Source of the DNA: a virus
DNA length: 45,024 bases
Reading direction: 5' to 3' (one strand)
Virus record (IMG/VR): IMGVR_UViG_3300044535_001032
Coordinates: 1-45,024 of that record
Shown: positions 1 to 45,024 of the stretch, in pieces
Layout of the letters: every line of letters begins with the position of its first letter
Position numbering within the stretch: the stretch's first letter is position 1
Notes under the pieces: generated by a model
Told to the model about the DNA's origin: nothing
Seen by the model: the letters and a program-made list of their open reading frames with translations, nothing else
Database searches by the model: none
Translations under genes and position numbers: made by a program

Positions 1-1
1 T

Positions 2-1648
2 ATAGCTTATGATGAAGCAACTATTGCTGGAAACACAATAGATAATATGACAAGAACAGCCTTTAAGATTGATAAGGATGGTGGATTTGTAAAACCAGAG
101 AGACCAGCTAAAATGTCACAACAGGCATATGACAATTTATTTGGTGATTTTGGAATCATTACTGAACTTCAAGATTCTGTAATAGATGGTAAATATAAAA
201 TTCTATCTGAGGATGTTATGATTTTTGATCCATCTCTACTTGAGTCAGGTCTTGTGGGTGCAATGGACTTAGTTGCTTTTGACACTGAGACCGGGGATCT
301 TAAAATTATTGATATCAAAACAGGTAAAGAAGAGAACTGGAAAAACTTTAATGATGACAGTAAGTTTAATAAAAAACTTACTTATAGATTACAGCAGTCT
401 ATTTACCGAGCTCTCTTATTTAACATGACAGGAGAAATTGCAAAGAGTATATCTATACTTCCAATATCTATCACAACTGATATGGATGGTAATATTCTTT
501 CTGCTGAATCAGCTGCAAGATTAGTAAACAATGAAGCTCTTCGTGAAATGAAGAACAAACTTCTTGCATTAGAAAAAGCTACTACTCCAGATAAAGCTAA
601 GATAAGTGAGCTTGAGAAAAAGATAAAAGATCTTGAAAAAGCTACTACAGTTCCATTACAACCTATTGATGATGCAACGCTGGCTGAGTATGGAGTTGTT
701 ATGAAAGCTCCAAATCTTCCGGAGAATCTTAAACCTGAAAATGTAGGACAGGAAAAAGCTGAACCTAAATTAACTCCTGAACAAGTTGCTGCTGAAATTA
801 AAAAGATCAAGAAAAAAATAGCTGAGACTGATAAAAAATTAGCTGCTCTTCCTAATGGTGGTGTTATAGCTGTAGGTGATATGATTACCATGTCTCCACA
901 ATATGATAAGCTAAATGCTAAAAAAATGCAGTTAGAAGCAGACCTTGCTAAGCTTGAAAAACCAGGAGAACCAGAACAAGATCCTATTGATGATGAAATC
1001 AATGCATTGAAGAAGGGTGTTAAGGATGCATTTCCAGCACCAGAAACAATTACTTCTGCTGTATTTAAAGAGCTTCTTAATAAAATGAAAAGTGCAGATA
1101 CACTTGCTGCTCTTGAAGAAGCTTACACAGATGCAGTAATTGCAATTACAGCTGAGACAGATGTAACATTTGCAGATCTTGTAGAGAATGTATATACTCT
1201 TAGAAAGATGGCTCTCAACGTGGATACCTCAGAGGAAAACATAGGTATTGGTGATTATCTTATCAGCAAAAATCCTATCTTTGGTGTGACTGAAAACGAG
1301 ATAGTAGTGGTTAAGAAAAAAGCTGATGGTAAGATAACTGTCAATCAGGTTGAGAATATTGAAAACGGTAAACCTAGACAGAAAACTTTTACTGATGCTC
1401 AAATAAAAGCAGGCTTTACAAAAACTACTGAAGAAGCATTAAAACAAGAGGAGGAGATAATGGAACCTACACAAGAAGAAGAAGAAAATTCTAACATTTC
1501 AAAAAGCAGTCTTAAAGACTTTGCAGATAATCCTGAGCTTATTGATAAGGCCAAACAAAATGCAGCATCAATGTCTAAAAAAGACAGACTAGCAGCATTA
1601 AAGAATAAGAATAAAGAAGATAATATTAATAATTGTAAACCAAAATAG
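2..1648 (+). CDS. PD-(D/E)XK nuclease-like protein, 5'-truncated by the window edge
   Basis: The frame is open to the window edge (15 codons before the first ATG at 47), so the true start is probably outside. Numbered from that ATG, residues 71-91 carry the PD-(D/E)XK nuclease pattern: GAMD (D74), then IIDIK (D89, K91), then Q117-x-x-Y120, as in RecB/Cas4-type nucleases. Residues 150-310 are rich in Lys/Glu/Ala heptads and are probably coiled coil. The C-terminus is charged and ends N-I-N-N-C-K-P-K. It lies 2 nt upstream of the RNA polymerase gene, in the same orientation, so it is probably co-transcribed and may be virion cargo (inference). The fold call rests on motif spacing only. Confidence 0.6.
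   Translation: MAYDEATIAGNTIDNMTRTAFKIDKDGGFVKPERPAKMSQQAYDNLFGDFGIITELQDSVIDGKYKILSEDVMIFDPSLLESGLVGAMDLVAFDTETGDLKIIDIKTGKEENWKNFNDDSKFNKKLTYRLQQSIYRALLFNMTGEIAKSISILPISITTDMDGNILSAESAARLVNNEALREMKNKLLALEKATTPDKAKISELEKKIKDLEKATTVPLQPIDDATLAEYGVVMKAPNLPENLKPENVGQEKAEPKLTPEQVAAEIKKIKKKIAETDKKLAALPNGGVIAVGDMITMSPQYDKLNAKKMQLEADLAKLEKPGEPEQDPIDDEINALKKGVKDAFPAPETITSAVFKELLNKMKSADTLAALEEAYTDAVIAITAETDVTFADLVENVYTLRKMALNVDTSEENIGIGDYLISKNPIFGVTENEIVVVKKKADGKITVNQVENIENGKPRQKTFTDAQIKAGFTKTTEEALKQEEEIMEPTQEEEENSNISKSSLKDFADNPELIDKAKQNAASMSKKDRLAALKNKNKEDNINNCKPK
572..648 (+). repeat. Imperfect direct repeat inside a coiled-coil segment
   Basis: The 14-mer GAAAAAGCTACTAC occurs at 572-585 and again at 635-648. 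Both copies encode L-E-K-A-T-T in the nuclease-like gene. It looks like a short internal duplication of a helical heptad block. Confidence 0.6.
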
Positions 1649-1650
1649 AA

Positions 1651-4600
1651 ATGGCTTGTGAACTCTATACTGAAAATGATATAAGTGCTTTATATACAAT
1701 AGTACGTGGAGAGATTATGGATAGAATCCAGGATCCCAAACTTGGTAAATTTGATGATAAAGCATTAAACAACTTTATCAAAGAAGTGTATGAAGAGTTT
1801 AAAGATGAACCAAACGGTATTCTTTATGTCCAAGCTATTCCTGACATGTTAGATATTGTTAAGAATGATCTTGAAATCAAAAAGTATTTAAGACAGGATG
1901 CTGGTCTTAGTTTTGACTATGTACAAGACTTATCATTAGACTTTGAAGATCTAAACAATGTAATGAAGTTTGTTTCTCCAAAGGTTGAAAAACCTTCAGA
2001 GAAAGAAGTTAAAAAAAAGATTAAACAGAGTAACAAGAATTCAAAAAATGTAACTCAGAATAATGATAATAAAGCACAGACTCCATGGTCTTCTGTGCAG
2101 GAAAAAGCAAAAGTAGATTATCCAGATAAATTGTCTGGACAAATTGCAGTAGCAAAGAATCCTGAAAAGATGACAGAAGCTGAGAGAAATGAAAAGGATC
2201 CTCAGAAAAAGCTTTTCTATGAAGTAATCAAAACTGTAGTAAGACAATCTCAAAGAAGAGAAGCCAATGACAATGTCATGTTAGGTGATACTGCAGTTAT
2301 GCTAAGAGCTCAAAACATTAGAGACTTAGATCCTGCTGATATGACTGACTATGATAAGTCATTCTTAAGCAAGAATAAAACTTATGATATTAATATTGCA
2401 ATCATTTCAGATGTAAAAGGTAATCCTGTACGTTTTGATGAAGAAGGTAATATTGTTGAGACTGGTGGTAGAATTGTATATCAATATATAAGACCGGTTG
2501 TTAACCAAGGCAGCAAACTTTATCTAGGAAATAGATCAGGCTTTCTATATAGCTTGATTCCTGCAGAGACATTAGCTAAAAGAGAGATAGAATCTGATAT
2601 GGCTGATGGTAAACTTTATGGGGAAGAAGAAAGACAAGCAGTTCTTGCTAGAATAAAAGCAAAGCAAACTCAGTTAATGAATGATTTGCTAAGATTGAAT
2701 AACAAACTAGCAACTACTTCTGATCCAGTATTGCTTCCTATTACAGGAGGTAGTTATGGTATTGTTGAACACAAGTCAGAGTTAATATCTAATACAGACT
2801 TTGCTGATGACTTGGATATGATCTTTACACATGACTCAGGTGCCATGGAAGGTTATAGTTACTTTATGGTTAATAGAGTAAAATCTGGAGTTGCTGTGGA
2901 TAGCAGAATCTATTTACAAAAAATGGATATGCCAGAAAGTCTTGCAGATAACTTAGCTAAAGTCTTAACTACTAAAGGATTGTTAAATGGTGAACCTTTA
3001 TCTCCACAGGCTAGACTAGAATATTACAGCACGTTTTTATCTAATAGAGTTTTAGGAAATAATATCAATGTGCAGATAAAAGAAGTACTTGGTATTAATC
3101 AACTTACTGTAACTATTAAAGATCCAATTACAAAAGAAACAACTCAAGTTGATTTAGATAAGGCTGATGCTGCAGATATTATTAGCAAGCATCTTAAAAA
3201 AGTTAAAGTATTTACACAGAAAGACGGTACTCAAGTTAGCTATCCTGCTAGTATGAGTTACATGAAATCTTTTTCTGAAGGAGGAGCAATACAGAAAGGT
3301 ATTAAGTTTACTGATTATGATTTTAGTACTAGTAAAAATAATACTGAAATAATTAAAGAAGTTCAAAAAGATTACTTTGGTTTTATTAAACCACTGACTA
3401 AAGTAGATTATACAGAAGGAGACTCAAGTTACTTTGTAGGTATCAATGCTTATATGTCATTTACTATTCCTGCTGATCTTGAAACACCAGCAGAAGATTT
3501 AGTAGATATAGGTGTTCCTAAAGAAGACAATCTTACTTCAGATGATATAGATAATGGTACTGAAGCTGACAAAAAGAAAGCTAAAGCAAAACCTAAAGTT
3601 GAAGAAGAGGAAGATGGAGTTAAGTTTACAATTGAAACAATGGTTTCAAGTTTACCTAATGACAAAACTCTTATTGCAAATATCAATGAAGCTGATGCTG
3701 TATTTGGATTAGGTACAAGTTTTACAACTACTGATGAAAAGGTAGTAGAGCAAAGAGCTGGTAAAGAAGGTAAATGGTATGGTGTAAAGATTGGTTCTAA
3801 GAAAGATGCTCCAAAAAATTTAGTACCACCACAAGCTTCTATTGACCAAATGGTTAAGAATCTTTCTCAAATGAAAGGAGGGATTGTAAATATCATTGGT
3901 AATGACATGGCTCAACTTGCTAAAGAGGGTTATACTCAAGCTGAGATAGATAAGTATATCTATAATATTCTTAAAGAAGTTACTGATCAATATCCTATAA
4001 CTCAATTAATTAGTAATGGACAAACTGGTATTGCTGAAGCATCAATTAAAGCTGCAAAGAGACTTGGTATTCCTGTAAAAATTAGAGCATTTACTGGATA
4101 TAAACTCAGAAGTGCTGCTCCATATTTAGCATCAGGTGTTAAAAATGAAAAGAATACAAGAGCAGATTTTCTATCCCGGTTCTTTAGCAAGTCATCTAAA
4201 ACTTATAAGAAGGCAGCTAACAAAGTAACTAAACCAGAAGATACTGATACACAAGTTCCTGCTAAACCAGTTATACCTGCCAAGACTGTTGAGCAACAAA
4301 AAGTTGTTGACCGTAAAATTAATAGAACATCATTAGATGATTTATTAGAAGGTACAGACATGATCCCAGATCTACCTCTTGACAGAAGCAAGAGAGCTGC
4401 TACAACAATGAATCAGTTGTATGGTGCCAAAGGCTGGGAGGAAGTACAAAAATTTTGGGATAAATCTCCATTGAAAAATGTAGTTGATGTTGAAAGACTA
4501 GCACTTGTGTTTAACTCTACAGCTTATGGTACATTTTTATCTGCAGGTTCTTTACTAGCAGATGCTGCCAATAAACTTAGAGCACAAGGATTTGCAGCAA

Positions 4601-7600
4601 GAATTGAATTGTATGGAGATGCTCAACCAATTACACTTTATCACGAAGCATGGCATGCATTCTCTCAATTAGTATTAACAATTGAAGAGAAGACTAAACT
4701 CTATGATGAAATTAGAAAGTATGACAAGTGGGCAAATAAAGAATACATAGATATTGAAGAAGACTTAGCTGAGGACTTCATTGACTATGCAGCTAATGGT
4801 AAAAAACAAACTGGATTTATACAGACAATCTTTGATAAGATTAAAAAGCTTATTGATTTCTTTTTTGGTAAAACAACCAAGAGAGATGTAACAAGGTTGT
4901 ATGATATACCTATGGTAAAGAATTATTACAAACAACTTTACACAGGTAAGTTTACTGTGGATACTCAGAATGCTGAGAATAATTTCATGCCTGGTTTCCA
5001 AAGACTGAATAGCTCAAAGAAAACAATTCAACCACTTGAAAGTGAAGCTGCCGGATTTGCACCTATTACAGATGTTGAGTCTAATAAGATTGTAGACATA
5101 ATGGATTCTTTGATGGCAAGAAGCTTTAGACTTTATAATACTAGTTATAATACTACAAGCGGAGCAGTAAGATTATTAAATGATGTTACTAATAGACAAA
5201 GACTTTATTCTAATATTGAAAAGCAGCTAAAGGTTTTACTTAATAACCAAACACAGATAACTCAAGACCTTATGCTTAAAAATGCAGAACCTGGTAATAC
5301 AAATCCAGATTATGTTAGAGAGCAAAAAGAAATGGCTAAGCTTGAGATCTTAATGAAAGCTGTAGATAATTATGGTGTTGTAGATGAGGCTTTAAGTAAG
5401 AAAACAAATAAAGGTGTTGTTGCATTTCACATGCAGAGATCAAGATTCAGTATTCTAAAAGAAGCATACATTGATGACATAGAAGATGCATCAACAGCAT
5501 TGTTTACATCTACTGAAGGAAATAGTATTTCTGCTAAACAATTAGCTACAGATGATACAATGATGATGTTATCTGGTATCTATGCTTTGGAAAGAGATCC
5601 TGATCAAAACTACATTTTTGAAGAAGATGAGAATGGTGTAAAAACATATGTTGTAAAAACAGATGAGTTTGGACTTCCAGAACTAGAACCCGTTGATAAA
5701 ATGTGGAATAGAGTTGCTAGAACACTACAAGGCTCTCTTGATTTCCAAGAGATGCATGATAGACTTGGTAAAGGAATTGAAAACAATCCTGAGTTTATTC
5801 AAGTTCTTGAGACTCTTCCTAACCCATATCAAATGGGACCAGGAGCATATAACAATAAGACTGAGTTCCAGTCAGAGACAAACTTCTGGCAGGATCTTAA
5901 GAAGCCTGTGATACCATTTATTCAGTTGAATATAAATAAAACTGTCATAGAAAAAGCTAAGACTGTTGATGGTAAAAAAATACCTGAAAAGGCTAAGTAT
6001 GAATCTAGATTGGCTGCAGCTAACTTTGATATCTATAGAATCATCAATGATTGGACAACAAACTTTAATGTTGCAGATCCTGCAACTAATGATTTTGTAG
6101 AAAGAGATGACTTTGGAAACAACTATCTAAATGTTAATGAAATCATTAAAAGATTTACAATAGACAAAAAGCTTGACCCAAGTAAGGCAAGTGAGTTTCT
6201 TGCGGCTCTTGGTATTCAATTAGATATGACTAGTGCTGATATTAGAAATGTTGTAAGAAATACTAAAAAACCATTTGCTTCTTCTGCATATAATGTTGAT
6301 TTTATCTATGACAATATTAGATTAGTTTACCTGGCTGGTAAATCAGATGACCTTGGTCTAAATGCTGCTGCAGAAAAATTCAGAAAACAACCTTTGTTTC
6401 ACTTGATGAATGAGTTACCTGAAGCAATTGTAAAAGCTGCTGGTGGTAAAGCAAGAGATGTAAGAAGTAAAATCAGCATGCTTGCTCAGTTGCAAAATAG
6501 ATTCTCAGATGGTTACTCTAACTATAGTGTATTAACTCCAGAAAAGAATAAAGTATGGGAACAATTCTTAGACAACTCAGTAACTAGAATTGTTACATCT
6601 ATTAATAGAGCTAAGAACTGGCAACAGTTAACTATGGATGAAGCTGATCCTAATGGTAGATTCCAACATATGAGATGGTTGTCTGAAGATAACAATCCTG
6701 CTTCTGCATTCTCTGTTATTTTAAATTCAGTTTTTGATTTAGATCCTATGTCAGATACATATGGAGAGAAGTTACCAGGAGCTGAATTGCTACTTGAAAA
6801 CATTGGTGGTACTCAAATCATCAATAAAGAGAATAATGAATCTACAGGAACTTCAACAGCAAGTACTGATGTAACAAGTAAGTTCTTACAAGAACTACAT
6901 ACAATGTTACAGTCTGGAGTTCAAGAATTCATGAGACATGCCTCTAAACAGACGGCAATGAACATAAGAGCTAAAAAAGTAAATACCTATTCAGGTAAAA
7001 AACTTGCCAATCTTTATGTAGACATCATGTCCTTTAGTCCAAATAATACTACAGCGGGTAATAACTTAGGTGAGTCTCAAGCATTCAATGTTATTCTTGG
7101 TTATATTGCTGCAGAGGCCGGAAGGATTTACAGATTTAAATCAAATCCTAATTACTTTAAAAACTTCTCTGCATATAATAGAGAAGTAGTAAGAAAAGAT
7201 AATGACAAAGCTGTAGCTGCCGGTGCTGCATTTACTGCATTTGATGATGTGTTATCTCCAGAAGTACAAGGTAAATTGTATGATCTAATTGATAACTATA
7301 TTGATGGTGCAAACAATGAAATGCTACAATCAGGTTACTTTAATATAGATGACTTTAATTTAAAAGACATTGTTAATGCAGATCCTGAATTAAGAAAGGA
7401 AATAAAAGATGATGTAATTGACTATTTCAATAAACAGTCACAGCAAAATTACAGAAGACTTGAAGATGCTAGATATGTAGATCAGAGTCTTTATGAAATG
7501 GTGGCTTCTGATGAATTTAGTAAGGATCAAGTAGACAAAATGCTTGTTAAAGCATATACTTATAATTCATGGATTCATAACTTCGAAACAACTATACTTG

Positions 7601-10600
7601 CTTATGGTGACTTGGTTCAATATAATCATGACAAAGAAGAGTTCCATAAAAGAAATGCCGGTGTAGGTTCAGGTGGTAGAGGCTTTAGAGCAGACTTTAG
7701 AGCTAGAATGTATATCAATAGTCCTCTGTTTCAAAAACTTTATTCTGAAGCTGAAGGGTATGATCTAAGAGCTTATAATGGTACTTTAAATACAGCCATA
7801 ATTAAAGAAGAAAAAATTAAGGAGTCTGTATATAAACCAGAATACTACGAAGCCCATGTTAAAGATTATACTGAAAGATTCTTAAAAGCCGGTAAGTCAA
7901 AAGCTGAAGCTGAAAGGCTTGCTAAAGATCTAGCTGAAACAGTACTTGGTGAGTATGATAACATGAAGATAGCTGATGGTCAAGGATGGATTAGTTTTGA
8001 ATCATACAGAATGCTTAAAAATCTTGAAGGTTCTTGGTCAACAGAACAAGAGAACTTATACAAGAGAATTGTAAACAAAGAAACAATCAGTGCTTCTGAG
8101 ATTAAAGAGTTCTTCCCTTCATATAAATTACAGTACTTTGGAAACATTAAGACTAAGGGTTTACCACTAACGTCATTCCACAAGTTCTCATTGGCACCTT
8201 TAATTCCAACAGTGCACACTGCTTCTACTAAGTTAGGTCAGATTCATGATATGATGATGAAACAAGGTATTGACTATGTGTTGATGGAAACTGGTGAAAA
8301 AGTGGGACACTTTGGAGAAGGTGATACAATCATAGATGAAAATGGTAATGTAGATAGTACAGCTACATTTACTAAGAATGTAATTTTTGCAGAGTATCTT
8401 AAGAACCAAACAGAAGTAAACTCTAAATATAAAGCTAAGTCAATCTTCTCAACACAGTTAAGAAAGTTGATTCTTGAAGGTCTTTATGAGAATGGTGAGA
8501 TTACTTCTAATGATCCTGCAGTTAGAAGACTTGTTACTAACTATGTAGATAGGGTTGCTGCTTATACAGAACTTCTTAAGAATGAGTTGGTTGATGAACT
8601 TGGGTTTGAAGAAACTGAAGATGGTGAGTTTGTTCCAACTGCTAAGGATAGTATTGCAAGACTTGCAAAAATGATCCGGGAAAATCTTACAAGAGATGAT
8701 GTATATAGTGACAATCTAATAGACATTATTGATGTAACTGATGAAGGAGACTTAAGATTTGACTTATCTCTACATCCAGAGGCTGTGAAGATTGAAAAAC
8801 TTTTATTGTCATTAATCAATAAAAGAATTATCAAGCAGAAAGTAAAAGGAGAACCACTAGTACAGAAGTCATCTGCTTTCTATGATGGTTTATTTGAGTT
8901 AAATCTTGACATAGATAAGATGAATCCTGCTGCACGTGATGCTGCAGTTAAAAAGTATATGGGATCTAATTTCCTACCTACTTATCATAGAGGTGCTAAT
9001 GGTAAAACAACAGCAATGAAAGTTGCTATTTCACTTCAAGGTGATTATGAGAACTTGCTTAATCTAGATTACAAAGGAGAACCTATCTCTACTATAGATA
9101 GACTGAATGAAGCTATTAAAGATGATGAATGGTTAGATGCAAATGACGGTGAGAATAGAAAAGCTATAACAATGGTTGGTGTTAGGATTCCAGTACAGGG
9201 TCTAAACTCTATGGAATTTATGGAGGTGTATCACTTCCTTCCACCACAAGCTGGTAATATTATTATTCCTCCAGCTGAAATTGTTGCTAAATCTGGAGCT
9301 GACTTTGATATTGATAAGTTATCAATCTTCATGAATAACTTAGATGCAGATGGTTATGTGAAAAAAGCAATGTTTGAAAACAATGAAGATTTCTACAAAG
9401 CTGTTAAAGATCCTTCTAAGTATGATATGAGCAAAGCTCAAATGTATGCAATGCAAAAGGCCGGTATTGAGAATGAATTAATCAATGATATCAGAAGCAT
9501 TCTTGAATTACCACAAAACTTTGTGTCACTTACAACTCCTAACGGAACATATCTTGTTAAACCTACAGCAGATAGATTAGCTCAATTTGTAATGGACTAT
9601 AGTCCTGTAAAAAACATGATGAGTGAAAATTCAAATCTTTCTGCTCCTGACAAGAATGGAAAACAGAAACAAGTAATTAGTCCTACCAGAGTACTTGAAG
9701 TTGGATATAACTTATACAAACACGAGTCTAATGTTGTTGGTAAGAAAACTTTGGGTCTTGGAGCAATTGAGAATACATTCAATGTTATCTTCAATTCTTT
9801 GGGTGCAACAATGCCTGCAGTATATAAGCATAGTGATGAAGAAATAGATAGAATCTCTTTCTTAGGTTTGAGACACCATACAGCAAATAAAAATGGAGAG
9901 GATGTAATTTCCTTATCTAATCAGTATGATGTTGATGGTATTAATAAAGTAGCTGACGTAATCAACCAGTTGATGAATGGTTGGGTGGATGTTGAGAAAG
10001 ATGCATGGGTATTCTTTGTACAAGGAAACTATGAGGTTGCACCTATACTACTTTACTTACTTAAAACAGGAGTACCATTTAAAGAAGCTGCATACTTTGT
10101 ATCTCAGCCTCTTGTAAGAGAGTATGTTAAAGAAAAAAGACTTGCTCAAAGTACTTTTGCTGAACCGTTAAGAAAAGATCCAGGATTCCAGGGTGTATCA
10201 TTTAAGGCTGCAAGCAATGTAATTGCTAAAAACTTTAAAGATTTCTTAGCTGATAATCAAACAAGATATCAGGTTGGAAAAAACATGATGGATAGTTACT
10301 TTGACAAGAAAAAATTAAAAGGGGATGATAGACATTTCACTGAAGAAGAAATGCTTAGATTGATTGAGACTTCAAAAACCAATCCTAATGCACAACAAAG
10401 TGATTTATCTAAGACAATGTTCTTACATTTCTTGACAATTGAACAACAAATCCAGGGACTTACTGCACTAAAAATGGCTTCTAATCCTGATACATCTACT
10501 ATGACTGATGTAGGACAAGCTATTCAAGCAGAATCTAACATGGATGCATTAGCTGAAGAAACTAAAATTGATCAAGATCTAAGAACTAGTATGATCAATG

Positions 10601-12876
10601 ACTCTATCATTAGTTCTTTCTTTAATACAAAGTTGATTAAAGGTCTAGCTAAACCATTGTTTAAATTTAGATATGATGAAGATATACAAGACTATATCCA
10701 ATCATATATGGGAAGCTTTAAAAATGCTTCAGTATTAAAAGCAATGTTTGGTAGAAACTACCGGGATAGATTCCCTGTTGTATTTAGGAATGACATCTTA
10801 AGTTATATTTTCCAAAATGCATTAAGAAAATACAATCTTGGTTCTGAATATAGTTCCTATGCACTCAGTGATTCTATTAAGTTAGTACCTGCTGCTGGAC
10901 TTAAGTTTGGAGCACAAGTTGTTGAAACTCCTCAAGGTCCTACAGTAGTAGTAGACAGAGTTCAAATTGAAAAAGAATTCTATGATAAAGCTTACTTAGA
11001 GTCTAGTGAAGCAGCCAATAACTATGAAGATAGAGGTTTGTATCCATTACAAGCTGGTCATTTTGGAAGTAACATTGGTTCTAACAAAGATGAATATATC
11101 CGCTTTGTTATTGAGAGAGAATACTTAAGACATCTAATGCCTGTAGAAGAAGTAGTAAAAACTACAGAATTTAAAAAGGAATTAGAGAATGCTTTGAAAA
11201 CTAGAGTAAAGGGTGGTATCACTGAAAACAGAAGATATGCTTATGAAAAAATCATAGCAAGCAGAGCTCTTGATAATACATTGAATCCTTATCACTTGTT
11301 CAATGATAAAGACCTGGCTTATTCTATAAGATTGGATAGATTAAAAACAGAATACAGAAATGATTTTGTTGGAGACTACCCTGTTCTAGCAAGAATGGTC
11401 ACAGAGAGTAATAATGATAAGACAATGTTTAATCTTTATGCAGATGACAAAGACATGAATACTTTCAAGTCTAATCTATACTCAAGAAATCTATCTGATC
11501 TTGCTAATAGAAATGTTACTAAGGTTGATGATAGAGCTGAAAATGATAGAATCAGTGACTTCTTTGCAAAAATTACATACGTTGCAATGTTGCAATCAGG
11601 TACTAATAAAAACAAATACAACTTCCTAAGCTTAACTGACTTTGATAAGTTTATAGATGTGATGAATGATGAGACTGCTAAGTTCTTAGAATCACCGGCA
11701 AAACTTAAAATGCTTGTTGACTTTAAGAATAAATTTGAGCAGGTAAACAGTCAGACAAATAGAGACAGATATAGATTTAAAAATTATCTTACTGCATTAA
11801 ATGCAGAAAGATTGGAGTCAGAAATAAGAGCAAGAATACCTGAAGACAGAGGTTTTAAATTATCAATAGATAAAAAAGGAAAAGACCAAGGTAAAGCTGA
11901 TTTAGCAAATGCTTATATATCATTTCCAAATCAAGGAACTTCAAGTTGGGCTTATAGACAAGATGCAATAAAAGCTGGAATACCTGTTAACGAGCAAATA
12001 GTTGCTGATCAAAACACGGTAGCTTTTGTATCTGTAAATGGTAATAATAAAGCTACTAAAGAACAATTAAATGACACCATTAGAGAAGCTCAAAGAATTC
12101 TTAATGCTGGTGGAACTGTTATTATGGATGGTGCATTTGATGCTATAAGTAAATGGAATGAATCTGGAGAAGGTGTTGTACAAAAAGCTTTAGGAAATCC
12201 TGATGGTATAACTTCTCAAAAATATAATTATTGGGGAACAAATCCAGAAAATACAATAGAACCTGAAACCGAAACTTCTGAAAATCTTATAGAAAGAAAG
12301 AATCTTATTCCTACTGTTAATCCTAATGTATTTGTATACAATGATCTTTCCGGAACTGAAAAAGCTTACAAGTATATTACGGATAACAATCAAGATATAA
12401 CATTTGTATACCAATTTAGTCTTGGTCAAATGCAAGCATATGATAAGATGACTCCTGCAGAGTTTAATAAAAGAAAACTTACAGGTCAAGTGCTTCTTAG
12501 AAAACTTGCTAATAGTTCTTCTATAGGTATAATTACTGGTCAAGATAAAGTATCTGATGCTTTCTCTACACTTGAGCAAAAATATTATCCAAAAAGAAAA
12601 GCTGATATTGAAAAAGCTATTGCTCAAATCAATGAAGTTATTCAAAATGGTGGTAAAGTTGCTTTCTCAATCAATGGTTATGGTGATCCTGCTTTGATGC
12701 CTCAAGAATTATTCGTATATTTAAGTAGAAGACTTTTTGAAGAATTCCAATATCTTAATCCAGGTTCGGAGTTTGCAAAGGAAGTAAGTTCAGAGGTGGC
12801 TAAATATCAACCTGTAACAGATGCAGAAATATTAGCTAAATTTGAAGGAGAGAATAACCCACTAAATTGTCAATAA
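1651..12876 (+). CDS. crAss-like virion RNA polymerase, giant multidomain protein
   Basis: At 3741 residues it is much longer than the roughly 2200-residue polymerase of phage phi14:2. The core is RIPVQG (R2512) followed by SGADFDIDK, with D2551, D2553 and D2555 as the predicted Mg-binding aspartates; the R-x-P then ADFD-x-D layout mirrors multisubunit RNAP beta-prime and eukaryotic-type RNA-dependent polymerases. Other segments: an SLOG/YspA-like stretch around 740-850 with ISNGQTG at 787-793 and AAKRLGIPV after it; a zincin-like HEAWH at 998-1002 with an acidic helix (IEEDLAEDF) about 35 residues later; and two similar C-terminal pieces, AFVSVNG (from 3458) and VAFSINGYGD (from 3670). By analogy with phi14:2 it would be packaged in the virion, injected, and transcribe early genes. 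The stop overlaps the next ATG by one base (TAATG). Only the DFDID assignment is firm. Confidence 0.9.
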   Translation: MACELYTENDISALYTIVRGEIMDRIQDPKLGKFDDKALNNFIKEVYEEFKDEPNGILYVQAIPDMLDIVKNDLEIKKYLRQDAGLSFDYVQDLSLDFEDLNNVMKFVSPKVEKPSEKEVKKKIKQSNKNSKNVTQNNDNKAQTPWSSVQEKAKVDYPDKLSGQIAVAKNPEKMTEAERNEKDPQKKLFYEVIKTVVRQSQRREANDNVMLGDTAVMLRAQNIRDLDPADMTDYDKSFLSKNKTYDINIAIISDVKGNPVRFDEEGNIVETGGRIVYQYIRPVVNQGSKLYLGNRSGFLYSLIPAETLAKREIESDMADGKLYGEEERQAVLARIKAKQTQLMNDLLRLNNKLATTSDPVLLPITGGSYGIVEHKSELISNTDFADDLDMIFTHDSGAMEGYSYFMVNRVKSGVAVDSRIYLQKMDMPESLADNLAKVLTTKGLLNGEPLSPQARLEYYSTFLSNRVLGNNINVQIKEVLGINQLTVTIKDPITKETTQVDLDKADAADIISKHLKKVKVFTQKDGTQVSYPASMSYMKSFSEGGAIQKGIKFTDYDFSTSKNNTEIIKEVQKDYFGFIKPLTKVDYTEGDSSYFVGINAYMSFTIPADLETPAEDLVDIGVPKEDNLTSDDIDNGTEADKKKAKAKPKVEEEEDGVKFTIETMVSSLPNDKTLIANINEADAVFGLGTSFTTTDEKVVEQRAGKEGKWYGVKIGSKKDAPKNLVPPQASIDQMVKNLSQMKGGIVNIIGNDMAQLAKEGYTQAEIDKYIYNILKEVTDQYPITQLISNGQTGIAEASIKAAKRLGIPVKIRAFTGYKLRSAAPYLASGVKNEKNTRADFLSRFFSKSSKTYKKAANKVTKPEDTDTQVPAKPVIPAKTVEQQKVVDRKINRTSLDDLLEGTDMIPDLPLDRSKRAATTMNQLYGAKGWEEVQKFWDKSPLKNVVDVERLALVFNSTAYGTFLSAGSLLADAANKLRAQGFAARIELYGDAQPITLYHEAWHAFSQLVLTIEEKTKLYDEIRKYDKWANKEYIDIEEDLAEDFIDYAANGKKQTGFIQTIFDKIKKLIDFFFGKTTKRDVTRLYDIPMVKNYYKQLYTGKFTVDTQNAENNFMPGFQRLNSSKKTIQPLESEAAGFAPITDVESNKIVDIMDSLMARSFRLYNTSYNTTSGAVRLLNDVTNRQRLYSNIEKQLKVLLNNQTQITQDLMLKNAEPGNTNPDYVREQKEMAKLEILMKAVDNYGVVDEALSKKTNKGVVAFHMQRSRFSILKEAYIDDIEDASTALFTSTEGNSISAKQLATDDTMMMLSGIYALERDPDQNYIFEEDENGVKTYVVKTDEFGLPELEPVDKMWNRVARTLQGSLDFQEMHDRLGKGIENNPEFIQVLETLPNPYQMGPGAYNNKTEFQSETNFWQDLKKPVIPFIQLNINKTVIEKAKTVDGKKIPEKAKYESRLAAANFDIYRIINDWTTNFNVADPATNDFVERDDFGNNYLNVNEIIKRFTIDKKLDPSKASEFLAALGIQLDMTSADIRNVVRNTKKPFASSAYNVDFIYDNIRLVYLAGKSDDLGLNAAAEKFRKQPLFHLMNELPEAIVKAAGGKARDVRSKISMLAQLQNRFSDGYSNYSVLTPEKNKVWEQFLDNSVTRIVTSINRAKNWQQLTMDEADPNGRFQHMRWLSEDNNPASAFSVILNSVFDLDPMSDTYGEKLPGAELLLENIGGTQIINKENNESTGTSTASTDVTSKFLQELHTMLQSGVQEFMRHASKQTAMNIRAKKVNTYSGKKLANLYVDIMSFSPNNTTAGNNLGESQAFNVILGYIAAEAGRIYRFKSNPNYFKNFSAYNREVVRKDNDKAVAAGAAFTAFDDVLSPEVQGKLYDLIDNYIDGANNEMLQSGYFNIDDFNLKDIVNADPELRKEIKDDVIDYFNKQSQQNYRRLEDARYVDQSLYEMVASDEFSKDQVDKMLVKAYTYNSWIHNFETTILAYGDLVQYNHDKEEFHKRNAGVGSGGRGFRADFRARMYINSPLFQKLYSEAEGYDLRAYNGTLNTAIIKEEKIKESVYKPEYYEAHVKDYTERFLKAGKSKAEAERLAKDLAETVLGEYDNMKIADGQGWISFESYRMLKNLEGSWSTEQENLYKRIVNKETISASEIKEFFPSYKLQYFGNIKTKGLPLTSFHKFSLAPLIPTVHTASTKLGQIHDMMMKQGIDYVLMETGEKVGHFGEGDTIIDENGNVDSTATFTKNVIFAEYLKNQTEVNSKYKAKSIFSTQLRKLILEGLYENGEITSNDPAVRRLVTNYVDRVAAYTELLKNELVDELGFEETEDGEFVPTAKDSIARLAKMIRENLTRDDVYSDNLIDIIDVTDEGDLRFDLSLHPEAVKIEKLLLSLINKRIIKQKVKGEPLVQKSSAFYDGLFELNLDIDKMNPAARDAAVKKYMGSNFLPTYHRGANGKTTAMKVAISLQGDYENLLNLDYKGEPISTIDRLNEAIKDDEWLDANDGENRKAITMVGVRIPVQGLNSMEFMEVYHFLPPQAGNIIIPPAEIVAKSGADFDIDKLSIFMNNLDADGYVKKAMFENNEDFYKAVKDPSKYDMSKAQMYAMQKAGIENELINDIRSILELPQNFVSLTTPNGTYLVKPTADRLAQFVMDYSPVKNMMSENSNLSAPDKNGKQKQVISPTRVLEVGYNLYKHESNVVGKKTLGLGAIENTFNVIFNSLGATMPAVYKHSDEEIDRISFLGLRHHTANKNGEDVISLSNQYDVDGINKVADVINQLMNGWVDVEKDAWVFFVQGNYEVAPILLYLLKTGVPFKEAAYFVSQPLVREYVKEKRLAQSTFAEPLRKDPGFQGVSFKAASNVIAKNFKDFLADNQTRYQVGKNMMDSYFDKKKLKGDDRHFTEEEMLRLIETSKTNPNAQQSDLSKTMFLHFLTIEQQIQGLTALKMASNPDTSTMTDVGQAIQAESNMDALAEETKIDQDLRTSMINDSIISSFFNTKLIKGLAKPLFKFRYDEDIQDYIQSYMGSFKNASVLKAMFGRNYRDRFPVVFRNDILSYIFQNALRKYNLGSEYSSYALSDSIKLVPAAGLKFGAQVVETPQGPTVVVDRVQIEKEFYDKAYLESSEAANNYEDRGLYPLQAGHFGSNIGSNKDEYIRFVIEREYLRHLMPVEEVVKTTEFKKELENALKTRVKGGITENRRYAYEKIIASRALDNTLNPYHLFNDKDLAYSIRLDRLKTEYRNDFVGDYPVLARMVTESNNDKTMFNLYADDKDMNTFKSNLYSRNLSDLANRNVTKVDDRAENDRISDFFAKITYVAMLQSGTNKNKYNFLSLTDFDKFIDVMNDETAKFLESPAKLKMLVDFKNKFEQVNSQTNRDRYRFKNYLTALNAERLESEIRARIPEDRGFKLSIDKKGKDQGKADLANAYISFPNQGTSSWAYRQDAIKAGIPVNEQIVADQNTVAFVSVNGNNKATKEQLNDTIREAQRILNAGGTVIMDGAFDAISKWNESGEGVVQKALGNPDGITSQKYNYWGTNPENTIEPETETSENLIERKNLIPTVNPNVFVYNDLSGTEKAYKYITDNNQDITFVYQFSLGQMQAYDKMTPAEFNKRKLTGQVLLRKLANSSSIGIITGQDKVSDAFSTLEQKYYPKRKADIEKAIAQINEVIQNGGKVAFSINGYGDPALMPQELFVYLSRRLFEEFQYLNPGSEFAKEVSSEVAKYQPVTDAEILAKFEGENNPLNCQ

Positions 12877-15800
12877 TGTTTTGTGAATCAAGGTCAACAG
12901 TTTTAGAAGATTTAAAAAAGAAAGGTATATTAGGAGAGTTCAATGACATATTGGACCCAATTGAGTTTGATAAATTCAATAAAGAATTCACCCGGTTTAC
13001 ACAGCTTAAATACGGCCTAAAACTAAATGAAGATGAGTACTTCTTTAATGAACCATATGAAGTTCAAACAAGATACCCTTATTCATCTAGATATTATAGA
13101 GATGATGTTAAGGTAACTATCTATGCTCAACCTAATGATGAGCTGTTTAATGCATTGGATGATGTCAGAATGTTAGAAGACATTAAAGAAGCTACAGATG
13201 ATTATGATATCTTAAAGGAACCAGAGTCAACATTTGAAGAAGATGAAAGTCTAGATCCTATGTTTATGAGAGACACCTTTGAGAGTTCTTCATTAAACAG
13301 AGAGTTCTCTAAAAAAATGAGATCAGCAATGATGTCATTTATGGAGGGTTTAAATATTAAGGTTGAAGAAATTGACGGTGAAATCATTCCTGTTAAAAGA
13401 AGAACTTACATTGATGAGAATGGTATTACAAAAGTTAAAGAAGATCCATTAGCAGCATTTGACTTGCTTCAGAAGTATTTAGCTATCAAGGAAAATATTT
13501 CTGATAAAGACTTGGCTATGCATACAGCCAATGTTATAGTTAGCTTTTTAGGTAAAAAATCCAAGCTTGGAATTGAGTTATGGAAAGGTATAGATAGCTG
13601 GCCTAAATACAGAAAAGTTTATGACAAGTACAACAGCCGCAAAAGAACTGTTGAAAATACAACCAAAGAAGAAGTTGATTATCTAGCTGAACAAGAGGGT
13701 CAAGAGTATGTGAGTACTCCTTATTTAGAATATCAACAAGCCAAGGAGGTAGTTGATAAAGCATATGAGTATGATCCTTCAAGATTTAATCCTTTTGCTC
13801 ACAAACAAGCCATCATTGAGTTTATAGCTGAAATGATAGTTGTTGGTGTTGACAATAACTTTGTAGGTGATAAAAAGAAAAATCCTGATATCAGTAAAGA
13901 GTATTTTGAAAGTATTGGTTATAAGGATAAATATGCAGAGAACTGGTTCAGAAAAATGCTTAATAGATTCTGGAACTGGATGCAAGAAAATATTCTAAAT
14001 AACAAAGCTATTACTATATACAAGGAAGCTGAATTAAGAAATACTGTACTTGACATTGTAGATGATGTCTATAAAAAGAACTATGATAAGTTCATTAGAA
14101 ATTATTATCAAGATTCAAGTGGGAAATTCTTTGATAATAAGGGCCAAGAATATGAGCAAAAGTTTTATAATACCAGTTTAAAAAGAGATGAGTATGCAAA
14201 ATATATAATTGATACTCTTTTCAATTCACCTTTTGAATATAAACTAAGTGGATCTTTAGTACTAAGAAAATACGGTAGAGTATTGAGATCCTTTAGTGAA
14301 GAGCTGCATGATATTGATGGGATTATTACTCTTGATCAATTTAGAAGTGAGGATAACCATCAAGAATTTTTAAAATGGATCCAAGGACGTGGATTAGAAC
14401 TAAGCCAAAAAAGAAGCAAAAAGAATAGTGAAACCTTTGTAAAAGAAATGATGCCATTTCTTGAAGGACAATCTTGGTATAAAAACTTAAAGGAGCAGTT
14501 TCCTACATGGAACTTTGAAGTTGGATTTATTGGCAAAGACCATAAGAAGGGTGAGTCAATAACCATATCAGGTTATGTAGAACATCCTACAGAAACTGTA
14601 CTTGTAGAAAATGCTGATGGTAGTGGTGCCGCTAACTTCTTTAAAGCATCTGATAACGGTAAAGTAATGCCTAAGAGATATGTACTTGACTTTTTCTTAA
14701 GAACAGATGAGGGTAAATATCCTTTAGTATTTGATAACTACTTCTTAGACTGGAAACAGATCTTTGAAGCTAAGATAAACATGGGTCGAGGTAAGGATTT
14801 AACTGACTTAGTTTACTTTGTACCATTCTTTGAAGACAAATATAAATTTACTAATAAAGGATTTAGATACTTTACATTTGCAGATGATCATTTTTCTGAA
14901 ATGCCTGATCAATCAGAAATGAAAATAGATGAGGCTACTATAAAAAATGAAAGAGCAAAAGAAGTAGCTGATGCTTTAGGTCAAAAAATTGCTCAAGCTT
15001 TGGGTGTACAATACATGTATGTTACAGAACAAGAAGCAAAACAAATACTTGAGTCTAGAAAGAAAACATATAGTGGTGAACCGGCTTTCTTCTTTGGAGG
15101 AGCTGTATACATTGTCGGAGATAATGTAAATGTAGACACAGTACTCCATGAACTATCTCACCCTTTACTGAGAGCTATCTACAAAGAAAACAGAACTCTC
15201 TTTGATAACTTGTATAATGCATTAATGGCTACTACAGAAGGAGACATTATTAAAGAGCATGTACTTAAGAACTATCCAGAATTAAAAGAAGGTGATCCTT
15301 TATTTAAAGAAGAGGTTTTAGCTTATGCAATGCAGAGAAAAGCTGCTAATATTGTTACTAATCAACTTGAGTCAGAAGGTTTTGAATCATTCATGTCTAA
15401 ACTACTAAATGCAATCAAAGATCTGATTAAGAGAATCTTTGGTTCTAAAGTAAAAGTTGCAGATATAGATGTAAATACAAACATAGAGAAGCTAGCAAAC
15501 ATGTTATTAGATGAAAGTTTTGAATACAAAACTGATTTTATAAGCAATGATGAGCTAGTTGCATATGCAAGGGATATAAAGGAAATGGCTAATGCATTGG
15601 TAAAAGATGTGAAAGCAGAAAAAATCCAAGAGTCCATCAATGACTTGTATGCAACAAACCAATTGATCTATGAGAAAGCTATAAACTTTAGAACTAGATC
15701 TCCTCTCTATCAAAGAATGTTGAAGGAAGCTTTGTTTATTAAAGGTACTCAAGAGTTATTACCAAGGGTAAAAAGAAGTTTATCTGGATATCAGTCTATT

Positions 15801-18800
15801 ACAAACAATCAGAATCTTTCATTTGAAGAGATTATAAAAAATACCGTTGAAGCAGAAAAAGCAAGAACAGAAGACTTAACTAACCGAGCACGTAGTTTTG
15901 TAAACAGTGTTGCTGTAGTTAATAATATTTCTCAGAATATCTTCAAGGATCTGAACATGATGCAAAAAAGCAAGCAGTTTGATTCTAGAGATGCTATGGC
16001 TCTTTTATTCTTATACAGAAGTTCTATCAGATCATGGAATGACATGTTTGATACATTTGATGAGTTAATCATGGAACAAGATGAGTTTGATGTTACTCAA
16101 CCAAATGAATTGATTGACTTAGTTAATGAGACTAAGAACAACTTGATGCGGGCTGATAAAAAAATTAGAGAGATCTATAAAGAAAACAGTATCAACTTCT
16201 ATGTAGAGGTAACTGGTTATATGAATGATTTCTTAAGAGAAGAGTTAGGTAAAAACTTAAAATCTACCTTAACTGATAAATTATCTGAAACTGAGATTGA
16301 TGAGCTATACAAAGGTGTAATTACCCAAAGTTTTACAGATCAAGACTTGAATGAGCTTTATGACAAGTATGAGAAAAAAGGTGTTGAATCTAAGTACATC
16401 AAGAAATTTATTGATGAGTACAAAGAGTTCCTAGTTAATCAAGACAAGATTACAGATGGTCTTTCAGGTAAGCTAAAAGATGTAAGTTGGTTTAATAGAT
16501 TCTTTGAGAGCTATACTTCTAGTAATGATCCTATAGTGGGTGGATTAGCTATTTTTATTAATGACCAAAGAACTGAAGCTAACAACAGGGCCCTTGAAAA
16601 GTCATATCAGTTTAGAAAAAAACTTGAACCTCTTTTAGAAAAAGTGGGTTATAGTACTACTAAAACTAGACAGTTGACTGACATGTTGATGTTTAAAGAT
16701 AAGATTCTTTACATTGATCCAAAAACAAAAAAACCAGTTGAAAAAGAAGTTCTTACTTTCTTAAATGAATTTGGTAATGGTTGGAGATATGCTCAAGACT
16801 TACTTGAATATCAGGTAGATGAAGCATGGGCATCTGAAGATCAAGAAAAAATCAAACAAGCTACTGATGCATTAAGACAGTTTAAGAAAGACTACATGCA
16901 TGATGAATTTATTTCGGAAGTGTATGATAAGGATTCTGTTTTTGAAAAGTATGGGGATGTAGGTAGAGCTGCATGGTTAGCTAGAAAGATGGCTATGGAT
17001 GCTTATAATAATGAGTCTAATGAAATCACTGATGAGTTAGAAAGATTCCAGAAGTACTCTGTATTGCAAGAACTTTGGCAAAACTATAAGAATCTTTATT
17101 CATTAAAGTATGCAGATGGTACCAATAAGGTTGATGATCCTGCAAATGGTATTTATGATTTAACAATCACAAGAATTTTACTTGAGCATAGAGAATCTAC
17201 TGGTGACTACTATGAGTTTATTCCTAGAGCTGGATCATTGCAGACTGCATTTAATGAGTTTTTAAGTTTAAAAGAACAAGAAGGTGTTACACCTGAAGAG
17301 TTAGAAGAAGCAAAGCAAGATTGGTTAAAACAAAACTTAAGAGTAGCCTATACTCAGAAGTTCTATGATTCAAGAAAAGAACTTATCACTAAACTAAAAG
17401 AACTTCAGGGTAAAGTAAATACTGTAATTGGAGAAGAGTTTGATGTAAGTAATGCATATAATGAGATTTTTAACTTAATGTATGCATACAAAGATGAACA
17501 AGGTCAACCAATTCCAGAACAATTAGGTCTTGATAAGCTTAAAACAATTAAAGAACTGAATCAAAAGATTATTGATTACAAAGCAAAATTTGATACTAAG
17601 TCTGGTCTTTCTAGAGATGAGGCTGAAGAACTTGAGTTATATATTGCAATCAATAAAAAGAATCCAGATAGATTAACTCCTGAGCAAAAACTTAGATACA
17701 GAGAATTGCTACAGAAGCAGGCTAAGACTGGTCTATCTATTGGAGAAGTTGCTTTAATGCAAAGTATTTATGCTGAGTTGTCTTCATTAACTCAGAAGAT
17801 ACCTACTGAGTACTATGTTGATGCATTAAATGAGCATCTTCAAAGATTAAATGTTACTCCTGTCACTGTTGATGAAGTAGACAACTTTATTAATAGTGAT
17901 GAAATGAAAGCTCTTCTTAGAGAAGATGGTAAAATCACAGATTGGTTTAGAGATAATCATGTCTCTAGAAAAGTTAAGAATAGAAAAACAAGAAAGCTTG
18001 AGATTAAATATGAAAGATCAATGGCTAACTCTGTTTCTGTTCCTAAGAATGATGAGTACTATGAAAAAACTACTTTGTTTAATGAGTTAACCGGAGAAGA
18101 AGAAACCTTTAATGGTTTGCCTAATGCTAGACACTCTATTTATAGAATTAAAGATAAATACAGAACTGGTTATAATCCTCAAACAGGAGAAGTGGAATTA
18201 CTAGTAGGTGTGCATATTGACAATAAAGGCCAATATCTACCTAGAATGTATAAAATGGGTGATCCTAACTCTGCTAAGAATGATGATTACATCAATAAGG
18301 ATTACATGAGACTTAAGGAACAAGGTAATAGTCCAAGATTCCAACTTCTTGAGTTAATGAAAGAGGCTCATCTTTCATTCCAAGAGGATAAGTCAAATAA
18401 ATCCAAGTTGTATTTAGACATGCCTCGCTATGTTCTAAGAGACAATCTTTCTAGAATTCAGGCTGGTAAACTAGGTGAGAGATATTCTCAAATCAAAAAA
18501 GGTGTGGGTCAATCTCTGAGAGATGCATTTGGTAAATCTGTAGATGAAGCTGAACTTGAGTATAACTATGAATCAGAAAATAACCTGGAAGAATATAGAC
18601 TTGTAAATACAGATTTAAATTCATCTGAGGTATCTTATATACCAGTAACTGGTTTATATAATCTTGATGTTGATAATACTGATCCAGATGTAATCCGTGG
18701 TATGTTTAAATACTTGCTTTCATTAGAGCAACAAAGTCAGTTATTGCAGACTCTACCTCTTGTTAATTCTATACTAGATACATTAGAAGATCCCGCAAAT

Positions 18801-20507
18801 GCTCCTAAGACTGCAAATACTTATAGTAAAACACTGAACAGAATAAAAGGAAAGTTGGTTCATACAACTAAACCGGGTGCTACAAACAATAGAGCTGGTC
18901 AAGTAAGATCTCTTATTGAAAGAGAATACTATGGTAAACAATTTAGCGGACAAGGAAGCTCACTCTACCTAGATAAATTTATAGGACAACTACAAAAGAT
19001 GTCATCTAGAGCATCTCTTGCAATTAATATCCCTTCGGATATGAAAAACAGATATGGTCAGATTGTACAAAATATGATTGAGTCTGCAGGTGGAGGTTTT
19101 ATTACTGTAAAAGATTTAGCAAAAGGAAAATTATGGGCTACTCCAACTATGTTAGAGTGGGTATCTAAAAGTGTATATACCAAAGGTGTTCCTGCATTAT
19201 CATCTCAGATGATTGAGATATTTGACTCAGCATTTAAATTTGAAGATGACTTTGGTAGATCTGTATCCAGAGGTATGGTTAAAGACTTGATGAATGGTGA
19301 GTGGATGTACAATATTAGAAAGAATCTAGAAATGGAGGCTGCTTTACAATTGTTTGGAGCATTTTTAAATGCACAAAAAGTAGAGCAAAAACTTTCTAAT
19401 GGTAAGACTATCACTATTAACTATAAAGATGCATGGCAACTCAATAAAGAAACTGGTATAGCTGAATTAAAACCCGGGGTTGATCCTGCTTGGTTTAATA
19501 AAACTATGTATCATGACTTTGTTAAAGGTCAGACACTTGAAGAAATAGCAGATATGTATAATGTTACAGTTGAAGAACTGCAACAAAGAAATAAAGTTGT
19601 TAGTGCTATAGAATTTGAAGATGGTCAAGAAATTGTAATTGCTAAGGCTGAAAAATTCAAACAGTTTAGAAATAAATTTCAGGGTGTATCACATAGACTA
19701 TATGGTTCTTATGATAAGTTTGCTCAAGCAGAAGGAAACATGTATCTACCATATAGAATGTTTACCTTCATGAGAAAATGGTTTATCCCAATGCTTACCA
19801 ACAGATGGGGGTCATCAGTTGAAATTGAAGATGGTAAATGGTGGAAACCCAAGATGAAAAAAAGATATGACTGGATGACTGGTAAAACCACAATTGGTTT
19901 TTATGTTAATGCCTACTTAGGTATGAAAGAACTTGTCAAAAGTAAAGGTAAGTATTGGTCATATATGCCTCTTGATCAAAAGAGAGACATGATGAGAATG
20001 CTTTCTGAGTCTTTATTCATCATAACAGCTGCACTACTTGCATCAATGTTGTTTGGATATGATCCTGATGATAAGAAAAGATTCCAAAAAATGAGAGAAA
20101 GATCTGGTGCCTGGGGTACTGATGATTTTAGAACTTGGGGTTGGATGCAAAATCACATGTTATTACTACTGTTGGGTGTACAAGCTGAAACTTCAGCATT
20201 TGTTCCTCTTCCTACAATAGCAGGTGTAAACTTAGGTGCAGATGACTACATTAAAATGGTTACTACAACAACATCAGCTTTTGGAAATACAGTTGGTCTG
20301 TATGCTAAAATTTTTGAAGATGTAGCACAAATGATTGCTTTTAATGATAAAGCATACTATAGTAGAAAAGAAGGTGAATACTTCTGGCAAAAAGAAGGAG
20401 CTCCAAAAGTTATTGGTCACTTGTTAAAAACAGTTGGTATTAACGGTAACACAGGTCAAGTAGATAAAGCTCTTGAAGGATTAGAAAGTGCAGGTAAACT
20501 TAAATAA
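12876..20507 (+). CDS. Giant virion/ejection-type protein with NTase-like, zincin-like and LysM-like segments
   Basis: ATG at 12876 is preferred to the TTG three codons upstream because it forms a TAATG overlap with the polymerase stop and gives MFCES, resembling MACEL at the start of the polymerase. Positions here are numbered from that TTG (subtract 3 for the ATG). S461-G462-S463, then D482-I-D484, then D608 (YVLDFF) match a polymerase-beta-type nucleotidyltransferase triad. HELSH at 761-765 is a zincin motif. KGQTLEEIADMYN (from 2220) followed by VEELQQRN and F-x-x-G-x-x-I-x-I fits one LysM repeat. A hydrophobic helix sits near 2380 (IITAALLASMLFG). Most of the rest is long, charged and helical. 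It is probably co-packaged with the RNA polymerase and helps DNA or polymerase entry (inference). Confidence 0.75.
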   Translation: MFCESRSTVLEDLKKKGILGEFNDILDPIEFDKFNKEFTRFTQLKYGLKLNEDEYFFNEPYEVQTRYPYSSRYYRDDVKVTIYAQPNDELFNALDDVRMLEDIKEATDDYDILKEPESTFEEDESLDPMFMRDTFESSSLNREFSKKMRSAMMSFMEGLNIKVEEIDGEIIPVKRRTYIDENGITKVKEDPLAAFDLLQKYLAIKENISDKDLAMHTANVIVSFLGKKSKLGIELWKGIDSWPKYRKVYDKYNSRKRTVENTTKEEVDYLAEQEGQEYVSTPYLEYQQAKEVVDKAYEYDPSRFNPFAHKQAIIEFIAEMIVVGVDNNFVGDKKKNPDISKEYFESIGYKDKYAENWFRKMLNRFWNWMQENILNNKAITIYKEAELRNTVLDIVDDVYKKNYDKFIRNYYQDSSGKFFDNKGQEYEQKFYNTSLKRDEYAKYIIDTLFNSPFEYKLSGSLVLRKYGRVLRSFSEELHDIDGIITLDQFRSEDNHQEFLKWIQGRGLELSQKRSKKNSETFVKEMMPFLEGQSWYKNLKEQFPTWNFEVGFIGKDHKKGESITISGYVEHPTETVLVENADGSGAANFFKASDNGKVMPKRYVLDFFLRTDEGKYPLVFDNYFLDWKQIFEAKINMGRGKDLTDLVYFVPFFEDKYKFTNKGFRYFTFADDHFSEMPDQSEMKIDEATIKNERAKEVADALGQKIAQALGVQYMYVTEQEAKQILESRKKTYSGEPAFFFGGAVYIVGDNVNVDTVLHELSHPLLRAIYKENRTLFDNLYNALMATTEGDIIKEHVLKNYPELKEGDPLFKEEVLAYAMQRKAANIVTNQLESEGFESFMSKLLNAIKDLIKRIFGSKVKVADIDVNTNIEKLANMLLDESFEYKTDFISNDELVAYARDIKEMANALVKDVKAEKIQESINDLYATNQLIYEKAINFRTRSPLYQRMLKEALFIKGTQELLPRVKRSLSGYQSITNNQNLSFEEIIKNTVEAEKARTEDLTNRARSFVNSVAVVNNISQNIFKDLNMMQKSKQFDSRDAMALLFLYRSSIRSWNDMFDTFDELIMEQDEFDVTQPNELIDLVNETKNNLMRADKKIREIYKENSINFYVEVTGYMNDFLREELGKNLKSTLTDKLSETEIDELYKGVITQSFTDQDLNELYDKYEKKGVESKYIKKFIDEYKEFLVNQDKITDGLSGKLKDVSWFNRFFESYTSSNDPIVGGLAIFINDQRTEANNRALEKSYQFRKKLEPLLEKVGYSTTKTRQLTDMLMFKDKILYIDPKTKKPVEKEVLTFLNEFGNGWRYAQDLLEYQVDEAWASEDQEKIKQATDALRQFKKDYMHDEFISEVYDKDSVFEKYGDVGRAAWLARKMAMDAYNNESNEITDELERFQKYSVLQELWQNYKNLYSLKYADGTNKVDDPANGIYDLTITRILLEHRESTGDYYEFIPRAGSLQTAFNEFLSLKEQEGVTPEELEEAKQDWLKQNLRVAYTQKFYDSRKELITKLKELQGKVNTVIGEEFDVSNAYNEIFNLMYAYKDEQGQPIPEQLGLDKLKTIKELNQKIIDYKAKFDTKSGLSRDEAEELELYIAINKKNPDRLTPEQKLRYRELLQKQAKTGLSIGEVALMQSIYAELSSLTQKIPTEYYVDALNEHLQRLNVTPVTVDEVDNFINSDEMKALLREDGKITDWFRDNHVSRKVKNRKTRKLEIKYERSMANSVSVPKNDEYYEKTTLFNELTGEEETFNGLPNARHSIYRIKDKYRTGYNPQTGEVELLVGVHIDNKGQYLPRMYKMGDPNSAKNDDYINKDYMRLKEQGNSPRFQLLELMKEAHLSFQEDKSNKSKLYLDMPRYVLRDNLSRIQAGKLGERYSQIKKGVGQSLRDAFGKSVDEAELEYNYESENNLEEYRLVNTDLNSSEVSYIPVTGLYNLDVDNTDPDVIRGMFKYLLSLEQQSQLLQTLPLVNSILDTLEDPANAPKTANTYSKTLNRIKGKLVHTTKPGATNNRAGQVRSLIEREYYGKQFSGQGSSLYLDKFIGQLQKMSSRASLAINIPSDMKNRYGQIVQNMIESAGGGFITVKDLAKGKLWATPTMLEWVSKSVYTKGVPALSSQMIEIFDSAFKFEDDFGRSVSRGMVKDLMNGEWMYNIRKNLEMEAALQLFGAFLNAQKVEQKLSNGKTITINYKDAWQLNKETGIAELKPGVDPAWFNKTMYHDFVKGQTLEEIADMYNVTVEELQQRNKVVSAIEFEDGQEIVIAKAEKFKQFRNKFQGVSHRLYGSYDKFAQAEGNMYLPYRMFTFMRKWFIPMLTNRWGSSVEIEDGKWWKPKMKKRYDWMTGKTTIGFYVNAYLGMKELVKSKGKYWSYMPLDQKRDMMRMLSESLFIITAALLASMLFGYDPDDKKRFQKMRERSGAWGTDDFRTWGWMQNHMLLLLLGVQAETSAFVPLPTIAGVNLGADDYIKMVTTTTSAFGNTVGLYAKIFEDVAQMIAFNDKAYYSRKEGEYFWQKEGAPKVIGHLLKTVGINGNTGQVDKALEGLESAGKLK

Positions 20508-20513
20508 TATATA

Positions 20514-20654
20514 ATGGCAAAGGCAACAACAGCAACAACAAAAGCTTACATTAAACCTAAAGTATCCCGTCCTGGGGTACATGCTAAAACTAAAACCTCT
20601 AGTTCTAAGAGGTCTAAGAACTATAAAAAAGGTTATAGAGCACAAGGTAGGTAA
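20514..20654 (+). CDS. 46-aa very basic small protein
   Basis: ATG six bases after the preceding stop; 46 codons rich in Lys, Arg, Ser and Thr. The middle reads RPGVHAKTKTSS and the end YKKGYRAQGR. It has no Asp or Glu and no hydrophobic core, so it is probably disordered and nucleic-acid binding, or a minor structural protein. From memory, similar K/R-rich proteins with a RPGVHAKTKT stretch occur in other Bacteroidota phages; that was not checked. It is the last gene of the plus-strand block, directly before the terminator hairpin. Confidence 0.75.
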   Translation: MAKATTATTKAYIKPKVSRPGVHAKTKTSSSKRSKNYKKGYRAQGR

Positions 20655-20690
20655 GAAAAAAAAAGGGGAACCCGAAGGCTCCCCTAATTT
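20655..20690. terminator. Bidirectional intrinsic terminator between convergent blocks
   Basis: Six-base-pair stem AGGGGA/TCCCCT (20664-20669 with 20680-20685) enclosing an inner CC-CGAA-GG hairpin. An A-tract lies on the left, giving a T-tract for the minus strand, and AATTTTATT lies on the right for the plus strand. It sits exactly between the stops of the converging transcription units. Confidence 0.8.
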
Positions 20691-20881
20691 TATTCATCAT
20701 CTGTTTCATCACAACAGTCACATTCTTCTGTGACTGTCAATCCATATTCATTATCAAACCAATCTCTAGCTTCTTTTTTAGAAGGACCTTCATTTGACCC
20801 TGATTCAATTATAGACTCAGCTCCTGCTAGATATGCTTCTATCATTGCTTTACGGAATGCTATTGGATGCATGTTAATCAA
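20690..20881 (-). CDS. Small acidic protein with C-terminal Cys cluster
   Basis: 63 codons; start ambiguous between 20881 (overlaps the upstream stop by 8 nt) and the in-frame ATG at 20872, just after the MazG stop, which gives 60 residues beginning MHPIAFRKAM. The N-terminal half looks like one amphipathic helix (FRKAMIEAYLAG). The tail is acidic and contains EECDCCDETDDE. The three clustered Cys could bind metal, but there is no second ligand pair, so no function is claimed. Last gene of the minus-strand block, coupled to MazG. Confidence 0.6.
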   Translation of the reverse strand: MINMHPIAFRKAMIEAYLAGAESIIESGSNEGPSKKEARDWFDNEYGLTVTEECDCCDETDDE

Positions 20882-21260
20882 TCTTAATAAATTTACTTAA
20901 GTCAGGTCTAAAATATCCCGGTCCTTTAAGAATCTTTCCATCAGCTCTTAATACAGGCTTACCATCTTCACCAAGTTTACTCATGTTACTTGCTTGTATT
21001 TCATTGAATACATCCAAAATAATATGTTGCATACCATGCTTCAAGATTGTTCCACAAAGAATATACAATTGATCTCCTAAAGCATCAGCCACCTCTACTA
21101 AGGACTTAGCATGACATGCTTCAAGATACTCATCATTTTCTTCTTTCATTAGAGTATGTCTGAGATCAAATTCTGAATGAGGAATTAATCTTGGCCATTT
21201 ACCATTTTCTTGGTCAAATGCCTTATGGAATTCTTCCACTGCTTTTAATTGTTCTTTCAT
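20874..21260 (-). CDS. MazG-like nucleoside triphosphate pyrophosphohydrolase
   Basis: 128 residues with the all-alpha NTP pyrophosphatase signature: KEENDEYLEA (E40, E41, E44), then EVADALGDQLYIL (E56, D59, D63), the EExxE...ExxD Mg-binding set. The C-terminal part (MSKLGEDGKPVLRADGKILKGP) resembles that of phage and HisE/MazG-family proteins. The family hydrolyses (d)NTPs to NMP and pyrophosphate, cleaning nucleotide pools or lowering (p)ppGpp. A terminator lies just upstream, so it either depends on read-through or has its own promoter. Confidence 0.85.
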   Translation of the reverse strand: MKEQLKAVEEFHKAFDQENGKWPRLIPHSEFDLRHTLMKEENDEYLEACHAKSLVEVADALGDQLYILCGTILKHGMQHIILDVFNEIQASNMSKLGEDGKPVLRADGKILKGPGYFRPDLSKFIKID

Positions 21261-21264
21261 GTTG

Positions 21265-21272
21265 CAAAATTA
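21265..21272 (-). promoter_or_regulatory. Possible TAnnTTTG (-7) element before mazG-like gene
   Basis: The minus strand reads TAATTTTG here, only 4 nt before the ATG, so any transcript would be nearly leaderless. No TTTG is found at the expected upstream distance, and the match lies in the T-tract of a terminator. Weak. Confidence 0.2.
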
Positions 21273-21302
21273 AAAAAAAAGGGGACAGCTTGCGCCATCC
21301 CC
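21272..21302 (-). terminator. Intrinsic terminator after the DUF932-like gene
   Basis: On the minus strand a GGGGA/TCCCC stem (21281-21285 with 21298-21302, plus an inner GC-TTGC-GC) is followed by nine T residues. It separates the upstream 429-codon gene from the MazG-like gene. Confidence 0.75.
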
Positions 21303-21319
21303 CGGTGATAAATCAATAA

Positions 21320-21339
21320 ATCCTTATGCTAATAAGGAT
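21320..21339 (-). other. Perfect 8-bp inverted repeat directly after a stop codon
   Basis: ATCCTTAT-GCTA-ATAAGGAT lies 1 nt beyond the stop of the 429-codon gene. It has no good T-tract of its own, so it may act as an mRNA 3'-end stabiliser or assist the terminator about 20 nt downstream. Confidence 0.5.
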
Positions 21340-21340
21340 G

Positions 21341-22630
21341 TCAAAAGAAATCTGGTGCATCATCTGCATCAGTTTCTGTTTCATTAAAATCTAGATCAAA
21401 ATCTAGATCAGTATCTTCAGCATTTTCAACTACTACAACAGCAGCTTTAGTAGTATTATTAAGATCAATTGTATCAATTACAACTGGAGCCTCAAATGTA
21501 TTACCTACAGGATCTGTGTATTGAACAATTTCATCTTGGGGAAAAATGTCCTTTGATTTTTCTTCCTCAATTTCCCTTTCTGTTTCAGCATCATGAGCAG
21601 CACATGGAGTCAGTAATGAATCTAACACAGAATCATCATCCTCATCTATGTCAAATGGAACTTCTTCAGCTTCAGTAACATCTTCAGTGATTTCTTCTGA
21701 CTGGTGCAAAACCTCTGCATTAATAACCTCTTCTTGCACCACATCTTCAGGTGCCTTAACACCTGCTAATTGTGCCATAGAAAATGCATCTTGTTCAGCA
21801 ATTTGATCAAGAATGTTAGTTTGTCCCGGATATGCATACAATGGATCTACAAGTTCTTCTTCTTCAACTGGTGCACTTAAATTGTTAACTGGTGTACTTA
21901 CCGGTTGAGGTGGTGCACTAAAATCACAAATTGTACCTATGAAGTAATGCAAGATTCTTTGATCTTCCATCCAAGTCTTAGGATGTGATGACTGTAATGC
22001 ATTAGTTACAAAGTTATAGAAAGCCCATAAGCTATCTGAATTTGTAAATACTTGAAGTGGTCTCTTCATTTGATCTCTGATCATACTAGCTTGCTCAGTA
22101 GTCAAGATTTCATACTCTGCAAACAATACACCTAAGAGTTGAGACTGTTTTCTTTTATTCAAGCTTACTACTTCCATAGCAGCTTTATCAGAACATAGCT
22201 GATTATAATACATGTAGGCATTAGTAATATAGTCATCAATAGTGGCCATTACTTCTGTATCTGCAGTACCTGTGTGTTTTCTAACCCAGCTACCAACTTC
22301 TCCAGAAATCATGACAGAACCTGTTTGATTTATATATGCACCTACTACACATTTAAACTTTACTTGTTTATTGTAACTGTTTGTCCATGCAAACATCATT
22401 GACAACTCAGGATCATTATTAAAGTTTAGTTTATAAATTCCCTGGGCAATTTGTCCATCAGCAGTACATCTGTACTCTTCTTCTACAATACCAAACCCTG
22501 CATTAGCAAGGGCTTGATAGGCATAATCAATAACAAATTGGTGACTAATTACAGTATAACTAGCACCATGATTTGGAAGTGGTACACTTATTAAGTGTGC
22601 CTTTGTTGTGTTTTGAATTTTCTTTGGCAT
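21341..22630 (-). CDS. DUF932-like phage protein with long acidic tail
   Basis: 429 residues. The N-terminal ~240 contain NSYNKQVKFKCVVGAYIN, then GEVGSWVRKHTG, resembling the DUF932 phage/plasmid family (NS-x-D...C-x-N...KHTG layout); the assignment is tentative. Residues 240-429 are low-complexity and strongly acidic, ending DLDFDLDFNETETDADDAPDFF, like the protein-recruiting tails of single-stranded DNA-binding proteins. The start is 2 nt from the stop of the DNA polymerase gene, so the two are co-transcribed. It could be a replication accessory factor; the function is unknown. Confidence 0.55.
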   Translation of the reverse strand: MPKKIQNTTKAHLISVPLPNHGASYTVISHQFVIDYAYQALANAGFGIVEEEYRCTADGQIAQGIYKLNFNNDPELSMMFAWTNSYNKQVKFKCVVGAYINQTGSVMISGEVGSWVRKHTGTADTEVMATIDDYITNAYMYYNQLCSDKAAMEVVSLNKRKQSQLLGVLFAEYEILTTEQASMIRDQMKRPLQVFTNSDSLWAFYNFVTNALQSSHPKTWMEDQRILHYFIGTICDFSAPPQPVSTPVNNLSAPVEEEELVDPLYAYPGQTNILDQIAEQDAFSMAQLAGVKAPEDVVQEEVINAEVLHQSEEITEDVTEAEEVPFDIDEDDDSVLDSLLTPCAAHDAETEREIEEEKSKDIFPQDEIVQYTDPVGNTFEAPVVIDTIDLNNTTKAAVVVVENAEDTDLDFDLDFNETETDADDAPDFF

Positions 22631-22632
22631 AA

Positions 22633-24624
22633 TTAAAATAAACTTAATTGGTTTACTCTAGGACAAAAGTTTTCTATTTCCTTGTTTACTTTGTCCAGAT
22701 AATAATCATAGTTAATATTATATTCTTCAATAGGTTTTTCTTCATGGTCAATATACAGTGTTTGCATCCATTTACCGGCTTCAATCTGTATTTCTCTACC
22801 ATCTGATTTGTGTGTTTTAATAATCTTAGAGCCTTCTTTAGACATGTAATAACGGACAGTATGCTGTAACTTATTAGTTTTATACTCACCATTAACTACT
22901 CTATGCTGAATGAATTCCCAATCACCTTTAATCTTTACACCACCACAAAAATCAAAGATATTTGGGTTAGATGTTATAGATATCCAAGGTTCTATTCCAT
23001 GTACAAAGTATTGAAATAGGGTTTTAGGAACTAACAAACAGCTTTTATTCTTATGAAGAGCTAGATTATGAAACTCAAATCTGCCTTTACATTTGGTTCC
23101 GGCATGATAATGCTTACCATCTTCCTCTTTAAATAGATCATAAGGCAAGCTTTTCTTCATCTTTTCAACTAGATCTGGATGTATTTCTTTATACTCTTCA
23201 ACAGCAATATAATTGTTTACATCTCCAAGAATCACTTTTTGATAAGTATTATGCTCAAGTTGCAGATTTGTAATCTGCTCCCATTCTGCGCATATCTTCA
23301 TATACTCATCAACATATTCTCTTGGAATCATAGTCTCAAGACCATCTGTGTTTTGCATCAGAGGCACAGCACCAGGTATTCTTTCTGTAATCATTTCATA
23401 CAACATGGTAAGACTAAGCTGACCATTAATAGTGATCCTCATAGTAAACTCAGGATCATACAGGAAACTATTCTCATCATTACTCAACCCATAAGTTGAA
23501 TTTAGAATAATCTTGTATACATAGTTCTTAGGATCTTTTTTAGGAATCTTCTTTCTTTCTTCAAAGAACCACTCATATAGATTACAAAATTCTTTCTGAG
23601 GTAAATGAGCAGGAGCCCATTTATTTCTTATAGCCAAGTTTGGATAGAAACTAACCACATCAGAACTCATAATAACCATATCAGAGTTTGATTCATAAAC
23701 TTTACTTTCTCTAGCACCATGGACACCACCCAGACCAAAGTCTGTTTTGATACCTTTATACTGTACTGAATATTTAAAACCTCCTTTGGTTTCATTTGGA
23801 AATATTACTACTTCATTGAACTTTGATAAAAGTCTTTGGAAAGTAGCTGTCTCAAACTTTATATAAGGAAGAATAATATCAGACACTGTAATCTTAGGTC
23901 TGTGGGTTCTCATATTTCTTAAATCCCATTTCTTAATACCTGTTTGTTTGCTCAAGAAATGAAGAAATAATTCTTTAGAGATTCTAGGCTCTGATGCTGA
24001 GAATAAATCAATATTATACTCATGGGTTAAACTTCTACGTAAATCAATCTGATCCTTACTAAGAAACATAATTTGTTTAGTAGACTTGACATCATTAATA
24101 CAATAGCGGAGGATCTCTGGAATCTGTTCTGCTACTACATGTGTAGTATGATGAATAGGCATATCAATGATATTCTTCCAATCCATACTAAACTGAATCC
24201 ATTTCAAACTAGATCTTTTAGCTGGGTTGTCCCAGTGATTAAGTTTAAACACATCAATTTGTCTAATACTTAGATTCTTAGGGCTAAATTCAGCAAACTC
24301 ACCTTTATTACTTTTCTGAATGGTTTCTTGTGCTTTCTGATAAATCCATTTTGCTACTTCTTCACCATCTGCAGCACCATGAATTAACTGATCTTTATTC
24401 CGGAGAATATGTTCAGTTATCTGACTGTCAAACCCAAGACCATTAAAGCTTATATGCCATTCATCAAGGGTTATGTTCCTTTCTAAGAAAGTAATAAACT
24501 CTAGTATATCATTTTTTGATTCATGACAGACAAAAACCTCTTGATGTTCAGATTTTACATCTTCAAAGACTGCTATGAAACAATTACTAAGAGTTTCATA
24601 GTCCATTACATAATGTGTTTTCAT
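22633..24624 (-). CDS. Family B DNA polymerase with 3'-5' exonuclease
   Basis: 663 residues, short for PolB. Exonuclease motifs: DYE (D8, E10), FNGLGFD (N61, D66), YCIND (Y174, D178). Polymerase motif A is DVVSFYP (D322), motif B is KIILNSTYG (K371-G379), and motif C is QNTDG (D427), where the usual DTD is NTD. In family B enzymes the second Asp of motif C is the metal ligand, and it is retained, so activity is expected. Replicative phage polymerase. The upstream minus-strand sequence has AAAGGGGGAAC, a possible ribosome site, and a terminator lies just before it. Confidence 0.93.
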   Translation of the reverse strand: MKTHYVMDYETLSNCFIAVFEDVKSEHQEVFVCHESKNDILEFITFLERNITLDEWHISFNGLGFDSQITEHILRNKDQLIHGAADGEEVAKWIYQKAQETIQKSNKGEFAEFSPKNLSIRQIDVFKLNHWDNPAKRSSLKWIQFSMDWKNIIDMPIHHTTHVVAEQIPEILRYCINDVKSTKQIMFLSKDQIDLRRSLTHEYNIDLFSASEPRISKELFLHFLSKQTGIKKWDLRNMRTHRPKITVSDIILPYIKFETATFQRLLSKFNEVVIFPNETKGGFKYSVQYKGIKTDFGLGGVHGARESKVYESNSDMVIMSSDVVSFYPNLAIRNKWAPAHLPQKEFCNLYEWFFEERKKIPKKDPKNYVYKIILNSTYGLSNDENSFLYDPEFTMRITINGQLSLTMLYEMITERIPGAVPLMQNTDGLETMIPREYVDEYMKICAEWEQITNLQLEHNTYQKVILGDVNNYIAVEEYKEIHPDLVEKMKKSLPYDLFKEEDGKHYHAGTKCKGRFEFHNLALHKNKSCLLVPKTLFQYFVHGIEPWISITSNPNIFDFCGGVKIKGDWEFIQHRVVNGEYKTNKLQHTVRYYMSKEGSKIIKTHKSDGREIQIEAGKWMQTLYIDHEEKPIEEYNINYDYYLDKVNKEIENFCPRVNQLSLF

Positions 24625-24661
24625 ATGATTTTGTTCAGTTAAGCTGTTCCCCCTTTAATTA

Positions 24662-24696
24662 AATAAAAAAAGAGGGCTACTATACTTCACCCTCTT
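24662..24696 (-). terminator. Intrinsic terminator upstream of the polymerase gene
   Basis: Seven-base-pair stem AAGAGGG/CCCTCTT (24670-24676 with 24690-24696) with a 13-nt loop. On the minus strand it is followed by a run of T. It ends the transcript of the 118-codon gene, or attenuates expression of the polymerase. Confidence 0.75.
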
Positions 24697-24715
24697 TTCC
24701 ATCATCCATCCAAAT

Positions 24716-25072
24716 CTATGCCTCTTCAGAGGAAGACATAAACTTCTTGTAATCAAACTTTGCATTAACTGCAAAAGTTTTAATTAATTCTTCTATTGCT
24801 TCAGCATCCTCTACATAAAATTCTTGAAACACTTCAATCTTATGTCTCTCTTGCTTCATGCCTTTACTACCAGCTACTGCTTGGCCGTATTCATCAAGTT
24901 TAGGGAGCATGTGTAAAGATGTTTTTCTAATTTTTGATATAACTACAAACACTTTAGTGTCTGGATCAAAAATACATTCTACATAGGGACATGATTCACT
25001 TATAGGAATCATTCTAAAGGTTTGCTTTTCTTGCCATGTGGCTTGAACAAGCATCATTGTTTTTTCACTCAT
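24716..25072 (-). CDS. Conserved-looking phage protein of unknown function
   Basis: 118 residues: an N-terminal beta-rich part (TFRMIPISESCPYVECIFDP, KVFVVISKIRK) and a C-terminal helical part (DAEAIEELIKTFAVNAKFDYKKFM). From memory, similar proteins with MIP-x-x-E-x-CPYVE and FAVNA-FDYKK stretches occur in crAss-like phages near replication genes; not verified here. It has its own good promoter candidate 16 nt upstream and a terminator 20 nt downstream, so it may be a monocistronic, highly expressed gene. Confidence 0.7.
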   Translation of the reverse strand: MSEKTMMLVQATWQEKQTFRMIPISESCPYVECIFDPDTKVFVVISKIRKTSLHMLPKLDEYGQAVAGSKGMKQERHKIEVFQEFYVEDAEAIEELIKTFAVNAKFDYKKFMSSSEEA

Positions 25073-25088
25073 TTTTGTTGGTTTTAAA

Positions 25089-25121
25089 CAAAGTTATTGA
25101 ATTATTTTTATGTTTTCCAAA
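25089..25121 (-). promoter_or_regulatory. Bacteroidota-type promoter, TTTG-N21-TAACTTTG
   Basis: On the minus strand TTTG (25118-25121) is followed after 21 nt by TAACTTTG (25089-25096), matching the Bacteroidota -33/-7 consensus TTTG...TAnnTTTG. The -7 end lies 16 nt before the ATG of the 118-codon gene. It overlaps the end of the upstream gene. Best promoter match in the window. Confidence 0.5.
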
Positions 25122-25660
25122 TCTGCAACTTCAATTAATAAACTTTCTTTATCTAAATCAGGTTTATTGCATAGTTCACCAACAGACTTGAGGAAATTAG
25201 CATCTACATCTAATATTTTAGCATATGTTTCAAAATGTTTTTCTGGAAACAAATAGCTTTCTACATAGGCATAGTTGCCACTCTTTTTGTCAAAAAAATC
25301 TAATATTTTGCGCTTTGTATTTATATTCATTTTACTGTATTTCCCATCAAGGAAACAGGACCAATCATCACTTAAATCAGAAAAATTGAATGTAACTACT
25401 AGTTTTTCTTCATCCACTTTAATTAGATCAATAAGTCTATTATGTTTGAGTAAGACATTCTTCTCAAACTGCATATACTCACTGTCTGTTCTAACTGGAT
25501 AAACACAAACTAGTTTCATATCCTCAGAGTTTACTTTGTCAGCCCAAGAGACATAAGTCTCAGTTGGCACTACACTAGTTCCTCTTTTAATGCCCAAGAT
25601 CGGATATAAAAATATCTTGGACTTCTGAAAGTATTTTCTATAAAGCGCATCAATTACCAT
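25094..25660 (-). CDS. Hypothetical protein
   Basis: 188 residues, not recognised. Starts MVIDALYRKYFQKSKIFLYP and has one mixed alpha/beta domain with many Lys and Asp (KRKILDFFDKKSGNYAYVESYLFPE). The central part LVCVYPVRTDSEYMQFEKNVLLKHNRL has a beta-strand then helix character. No signal peptide or membrane segment. Lies 5 nt downstream of the PD-(D/E)XK gene in the same operon, between nuclease and polymerase, which suggests a replication or recombination role without naming one. Confidence 0.65.
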   Translation of the reverse strand: MVIDALYRKYFQKSKIFLYPILGIKRGTSVVPTETYVSWADKVNSEDMKLVCVYPVRTDSEYMQFEKNVLLKHNRLIDLIKVDEEKLVVTFNFSDLSDDWSCFLDGKYSKMNINTKRKILDFFDKKSGNYAYVESYLFPEKHFETYAKILDVDANFLKSVGELCNKPDLDKESLLIEVADLENIKIIQ

Positions 25661-25665
25661 AAGTT

Positions 25666-26652
25666 CTACAATTTTAAATTACCCACTGCTAGGTCATATG
25701 GTAGGTCATATCTTTTGTTTTTATAATGCCATTGTGCAATATTTAAAACTTCTCTGAAATCACTTCTCCATTGACTCATTGTTTCTGCAGAGACTTGGAA
25801 AGGATAAACTAAATTGTATTTGTCAATTACAATAAAGGTTACTTGAACTTGCCAATCTCTTGCATCTGGTTTGTCTTTTAAAAATTTATCCGTAGCTAGA
25901 ATTACATAATTTACTGCTTGTATCCAGTATTTATAGTAATTTACTGCATCAGGAAAATCTTGAATAGACTTACCGGTTGTTTTGAGGTCATTGATAAAAA
26001 TCATCTTTGCCTCATTGTCAACAACAACATTGTCAAGTACTCCGTGTAAACCAAAAGGTAATTTGTCATGGTCAACCTTAATATGCAACTCATTATAGGT
26101 CTCAATGTGGGTGTCTTCCTCAGTCTTGTCTAATTGTAATAGTGTTCTCACATCACTATTAGTCTTTAGTACTTCAACACTAGCTTTGCAGCCATCCAAA
26201 GTAGGTTGATCTACTATTGATTTTTCTAAACTGTTTTTGAGGAATTCAAAATACTCTTTGTGCTCTTCTGTAAGCATCTTGTCAAGTCTTTGTTGATCTG
26301 TTTTAAGATTCTGATAAAGATTTGCTGTAAGTAGTTGTGTGAGTATATCTTGTGAGTAGTCTTCCAAAGTTAATGAATTATTTGAATATCCAAGATGTAT
26401 CCTGAAAATATTGTCAATAATTTTCCTTGGGTTATCACTAGGGAGTTTTCCCGGTAGTGATACAAAGTAATCATCATACTTTTCTGGCTCAAATAAAAGG
26501 CAGTGCAGAACCCGCCCTCCTACAAGGTGCGGGTCTGTACTATCCTCTCTCTGGTTGAGCACATAATGACTGTAAAATGCAGCAGGTGAATAAAGTAATT
26601 TATTCAACCCGCTGTAACTAAAATAAAATTTCTTCTGATAGAATTTCTCCAT
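25666..26652 (-). CDS. RecE/lambda-exonuclease-like PD-(D/E)XK nuclease
   Basis: 328 residues from ATG 26652, chosen because the longer frame (26682) would overlap the upstream gene by 26 nt. FSYSGLNKLLYSPAAFY at 11-27, GRVLHCLLFEP at 46-56 (H50), LDN (D207), NDLKTT (D222, K224) and Q245-x-x-N-Y form the PD-(D/E)XK exonuclease set found in RecE/Cas4-type phage nucleases. It probably resects DNA ends for recombination or processes replication intermediates, working with the SSB-like and Sak4-like proteins encoded upstream. Confidence 0.85.
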   Translation of the reverse strand: MEKFYQKKFYFSYSGLNKLLYSPAAFYSHYVLNQREDSTDPHLVGGRVLHCLLFEPEKYDDYFVSLPGKLPSDNPRKIIDNIFRIHLGYSNNSLTLEDYSQDILTQLLTANLYQNLKTDQQRLDKMLTEEHKEYFEFLKNSLEKSIVDQPTLDGCKASVEVLKTNSDVRTLLQLDKTEEDTHIETYNELHIKVDHDKLPFGLHGVLDNVVVDNEAKMIFINDLKTTGKSIQDFPDAVNYYKYWIQAVNYVILATDKFLKDKPDARDWQVQVTFIVIDKYNLVYPFQVSAETMSQWRSDFREVLNIAQWHYKNKRYDLPYDLAVGNLKL

Positions 26653-26656
26653 CTCA

Positions 26657-28018
26657 TCAGAACCATTCAAAACCATTGTCATCTTCTTCTATTTGATTGT
26701 TATTTGATTCTTCTTCTGTTTTATTTAACTCAGATTCGGAAACAGGATTCTCTTCTTCTAATGCTATTAACTCTGACTTGAGTTCTTTTCTCTCAATTCT
26801 TAGTAATGCAGTTTCTATGTCTTCATCTGTTATCTCAAGGTCACTTTCAACCCCGTCAACCCCTGTAGCAACCCCCGCAACCCCCGGGATGTTATCCTCA
26901 AGAGAGTTAAGATCTGCAAGGTCTCCATGAATTTCAGGTACCTCTACATCACCTTCAGGTATATAATCTGGGAATGTCTGATGAACATAGTTAGTATTAA
27001 GAAGTTTTGCAGTGTCCTCACAAAGAGTTACACTTTTAATTTCAAAATGATTAGTACCTCCTTGAGCTGCAATTTCTTCACCATAATGTTTCATGATAAC
27101 ACTTACTTTGTCTACATCTAAAACATCTTTGTTAATCAGGGAGTTTACAATGTCATCAATACTAGTACTCATGTAGTTTTTATTCTTTCCTAAGAAACTA
27201 ATCAAAGATTTAAAGTTCACATGGTTCTTGGTATGGCAGTTTGACATCTGATGATAATATTCTTTGAATAGCATTTCAATATATAGCAAACTCTCTATAT
27301 AGTTGCAATTAGCCATAATCTCCATTGCAATAATATGATTGTCTTGATCTGAGCTTTTAAACATGTCAGAGATCTGTAAGAACATCATTTCATCTATAGT
27401 AGCTGCATCATCTCCATTAATATGCTTTAGCAATTTACTCTCATTATACAAATCTAAACTAAGAATGCCAGGGAATAAATTTTTATGATCATCATCAACT
27501 GTATAGTAAACATTAGAAGATCTTAAAGCACCATTACCAATATGTTTTTGTATTACTGATAACTCAGCATTTCTAAGTTCACTTGCTGAAGTGTAATCTA
27601 CAATAACAACATCTTCAGTATAGTGCTCTAGAGCTTCTCTAAGATTTTCTTTGTAGTAATCATCCATCATATCATCAGCATCTGCTAACAAATCTCTGAA
27701 CTTTTGTGTAGGCATTTGATAATACCAGTGGCTAGTTACTAATTTGTCTTTAGTGTTCTTACTACAAAATACATGTGTTGCTTGATCTATATCTCTCACA
27801 GTTTTAACACCATGTTGCAGAGATAAGTCTTTAAGCTTTACTCTTGGAATATTTACTCCAGGAAGAAAATAAAGCTTATCTCCTTTTGTTGGAGTATAAT
27901 CTTTATCATTAATTGGTAGAAAATCTACCTTATCATTGGCACAATATAAAGGCTGAACCTTCATAATTAGCTCTGTACTATCCACTTCTACGTCATAAAT
28001 AAACAAATATGTTTTCAT
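26657..28018 (-). CDS. Hypothetical protein with SxDxDN motif and acidic, Gly/Val-repeat tail
   Basis: 453 residues, no known family recognised. The first ~200 residues are alpha/beta. Residues 221-240 contain KSSDQDNHIIAMEIM, a motif shared with two other proteins of this window (at 30455-30871 and 39224-39631). From ~360 the protein is acidic and probably disordered, with PGVAGVATGVDGVESD, encoded by an unusually G-rich stretch, then a coiled region ending NGFEWF. Terminator hairpin and 95 nt separate it from the MoxR gene upstream. It may be a scaffold or regulatory protein. Confidence 0.7.
   Translation of the reverse strand: MKTYLFIYDVEVDSTELIMKVQPLYCANDKVDFLPINDKDYTPTKGDKLYFLPGVNIPRVKLKDLSLQHGVKTVRDIDQATHVFCSKNTKDKLVTSHWYYQMPTQKFRDLLADADDMMDDYYKENLREALEHYTEDVVIVDYTSASELRNAELSVIQKHIGNGALRSSNVYYTVDDDHKNLFPGILSLDLYNESKLLKHINGDDAATIDEMMFLQISDMFKSSDQDNHIIAMEIMANCNYIESLLYIEMLFKEYYHQMSNCHTKNHVNFKSLISFLGKNKNYMSTSIDDIVNSLINKDVLDVDKVSVIMKHYGEEIAAQGGTNHFEIKSVTLCEDTAKLLNTNYVHQTFPDYIPEGDVEVPEIHGDLADLNSLEDNIPGVAGVATGVDGVESDLEITDEDIETALLRIERKELKSELIALEEENPVSESELNKTEEESNNNQIEEDDNGFEWF
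26851..26885 (-). other. Candidate intragenic G-quadruplex
   Basis: On the minus (coding) strand there are four G-tracts of 5, 5, 4 and 4 with loops of 4, 8 and 5 nt. The tracts lie at 26881-26885, 26872-26876, 26860-26863 and 26851-26854. Surrounding sequence is about one-third GC, so the patch stands out. The mRNA of the 453-codon gene would carry it. Confidence 0.65.
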
Positions 28019-28028
28019 AGAATTAAAT

Positions 28029-28055
28029 TTAAAAAGGGGAGTATTACCTCCCCTT
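28029..28055 (-). terminator. Intrinsic terminator after the MoxR-like gene
   Basis: Perfect 8-bp stem AAGGGGAG/CTCCCCTT (28034-28041 with 28048-28055), 6-nt loop, followed on the minus strand by TTTAAATTTAATT. A weaker AAAAGG/CCTTTT hairpin precedes it at 28086-28104. Between them they fill the 95-nt gap, which holds no gene. Confidence 0.75.
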
Positions 28056-28113
28056 GTGTTTGTATTAATCAGTTTATTGTTTAATAAAAGGGGGAAAACC
28101 TTTTACGTTTCAA

Positions 28114-29283
28114 TTACTTGACAGCCATCTTCACCACCTCTTGATTCATCATCAACTGAGAAAACTTAACTTTATTACCGTTAACAATCTCTTTGACCAT
28201 ATAATATCTAAGGTCGTCAGTGAATGCATCACAGTCTGTAGTAAGTTTAGCTATCCTGTCAATAATGGATTTAGCAATTGCACCTTTGTCAGCTAAAGTA
28301 AGTGAATAGTTAATAACCCTTGTTGCAATAACACTAGATATATCAGCACGGAAATCATCATCTTTACCAACTGCATTGGTTAAGCTATTCATTACATACT
28401 GCTCATCTTTAGTCATAATGTCTTCAGGACTAATGATTCTATCTAGTTTGTTATTAATAAACATAGTGAACATTGAACTAAAATCAGCACCTACAGAACC
28501 CTCACCAATCATCTGAATCAAAGGTAAGTTATCTTCAAACTTAGGTACAGAACTAATAGCATTAAAGAAAGTAGTAATTGCTCTTGGATTAATTCTTTGA
28601 GTTACTAATTCTGGGTGCATCAACATGAAGTTAATACATCTACCATCAATACCTGCTTTCTCTGCCCACTTAGCCCACACATCAGAATCATATTTCAACT
28701 CAACTGAGATAAATCTTGTTTTCTGAGCTACGTCAAGAGAGGTAACATTATAGTCACCATTATCTGGATTAGTAGTCAAGATAACATGCCAGTTCTTTGG
28801 TAGTTTCCAAGAAACATATTCTTGTCTATCTAGGATTTCCATAGTAGCTTGCATAAATCTTGCATCAGCACGAGTATAGTCATCTAGTACTAAGAAACCA
28901 CCTTCTCCTTTACCCTGAATCCATTCAGGAGCAGCATGTGACATTCTCTTTCCTATAACTTTGTACCCTTTGGCACTTGCTGCAGATATCTGAGACTCAT
29001 TAATCCATGTAGTCTTACCTTCTGCATTCTGGATCTGAAATTCTTTTACAGGAAAACCTACTAAGTCACCTAATTCTTCTAACTGAGATAAATTCAGCTT
29101 TACAACATCCATTTGCAATTCTTTACCCAACTGCATGATTGCAGAAGTCTTACCCAAACCTGCATCACCCTCAATATTAATAGCCACAGGTACTTTACCT
29201 TCAGACTGAATGTGCTGGTTATTCTTAACCATATGCTTAATAAAATCCTTTAATTCTGTAACATTTAATTGTACTTGACTCAT
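28114..29283 (-). CDS. MoxR-type AAA+ ATPase
   Basis: 389 residues. Walker A GDAGLGKT at 39-46, Walker B FLVLDDYTRAD with D133-D134, and sensor-type VILTTNPDNGDYN further on, characteristic of the MoxR/dynein-related AAA_5 group. Such ATPases act as chaperones that remodel complexes, with a VWA partner. The partner is the next gene upstream (12 nt away). Role in the phage cycle unknown; metallo-cofactor or complex maturation is an analogy, not evidence. Confidence 0.88.
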   Translation of the reverse strand: MSQVQLNVTELKDFIKHMVKNNQHIQSEGKVPVAINIEGDAGLGKTSAIMQLGKELQMDVVKLNLSQLEELGDLVGFPVKEFQIQNAEGKTTWINESQISAASAKGYKVIGKRMSHAAPEWIQGKGEGGFLVLDDYTRADARFMQATMEILDRQEYVSWKLPKNWHVILTTNPDNGDYNVTSLDVAQKTRFISVELKYDSDVWAKWAEKAGIDGRCINFMLMHPELVTQRINPRAITTFFNAISSVPKFEDNLPLIQMIGEGSVGADFSSMFTMFINNKLDRIISPEDIMTKDEQYVMNSLTNAVGKDDDFRADISSVIATRVINYSLTLADKGAIAKSIIDRIAKLTTDCDAFTDDLRYYMVKEIVNGNKVKFSQLMMNQEVVKMAVK

Positions 29284-29295
29284 AACTTTAATTTT

Positions 29296-30480
29296 TTATA
29301 GTTCTAATTTTATTACTTTACCTGGTAGATCTGTATTCATATATGATCTCTCTGACAAAACCCATAAGGTGTTCCCTTTAGGTTTTACTCTTGCGCTACA
29401 TTCTCCATCAGTAAAATACACCAGGCTTGTATATTTCTTTTGGTTAGCATTAAAATACTCTAGGACAGGATCAAATTCAGTCCCTCCTCTTCCAACTACA
29501 CTCATTTCAAATTTGCCTTTGTAAGGCTCAACTGATCTAATTGTAGTATCACATTGTACAACAGTAATATCAACACCACATTTATAAATATGGTAGATCT
29601 CACTCATAAATTCTTGTAATTCTGAGTCACTTACAGAACCTGAAGTATCAATAGCCAGCAACATGTGTTGTCTCATTTTTACTTTCAGGCCGGGATTAGC
29701 ATCAAATCTACGGTTCTCTTTTCTTCTGATTTTCTTAGTAAATACTTTAGTACTTACCCCAGTAAATCTTCTGATATATCCCCGCCAATTAAATTTAGGC
29801 TTAACAATTTCATCAATTATTATCAGCCCTTCTATCTCCCCAGGAACAGTACCTCTTTTCTTTTCTGTCTGTTCCTTAGCATCACTAAGAACTTTTTGTA
29901 ATTGTCTCTCAATTAACTTTTGTTCAGCTTCACTAAGATCTTCAAACTCTTCCCATGTACTATGATCAGGAATATTACCAGATTCAATATTATCTAGTAA
30001 TTCATCCATTGGTTCATTTCCACAAGTACCATTCTTGTTCTTTTCATCTTGAAGTTGCTTAAGCTTGTCATAGTAATATCTACAACCAGCTTTTCTATCA
30101 AGATTTAAATCTTCATAGTTGTCTATATCAATACCACCTTCAGGAAGATATTCCTTATCTATGTATTGATTAATCTCCATGTCCATTGCTACATTAGCAA
30201 GTCTTTTATCAGAAAACTTAAAGAATGTAGTCAAGTGACCAAATGCAATATGAAGCAACTCATGCTTCAATAATCCAAGTCTATGAGGATCACTCAGACT
30301 TTCCCAAAATTCAGGATTAATAGCAAGTTGGTAATTAATACCATTCTTACTTACACCTGCTGTGGGAACTCTTTTACTGTCCCATAACTTATTAAGCATA
30401 ATAAGAAAGAACCCGTAGTAGGGCTCTTTCAACATTAGCTCTTTACCAATTTTACTAAGACTCTGTTGTTTGTCCATCAT
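29296..30480 (-). CDS. VWA/metallopeptidase-like protein (DUF2201 type), MoxR partner
   Basis: 394 residues. N-terminal zinc-peptidase-like motif HELLHIAFGH (H73, E74, H77) with AMDMEIN at 98-104, where the third ligand of this family lies. C-terminal VWA domain with complete MIDAS: DTSGS at 278-282, GGTEFDP (T334) and TDGE (D358). This two-domain layout is known as a companion to MoxR ATPases, matching the downstream neighbour. Starts inside the end of the 138-codon gene (26-nt overlap); a later start would remove N-terminal helices, so this one is kept. Confidence 0.85.
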   Translation of the reverse strand: MMDKQQSLSKIGKELMLKEPYYGFFLIMLNKLWDSKRVPTAGVSKNGINYQLAINPEFWESLSDPHRLGLLKHELLHIAFGHLTTFFKFSDKRLANVAMDMEINQYIDKEYLPEGGIDIDNYEDLNLDRKAGCRYYYDKLKQLQDEKNKNGTCGNEPMDELLDNIESGNIPDHSTWEEFEDLSEAEQKLIERQLQKVLSDAKEQTEKKRGTVPGEIEGLIIIDEIVKPKFNWRGYIRRFTGVSTKVFTKKIRRKENRRFDANPGLKVKMRQHMLLAIDTSGSVSDSELQEFMSEIYHIYKCGVDITVVQCDTTIRSVEPYKGKFEMSVVGRGGTEFDPVLEYFNANQKKYTSLVYFTDGECSARVKPKGNTLWVLSERSYMNTDLPGKVIKLEL

Positions 30481-30871
30481 CTTTAAATTTAATGTTTATC
30501 TCAAATTTATCTGTAGGGTAGCCAATAGATTCTAACATCCTTGACATATCCCTAATAAAGAATTCCATAAATAGCTCAACCGAAGCTTTAGAACCTTTGT
30601 GTTTTGTAATCAGACTTAGTGTTGAAGGACTACTAAGTGGAGTTTCTGGTTTAATATCCAATAACTTAGTTGCTATCTTTTTACAGTTAGTCATCCAACT
30701 CTCCATTGTATGCCCACCAAACTTATAGAGAACTAATAGTTCTCCTATATACTTCTTAAAATCAACATTCTTTAAAGTCTCAAATGCTATGATGTGATTA
30801 TCTGCATCTTCAGATTTCAACATCATCATAAGATTCCTTGTTTCTTCTTTGTCAAAAATCATTTTTGCCAT
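30455..30871 (-). CDS. SxDxDN-motif small protein
   Basis: 138 residues. MMMLKSEDADNHIIAFETLKN at 15-35 is nearly the same as KSSDQDNHIIAMEIM in the 453-codon gene nearby, and the following ~60 residues also look alike in helix pattern, so it may be a free-standing copy of that domain. Helical, no membrane segment, C-terminus basic then polar. Joined by 1-nt and 26-nt overlaps to its neighbours, directly upstream of the VWA gene. Function unknown. Confidence 0.7.
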   Translation of the reverse strand: MAKMIFDKEETRNLMMMLKSEDADNHIIAFETLKNVDFKKYIGELLVLYKFGGHTMESWMTNCKKIATKLLDIKPETPLSSPSTLSLITKHKGSKASVELFMEFFIRDMSRMLESIGYPTDKFEINIKFKDDGQTTES

Positions 30872-31218
30872 CAGTCTTCAATTTTTAATGTTTTGATAGC
30901 CCACATATGTGGTTTACCACTTTCAATCATATCAACCCATTCTTTTGCAGTAGGAATGTAATTGTTACAATCCTCTTTTACATGCTGTTCTCCAATATAT
31001 CGGACATATACATCTTTACCGTCAGAGTTGGTAATTACCATACCAAATCTTTTCTCACATTCAAAAATACCTTCTGAATGATGTCTAAACATTCTGTGCA
31101 TACTATGACCTATCCAGGCCTTAGTTTCATCAAACCAATTATGTATCTCCAAATAGTCTATAGGAGAACCACCAAACTTTTTAGCTGATGACTTTGCATG
31201 CTGCCAAGGATGTGCCAT
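30871..31218 (-). CDS. DUF6915-like protein
   Basis: 115 residues starting MAHPWQHAKSSAKKFGG, then IHNWFDETKAWIGHSMHRMFRHHSEGIF, RFG-x-x-x-TNSDGK, YIGEQHVKED and PTAKEWVDMI. This order of His-rich motifs matches what I recall of the DUF6915 family, common in phage and bacterial accessory DNA. Many conserved His (H3, H7 and those in HRMFRHH) suggest a metal site. No known activity. TGATG and TAATG 1-nt overlaps with both neighbours imply translational coupling. Confidence 0.75.
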   Translation of the reverse strand: MAHPWQHAKSSAKKFGGSPIDYLEIHNWFDETKAWIGHSMHRMFRHHSEGIFECEKRFGMVITNSDGKDVYVRYIGEQHVKEDCNNYIPTAKEWVDMIESGKPHMWAIKTLKIED

Positions 31219-31403
31219 TACTTCTTTTTTAAATGTTCAATCACTCTTTCCCAATAACTTCTAGCCATCATTCTACCATCTTTATATGGTGCTAATGAAT
31301 AAGTTGCTGTTGCAGATTTTAATGATTCTTCTTTAGCTTTTTCAGGACCATGTAACTTTAATGCATAATTATACATTTCTTCTGCTTTTTGTTTTTCAGT
31401 CAT
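31218..31403 (-). CDS. Small charged hypothetical protein
   Basis: 61 residues, mostly helical: MTEKQKAEEMYNYALKL, then LAPYKDGRMMARSYWERVIEHLKKK. No domain recognised. One-base overlaps with both flanking genes make it a real coding gene despite its size. Confidence 0.65.
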   Translation of the reverse strand: MTEKQKAEEMYNYALKLHGPEKAKEESLKSATATYSLAPYKDGRMMARSYWERVIEHLKKK

Positions 31404-31810
31404 CAGTCTTCTGTTACATTATCTAAAAGACTACCATCGTGAAAGAAATCTTCATGATCAGTAACTCTCACATGATTATTAATAATGTACTTTCCTGAAG
31501 GAATACAAATACACAAATCTCCCCAACCACCTTCATTATTCCACCAATCTTCTATATCATGTAGAAGTTTGTTTTCTGCAAATTCTTCAATTGCCTTATG
31601 GGCATCTTGAGAAATATTATGTAACAACCAATCATTTTCCCAATCTTCTACATTGTCATTTACATCTTCTGGAGTTTCACACTTTTCTGTTGTATAACCA
31701 ATCCATTCTATGGCACCGGAGTCTCCTCCACCATCATATTTTACCTTAATACCGGTCACACCATGATCAGCCAACTGAAACAGGAGGCTTGTTAATTCTA
31801 ATTCTGTCAT
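31403..31810 (-). CDS. DUF6878-like protein
   Basis: 135 residues. VTGIKVKYDGGGDSGAIEWI at 19-38 and WWNNEGGWGDLCICIPSGK match the D-G-x-GDSG-x-IE ... G-x-G-x-x-C/D layout I associate with DUF6878. Acidic C-terminus (HDGSLLDNVTED). Function unknown. It lies beside the DUF6915-like gene; both are accessory families. Confidence 0.6.
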   Translation of the reverse strand: MTELELTSLLFQLADHGVTGIKVKYDGGGDSGAIEWIGYTTEKCETPEDVNDNVEDWENDWLLHNISQDAHKAIEEFAENKLLHDIEDWWNNEGGWGDLCICIPSGKYIINNHVRVTDHEDFFHDGSLLDNVTED

Positions 31811-31812
31811 AA

Positions 31813-32238
31813 TTATTTGATTTTGTAAAACCTACCTAATATGTTTCCATTTAGGAATTCTTCTTTTTCAAGTACTTCGTGAACAAACTGATGTTTGGTT
31901 TCTTGATATGTGAGCTCCATACCTGAGTAACATATCAATAAGATTTCTCTTTTGATCAGAACTCCTGCTTTGTGAGCATCTTTAAGAATTTTATTACTAC
32001 TATAGTAGTTTCTAAAATCAGGTTTTATTTCTCTTTTGTACTTTTTTAACCTTTTATCGGTAGTTAAAGCCAATGCTTTTTTACCTAGAGGTCTTTTTAT
32101 ATTGGCAAAGAAGTTTTTCTTACCAATGTATGCAACAGACTTACCATCTATAATAGCAGTCATAATGTAAATAAATCCTACAGCTCCTTGAGGAATATCT
32201 CCATCTTCAAACTCTTTACCTTTATAAATCCAACTCAT
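31813..32238 (-). CDS. SegE-type GIY-YIG endonuclease-like protein
   Basis: 141 residues starting MSWIYKGKEFEDGDIPQG, then GFIYIM (Y24) and AYIGKKNFF (Y37-I-G), the two halves of a GIY-YIG motif. The following Lys-rich stretch, FRNYYSS, and C-terminal VLEKEEFLNGN give the N-ending helix; this order is typical of phage T4 SegE-like nucleases. They nick or cut DNA; here it could be a free-standing homing-type enzyme or a repair/packaging nuclease. ATGA overlap with the primase-like gene. Confidence 0.75.
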   Translation of the reverse strand: MSWIYKGKEFEDGDIPQGAVGFIYIMTAIIDGKSVAYIGKKNFFANIKRPLGKKALALTTDKRLKKYKREIKPDFRNYYSSNKILKDAHKAGVLIKREILLICYSGMELTYQETKHQFVHEVLEKEEFLNGNILGRFYKIK

Positions 32239-33215
32239 AATGCTTGTTTTAGTATTGGTAATAATGCTTTTCTGACAGCATCAATACCATGTACTTTAAC
32301 TGAGTCAGAAAGATCTTTTTCCATTGGAAGATTGACTGTAGTAATACCAAACATGTTCTGATATTTTTGAGCTGCCTTCTGACCGGGCTCATCATTATCA
32401 AATAATACAAATACACTTTTGTAGTGTTTAATTGCATTAACCATGAAATTTGTAGGTATCATAGAATTCTCACTGTCTGGAGCAACACATTCTGCATCAT
32501 TAATCTTTAGTTTATTAAATGCCATAAGATCTTTAAGTGAAGAAGTAACTATAAGAAACTTTTTGTCTCCTCTAAGTTGCTCACTTCCTTGAATATAATC
32601 CCGGACTTTTATAAACTTACTATCCTTTACTTTAGGTTGATAGATCTTATATAAGGTTCCATCTTCTTTAAAATAACCATAGATATAGTTTGCAGATATT
32701 CTCATGCTTGTTTGCATGCCTAGGTTGTCTTCCTTAGTCATAACATAGAAATCTAATGGAGCTACGTTGTAATGTTCTAACATCTTAGAACCAATACCAA
32801 ATCCTGTCCAATAGTTTTGATCTAAATTATTCCAGTGTCTTATTTCATAATCAGAAACTCTAAATTTAGAGTGAGCTTTTAATTCAATTACTGGTGCTGG
32901 TTCATGAGTTTTAATATACTCATTATAGTCATCAATAATTTTAAATGATGCACGGCCTCTACTTGGAAAATTAAACAATGTTTGAACAAGGTTTAATGCA
33001 TCACCGCCATTACCAGAAGAAAAGTCTTTGTATTTATATGTATTGTTGTTATCCATATAAATATACATTGATGCAGTTTTCTCTCTGCTATTAAAAACTG
33101 ACTTAATTTTTACACTTTGACCGGTAAGTTTTTCAGTTAGATTTAAATAATATTCAAATACCCATTCTTTAGGTACATCTTCTAACTGTGATACAAGGTT
33201 TTTAGTAGAAATCAT
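32235..33215 (-). CDS. DnaG-like primase (TOPRIM) with degenerate motifs
   Basis: 326 residues. Residues 42-78 (NSREKTASMYIYMDN, YKYKDFSSGNGGDALNLVQ) follow the CHC2 primase zinc-domain pattern but lack the zinc Cys/His. TOPRIM part: LIVTSSLKDL at 221-230, where the usual catalytic Glu is Thr/Ser, then VFVLFDNDEPGQKAA with D273 and D275. So the DxD is kept but the first acidic residue is not seen. It probably primes lagging-strand synthesis with the DnaB-like ATPase, or has become a helicase accessory. Terminator just upstream. Confidence 0.75.
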   Translation of the reverse strand: MISTKNLVSQLEDVPKEWVFEYYLNLTEKLTGQSVKIKSVFNSREKTASMYIYMDNNNTYKYKDFSSGNGGDALNLVQTLFNFPSRGRASFKIIDDYNEYIKTHEPAPVIELKAHSKFRVSDYEIRHWNNLDQNYWTGFGIGSKMLEHYNVAPLDFYVMTKEDNLGMQTSMRISANYIYGYFKEDGTLYKIYQPKVKDSKFIKVRDYIQGSEQLRGDKKFLIVTSSLKDLMAFNKLKINDAECVAPDSENSMIPTNFMVNAIKHYKSVFVLFDNDEPGQKAAQKYQNMFGITTVNLPMEKDLSDSVKVHGIDAVRKALLPILKQAL

Positions 33216-33224
33216 AACTTCACA

Positions 33225-33258
33225 AAATAAAATAGGGGGAAGCCGTGACTCCCCCCTA
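33225..33258 (-). terminator. Intrinsic terminator after the SSB-like gene
   Basis: Stem TAGGGGG/CCCCCTA (33233-33239 with 33252-33258), 12-nt loop including CGTGA, then TTTTATTTTG on the minus strand. It separates the SSB-like gene from the primase-like gene and may make the former more abundant. Confidence 0.7.
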
Positions 33259-33269
33259 CACTATTATTA

Positions 33270-33956
33270 TTAGTCTAGGCTGAAATCAGTAGATAAACCA
33301 CCTGGAGATGTGAAATCATCATCATCACCAAAATTGTTTACATCTTTAACTTCCAACTTTTTAAGATGTTTAGCTTCATCATAAGTAATGACTTTACCAG
33401 CTTCAACTTCACCAAATGCATACTTTTTATTTTCTGCTTTAGGAAGCCACATGTCATAGCTTGTATAAGAGTTTTTATTCAAATACTCTTTACCAGCAAC
33501 ACACATCTCAAGATATTTATCTTTGATTGGGGCAGTCTTGTTAAATGCTTCTACAAAGTCATCAATAGTCTCATGTTGACCATCTTGTTCTAAAAACCAC
33601 TCATTAATTCCAAGAGCTTTAGATAATCCTTGTAAAAAGATAAGAACGGATCTATCTCTTTGAATTTTAATTCCGGACTTAGTTGCACCATCTGCATATG
33701 CATATTGAGATGCTTTTACTCTACCTATCTGACCTTTGAAGTGACCTTTTTCCGGATTATCTTTATCTAGTGCAAATCCTTCAAAACCTTCAATAGGTTC
33801 AGTTTCTACATGTAGAATCAAATGCTTAGCTCCTTCAATGAATTTGAAGTCTTCTAATTCTACATTGTTAATTTTTAATACGTGATTACCAGGAGCAATT
33901 GTTTTTGCCATTGATGAGCCACTCCCTGAGCCCAAATCTGTTGTACTTAAAGCCAT
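33270..33956 (-). CDS. Single-stranded-DNA-binding-like protein (DUF669-type)
   Basis: 228 residues. Beta-rich N-terminal part (GNHVLKINNVELEDFKF, HLILHVETEPIEGFEGFALD) resembling phage DUF669/SSB proteins that accompany Sak4 recombinases, then a helical part, and an acidic tail (NNFGDDDDFTSPGGLSTDFSLD) typical of SSB proteins that recruit partners. It sits directly downstream of the Sak4-like ATPase. Probably coats ssDNA during replication and annealing. Confidence 0.7.
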   Translation of the reverse strand: MALSTTDLGSGSGSSMAKTIAPGNHVLKINNVELEDFKFIEGAKHLILHVETEPIEGFEGFALDKDNPEKGHFKGQIGRVKASQYAYADGATKSGIKIQRDRSVLIFLQGLSKALGINEWFLEQDGQHETIDDFVEAFNKTAPIKDKYLEMCVAGKEYLNKNSYTSYDMWLPKAENKKYAFGEVEAGKVITYDEAKHLKKLEVKDVNNFGDDDDFTSPGGLSTDFSLD

Positions 33957-33974
33957 TTTTTTTGTTTTAAATTA

Positions 33975-34694
33975 TTAAATAAATACTTTTTCCCATGATG
34001 TTGTTAAGACACCATCTGTCATCTCTGTAATTACAATTTCTTCATTACGTAAATGTTCAGGTCTTGCACCACATGTAACTTCTTCATTAGTCTTGAAAGA
34101 CAAAATAGTTTTGTTACCTTTTCGGTACATGTACCCAATAGCATCTGCATTTGCACAAATTAAAGATTTAATCTTACCTGTCAAGTCTATATTTGCAGAC
34201 ATGACCATCTCTCCCTTATCATCAACTACCTTGTCTTTGATGTGACCAGATAGGATAATTGTAGGAGCTAAGGTATCAATAAAATCTAAAACTTGGAAAA
34301 ATGCCTGACGGATATATAAATATCCTGCACCATTTGGTAATGTAGTTACTGTATCTCCATCAAAATTCTTACCCATTGGTGTTTGCTTATAAAGCTTAAT
34401 AGCCAGGGGCATAATCATATCTTCTAATGCAGTAACAGTATCAACAGTAATAAACTTGTATGGATTACCAGCAGCTTTAATAGCTTTACCAGTGTCCAAT
34501 AATTCTTGTAAACTACTTACTTTTACTTTTAATGCATCAACAAAATCAGAACCATTCTCTAAATCAATAATCAAATTGTCATCAAGACCAGCATAAGCTG
34601 TTGTTTTACCAGTCTTTGGTTTAGAATAAATCACTATTCTTTTAGGATTTAATCTTTCTGCTTTAACTTTCTTAGTTGGAAGTACTATACTCAT
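33975..34694 (-). CDS. Sak4-like RecA-fold ATPase (AAA_24)
   Basis: 239 residues. Walker A SKPKTGKT at 24-31 followed by DDNLIIDLENGSDF, and FITVDTVTALEDMI as Walker B. GHIKDKVVDDKGEMVMSANIDLTGKI is typical of Sak4/AAA_24 phage ATPases, which anneal or pair single strands with an SSB partner; the SSB-like gene is next downstream. ATGA overlap with the upstream gene. Confidence 0.85.
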   Translation of the reverse strand: MSIVLPTKKVKAERLNPKRIVIYSKPKTGKTTAYAGLDDNLIIDLENGSDFVDALKVKVSSLQELLDTGKAIKAAGNPYKFITVDTVTALEDMIMPLAIKLYKQTPMGKNFDGDTVTTLPNGAGYLYIRQAFFQVLDFIDTLAPTIILSGHIKDKVVDDKGEMVMSANIDLTGKIKSLICANADAIGYMYRKGNKTILSFKTNEEVTCGARPEHLRNEEIVITEMTDGVLTTSWEKVFI

Positions 34695-35359
34695 AAATCT
34701 TTTCTTGCTTCTGTTATTAAATCATTTAACCATTTCTTATCACTTACAGGTTTTACTAACATTATAGCAGCAAAATCTTGTAAAGAAATATTAGCTAAAG
34801 TAGATTCTCCTCCTACTTGCACAGGTGTTTCTTTAACAGGTTCATCAAGAACAAGTTCTTCTTTTTTAGAAGGAAACTCATCCTCAAAGTCAGGAAATAC
34901 TGAAAGTGTTTTCTGTAGTTTAGGAAGACTGTCTTCTTTTTTCTTAAGGTCTTCTCTTCTTTTTTCATAAAGAGCATAAGAAATCTCAGTACCATCTTCT
35001 TGTACCATCATCAATTCACTAGCAGAAATGACATATGCAGAGTATCCACCAGCTCTTTCTCTAAGCTCATATTCTTCTGCATAAAAAGGATTTGCTTTGA
35101 ATTTAAACAGTGGTCTATCCTCATACATAGGAGTATAGTCCTGTTCAGCACCCTTTTCATCTCTTACAACATCTATAAACTCCATATAAATGTCTTCATT
35201 CTTCTTTAATTCACTTTCATAAAGTTGAATGTTTCTCCCAAATCGGCCTTTTTCATAAAATGCCATTTTTAGAGTAAAATTTGGACTAGCAAGCTTTAAT
35301 TTCTTAAAGATCTCAGCATGTTTTCCAAAATACTCTCTTTCTTTTTGTTTTCTATCCAT
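34691..35359 (-). CDS. Hypothetical protein coupled to Sak4-like gene
   Basis: 222 residues, not recognised. Residues 25-125 look like a compact alpha/beta domain (LTLKMAFYEKGRFGRNIQLY, AYVISASELMMVQEDG). A charged helix with KKREEDLKK-type residues follows, then an acidic linker, then a small helical end (LQDFAAIMLVKPVSDKKWL). The stop-start ATGA with the Sak4-like gene and 10 nt to the DnaB-like gene place it in the replication core, so a loader or recombination mediator is possible but unproven. Confidence 0.7.
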   Translation of the reverse strand: MDRKQKEREYFGKHAEIFKKLKLASPNFTLKMAFYEKGRFGRNIQLYESELKKNEDIYMEFIDVVRDEKGAEQDYTPMYEDRPLFKFKANPFYAEEYELRERAGGYSAYVISASELMMVQEDGTEISYALYEKRREDLKKKEDSLPKLQKTLSVFPDFEDEFPSKKEELVLDEPVKETPVQVGGESTLANISLQDFAAIMLVKPVSDKKWLNDLITEARKDL

Positions 35360-35369
35360 AATTAAAATT

Positions 35370-36401
35370 TTACTTTTTTGTACTTAGAGTATTTGTTGCC
35401 TGAGCTGGAGGATCAATTTCAATAATCCTCATGGCTGCTCTGTCAAGTTTAAAGAAACTCATCTTTGTTAGACCATTCCTTGATTTTAGGAAGTGGAAAA
35501 CTAATATGTCATCATCATCTATGATGAACTTTTCCGGACCATACTGTCTAATCTTTCTTATAGAAGGTTTATTTATACCAAGAACAACATCAGCATGTTG
35601 CAACAAAGCATCTGCGCCAAATAAATCAGAATCCAATACATAGTTACCATATTCTCCATCTCTAGCTCTGTCAGGGTTATCAATATTTCTATTAAGCTGA
35701 CTTAGTACTACAAAAGCTACAGGATAGTGTTTCTTCATATAAGTTAGTGCTTCTCCAAGAGCATATAGCATCTCAAACTTATCTTTTTCTTGTCCTTTTG
35801 CTACTTTAAATAGTGCAGAGTGGTCTATGGTGACAAGCATGTTTGTGTATTTCTTTACAAGCTTACCATCTTTATCTTTTACCATTTTTGCATGATCTTC
35901 CATATGTTGGTGTATTGTTGCACACATTACATCAACTGTACATGGATCATAAATGACATCAATAACATCTCTGTCTTTTGATTTTTGATAAAGTTCAACA
36001 CACTTGTTAAATACAGCATCATCTAAGGGTTCTGCTTTACTCATCAATGTATTATAATCATATCCTGTGTTTAGACTCAACTTCCGGATACCGTTGGTTT
36101 CATCTAACATTTCAAACTGAAACTTAAGCATTCTAAATTCTTGGTCTTGATTGTTTTTGATAATATCATCAATCAACTGCTCCATGAATAAAGTTTTACC
36201 AGTTCCAGGTCTAGCACCTACTACGGTGATAGTTCTCCATTCTAACCCATCACAAAAGGCATCATTAAATTTTGGCCATGCACTCTTCAGTGACTTCAGT
36301 CTTCCTTTTCTTCTTGCATCTAACTTATAGATTGCTTTCTTGAGAGCATCTCTCTCACTTACCGGTATTAAAGGTGCCGCACCATTAAATAATTGACCCA
36401 T
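35370..36401 (-). CDS. DnaB-like SF4 replicative helicase ATPase
   Basis: 343 residues, essentially the ATPase domain without the DnaB N-terminal domain. Walker A GARPGTGKT at 62-70, Walker B MLVTIDHSALF (D193), FVVLSQLNRNIDNPDRARDGEYGN at 230-253 (the SQLNR motif of DnaB), and KSRNG near the end for the arginine-finger region. Unwinds duplex at the fork. It may need the downstream or upstream hypothetical proteins as loader. Single small membrane gene lies upstream. Confidence 0.88.
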   Translation of the reverse strand: MGQLFNGAAPLIPVSERDALKKAIYKLDARRKGRLKSLKSAWPKFNDAFCDGLEWRTITVVGARPGTGKTLFMEQLIDDIIKNNQDQEFRMLKFQFEMLDETNGIRKLSLNTGYDYNTLMSKAEPLDDAVFNKCVELYQKSKDRDVIDVIYDPCTVDVMCATIHQHMEDHAKMVKDKDGKLVKKYTNMLVTIDHSALFKVAKGQEKDKFEMLYALGEALTYMKKHYPVAFVVLSQLNRNIDNPDRARDGEYGNYVLDSDLFGADALLQHADVVLGINKPSIRKIRQYGPEKFIIDDDDILVFHFLKSRNGLTKMSFFKLDRAAMRIIEIDPPAQATNTLSTKK

Positions 36402-36402
36402 A

Positions 36403-36582
36403 TTATGATTTTTTAATTACATCTGCTTTTGCTAGATTGTATAATTCATGCATTACTGTTATAGTAAGTTCAATAAGTAAAAACTGTCCAATTCCTATTG
36501 TAATAATAAAATTGTCAGTTAAGACCCAACCTACTAAGGTTCCAATAATAGCCAATACAATCAATAGTGCTTTGTTTGCCAT
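36403..36582 (-). CDS. 59-aa membrane protein
   Basis: Short frame: MANKALLIVLAIIGTLVGW is a strong transmembrane helix, NFIITIGIGQFLLIELTITVMH a second, and the tail NLAKADVIKKS is basic. TAATG overlap with the upstream gene and a 1-nt gap to the DnaB-like gene. Topology with two helices; function unknown, maybe membrane anchoring of replication or a holin-like role. Confidence 0.7.
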   Translation of the reverse strand: MANKALLIVLAIIGTLVGWVLTDNFIITIGIGQFLLIELTITVMHELYNLAKADVIKKS

Positions 36583-37169
36583 TAATCTACTCTTTCTTTA
36601 AAATAATCTACTATTTCATCTCCCCCATCATTAATCAAATCACAATATGTTGCTAGATCTGAATCCCATGTTTTATCAGTATTCTGTTTTCTTATGAAAT
36701 ATTGAGAAGTTCTCATATAATCATATCTACGGATACTGAATTCATCAACATATTTTCTAGTAGCACTTAAGATAGTATCCCAGGTATAGTCATAAGTTTC
36801 AAAAAACCATCTGAAACTATTCTCAAGAGTCTTTGGATTGACTCTTGCATACTTTCCACTAGACAGTTTTTTATTAGGGAATATCTCATTGTATTCCTTA
36901 ATGTTATCAAGAAAATTACTGCCAAGTAAATTTGTAGTGGTTTTCTTCTTTGACTTTCTAAAATAGCCATCAATTTCAGTAATAAAGATAATGCTTTTTG
37001 AGGTTAAATGCAAGTTTTCATCAAGCCATGCCTCACTTTGCAGCCTTTTGCATTCTATTGCTTTATTAACAAAATTTGCTACTGTTATTTTTTCTTTAAT
37101 ACAGTATAATACATAAAATGCATTAGGAGTTAAACCCTCCTTTAAGCACTTAAGAAATATCTCCGTCAT
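36582..37169 (-). CDS. Hypothetical replication-region protein
   Basis: 195 residues, helical and basic. LTPNAFYVLYCIKEKITVANF at 13-33 has the look of a winged-helix first helix pair (as in phage replication initiators and helicase loaders), and NPKTLENSFRWFFETYDYTWDTILSATRKYV is a second helical module. Not assigned to a family. Its place between UDG and DnaB-like genes would suit a helicase loader or primosome protein (inference). Confidence 0.7.
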   Translation of the reverse strand: MTEIFLKCLKEGLTPNAFYVLYCIKEKITVANFVNKAIECKRLQSEAWLDENLHLTSKSIIFITEIDGYFRKSKKKTTTNLLGSNFLDNIKEYNEIFPNKKLSSGKYARVNPKTLENSFRWFFETYDYTWDTILSATRKYVDEFSIRRYDYMRTSQYFIRKQNTDKTWDSDLATYCDLINDGGDEIVDYFKERVD

Positions 37170-37170
37170 A

Positions 37171-37881
37171 TTACCAAGTTATAGTTTCATTATAAGTTTC
37201 TAGTACCAATTTAGATATCTTATTAAAGATATCATCAGAATCCCATTTAGAGCCGTTATAAGCAGCAGAAGCAGGATGTCTAACAGTAAACTTATGGTTA
37301 CTATTGTTAGTAATGACAGACCACTCTTCAGCTTTTTTACCCATGTACACATAAATCAATCCTGGATTATAATTATTTAACCAATCTAACAAGTATGCGG
37401 TAAAAGGTTTCCATATATCATAGTGACTACCAATTTTACCTACTTCAACTGTAAGAGCTGTATTAAGCATTAGTATACCTTGATTAGACCATCTTGTTAA
37501 ATCAGGATCTTGCCATGTTGGATACTCTTGGTATACTGTTCTTTCAATCTCCCCAAAGATATATCTTAAACTAGGTTGTACTTTTTTAGTATTACCACAG
37601 CTAAAAGATATGCCATCTGCTACTCCTAGTTGAGGATAGGGATCTTGACCTACTATTACAACTTTAAGTTTATCATAAGGACATTCTTCAAATGCTCTAA
37701 ATACTTGTTTCAATGGAGGAGTAAATCTCTTATCATTTACACTTTGTCTGTATAATTCACTGAGAATCTCAGTAAACTCAGAACTAAATATAAAAGATTT
37801 AAGAACTCTGCCCCATCCACTAGGTTCAAGTTTGTCAAACAATTTTTGTTTAATTTCCTCAATTTCGGGTTCTATTTTCAT
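37171..37881 (-). CDS. ung: Uracil-DNA glycosylase (UNG, family 1)
   Basis: 236 residues from ATG 37881. The frame extends upstream to 37974, but that would overlap the divergent gene and add a hydrophobic leader, so the internal start is chosen. GQDPYP at 78-83 (D80 catalytic), LMLNT (N140), and HPASAAY (H202) in place of HPSPLS are the three UNG motifs. Removes uracil from DNA. This phage therefore probably uses thymine DNA. It is divergent from the plus-strand gene with only 31 nt between. Confidence 0.93.
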   Translation of the reverse strand: MKIEPEIEEIKQKLFDKLEPSGWGRVLKSFIFSSEFTEILSELYRQSVNDKRFTPPLKQVFRAFEECPYDKLKVVIVGQDPYPQLGVADGISFSCGNTKKVQPSLRYIFGEIERTVYQEYPTWQDPDLTRWSNQGILMLNTALTVEVGKIGSHYDIWKPFTAYLLDWLNNYNPGLIYVYMGKKAEEWSVITNNSNHKFTVRHPASAAYNGSKWDSDDIFNKISKLVLETYNETITW

Positions 37882-37889
37882 TTTTTTTC

Positions 37890-37897
37890 TATTTTTG
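37890..37897 (+). promoter_or_regulatory. TAnnTTTG-like -7 element of the lone plus-strand gene
   Basis: TATTTTTG matches the Bacteroidota -7 consensus and ends 15 nt before the ATG at 37913, nearly the same spacing as the promoter at 25089. No TTTG lies at the right -33 distance. It falls in the 31-nt divergent gap shared with ung. Confidence 0.35.
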
Positions 37898-37912
37898 ATA
37901 AAAATTAATACT

Positions 37913-38236
37913 ATGAGCACCATTAAAGTCAAAGAAATCAAAGATGATGCTATCATCCAGGTTCCAGTAAACAAAACTTACTACGTGATGGTAAAAGCTG
38001 TTCTATATGATCTGTTTACCATTCTTCAAGAAAAAGGTATTTCTGAAGAAAGTTTGCAGAACATATTGAAAAAGCAATACAATGAACTTTCAGCACATGA
38101 AAGATCTTTTTACACAGTAACTCTTTTGTTAGCTGAAATTGAAAGACAAGCAACAGCAAATGATTTAATTGAAGAAAAAGAAATTGATAAGAAAGAGATT
38201 GAAGATACTATAACTAATATAGACTCTAAAGATTAA
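37913..38236 (+). CDS. Isolated plus-strand 107-aa protein
   Basis: 107 residues from ATG 37913, beginning MSTIKVKEIKDDAIIQVPVN. The upstream ATG at 37832 would read through ung and start with a hydrophobic string, so it is rejected. Helical, acidic towards the C-terminus (EEKEIDKKEIEDTITNIDSKD), with a helix pair around residues 24-60. No membrane segment. It is the only plus-strand gene in about 24 kb of minus-strand genes and overlaps the opposing gene by 11 nt at its 3' end. Function unknown; regulator or late-phase protein possible. Confidence 0.75.
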   Translation: MSTIKVKEIKDDAIIQVPVNKTYYVMVKAVLYDLFTILQEKGISEESLQNILKKQYNELSAHERSFYTVTLLLAEIERQATANDLIEEKEIDKKEIEDTITNIDSKD

Positions 38237-38576
38237 TATTAAAATTATCTTTACCTAGTTTTATACAAGCTTCAATAGCTAACATAATCTCATCCTTACT
38301 GCAATCAGCAAAAGATTTTCCGGCTAGCCCGGAATTTTCTTTTATTATATCCTTCATTTCTTCAAAAGCATATCCTGACTCTTTGGCTAATTCTCTAATA
38401 CAAGCATGTACTTTTGCAAGTTGTGCTTTACTATGATCTGCATTTGCAAGATCTAAATACATATCTATCACCTGTCCTTCTTGCATCTTATCTACAAAAA
38501 TCTCATAAGCAAGTCTGTCTTTTGGACTATTGAAGATAAGTTTTCCATTTTTCTTAATAAACTTACCGCTAAACAT
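38226..38576 (-). CDS. NinB-like recombination protein, tentative
   Basis: 116 residues. Reads GKLIFNSPKDRLAYEIF, VIDMYLDLANADHSKAQLAKVHACIRELAKESGYAFEEMKDIIKE. The strand, then S-K-x-Q, then helix-G-Y-helix order is reminiscent of phage NinB-type ssDNA-binding proteins, but the C-terminal domain is short. It ends in the convergent gene (11-nt overlap). Treat as hypothetical unless a profile search confirms it. Confidence 0.65.
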   Translation of the reverse strand: MFSGKFIKKNGKLIFNSPKDRLAYEIFVDKMQEGQVIDMYLDLANADHSKAQLAKVHACIRELAKESGYAFEEMKDIIKENSGLAGKSFADCSKDEIMLAIEACIKLGKDNFNINL

Positions 38577-38577
38577 A

Positions 38578-38829
38578 CTAACAAGTTATATTGTCCATAA
38601 TTTCAAGAAACTGTTTATAGTGTGTTGTGTTTGTTATATTGAGTGCTGGCACATCAAAAGATTTGAGTGCCCACTTATCATCTACAACATCAAGATTATC
38701 TGTACTATGAAGTACTAATCCTGTACACAGTTCTTTTTGGTAATAGTAATAATCATATCCATTTTGGCTTTGTTCATCAGTAATAACTACCTTTTCAAAG
38801 CCAAAATCAATTAGTTCCTGTTCTGTCAT
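38578..38829 (-). CDS. Small hypothetical protein
   Basis: 83 residues from ATG 38829 (MTEQELIDFGFEKVVIT). The frame is open to 38922, but a start there would overlap the Cys-rich upstream gene by 116 nt, so the internal ATG (23-nt overlap) is chosen. Beta-rich, with FGFEKV and GYDYYYYQKELCTGLVLHS; the first part recalls small phage proteins of the form L-x-x-LGF-x-x-x, function unknown. Confidence 0.6.
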   Translation of the reverse strand: MTEQELIDFGFEKVVITDEQSQNGYDYYYYQKELCTGLVLHSTDNLDVVDDKWALKSFDVPALNITNTTHYKQFLEIMDNITC

Positions 38830-39001
38830 TTTTTGAATATTTTTTTTCAAACTTTTCCCAACCTTTTGGCTCAAACTGTGTGATGAGTAAATCAAGTTTA
38901 ATTTCTTCTTCATGTTCATCACACATTCCTATACCCTTGATATCTAAATCAGGACTATACTTTTTAGTAGCCGGAGCTCCACATTTAACACATTCCATCA
39001 T
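38807..39001 (-). CDS. Small zinc-ribbon-like protein
   Basis: 64 residues: MMECVKCGAPATKKYSPD, then GMCDEHEEEI. CxxC (C4, C7) and C-D-E-H form a likely zinc site, as in treble-clef or zinc-ribbon fragments. No other domain. Overlaps its downstream neighbour by 23 nt and its upstream neighbour by 4 nt (ATGA), so it is an operon gene. Confidence 0.7.
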   Translation of the reverse strand: MMECVKCGAPATKKYSPDLDIKGIGMCDEHEEEIKLDLLITQFEPKGWEKFEKKYSKNDRTGTN

Positions 39002-39222
39002 TCCATGTTTAAATTGTAATCATTCAATATTTCTCTGATTTTATCTCTAACATGCTCATAAACTTTATCTTCATGAGCTGGTAGTTTTTCATTATACTTT
39101 AATTCATTTCTAAGATATTGATCAAGATCCCATACTGCCATTTTCCATTTATAACCATCTAATGCTGTTCTTGCTTCATCTGCTTCTTCAACAGAATCAA
39201 ACTTTAAAATTATTTCTGCCAT
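38998..39222 (-). CDS. Small hypothetical protein, ferredoxin-like fold possible
   Basis: 74 residues: MAEIILKFDSVEEADEARTALDGYKWKMAVWDLDQYLR. Strand-helix-strand pattern with EEADEARTAL helix, then a helical, charged rest. From memory, similar proteins occur in other phages beside recombination genes, but no family is named. Confidence 0.65.
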   Translation of the reverse strand: MAEIILKFDSVEEADEARTALDGYKWKMAVWDLDQYLRNELKYNEKLPAHEDKVYEHVRDKIREILNDYNLNME

Positions 39223-39223
39223 A

Positions 39224-39631
39224 TTAACTGTTTTTCATAAAAATATCTGGACTAACAATGTCTCTTACATAATTAATGTCTTTGTACTTCTCATTAGTCA
39301 GAGTCCATAATCCCATCTCATCTACTCTTTTCTTTCTAAGTGTAAGTATAGAGTATCCAGTAAGATGAGCATTATCATCATCTTCACTCAACAACATGCC
39401 AAGCATGTTTTGTTTCTCTTCCTCAGTAACATGACCTGTCTTAACAAGTAAATTTAACTCTGATAGAAAGATGAAAGGTCTAAACTCTCCTTTTTTATTA
39501 CCTGCAGCATACATGTACCATAGGTATCCCATGTTGTTGTCTTCAGGTTTTGCAATATCCCAATGTTCATTGCAAATGTCTATAATCAAATTCTTTAGTT
39601 TCTGATCTTTAAATTGAAAATGTCTATTCAT
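39224..39631 (-). CDS. SxDxDN-like hypothetical protein
   Basis: 135 residues. MLLSEDDDNAHLTGYSIL at 79-96 resembles the SEDADNHIIAFETL and SSDQDNHIIAMEIM motifs of two other genes here. The rest (IIDICNEHWDIAKPEDNNMGYLWYMY) is helical and aromatic. One base separates it from the 74-codon gene; it overlaps the upstream gene by 4 nt. Function unknown. Confidence 0.65.
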   Translation of the reverse strand: MNRHFQFKDQKLKNLIIDICNEHWDIAKPEDNNMGYLWYMYAAGNKKGEFRPFIFLSELNLLVKTGHVTEEEKQNMLGMLLSEDDDNAHLTGYSILTLRKKRVDEMGLWTLTNEKYKDINYVRDIVSPDIFMKNS

Positions 39632-39903
39632 AATCTTATAAAATAAAACATACCGATTAATTTATCTGCATCAGGAATTATCTTGTCAATATTTAATGCA
39701 GTACCATGAAATGTAACTGTAGTACCTGTATCAATCTGATATACAACATTTACACTCCAACTAGTTCCTTTTGGATAAAACTCTATCTCAATAGGGATGT
39801 ACTGATAAGTTAAATAATATACTTGATGATTAAGTTTACTTCTTCTAAAACCTAGTTTTTTAACAAGTTTGTTTCCTATTAGTTCTGTATCTCTAAGTGT
39901 CAT
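39628..39903 (-). CDS. Small beta-rich hypothetical protein
   Basis: 91 residues from ATG 39903 (MTLRDTELIGNKLVKKLGF), two bases after the radical SAM stop. The longer start at 39933 would overlap that gene by 28 nt. LGFRRSKLNHQVYYLTYQYIPIEIEFYPKG suggests a beta sheet. No known domain. Confidence 0.65.
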   Translation of the reverse strand: MTLRDTELIGNKLVKKLGFRRSKLNHQVYYLTYQYIPIEIEFYPKGTSWSVNVVYQIDTGTTVTFHGTALNIDKIIPDADKLIGMFYFIRL

Positions 39904-39905
39904 AG

Positions 39906-40772
39906 CTAAAAAATATAACGGATTGTATTCCAAGGAATATACTTATCATGTAGCTCAACAAACTGTTTAATATAATCAGCTTTTCTGTTGTGCTCATATC
40001 TTATATTCTTACCACCATACTGAGATACTTTACTCTCTTGAATTTTGGGTACCCATAATAGTTCTTCTCCCGGAAGTTTATGTGCTAGATTATACTTGTG
40101 CTTGTCTTCATTATGAGTTAAGAATATTACCTCAGCTTTAACAGAATTTTGTGGCCAATGATTTATATAACAGTGCTTATTAATTATATCAAACAAAAAC
40201 TCATATTCAGCAAGCCAGTTGTCATGAACTATTACCGGACTAAAATTTAAATGAACTTCATAACCTGCATCAAGAAATCTTGGAACAGCATTAAGTCTTA
40301 AATCAATAGAACTAGTATTAGGTTCTAATTCTTTTCTCCATATTTCAGGCATCAGACTAAATCTTATTCTGATTTTACCTTCTGGGTTAAAGTTTAGTAA
40401 ATCTTTATTCACATACTTAGTAGCAAATGAACCCATAGCAAGTGGATGATCTCTGAAGAACTCAAAGATCTTTTCCCATTCATGATATTTAGCATGCAGA
40501 GCAAAGTCTTCATTACAGGATATATCATAAGTAATATATTCTCCTGTTTGATTAGGTTTCTCTACTGTAGAAAAATATGCATGTGAATTAATTTCTGTCA
40601 GGATGTCCATAGTATTTTTAGCTACAGATAATCCTTCCGGCTTATGTCTCTTCATATAACAATAAGTACAGTTATACAAACAGCCATGACCAAAGGAGGG
40701 ACTTATAAAATCAGTACTCCTCCCACTTGGTCTTATGATCATAGATTTTCTGGTAACTTTTTCAACTACCAT
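39906..40772 (-). CDS. Radical SAM protein, spore-photoproduct-lyase-like
   Basis: 288 residues from ATG 40772 (MVVEKVTRKSMI); starting at 40811 would overlap the tiny upstream gene. C31-x3-C35-x2-C38 in FGHGCLYNCTYCYM is the [4Fe-4S] radical SAM site. Further on come IRFSLMP, GYEVHLNFSPVIVHDNW, EVIFLTHN, ELLWVPKIQESK and YGGKNIRY, in the order of spore photoproduct lyase-family enzymes. SPL repairs UV thymine dimers (spore photoproduct) with SAM; related proteins of vegetative bacteria are less understood. It could repair phage DNA. Confidence 0.85.
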   Translation of the reverse strand: MVVEKVTRKSMIIRPSGRSTDFISPSFGHGCLYNCTYCYMKRHKPEGLSVAKNTMDILTEINSHAYFSTVEKPNQTGEYITYDISCNEDFALHAKYHEWEKIFEFFRDHPLAMGSFATKYVNKDLLNFNPEGKIRIRFSLMPEIWRKELEPNTSSIDLRLNAVPRFLDAGYEVHLNFSPVIVHDNWLAEYEFLFDIINKHCYINHWPQNSVKAEVIFLTHNEDKHKYNLAHKLPGEELLWVPKIQESKVSQYGGKNIRYEHNRKADYIKQFVELHDKYIPWNTIRYIF

Positions 40773-40773
40773 A

Positions 40774-40914
40774 CTATTCTGATTTATTTTTCCACTCTTT
40801 CCAAGTGTCAAAATCTTTAAGTTCTTCTATTTCTTTTTTCCATTCTATCTGGAGTCTTTTAGCTATAGCAAACATAATAAATGCTCCAGTAAGAAAACCT
40901 AATGTAAAATCCAT
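40774..40914 (-). CDS. 46-aa single-pass membrane protein
   Basis: MDFTLGFLTGAFIMFAIAKRLQ is a membrane helix with Lys/Arg after it, then an amphipathic acidic/basic tail (EWKKEIEELKDFDTW). N-out, C-in by the positive-inside rule. One base before the radical SAM ATG and one base after the next upstream gene, so it is a tightly packed operon gene. Confidence 0.7.
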   Translation of the reverse strand: MDFTLGFLTGAFIMFAIAKRLQIEWKKEIEELKDFDTWKEWKNKSE

Positions 40915-40915
40915 A

Positions 40916-41110
40916 CTATTTTATTTTTCTTTGTTCAAAATAATCTATAAAGAAACCTATGGCTACAATAAGATTCATTCCTATTGAAGCTAGTATTTCA
41001 TATAAATCATCATAAATATTTACAGATAGATGCACATGACCTACCATCCAAAATGGTATGGACAAGTTTTGGCTTATCCACACCACTAGATATTTAATGA
41101 AATGACCCAT
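40916..41110 (-). CDS. 64-aa membrane protein
   Basis: Two hydrophobic stretches: YLVVWISQNLSIPFWMVGHV and ILASIGMNLIVAIGFFIDYF, ending EQRKIK. No family recognised. It starts 17 nt inside the 38-codon gene upstream. Part of three consecutive small membrane genes. Confidence 0.65.
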   Translation of the reverse strand: MGHFIKYLVVWISQNLSIPFWMVGHVHLSVNIYDDLYEILASIGMNLIVAIGFFIDYFEQRKIK

Positions 41111-41210
41111 ATACTAGGTATCTAAGTACACCTAATGCTCCAATAACTGCTAATGAATAAATAGTTATCCAATAAGCATTGATCAATTTGTCTTTAGTCT
41201 CCTTCTTCAT
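41094..41210 (-). CDS. 38-aa membrane protein
   Basis: MKKETKDKLINAYWITIYSLAVIGALGVLRYLVYGSFH: basic N-terminus then one membrane helix. ATGA overlap with the upstream 85-codon gene gives good support. Holin-like or host-envelope acting proteins can be this small; no function is claimed. Confidence 0.6.
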   Translation of the reverse strand: MKKETKDKLINAYWITIYSLAVIGALGVLRYLVYGSFH

Positions 41211-41464
41211 TGTTCACTCCCTTTGTCTTTGGCTTCTCCATAGTTCTTGGAGAACTTTTTTTTGACTTGTTCAATCTTTCCAACCTCTCCTGAATTTTCT
41301 GATTGATTGAATTGTAATCTGTTTTTCTCTTGTTGTCGCTCATACTCTTTCCATTCAAAAATTTCTAAATCTTTCATTCTAACTACATCAGCTATAGTCA
41401 TACCTTGAGGTATACCATTGTTGGCTTCCATAATCTGAATACAAACTTCTTTCATTCTTCCCAT
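41207..41464 (-). CDS. Small charged hypothetical protein
   Basis: 85 residues; N-terminal helix MGRMKEVCIQIMEANNG, then IPQGMTIADVVRMKDLEIFEWKEYERQQEK, and a Lys/Glu-rich disordered tail. Overlaps the two-domain DNA-binding gene upstream by 13 nt. Unknown. Confidence 0.65.
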   Translation of the reverse strand: MGRMKEVCIQIMEANNGIPQGMTIADVVRMKDLEIFEWKEYERQQEKNRLQFNQSENSGEVGKIEQVKKKFSKNYGEAKDKGSEQ

Positions 41465-41889
41465 AACTTCAAACTTTTTTCTAAAAACAACATTATGGTT
41501 ACTCTAATATCTTTATGACCAAGAATAGATCCGGCTGCTTTTAACTTGTTATAAAACTTTTTGTCCATATCTAACTCAACTCTCTTTGCTCTTTGAGTAA
41601 CTGAAACTGTTTCAATCACACTAAAATCAAATGGAAACATTTGAGCATAGACATAAACATTTTGCTTGTACAATTTATCATTGTAAAACTGTACTGCTAA
41701 CTTCTTGTTGTAGTTAACTTTATCTCTTTTTATGTTGATTCTATCAGCAATTTGATGTTCTGTCATCATAAATCTATAGGCCAGAATACCAATCAAATAA
41801 CTTCTTTGATCTACAAGAACTCTCGTTCTCTTCTTCATATCTAGAGACAATAATGCATTAAGAATATCTCCTTTGCTGTAATCTTCCAT
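41452..41889 (-). CDS. Two-domain putative DNA-binding protein
   Basis: 145 residues. Residues 31-70 (SYLIGILAYRFMMTEHQIADRINIKRDKVNYNKKLA) have helix-turn-helix spacing close to that of DnaA domain IV and phage HTH proteins. Residues ~100-145 (KRVELDMDKKFYNKLKAAGSI, TIMLFLEKSLKLW) look like a ribbon-helix-helix or a second helical DNA-binding unit. It could be an initiator or regulator of the early region. Fold assignment is from pattern only. Confidence 0.6.
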   Translation of the reverse strand: MEDYSKGDILNALLSLDMKKRTRVLVDQRSYLIGILAYRFMMTEHQIADRINIKRDKVNYNKKLAVQFYNDKLYKQNVYVYAQMFPFDFSVIETVSVTQRAKRVELDMDKKFYNKLKAAGSILGHKDIRVTIMLFLEKSLKLWEE

Positions 41890-41890
41890 A

Positions 41891-42169
41891 TTAAATAAGA
41901 TCTAGTTCTAACTCTTTCTCTTCAACTTTCTCAGCTTCAGCAAATAATCCTTCTATAGGAAGGAATCTACTGCTGTCATAATACTCATAAGGAAAAGATT
42001 TTTGTGTAAGACTAACTTCTTTCAGTCTAACTCCAAGTTTACCAGGTTGTAAACCCATATTGATAACTTCAACAACGGTATAAACTATACCTTCTTGTAT
42101 CCATTCATCTGATGATATTTTTAATGGTTTTTTACTAGAGTCAATACATATAACTTTCATAGGTTTCAA
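41891..42169 (-). CDS. Hypothetical protein, SH3-like beta barrel possible
   Basis: 92 residues: MKVICIDSSKKPLKISSDEWIQEGIVYTVVEV, then GLQPGKLGVRLKEVSL and a charged tail with an E-E-K-E-L-E-L-D-L-I end. The pattern is that of a small beta barrel often found in Bacteroidota phages (recalled, not verified). Either ATG 42169 or 42160 may start it; both overlap the ClpS-like stop. Confidence 0.65.
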   Translation of the reverse strand: MKPMKVICIDSSKKPLKISSDEWIQEGIVYTVVEVINMGLQPGKLGVRLKEVSLTQKSFPYEYYDSSRFLPIEGLFAEAEKVEEKELELDLI

Positions 42170-42395
42170 TTTCTGTTTTCAGGTCTAATTCTTCAAAGTT
42201 ACTTTTTAACTCAAATAAATCTAAATAATCACCTGACTTAACAGCACATTTTCCTACATTATGTGTTATCAATGCACATTGCTCTGCCTGTAATGGCTCA
42301 TGTTCACAATATCTTATTAAACATGCTATTACATATAAAAAATCATGAGAATCATCATTATACAATACTAACTTATGTGTTTTTGTATCTTCCAT
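42141..42395 (-). CDS. ClpS-like N-degron adaptor
   Basis: 84 residues. KLVLYNDDSHDFLYVI (N13-D14-D15) is the ClpS N-degron-binding motif, followed by HEPLQAEQCALITHNVGKCAVKSG (32-55) with H45 in the position of the conserved ClpS His and the 'QAEQC...GKC-V-K-G' string typical of Bacteroidota ClpS. ClpS delivers substrates with destabilising N-terminal residues to ClpAP. The phage copy lacks the long N-terminal extension. It could redirect host proteolysis, or be a dominant competitor. Next to the SF2 helicase, separated by a terminator. Confidence 0.85.
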   Translation of the reverse strand: MEDTKTHKLVLYNDDSHDFLYVIACLIRYCEHEPLQAEQCALITHNVGKCAVKSGDYLDLFELKSNFEELDLKTEIETYESYMY

Positions 42396-42410
42396 ATAAC
42401 TTCAATATAC

Positions 42411-42443
42411 AAAAAAATCAGGGTTAATCTATGTTAACCCTGA
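42411..42443 (-). terminator. Intrinsic terminator overlapping the helicase stop codon
   Basis: Perfect 10-bp stem TCAGGGTTAA/TTAACCCTGA (42418-42427 with 42434-42443), 6-nt loop, followed on the minus strand by seven T residues. It contains the stop codon and last codons of the helicase gene. Confidence 0.85.
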
Positions 42444-43518
42444 AATCTTTCCATGCAATTTTATTTTGATCAAAACCTTCTAAAGCTTCTTTTACCCATT
42501 TTTCATCTACAGTATCCATGTAGCATAGAATGTGTACAATAGCCTTATCATCCGGATTTAATCTTAATAATCTACCAATTCTTTGACTTGCTTTCCGCTC
42601 ATTACCATAAGCATGAAGAATAATACCCTGTTTAAGATTAGGAATATTTACACCCTCATTCAACTGCAATACAGTTGAGAGTTTAGTAATCTGACCTTCT
42701 TTAAACATCTGAAGGTTTTCTTCAGAAGTATTATTATTACTATGATAACTATGCGGGCAAAGCTTATCAGCCTGTGCTTGTGTGTTTGCAAATAGAATGC
42801 ACTTACTATCTATAGAGTCAAATAAAATCTTAGCATACTTCTCTTTAGTAGGATACTCCATCATTGCTTTCATTCTCATAACTCTCAATATATGAGTAGG
42901 TCCTGAGCCTGTATCAATACGGGTGCCCCAATATGAATAATTCTTTTCTTCTGAAGTAGGGAATTTCTTTCCCTTGGATTCAACCATGTAATTATTCTTA
43001 TTGCTTAGATGAAGCTGATGTACAATAATTTGATAATCATTGAGTATTTTATTTTCTATAGCATCATCTGCACCAAAATTAAATACTATTGGACAAAACT
43101 CAGCTACTAGACGGCCCTTTTCAGAATCTCTATACTTAGGTGGAGTACCTGTTAAACCAAGTACTCTACCTTTGTAATTTTCCAAGAACTTTCTGTGACT
43201 GTCTAGTAGACTGTGAGCTTCATCTAGATAAACCAACTCATAATCATTAGGATTATGCTTGCTAAGACTTAGATAAGTTGTAAATGTTACTCTCTGTAAA
43301 AGATGATCCATGCCAAATTTCTCAGCATCATCTTTCCAGGACTGAAAAATAGATTTCTTTGGTGCAACAACAAGTACTCTATCTAATTGAGTAGAGTTTT
43401 GTTCTATATGTGTTAGGCCTACCAGGGTCTTTCCAACCCCGGTACCTAACACCACACCACATCTGATCTTATTTTTAGTTGATTCTAATGCTTTTGCTTG
43501 AATCTCATCTTTTGTCAT
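42424..43518 (-). CDS. SF2 DEAH-type helicase
   Basis: 364 residues. Motif I GTGVGKT (25-31), motif II DEAH (99-102), motif III-like GLTGTPP (121-127), and motif VI QRIGRLLR in the C-terminal half (residues ~325-333). This is the minimal UvsW/RecG-like or restriction-type DExx phage helicase layout. Probably remodels forks or R-loops, or works with the ParB-like and HNH proteins beside it. ATGA overlap with the ParB-like gene. Confidence 0.88.
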   Translation of the reverse strand: MTKDEIQAKALESTKNKIRCGVVLGTGVGKTLVGLTHIEQNSTQLDRVLVVAPKKSIFQSWKDDAEKFGMDHLLQRVTFTTYLSLSKHNPNDYELVYLDEAHSLLDSHRKFLENYKGRVLGLTGTPPKYRDSEKGRLVAEFCPIVFNFGADDAIENKILNDYQIIVHQLHLSNKNNYMVESKGKKFPTSEEKNYSYWGTRIDTGSGPTHILRVMRMKAMMEYPTKEKYAKILFDSIDSKCILFANTQAQADKLCPHSYHSNNNTSEENLQMFKEGQITKLSTVLQLNEGVNIPNLKQGIILHAYGNERKASQRIGRLLRLNPDDKAIVHILCYMDTVDEKWVKEALEGFDQNKIAWKDFRVNID

Positions 43519-44246
43519 TTTGTAAGATTAAATATGTTTTTACTAATAAAAGCTTCAGCTGCACATGTATCACTCATTGCTTTAATAGTCTTGATATGTT
43601 TATCAAGATTCTGTAAAGACTTTTCATGATCATATGTACCCCAGGCTCTCATAAATACTTGTAAGAATTGATGTTTAACCCATCTGTCTGCTCTACCAAT
43701 TCTTAAGAAAAACTCATTAAAGGCTTTTGCCATGTCATGAGATTCAGGATTGGTAATCTTAAAATGTCCAGACTTGATCAATTTAGATCCAGACACTACA
43801 GCTGATGTACCACGAGTACATATTGCAGCCAACATCAATGGCTCAATATTATACTGATTTCTCATCTTGTGTAGTTTCTGATAGTCAGGTAAATAAGGTT
43901 TGAAGGCATTCACATAATTCATCAATGTCCAAGATTTAGATGAATTATTCATTTTTGCCATTTTGACAACTAATTCTATCTCATCATCTACATCTAAAAC
44001 AATGTAAGGAATCTCTGCCCCCTCTGCTACTAATCCAGTAAACAAGTGTTGACCATCTGTAATGTATCTTTCTTTTTTACCAGATATAACATCTGTTTCA
44101 ATACATACTACAGGTCTAATTACACCCATAGTACGGACACTTTCAATCATTGTTTGAACATGTCCTGGATTTAATATCCTATTATTATCTAGAAATTTAA
44201 ATTTCTCGTAGTCTTTGCTATACTTAACATTAATTTTTGAACTCAT
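43515..44246 (-). CDS. ParB/Srx-fold nuclease-like protein
   Basis: 243 residues from ATG 44246 (MSSKINVKYSKDYEKF); the frame runs to 44276, but that start would overlap the HNH stop. ILNPGHVQTMIESVRTMGVIRPVV at 25-48, then RYITDGQHLFTG, where G-Q-H-L-F corresponds to the GxHR/GxxR ParB nucleotide-binding motif, and an HTH-like helical part after it. ParB/sulfiredoxin-fold phage proteins act as DNA-binding CTPases, nucleases or methylation-linked factors; this one cannot be narrowed. Confidence 0.75.
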   Translation of the reverse strand: MSSKINVKYSKDYEKFKFLDNNRILNPGHVQTMIESVRTMGVIRPVVCIETDVISGKKERYITDGQHLFTGLVAEGAEIPYIVLDVDDEIELVVKMAKMNNSSKSWTLMNYVNAFKPYLPDYQKLHKMRNQYNIEPLMLAAICTRGTSAVVSGSKLIKSGHFKITNPESHDMAKAFNEFFLRIGRADRWVKHQFLQVFMRAWGTYDHEKSLQNLDKHIKTIKAMSDTCAAEAFISKNIFNLTK

Positions 44247-44263
44247 AATCATACTTTTTAAAA

Positions 44264-44671
44264 TCATTTTAACCAATTCATAATTCTAGCTTCTGCGGGA
44301 TGTGCATGAATCCAATCATGACAATTCCTACAAACTGCTTTCCAAGTACTTTGTACTAAGTAAAAGGCTTCTCTATTTGCACCAGCATATGTGTGATGTA
44401 CATCAGTTGCACTATTAGTACAACCAGATACAACAACTTGACATAAGTGATTCTCTGTTAGAAATCTTTCTCTTAGCTTTAAGTATTCTTGATCTTTTTT
44501 CTTTCTTTTAGAAGAAACCTGAGAGATTCCAGAAGTTGTTGGTTTCTGTAATTCAGTATCTTTGCTTTTGTGGCAACTCCAGCAATTTTTGCAATACCGG
44601 AACCCCTCATGGTTCTTCCATATGATAGTTAATTTATTACAACCATCACATTCTTTAAGCTTTTTTTGCAT
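44264..44671 (-). CDS. HNH endonuclease with N-terminal zinc finger
   Basis: 135 residues. N-terminal CDGC...CKNCWSC zinc cluster (8-33), then a linker, and a C-terminal HNH: C-x5-C (CQVVVSGC), ATDVHHTYAGA (HH), then CRNCHDWIHAHP (N-C-H, and the final H-x-H). This is typical of small phage HNH enzymes that nick or cut DNA, sometimes near packaging ends or as free-standing homing enzymes. It overlaps the upstream partial gene by 17 nt. Confidence 0.85.
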   Translation of the reverse strand: MQKKLKECDGCNKLTIIWKNHEGFRYCKNCWSCHKSKDTELQKPTTSGISQVSSKRKKKDQEYLKLRERFLTENHLCQVVVSGCTNSATDVHHTYAGANREAFYLVQSTWKAVCRNCHDWIHAHPAEARIMNWLK

Positions 44672-45024
44672 TTTTTAATCTAGGTAATGTTACCGGAGCT
44701 TCCTTTAAACTTAAAAAGTTTTGTGGGAGTATTCCTTCACTAATAAAGATAGTGATAATATCATCTTTACCTATATTTAAATCTTTAAAAGTTAAAGTAT
44801 TCTTAAACTTCTCATCTGTTTCAGAAGAGTCTATTAACATCTGAGTTAATGGGCTTTTAGGAAACAATGTTTTAAAGATAAAATTTGTATAATGTATTGT
44901 AGCTTTCTGTTTTGCAATATTTAAAACAGTTTGAGCTCTCTTGTATACATTAACAATTCTTTGTTTTTTTCTGCTACACATAGTAGCCAGTTCTTCTTGA
45001 TTAAGAGCTTCTAGACCATAGAGT
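44655..45024 (-). CDS. Partial gene at window edge, helical hypothetical protein
   Basis: The frame is open from the stop at 44655 to the window edge (ATG at 44981, plus 14 in-frame codons before it). A continuous helix LNQEELATMCSRKKQRIVNVYKRAQTVLN crosses that ATG, so translation probably starts outside the window. The C-terminal half (IGKDDIITIFISEGILPQNF) is unrecognised. Basic overall. Confidence 0.6.
   Translation of the reverse strand, partial: LYGLEALNQEELATMCSRKKQRIVNVYKRAQTVLNIAKQKATIHYTNFIFKTLFPKSPLTQMLIDSSETDEKFKNTLTFKDLNIGKDDIITIFISEGILPQNFLSLKEAPVTLPRLKNAKKA

Follow-up and report, generated by a model that had tools for sequence, protein, structure and literature searches.

Why would a phage place an RNA polymerase motif, a protease-like motif and a nucleotide-binding-like segment in one polypeptide of 3741 residues, and which of these parts are additions to a known polymerase? 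Among the viruses of the human gut crAss-like phages predominate, and for most of their giant injected transcription proteins few domains have been assigned. The reading that we favour, with a probability of roughly 0.6, is that this open reading frame (ORF) encodes the zincin-plus-RNA polymerase (RNAP) part of the transcription machinery injected by a deep environmental lineage of Crassvirales type, in which the zincin is an active peptidase and the SLOG module is swappable.

The locus and its relatives

The window, by which we mean the whole stretch of DNA analysed, is a complete IMG/VR record of 45,024 bases that covers part of a larger phage genome. Positions 1651-12876 of its plus strand, stop codon included, form a single intact ORF with an ATG start and no internal stop, which has 26 full or partial homologues in IMG/VR. 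ORF translation and a motif scan confirmed the giant ORF and the three motifs that an earlier note on this DNA had described: DFDID lies at residues 2551-2555, HEAWH at 998-1002 and ISNGQTG at 787-793, each in one copy. The counts expected from the composition of the protein are 0.004 for DFDID, 0.018 for HExxH and 0.025 for GQTG, and any HExxH appeared in 27 of 2000 shuffled sequences. A chance origin of the HExxH and DxDxD motifs is excluded, because both are conserved in relatives.

Downstream, on the opposite strand, lies a replication block with a B-family DNA polymerase, primase, helicases and uracil-DNA glycosylase, recognised by eye in the translated sequences. The layout described for crAss-like phages includes both a transcription and a replication block (PMC7886860). 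Kinship with Crassvirales is suggested by the long contigs of relatives, where the crAss-type major capsid protein was found in all eight and the terminase large subunit in seven of the eight; the 45-kb window itself has no structural block. In a tree of RNAP cores the window's clade sits on a long separate branch.

The RNA polymerase part

A profile built from 18 full-length relatives matched PDB entry 6vr4, the RNAP gp66 of phage phi14:2, at E 1.4e-18; the match runs collinearly over three stretches, among them DFDID and a conserved block that follows it. Alignment of residues 1950-3741 against gp66 using hhalign gave 1.6e-26 over about 1965-2830, equivalent to gp66 859-1666, and weaker collinear matches lay further upstream. 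The three aspartates of the catalytic motif (D2551, D2553 and D2555; bases 9301..9315) are invariant in the 18 relatives. The RNAP core matched 90 phage records by tblastn, and the matches listed are crAss-like or unclassified faecal phages. Judged by this homology, residues about 1116-3370 (4996..11760, plus strand) are a two-barrel RNAP of the gp66/gp50 type, best supported over 1965-2830. DFDID as the mark of a crAss-like virion-type RNAP, proposed in the earlier note, was thereby borne out, and the strong homology to a solved barrel implies that the motif should lie in a double-psi barrel (DPBB-B).

The same comparison changes what counts as an addition. The earlier note had counted about 2500 residues before the motif and about 1200 after it. 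The first count is true, but these residues are not all additional: gp66 itself has its motif at residue 1361 of 2180, with 1360 residues before DFDID and 815 after it. The idea that all 2500 N-terminal residues are an addition was rejected on alignment with gp66, and the true surplus over gp66 is about 1190 residues at the N-terminus and about 370 at the C-terminus.

The C-terminal surplus, residues 3370-3741 (11758..12873, plus strand), is variable. It contains a lineage-specific segment at 3400-3540 and a weak DUF7831-like stretch at 3608-3678 (E 0.0045), which was the only match found in Pfam, PHROGs and NCBIfam; the C-terminal segments had no match among phage records. At the other end, residues 1-660 (1651..3630, plus strand) are conserved within the environmental clade and gave no significant match in Pfam or PHROGs and no recognised domain. 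They were considered as a homologue of phi14:2 gp67 or of crAss001 gp47 and rejected, since no match to either was found. They are followed by a SLOG module, a linker and a zincin-like domain.

A zincin-like domain conserved across Crassvirales

The zincin-like domain occupies residues 905-1115 (4363..4995, plus strand) and is supported by conservation and by alignment to crAss001 gp47. Its motif is of gluzincin type: HEAWH (4642-4656, plus strand) is followed by a conserved glutamate, E1037 (4759-4761, plus strand), which is the candidate for the third ligand. In the 18 full-length relatives H998, E999, W1001, H1002, E1036, E1037, A1040 and E1041 are invariant; H998, E999, H1002, E1037 and A1040 remain so when crAss001, cr128_1 and six further gut phages are added. 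A scan with the zincin alignment found at least 329 relatives, from which 80 loci were taken, leaving 62 after removal of near-copies. All 62 of these environmental loci have HExxH with the downstream glutamate, and in 59 of them a DxDxD follows in the same ORF, 1461-1670 residues beyond HExxH. The domain was also present in 46 of 46 and in 12 of 12 contigs, and the HExxH...E pattern is invariant in all named Crassvirales checked except phi14:2. With the crAss001 zincin as query 64 phage records were obtained, the matches listed being crAss-like or unclassified faecal phages; nearly all the annotated ones are in large transcription-block proteins.

An hhalign comparison of the domain with crAss001 gp47 (2143-2247) gave E 2.7e-9. 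The top PDB profile matches are the Pro-Pro endopeptidases (PPEP/Zmp1), a weak match at E 0.1 that nevertheless places both HExxH and EExxAE in register. Pfam, PHROGs and NCBIfam gave no significant family for the domain. In the AlphaFold model the HExxH and Glu-motif helices are confident and the β-hairpin before HExxH falls below pLDDT 50, as it still does when the domain is modelled alone with hairpin-aligned rows. For this model, which has no modelled sheet, Foldseek and VIA returned no PDB relative and no zincin among their rows. Membership of the zincins rests on motifs and conservation, which identify the domain as zincin-like. The earlier note was correct on the motif; the domain is no special acquisition of this gene, being conserved across Crassvirales and encoded in crAss001 by a separate gene, gp47.

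The exception, phi14:2, has no HExxH in gp67, and the zincin is therefore dispensable in at least one cultured phage. A different HExxH is present in its gp65 (HEIMH, residue 245), and phi14:2 may use this one instead. We note that the 2543-residue protein encoded downstream in the window also has its own conserved HExxH (HELSH, 15147-15161), which gives the operon a second zincin-like site; its relatives read HEFSH, HEFAH or HEFGH. The RNAP protein of contig L027 carries an extra C-terminal HEAAH at residue 3479, with a weak match to the putative metallopeptidase family DUF4344 (E 5e-4).

One gene order, a moving gene break

The gene upstream (47..1648, plus strand) is cut by the contig start, to which its frame remains open, leaving the C-terminal 533 residues. 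These carry a PDDEXK motif near 263-322 and match PF12705 at E 1.2e-4, and the family to which the gene belongs (1916-2654 residues) matches the PDDEXK region of crAss001 gp47 (1692-1913) at E 6.7e-30. On this evidence the upstream gene is the counterpart of the main part of gp47, and it is this gene and not residues 1-660 that matches gp47. The downstream gene (12876..20507, plus strand) starts at a TAATG overlap and has the genomic position of phi14:2 gp65. Its product has a LysM-like match (PF01476, E 3e-4) at residues about 2216-2243 and hydrophobic segments near its C-terminus.

The setting resembles that of phi14:2 gp65/gp67, with giant neighbours, virion proteins in phi14:2 and presumably so in the window, in abutting or overlapping genes. 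The RNAP and its DFDID are homologous to those of gp66; unlike the window, phi14:2 has gp67 and gp66 as separate genes, and neither the zincin-like nor the SLOG motif is present in gp66. crAss001 gp47 and gp50 contain the same PDDEXK, zincin and RNAP families. There, the zincin ends gp47 (HEAFH at 2157 of 2341), and the RNAP is gp50, encoded on the opposite strand and without SLOG. There is also a likeness to the fused giants of Suoliviridae (cr118_1, cr113_1, cr115_1, cr130_1 and cr273_1; 4328-5801 residues), in which zincin and RNAP share one ORF in the window's order and at similar spacing. Unlike the window's protein, cr130_1 (5801 residues) also holds the PDDEXK part, so that PDDEXK, zincin and RNAP follow one another within one protein; the environmental contig G048 has one ORF of 6385 residues with the zincin.

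In crAss001 the gene break thus follows the zincin; in the window's clade it precedes the zincin by about 1000 residues, and elsewhere there is none. As judged from these sequences, PDDEXK, zincin and RNAP hold one order while the break shifts around them; the exception is cr108_1, where the PDDEXK match is in the third protein. An order-wide zincin-like domain that Pfam does not see is in this way located, with the PDDEXK nuclease part on one side and the RNAP on the other, and the varying gene sizes are explained by a moving break in one conserved order.

Three loci have unusual breaks. In cr108_1 (L004 3850-15440) the RNAP is split within the catalytic motif, as if by an intron: one ORF ends in ...IVAKAGSD and the next resumes the RNAP about 290 bases later. 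In L054 the zincin and the RNAP motif are in two ORFs (5520-12092 and 12086-15919) with a 7-base overlap, which may be a frameshift or a young split. In L019 (2282-20527) a single TAG separates the zincin-RNAP gene from the upstream gene, with which it shares its frame, and read-through would yield about 6080 residues.

Probable delivery and role of the zincin

With RNAP, zincin-like and SLOG parts, the protein combines unrelated domains in one chain, as polyvalent proteins do, and we would place it among the virion RNAPs or polyvalent injected proteins, its delivery being deduced from virion homologues. MS/MS notes record phi14:2 gp65-gp68 as virion proteins, and crAss001 gp45, 46, 47, 49 and 50 were found in the virion by mass spectrometry, the authors' model being ejection before the DNA and refolding in the cell (PMC10172136). 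By analogy with phi14:2 gp65-gp68 and crAss001 gp45-gp50, the protein would be packed in the capsid head, ejected through the tail before the DNA in an at least partly unfolded state, and refolded in the host, where it would transcribe early genes. The zincin is most likely an active metallopeptidase that works at or after ejection, and its candidate targets are a co-ejected protein, its own flexible linkers or a host protein.

Similar combinations occur in other phages. The N4 virion RNAP is likewise a giant ejected polymerase with an HExxH zincin-like domain in its chain (PMC5512222, PMC12633501); unlike the window's RNAP it is T7-like and unrelated, and its HExxH is C-terminal to the RNAP, so that the architecture is convergent. 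The tape-measure virion RNAP gp96 of P23-45 unites a metallopeptidase with a two-barrel RNAP (DFDGD) within a single giant protein of the virion, but it is fused to a tape measure protein and has a clamp-less RNAP at its N-terminus (PMC10770324). The presence of a metallopeptidase-like domain in the chain of N4, P23-45 and crAss-like virion RNAPs suggests a shared need at ejection. For the zincins of N4-type polyvalent proteins, self-processing and host targeting have both been proposed (PMC5512222).

The first of these proposals corresponds to the suggestion in the earlier note that the protein could mature by cleavage. The zincin would cut the adjoining linkers, so that the virion contained separate N-terminal and RNAP fragments. 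The position of the domain is suited to this, at the border of the gp47-like and gp66-like parts and beside length-variable linkers, such as the K/T/P-rich linker at residues 853-904 (4207..4362, plus strand), which was defined by alignment and has pLDDT below 50 over much of its length. The break between the separate crAss001 genes is also close to the zincin, and the zincin-bearing polyvalent protein DdrB of P1 is processed before packaging (PMC5512222). However, in crAss001 and cr128_1, whose RNAP is another gene, the catalytic residues are just as invariant. Since they are kept whether the two parts are fused or separate, cutting the zincin-RNAP joint cannot be the general function of the domain, and release of the RNAP from the fusion would not be its conserved job. 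Moreover, the N4 virion RNAP with its HExxH domain is reported to be packaged unprocessed (PMC5512222), and no conserved cleavage site was identified. We therefore do not favour maturation by cleavage, and regard it as doubtful.

Alternatively, the HExxH domain could be catalytically idle, serving as a structural or zinc-binding spacer for packaging or for RNAP architecture. The fold search recovered no peptidase. In N4, the C1 domain has an HExxH, and no protease activity is reported for it in the accessible part of the source (PMC12633501); the region of the N4 virion RNAP that contains the metallopeptidase domain is needed for encapsidation (PMC5512222). Against this, strict order-wide conservation of the general base E999 together with the ligand triad is hard to explain without catalysis, and we consider an idle domain unlikely.

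The SLOG module

Residues 668-852 (3652..4206, plus strand) gave an AlphaFold2 model with pLDDT mostly above 90 and contain the ISNGQTG segment (4009-4029, plus strand). The best VIA match is 3imk, with Z 7.6 and rmsd 2.3 over 100 aligned residues (model 1-116 on chain residues 55-157); the next row has Z 6.0. The Z below 8 and the alignment of about half of the SLOG domain are expected from a permutation. A profile of 19 SLOG modules also placed 3imk first among PDB sequences (E 6e-4), and because its two segments match in swapped order, the domain must be a circular permutation of the arrangement in 3imk. That entry is entitled "putative molybdenum carrier", a name formerly used for the cpYpsA family, PF12694. 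The window's segment alone has no Pfam match. Its Pfam link runs through homology: the SLOG profile matches an insert in the phage Bcn25 at E 4e-27, and the Bcn25 module matches PF12694 with 33.9 bits (cut-off 26.2). The model, the sequence and structure match to 3imk and the Bcn25 result together uphold the SLOG-like assignment of the earlier note, and the module can be described as an accessory SLOG domain of cpYpsA type.

It shares with the cpYpsA family and 3imk the fold and a GGQTG-type motif. The C-terminal and Bcn25 copies read GGQTGFD or GGQTGID; unlike these, the window's clade reads NGQTGIA or variants such as NGESG, and the canonical aspartate after GGQTG is replaced. This loss bears on activity and not on homology, because other clade members that lack the aspartate match the same profile. 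The replacement hints at ligand binding more than hydrolysis. The letters GQTG were rejected as a marker of the domain, since the profile finds it where they are missing (TGQSG and NGESG in relatives).

The module occurs in three places: on the N-terminal side of the zincin in contig L088 and in the window's clade; at the C-terminus in contigs L059, L098, L106 and L107 and in cr10_1, which is the only case found by the SLOG profile among the Suoliviridae fused giants; and near the N-terminus of a separate RNAP gene in Bcn25. Of 46 further contigs, each with the zincin and some of them fragments, 42 lack the module. Wherever found, it lies within the RNAP polypeptide. On a tree of 74 RNAP cores, which has several long branches and a bootstrap that had not completely converged, the presence of SLOG requires at least eight changes, and the four C-terminal cases need four.

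The clearest case involves cultured phages. Between crAss001 gp50 and its homologue in Bcn25, 2401 of 2412 residues (99.5%) are the same, and the two proteins differ by one clean insert of 196 residues after residue 79 of gp50, which is the SLOG module. We compared 30 close records of this RNAP. The SLOG insert is present in Bcn1, 2, 3, 20 and 25; crAss001, Bcn13-19, Bcn21-24 and tikkala are insert-free; and Bcn4-12 and cr112_1 have longer genes at this slot. The two of these that were inspected, Bcn5 and cr112_1, carry different inserts after about residue 61-62, that of cr112_1 being an A1S_2505-family phage domain (E 6e-29). The gp50 of crAss001-like phages has an insertion slot around residues 61-79 (loci L001 4399-12225, L032 27486-34724, L123 and L124). 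In the accessible part of the report on the Bcn isolates the RNAP is called only slightly variable and inserts are unmentioned (PMC10354031). The distribution identifies SLOG, at the level of sequence comparison, as an accessory cassette gained, lost or moved among related phages.

That SLOG is instead an integral nucleotide-sensing regulator of the RNAP, as its constant presence in the RNAP polypeptide and the proposal that SLOG fusions to nucleic-acid enzymes sense host signals (PMC9503650) might suggest, is improbable, given that nearly identical infectious isolates exist with and without it (Bcn25 and crAss001) and that it takes three positions and is so often absent.

Implications

The order-wide zincin, the gene break moving around it and the cassette slot are apparently new: no account of them was found in the literature searched, though an earlier mention of the zincin is possible. 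It has been proposed that SLOG domains of viruses break down or sense immune signals derived from ADP-ribose (PMC9503650), and an exchangeable module carried by a protein that must be injected would fit this proposal. Riding on the RNAP, the SLOG module probably acts early in infection, and its most likely task is to bind or remove a host signal derived from a nucleotide. Remodelling of the host at entry, as the earlier note suggested, is possible, and the evidence for it is better in the case of the SLOG cassette than in that of the protease.

More tentatively, the crAss-like virion RNAP, which has to be injected first, might for that reason be a delivery chassis: phages would load exchangeable cassettes against host defence (SLOG, A1S_2505-type and others) into particular slots of it, to counter signals of NAD/ADP-ribose type. 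The slot is present in near-identical cultured phages of B. intestinalis, which makes the role of SLOG directly testable with existing isolates. If the chassis interpretation is true, host immune signals would be bound or removed ahead of all phage gene expression.

Follow-up and report, generated by a model that had tools for sequence, protein, structure and literature searches.

The virus contig IMGVR_UViG_3300044535_001032 encodes a ClpS that consists of the core domain without the N-terminal extension (NTE), and this short form is shared across a large group of viruses that infect aquatic Bacteroidota. The window, meaning the whole stretch of 45,024 nucleotides that was analyzed, is identical in extent to this IMG/VR virus record. 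By analogy with work on Escherichia coli, the phage protein is tentatively read, at just short of an even chance, as a delivery-deficient ClpS that would tie up N-degrons and/or the host unfoldase ClpA/ClpC and slow the host N-degron pathway.

The ORF (Table 1) matched the ClpS family PF02617 with an E-value of 1.5e-13 (50.8 bits against a cut-off of 23), and the same cut-off was also exceeded by the clade members tested. An earlier note on this DNA had placed a ClpS-like ORF here, and the position was confirmed to the nucleotide, with the gene on the minus strand. The best score against the NCBIfam equivalogs PRK00033 and PRK13019 was 17.2 bits, below the cut-offs of 112–149, in a scan with the window protein only. 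An AlphaFold model based on an alignment of the window ClpS, its relatives and host proteins had a pLDDT of 91.3 and a pTM of 0.80, with strands at residues 7–12, 49–55 and 73–78 and helices at 19–30, 34–47 and 57–69, which is the strand and helix order of ClpS. Solved ClpS structures ranked top for this model in Foldseek and VIA-align, with Z-scores of 13–15.3 (15.3 to Mycobacterium smegmatis ClpS and 13.0–14.4 to E. coli ClpS), while the L7/L12-type fold of shared arrangement scored below 10. In a phmmer search of PDB sequences, designed TPR proteins were listed above ClpS, but these were repeat-summed chance matches of about 8 bits or less each and were discarded. The NDD and ITH..GKC motifs, described earlier as intact, were found at residues 13–15 and 43–50, and N13, D14 and H45 align gap-free with N34, D35 and H66 of E. 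coli ClpS.

Table 1. Features of the ClpS locus and of other regions of the window.
Feature	Coordinates	Strand	Remarks
ClpS-core protein without NTE, 84 aa	42141–42395	-	ATG start; PF02617 match; AlphaFold model
Asn13-Asp14	42354–42359	-	Equivalents of E. coli ClpS N34-D35 (N-degron alpha-amino contacts)
His45	42261–42263	-	Equivalent of E. coli ClpS H66
Third helix, residues 57–69	42189–42227	-	ClpA-facing helix in E. coli ClpS; helix in AlphaFold model; unlike host ClpS
In-frame TGA two codons upstream of the ClpS ATG	42402–42404	-	...TAT TGA AGT TAT ATG GAA...
SF2 helicase gene directly upstream of ClpS	42424–43518	-	PF04851, DEAD, Helicase_C
Small protein downstream of ClpS	41891–42160	-	MKVICIDSS...
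SPL-like radical SAM protein	39906–40811	-	PF20903, E=1e-24
First giant ORF, 3741 aa	1651–12876	+	
Second giant ORF, 2546 aa	12867–20507	+	Weak LysM match

A departure from host and E. coli ClpS that the earlier note overlooked was the short N-terminus. Only 12 residues precede the ligand Asn in the window protein, compared with 33 before N34 in E. coli. In the VIA-align superposition, model residue 1 falls at E. coli residue 22, so that nothing in the phage protein corresponds to E. coli residues 1–21, and other residues stand in place of Pro24-Pro25. The disordered NTE that enters the ClpA channel, a feature of N-degron adaptors, is thus absent from the window ClpS, and it is absent clade-wide. 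A missed upstream start is excluded for the window by the in-frame TGA, and in-frame stops likewise exclude an NTE of host length in 49 of the 74 short-NTE phage proteins; an additional upstream in-frame ATG occurred in five of the 74. Among the matches listed, 71 of these 74 sequences have an ATG at exactly the 12-residue position. In all 75 of the closest host ClpS, the ligand Asn is preceded by no fewer than 23 residues (23–44), and 24–70 were counted in 25 parseable ClpS from a sample of Bacteroidota genomes, which was drawn across the phylum by the Pfam model and not by likeness to the phage protein. Most other phage ClpS also have about 23 residues or more.

Viral relatives were collected in three scans, which returned 32 loci, 302 loci (with an alignment) and 419 loci (with a host-type alignment, overlapping the others). 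The matches listed included at least 105 non-identical viral ClpS, 74 with a short and 31 with a long N-terminus; one of the 105 came from a huge phage record (L034). In trees built from the core alone, both with the C-terminal tail kept and with it removed, the short sequences clustered. A single branch held 71 of the 74 with support of 100/99, and one clade for all 74 was not rejected (p-AU 0.39). Loss of the NTE is therefore an old, inherited state and not an annotation slip, as the shared start position, the in-frame stops and the clustering in core trees indicate. ClpS is present in single copy, and nearly all short-NTE loci that hold this flank have the same helicase just upstream. Some long-NTE ClpS of related phages lie near the same genes, although not directly behind the helicase. 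The median pairwise dN/dS in the short clade was 0.29, which points to purifying selection; this value, the single copy and the fixed locus together argue for a long-lived gene. The relatives recovered in the viral scans, the dN/dS, the conserved gene order and the confident ClpS fold also place the window ORF beyond chance.

The surroundings are those of a phage. ClpS lies in a minus-strand replication and repair module with genes for a helicase, ParB-like, HNH, uracil-DNA glycosylase-like and SPL-like radical SAM proteins, DnaB, primase, a Sak4-like protein, PolB and an exonuclease. It is probably part of an operon, given the 28 bases that separate the helicase gene from the ClpS start and the overlap of the last 20 bases of ClpS with the start of the next gene. 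That small downstream gene adjoins ClpS in most short-NTE loci, and profile searches with its product returned no known family; in two loci (L167 and L185) the two are separated by an ORF about 240 codons long. An early-region location, as first proposed, is plausible from position alone. Host contamination is ruled out by the phage neighbors and the fixed synteny. The closest phage relatives of the helicase are mostly Flavobacterium and Bacteroides phages, and these, along with the ClpS relatives, support the Bacteroidota host that the earlier note had assumed. A search for the PF03237 terminase, made to classify the phage, gave no match in five contigs.

Two other regions of the window deserve mention. 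Among relatives the SPL-like gene may be present, missing or shifted; its product, where encoded, is mostly 72–96% identical and often better conserved than its neighbors. The two giant ORFs had almost no Pfam or PHROGs match apart from the LysM similarity in Table 1. The DxDGD RNA-polymerase motif was not found in either of them, and the second had no match in the phage collection.

The pocket is kept in the short-NTE proteins. Alignment with host ClpS recovered the same ligand residues and needed no gap between the ligand Asn and the last strand. The ligand Asn, Asp and His are kept in 100, 100 and 96% of the 74 short-NTE phage ClpS among the matches listed, and each in 100% of 75 host ClpS. 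Other pocket positions in the clade are host-like or conservative, with Phe/Tyr at E. coli M40, Val/Ile at V43, Ala at M62 and Ala/Thr at V65. These strongly conserved ligand and pocket residues and the modeled ClpS fold support the earlier prediction that the protein binds N-degrons. The His is replaced in three clade members, by Asp in L008 and L024 and by Asn in L141, and in these N-degron binding may be lost or changed.

Outside the pocket, helix 3 is conserved within the clade but unlike that of the hosts, which have L-K-P at positions 60–62 where the phage proteins have M/L-F/L-E followed by L/I-K. Helix 3 contacts ClpA in E. coli ClpS (PMC12493166). It could not be mapped gap-free onto the E. 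coli protein, and the placing of E. coli E82/K84 is ambiguous. The changed helix might reflect a partner interaction that is altered or lost. A C-terminal tail, YESYM(Y/H), is conserved in the phage ClpS and absent from most hosts; it was set aside as a new functional element, since the start of the next gene overlaps it in most loci and its sequence is variable in loci without that overlap (L191, L026–L028).

Comparison with known systems delimits what is new. Bacteroidota chromosomal ClpS are about 40–60% identical to the phage protein over the matched segment, but have a longer NTE and a different helix 3, and usually end right after the last strand. E. coli ClpS (PDB 3o2b, 2wa8, 1mbu) shares the fold and N34/D35/H66 at only 20% identity, the phage protein being shorter around helix 3 and lacking the NTE. 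Phage-encoded ClpS have already been annotated in the jumbo phages PA5oct, Atu_ph07 (gp708), Phosso and SCTP-2, and were proposed to act in takeover as delivery adaptors to host ClpAP (PMC7824862, PMC6102473). The takeover role suggested in the earlier note is thus not a new idea. These are unrelated large phages of Proteobacteria, and the ClpS of PA5oct, Phosso and SCTP-2 have 25–26 residues before the Asn. Some phages carry ClpX or further Clp proteins as well; in Pseudomonas phage PA5oct (L306) ClpS lies near genes for ClpX, S21, a heat shock protein and FtsH, a protein-turnover cluster. A ClpS-like protein of Vibrio phage 2.275.O (AUS02627.1; L309, 1492–1848) also has 12 residues before the ligand Asn, but it has Asp in place of His and a long C-terminal extension and belongs to an unrelated isolated phage, so that its NTE loss is possibly convergent with that of the short-NTE clade. 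A further parallel is E. coli delta-NTE ClpS, likewise a core without NTE, which escapes ClpAP degradation (PMC12974527) but is a laboratory truncation and not a natural protein. Literature searches found nothing on ClpS together with crAss phage, and nothing on phage ClpS without an NTE in literature that included few subscription papers. Phage-encoded ClpS and the takeover idea are already known; the novel part is the NTE-less form.

The phages do not appear to bring a Clp system of their own. Neither ClpP (15 related phage contigs searched) nor a Clp N-domain or L/F-transferase (13 contigs each) was matched in contigs that may be incomplete, and a complete phage Clp system was rejected on these grounds. 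Unless such genes are merely absent from the contigs, the phage ClpS would thus have to act on the machinery of the host. Candidate host genomes had Clp_N unfoldases in 10 of 10 cases, a domain that is also present in ClpB, and L/F-transferase in seven of 10; four of 10 had a match to the ClpA model that was continuous and nearly full-length, although below its equivalog cut-off.

In E. coli, the NTE enters the ClpA channel and is gripped by the pore loops, and pulling remodels ClpS and transfers the substrate; delivery is inhibited when NTE entry is blocked, and ClpS hinders N-degron degradation if the ClpA pore loops carry mutations that make remodeling defective (PMC9663308). Truncation of the NTE abolishes ClpAP degradation of ClpS in vivo (PMC12974527). 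A natural core with a pocket and without an NTE would therefore be expected to bind and hold, and not to deliver. Under the delivery-deficient reading, the phage ClpS would bind N-degron proteins in its intact pocket and would probably bind the N-domain of host ClpA/ClpC, yet would leave the pore loops without a tail to pull. Substrates would be held in competition with host ClpS, the phage protein would escape its own degradation, and host N-degron proteolysis would be slowed or retuned in infection. For the phage ClpS we infer peptide binding, unfoldase binding, the failure of delivery and the benefit to the phage. The earlier note had left steering and blocking open; blocking is now favored, the NTE needed for E. 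coli delivery being missing clade-wide.

One point against a delivery-deficient protein is that the NTE requirement is one of E. coli ClpAP, and Bacteroidota ClpA/ClpC might accept a tail-less adaptor. Helix 3 unlike that of the host, the His lost in three members and the upstream ATG in five of 74 sequences also weigh against it, as does the possible incompleteness of the phage contigs, from which a ClpP or Clp_N gene could have dropped out. If the Bacteroidota unfoldase has no need of an NTE, the phage ClpS could be a working adaptor that brings host or phage N-degron proteins to host ClpAP/ClpCP, a role already proposed for jumbo-phage ClpS (PMC7824862) and consistent with the strongly conserved pocket, the ClpS fold and the Clp_N unfoldases and L/F-transferase of the hosts. 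We consider such delivery rather unlikely, though possible, as the NTE is uniformly lost in the phage clade, and the stretch of at least 23 residues kept in the 75 close host ClpS and in the parseable phylum sample suggests that the host machinery uses it.

The conserved but host-unlike helix 3, at the E. coli ClpA contact, would fit a modulator directed at ClpA/ClpC, acting mainly by occupying the unfoldase N-domain (a specificity switch or a blockade of other adaptors) with N-degron binding secondary. The loss of the His in L008, L024 and L141, and in the ClpS of two jumbo phages, Vibrio phage 2.275.O and Atu_ph07, points the same way. Retention of this His in most of the clade suggests that ligand binding is important there, and the helix-3 residues have no one-to-one match to the E. 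coli contacts, which makes this explanation improbable. A pocket function independent of Clp, in which a single phage or host N-degron protein is protected or sequestered, would also account for a conserved pocket beside a missing NTE and a changed helix 3. It is the hardest to credit and seems very unlikely, as no partner can be named and the overlapping downstream gene, although conserved, is of no known family.

Little is understood so far of what N-degron proteolysis does for bacteria. Should many phages retain a ClpS that binds and does not deliver, the N-degron pathway probably matters in infection, and if this is true, its targets could be identified with phage ClpS as the trap. A stable, natural NTE-less ClpS would also allow the pulling model of delivery to be tested cleanly, and could serve directly as an N-degron trap.
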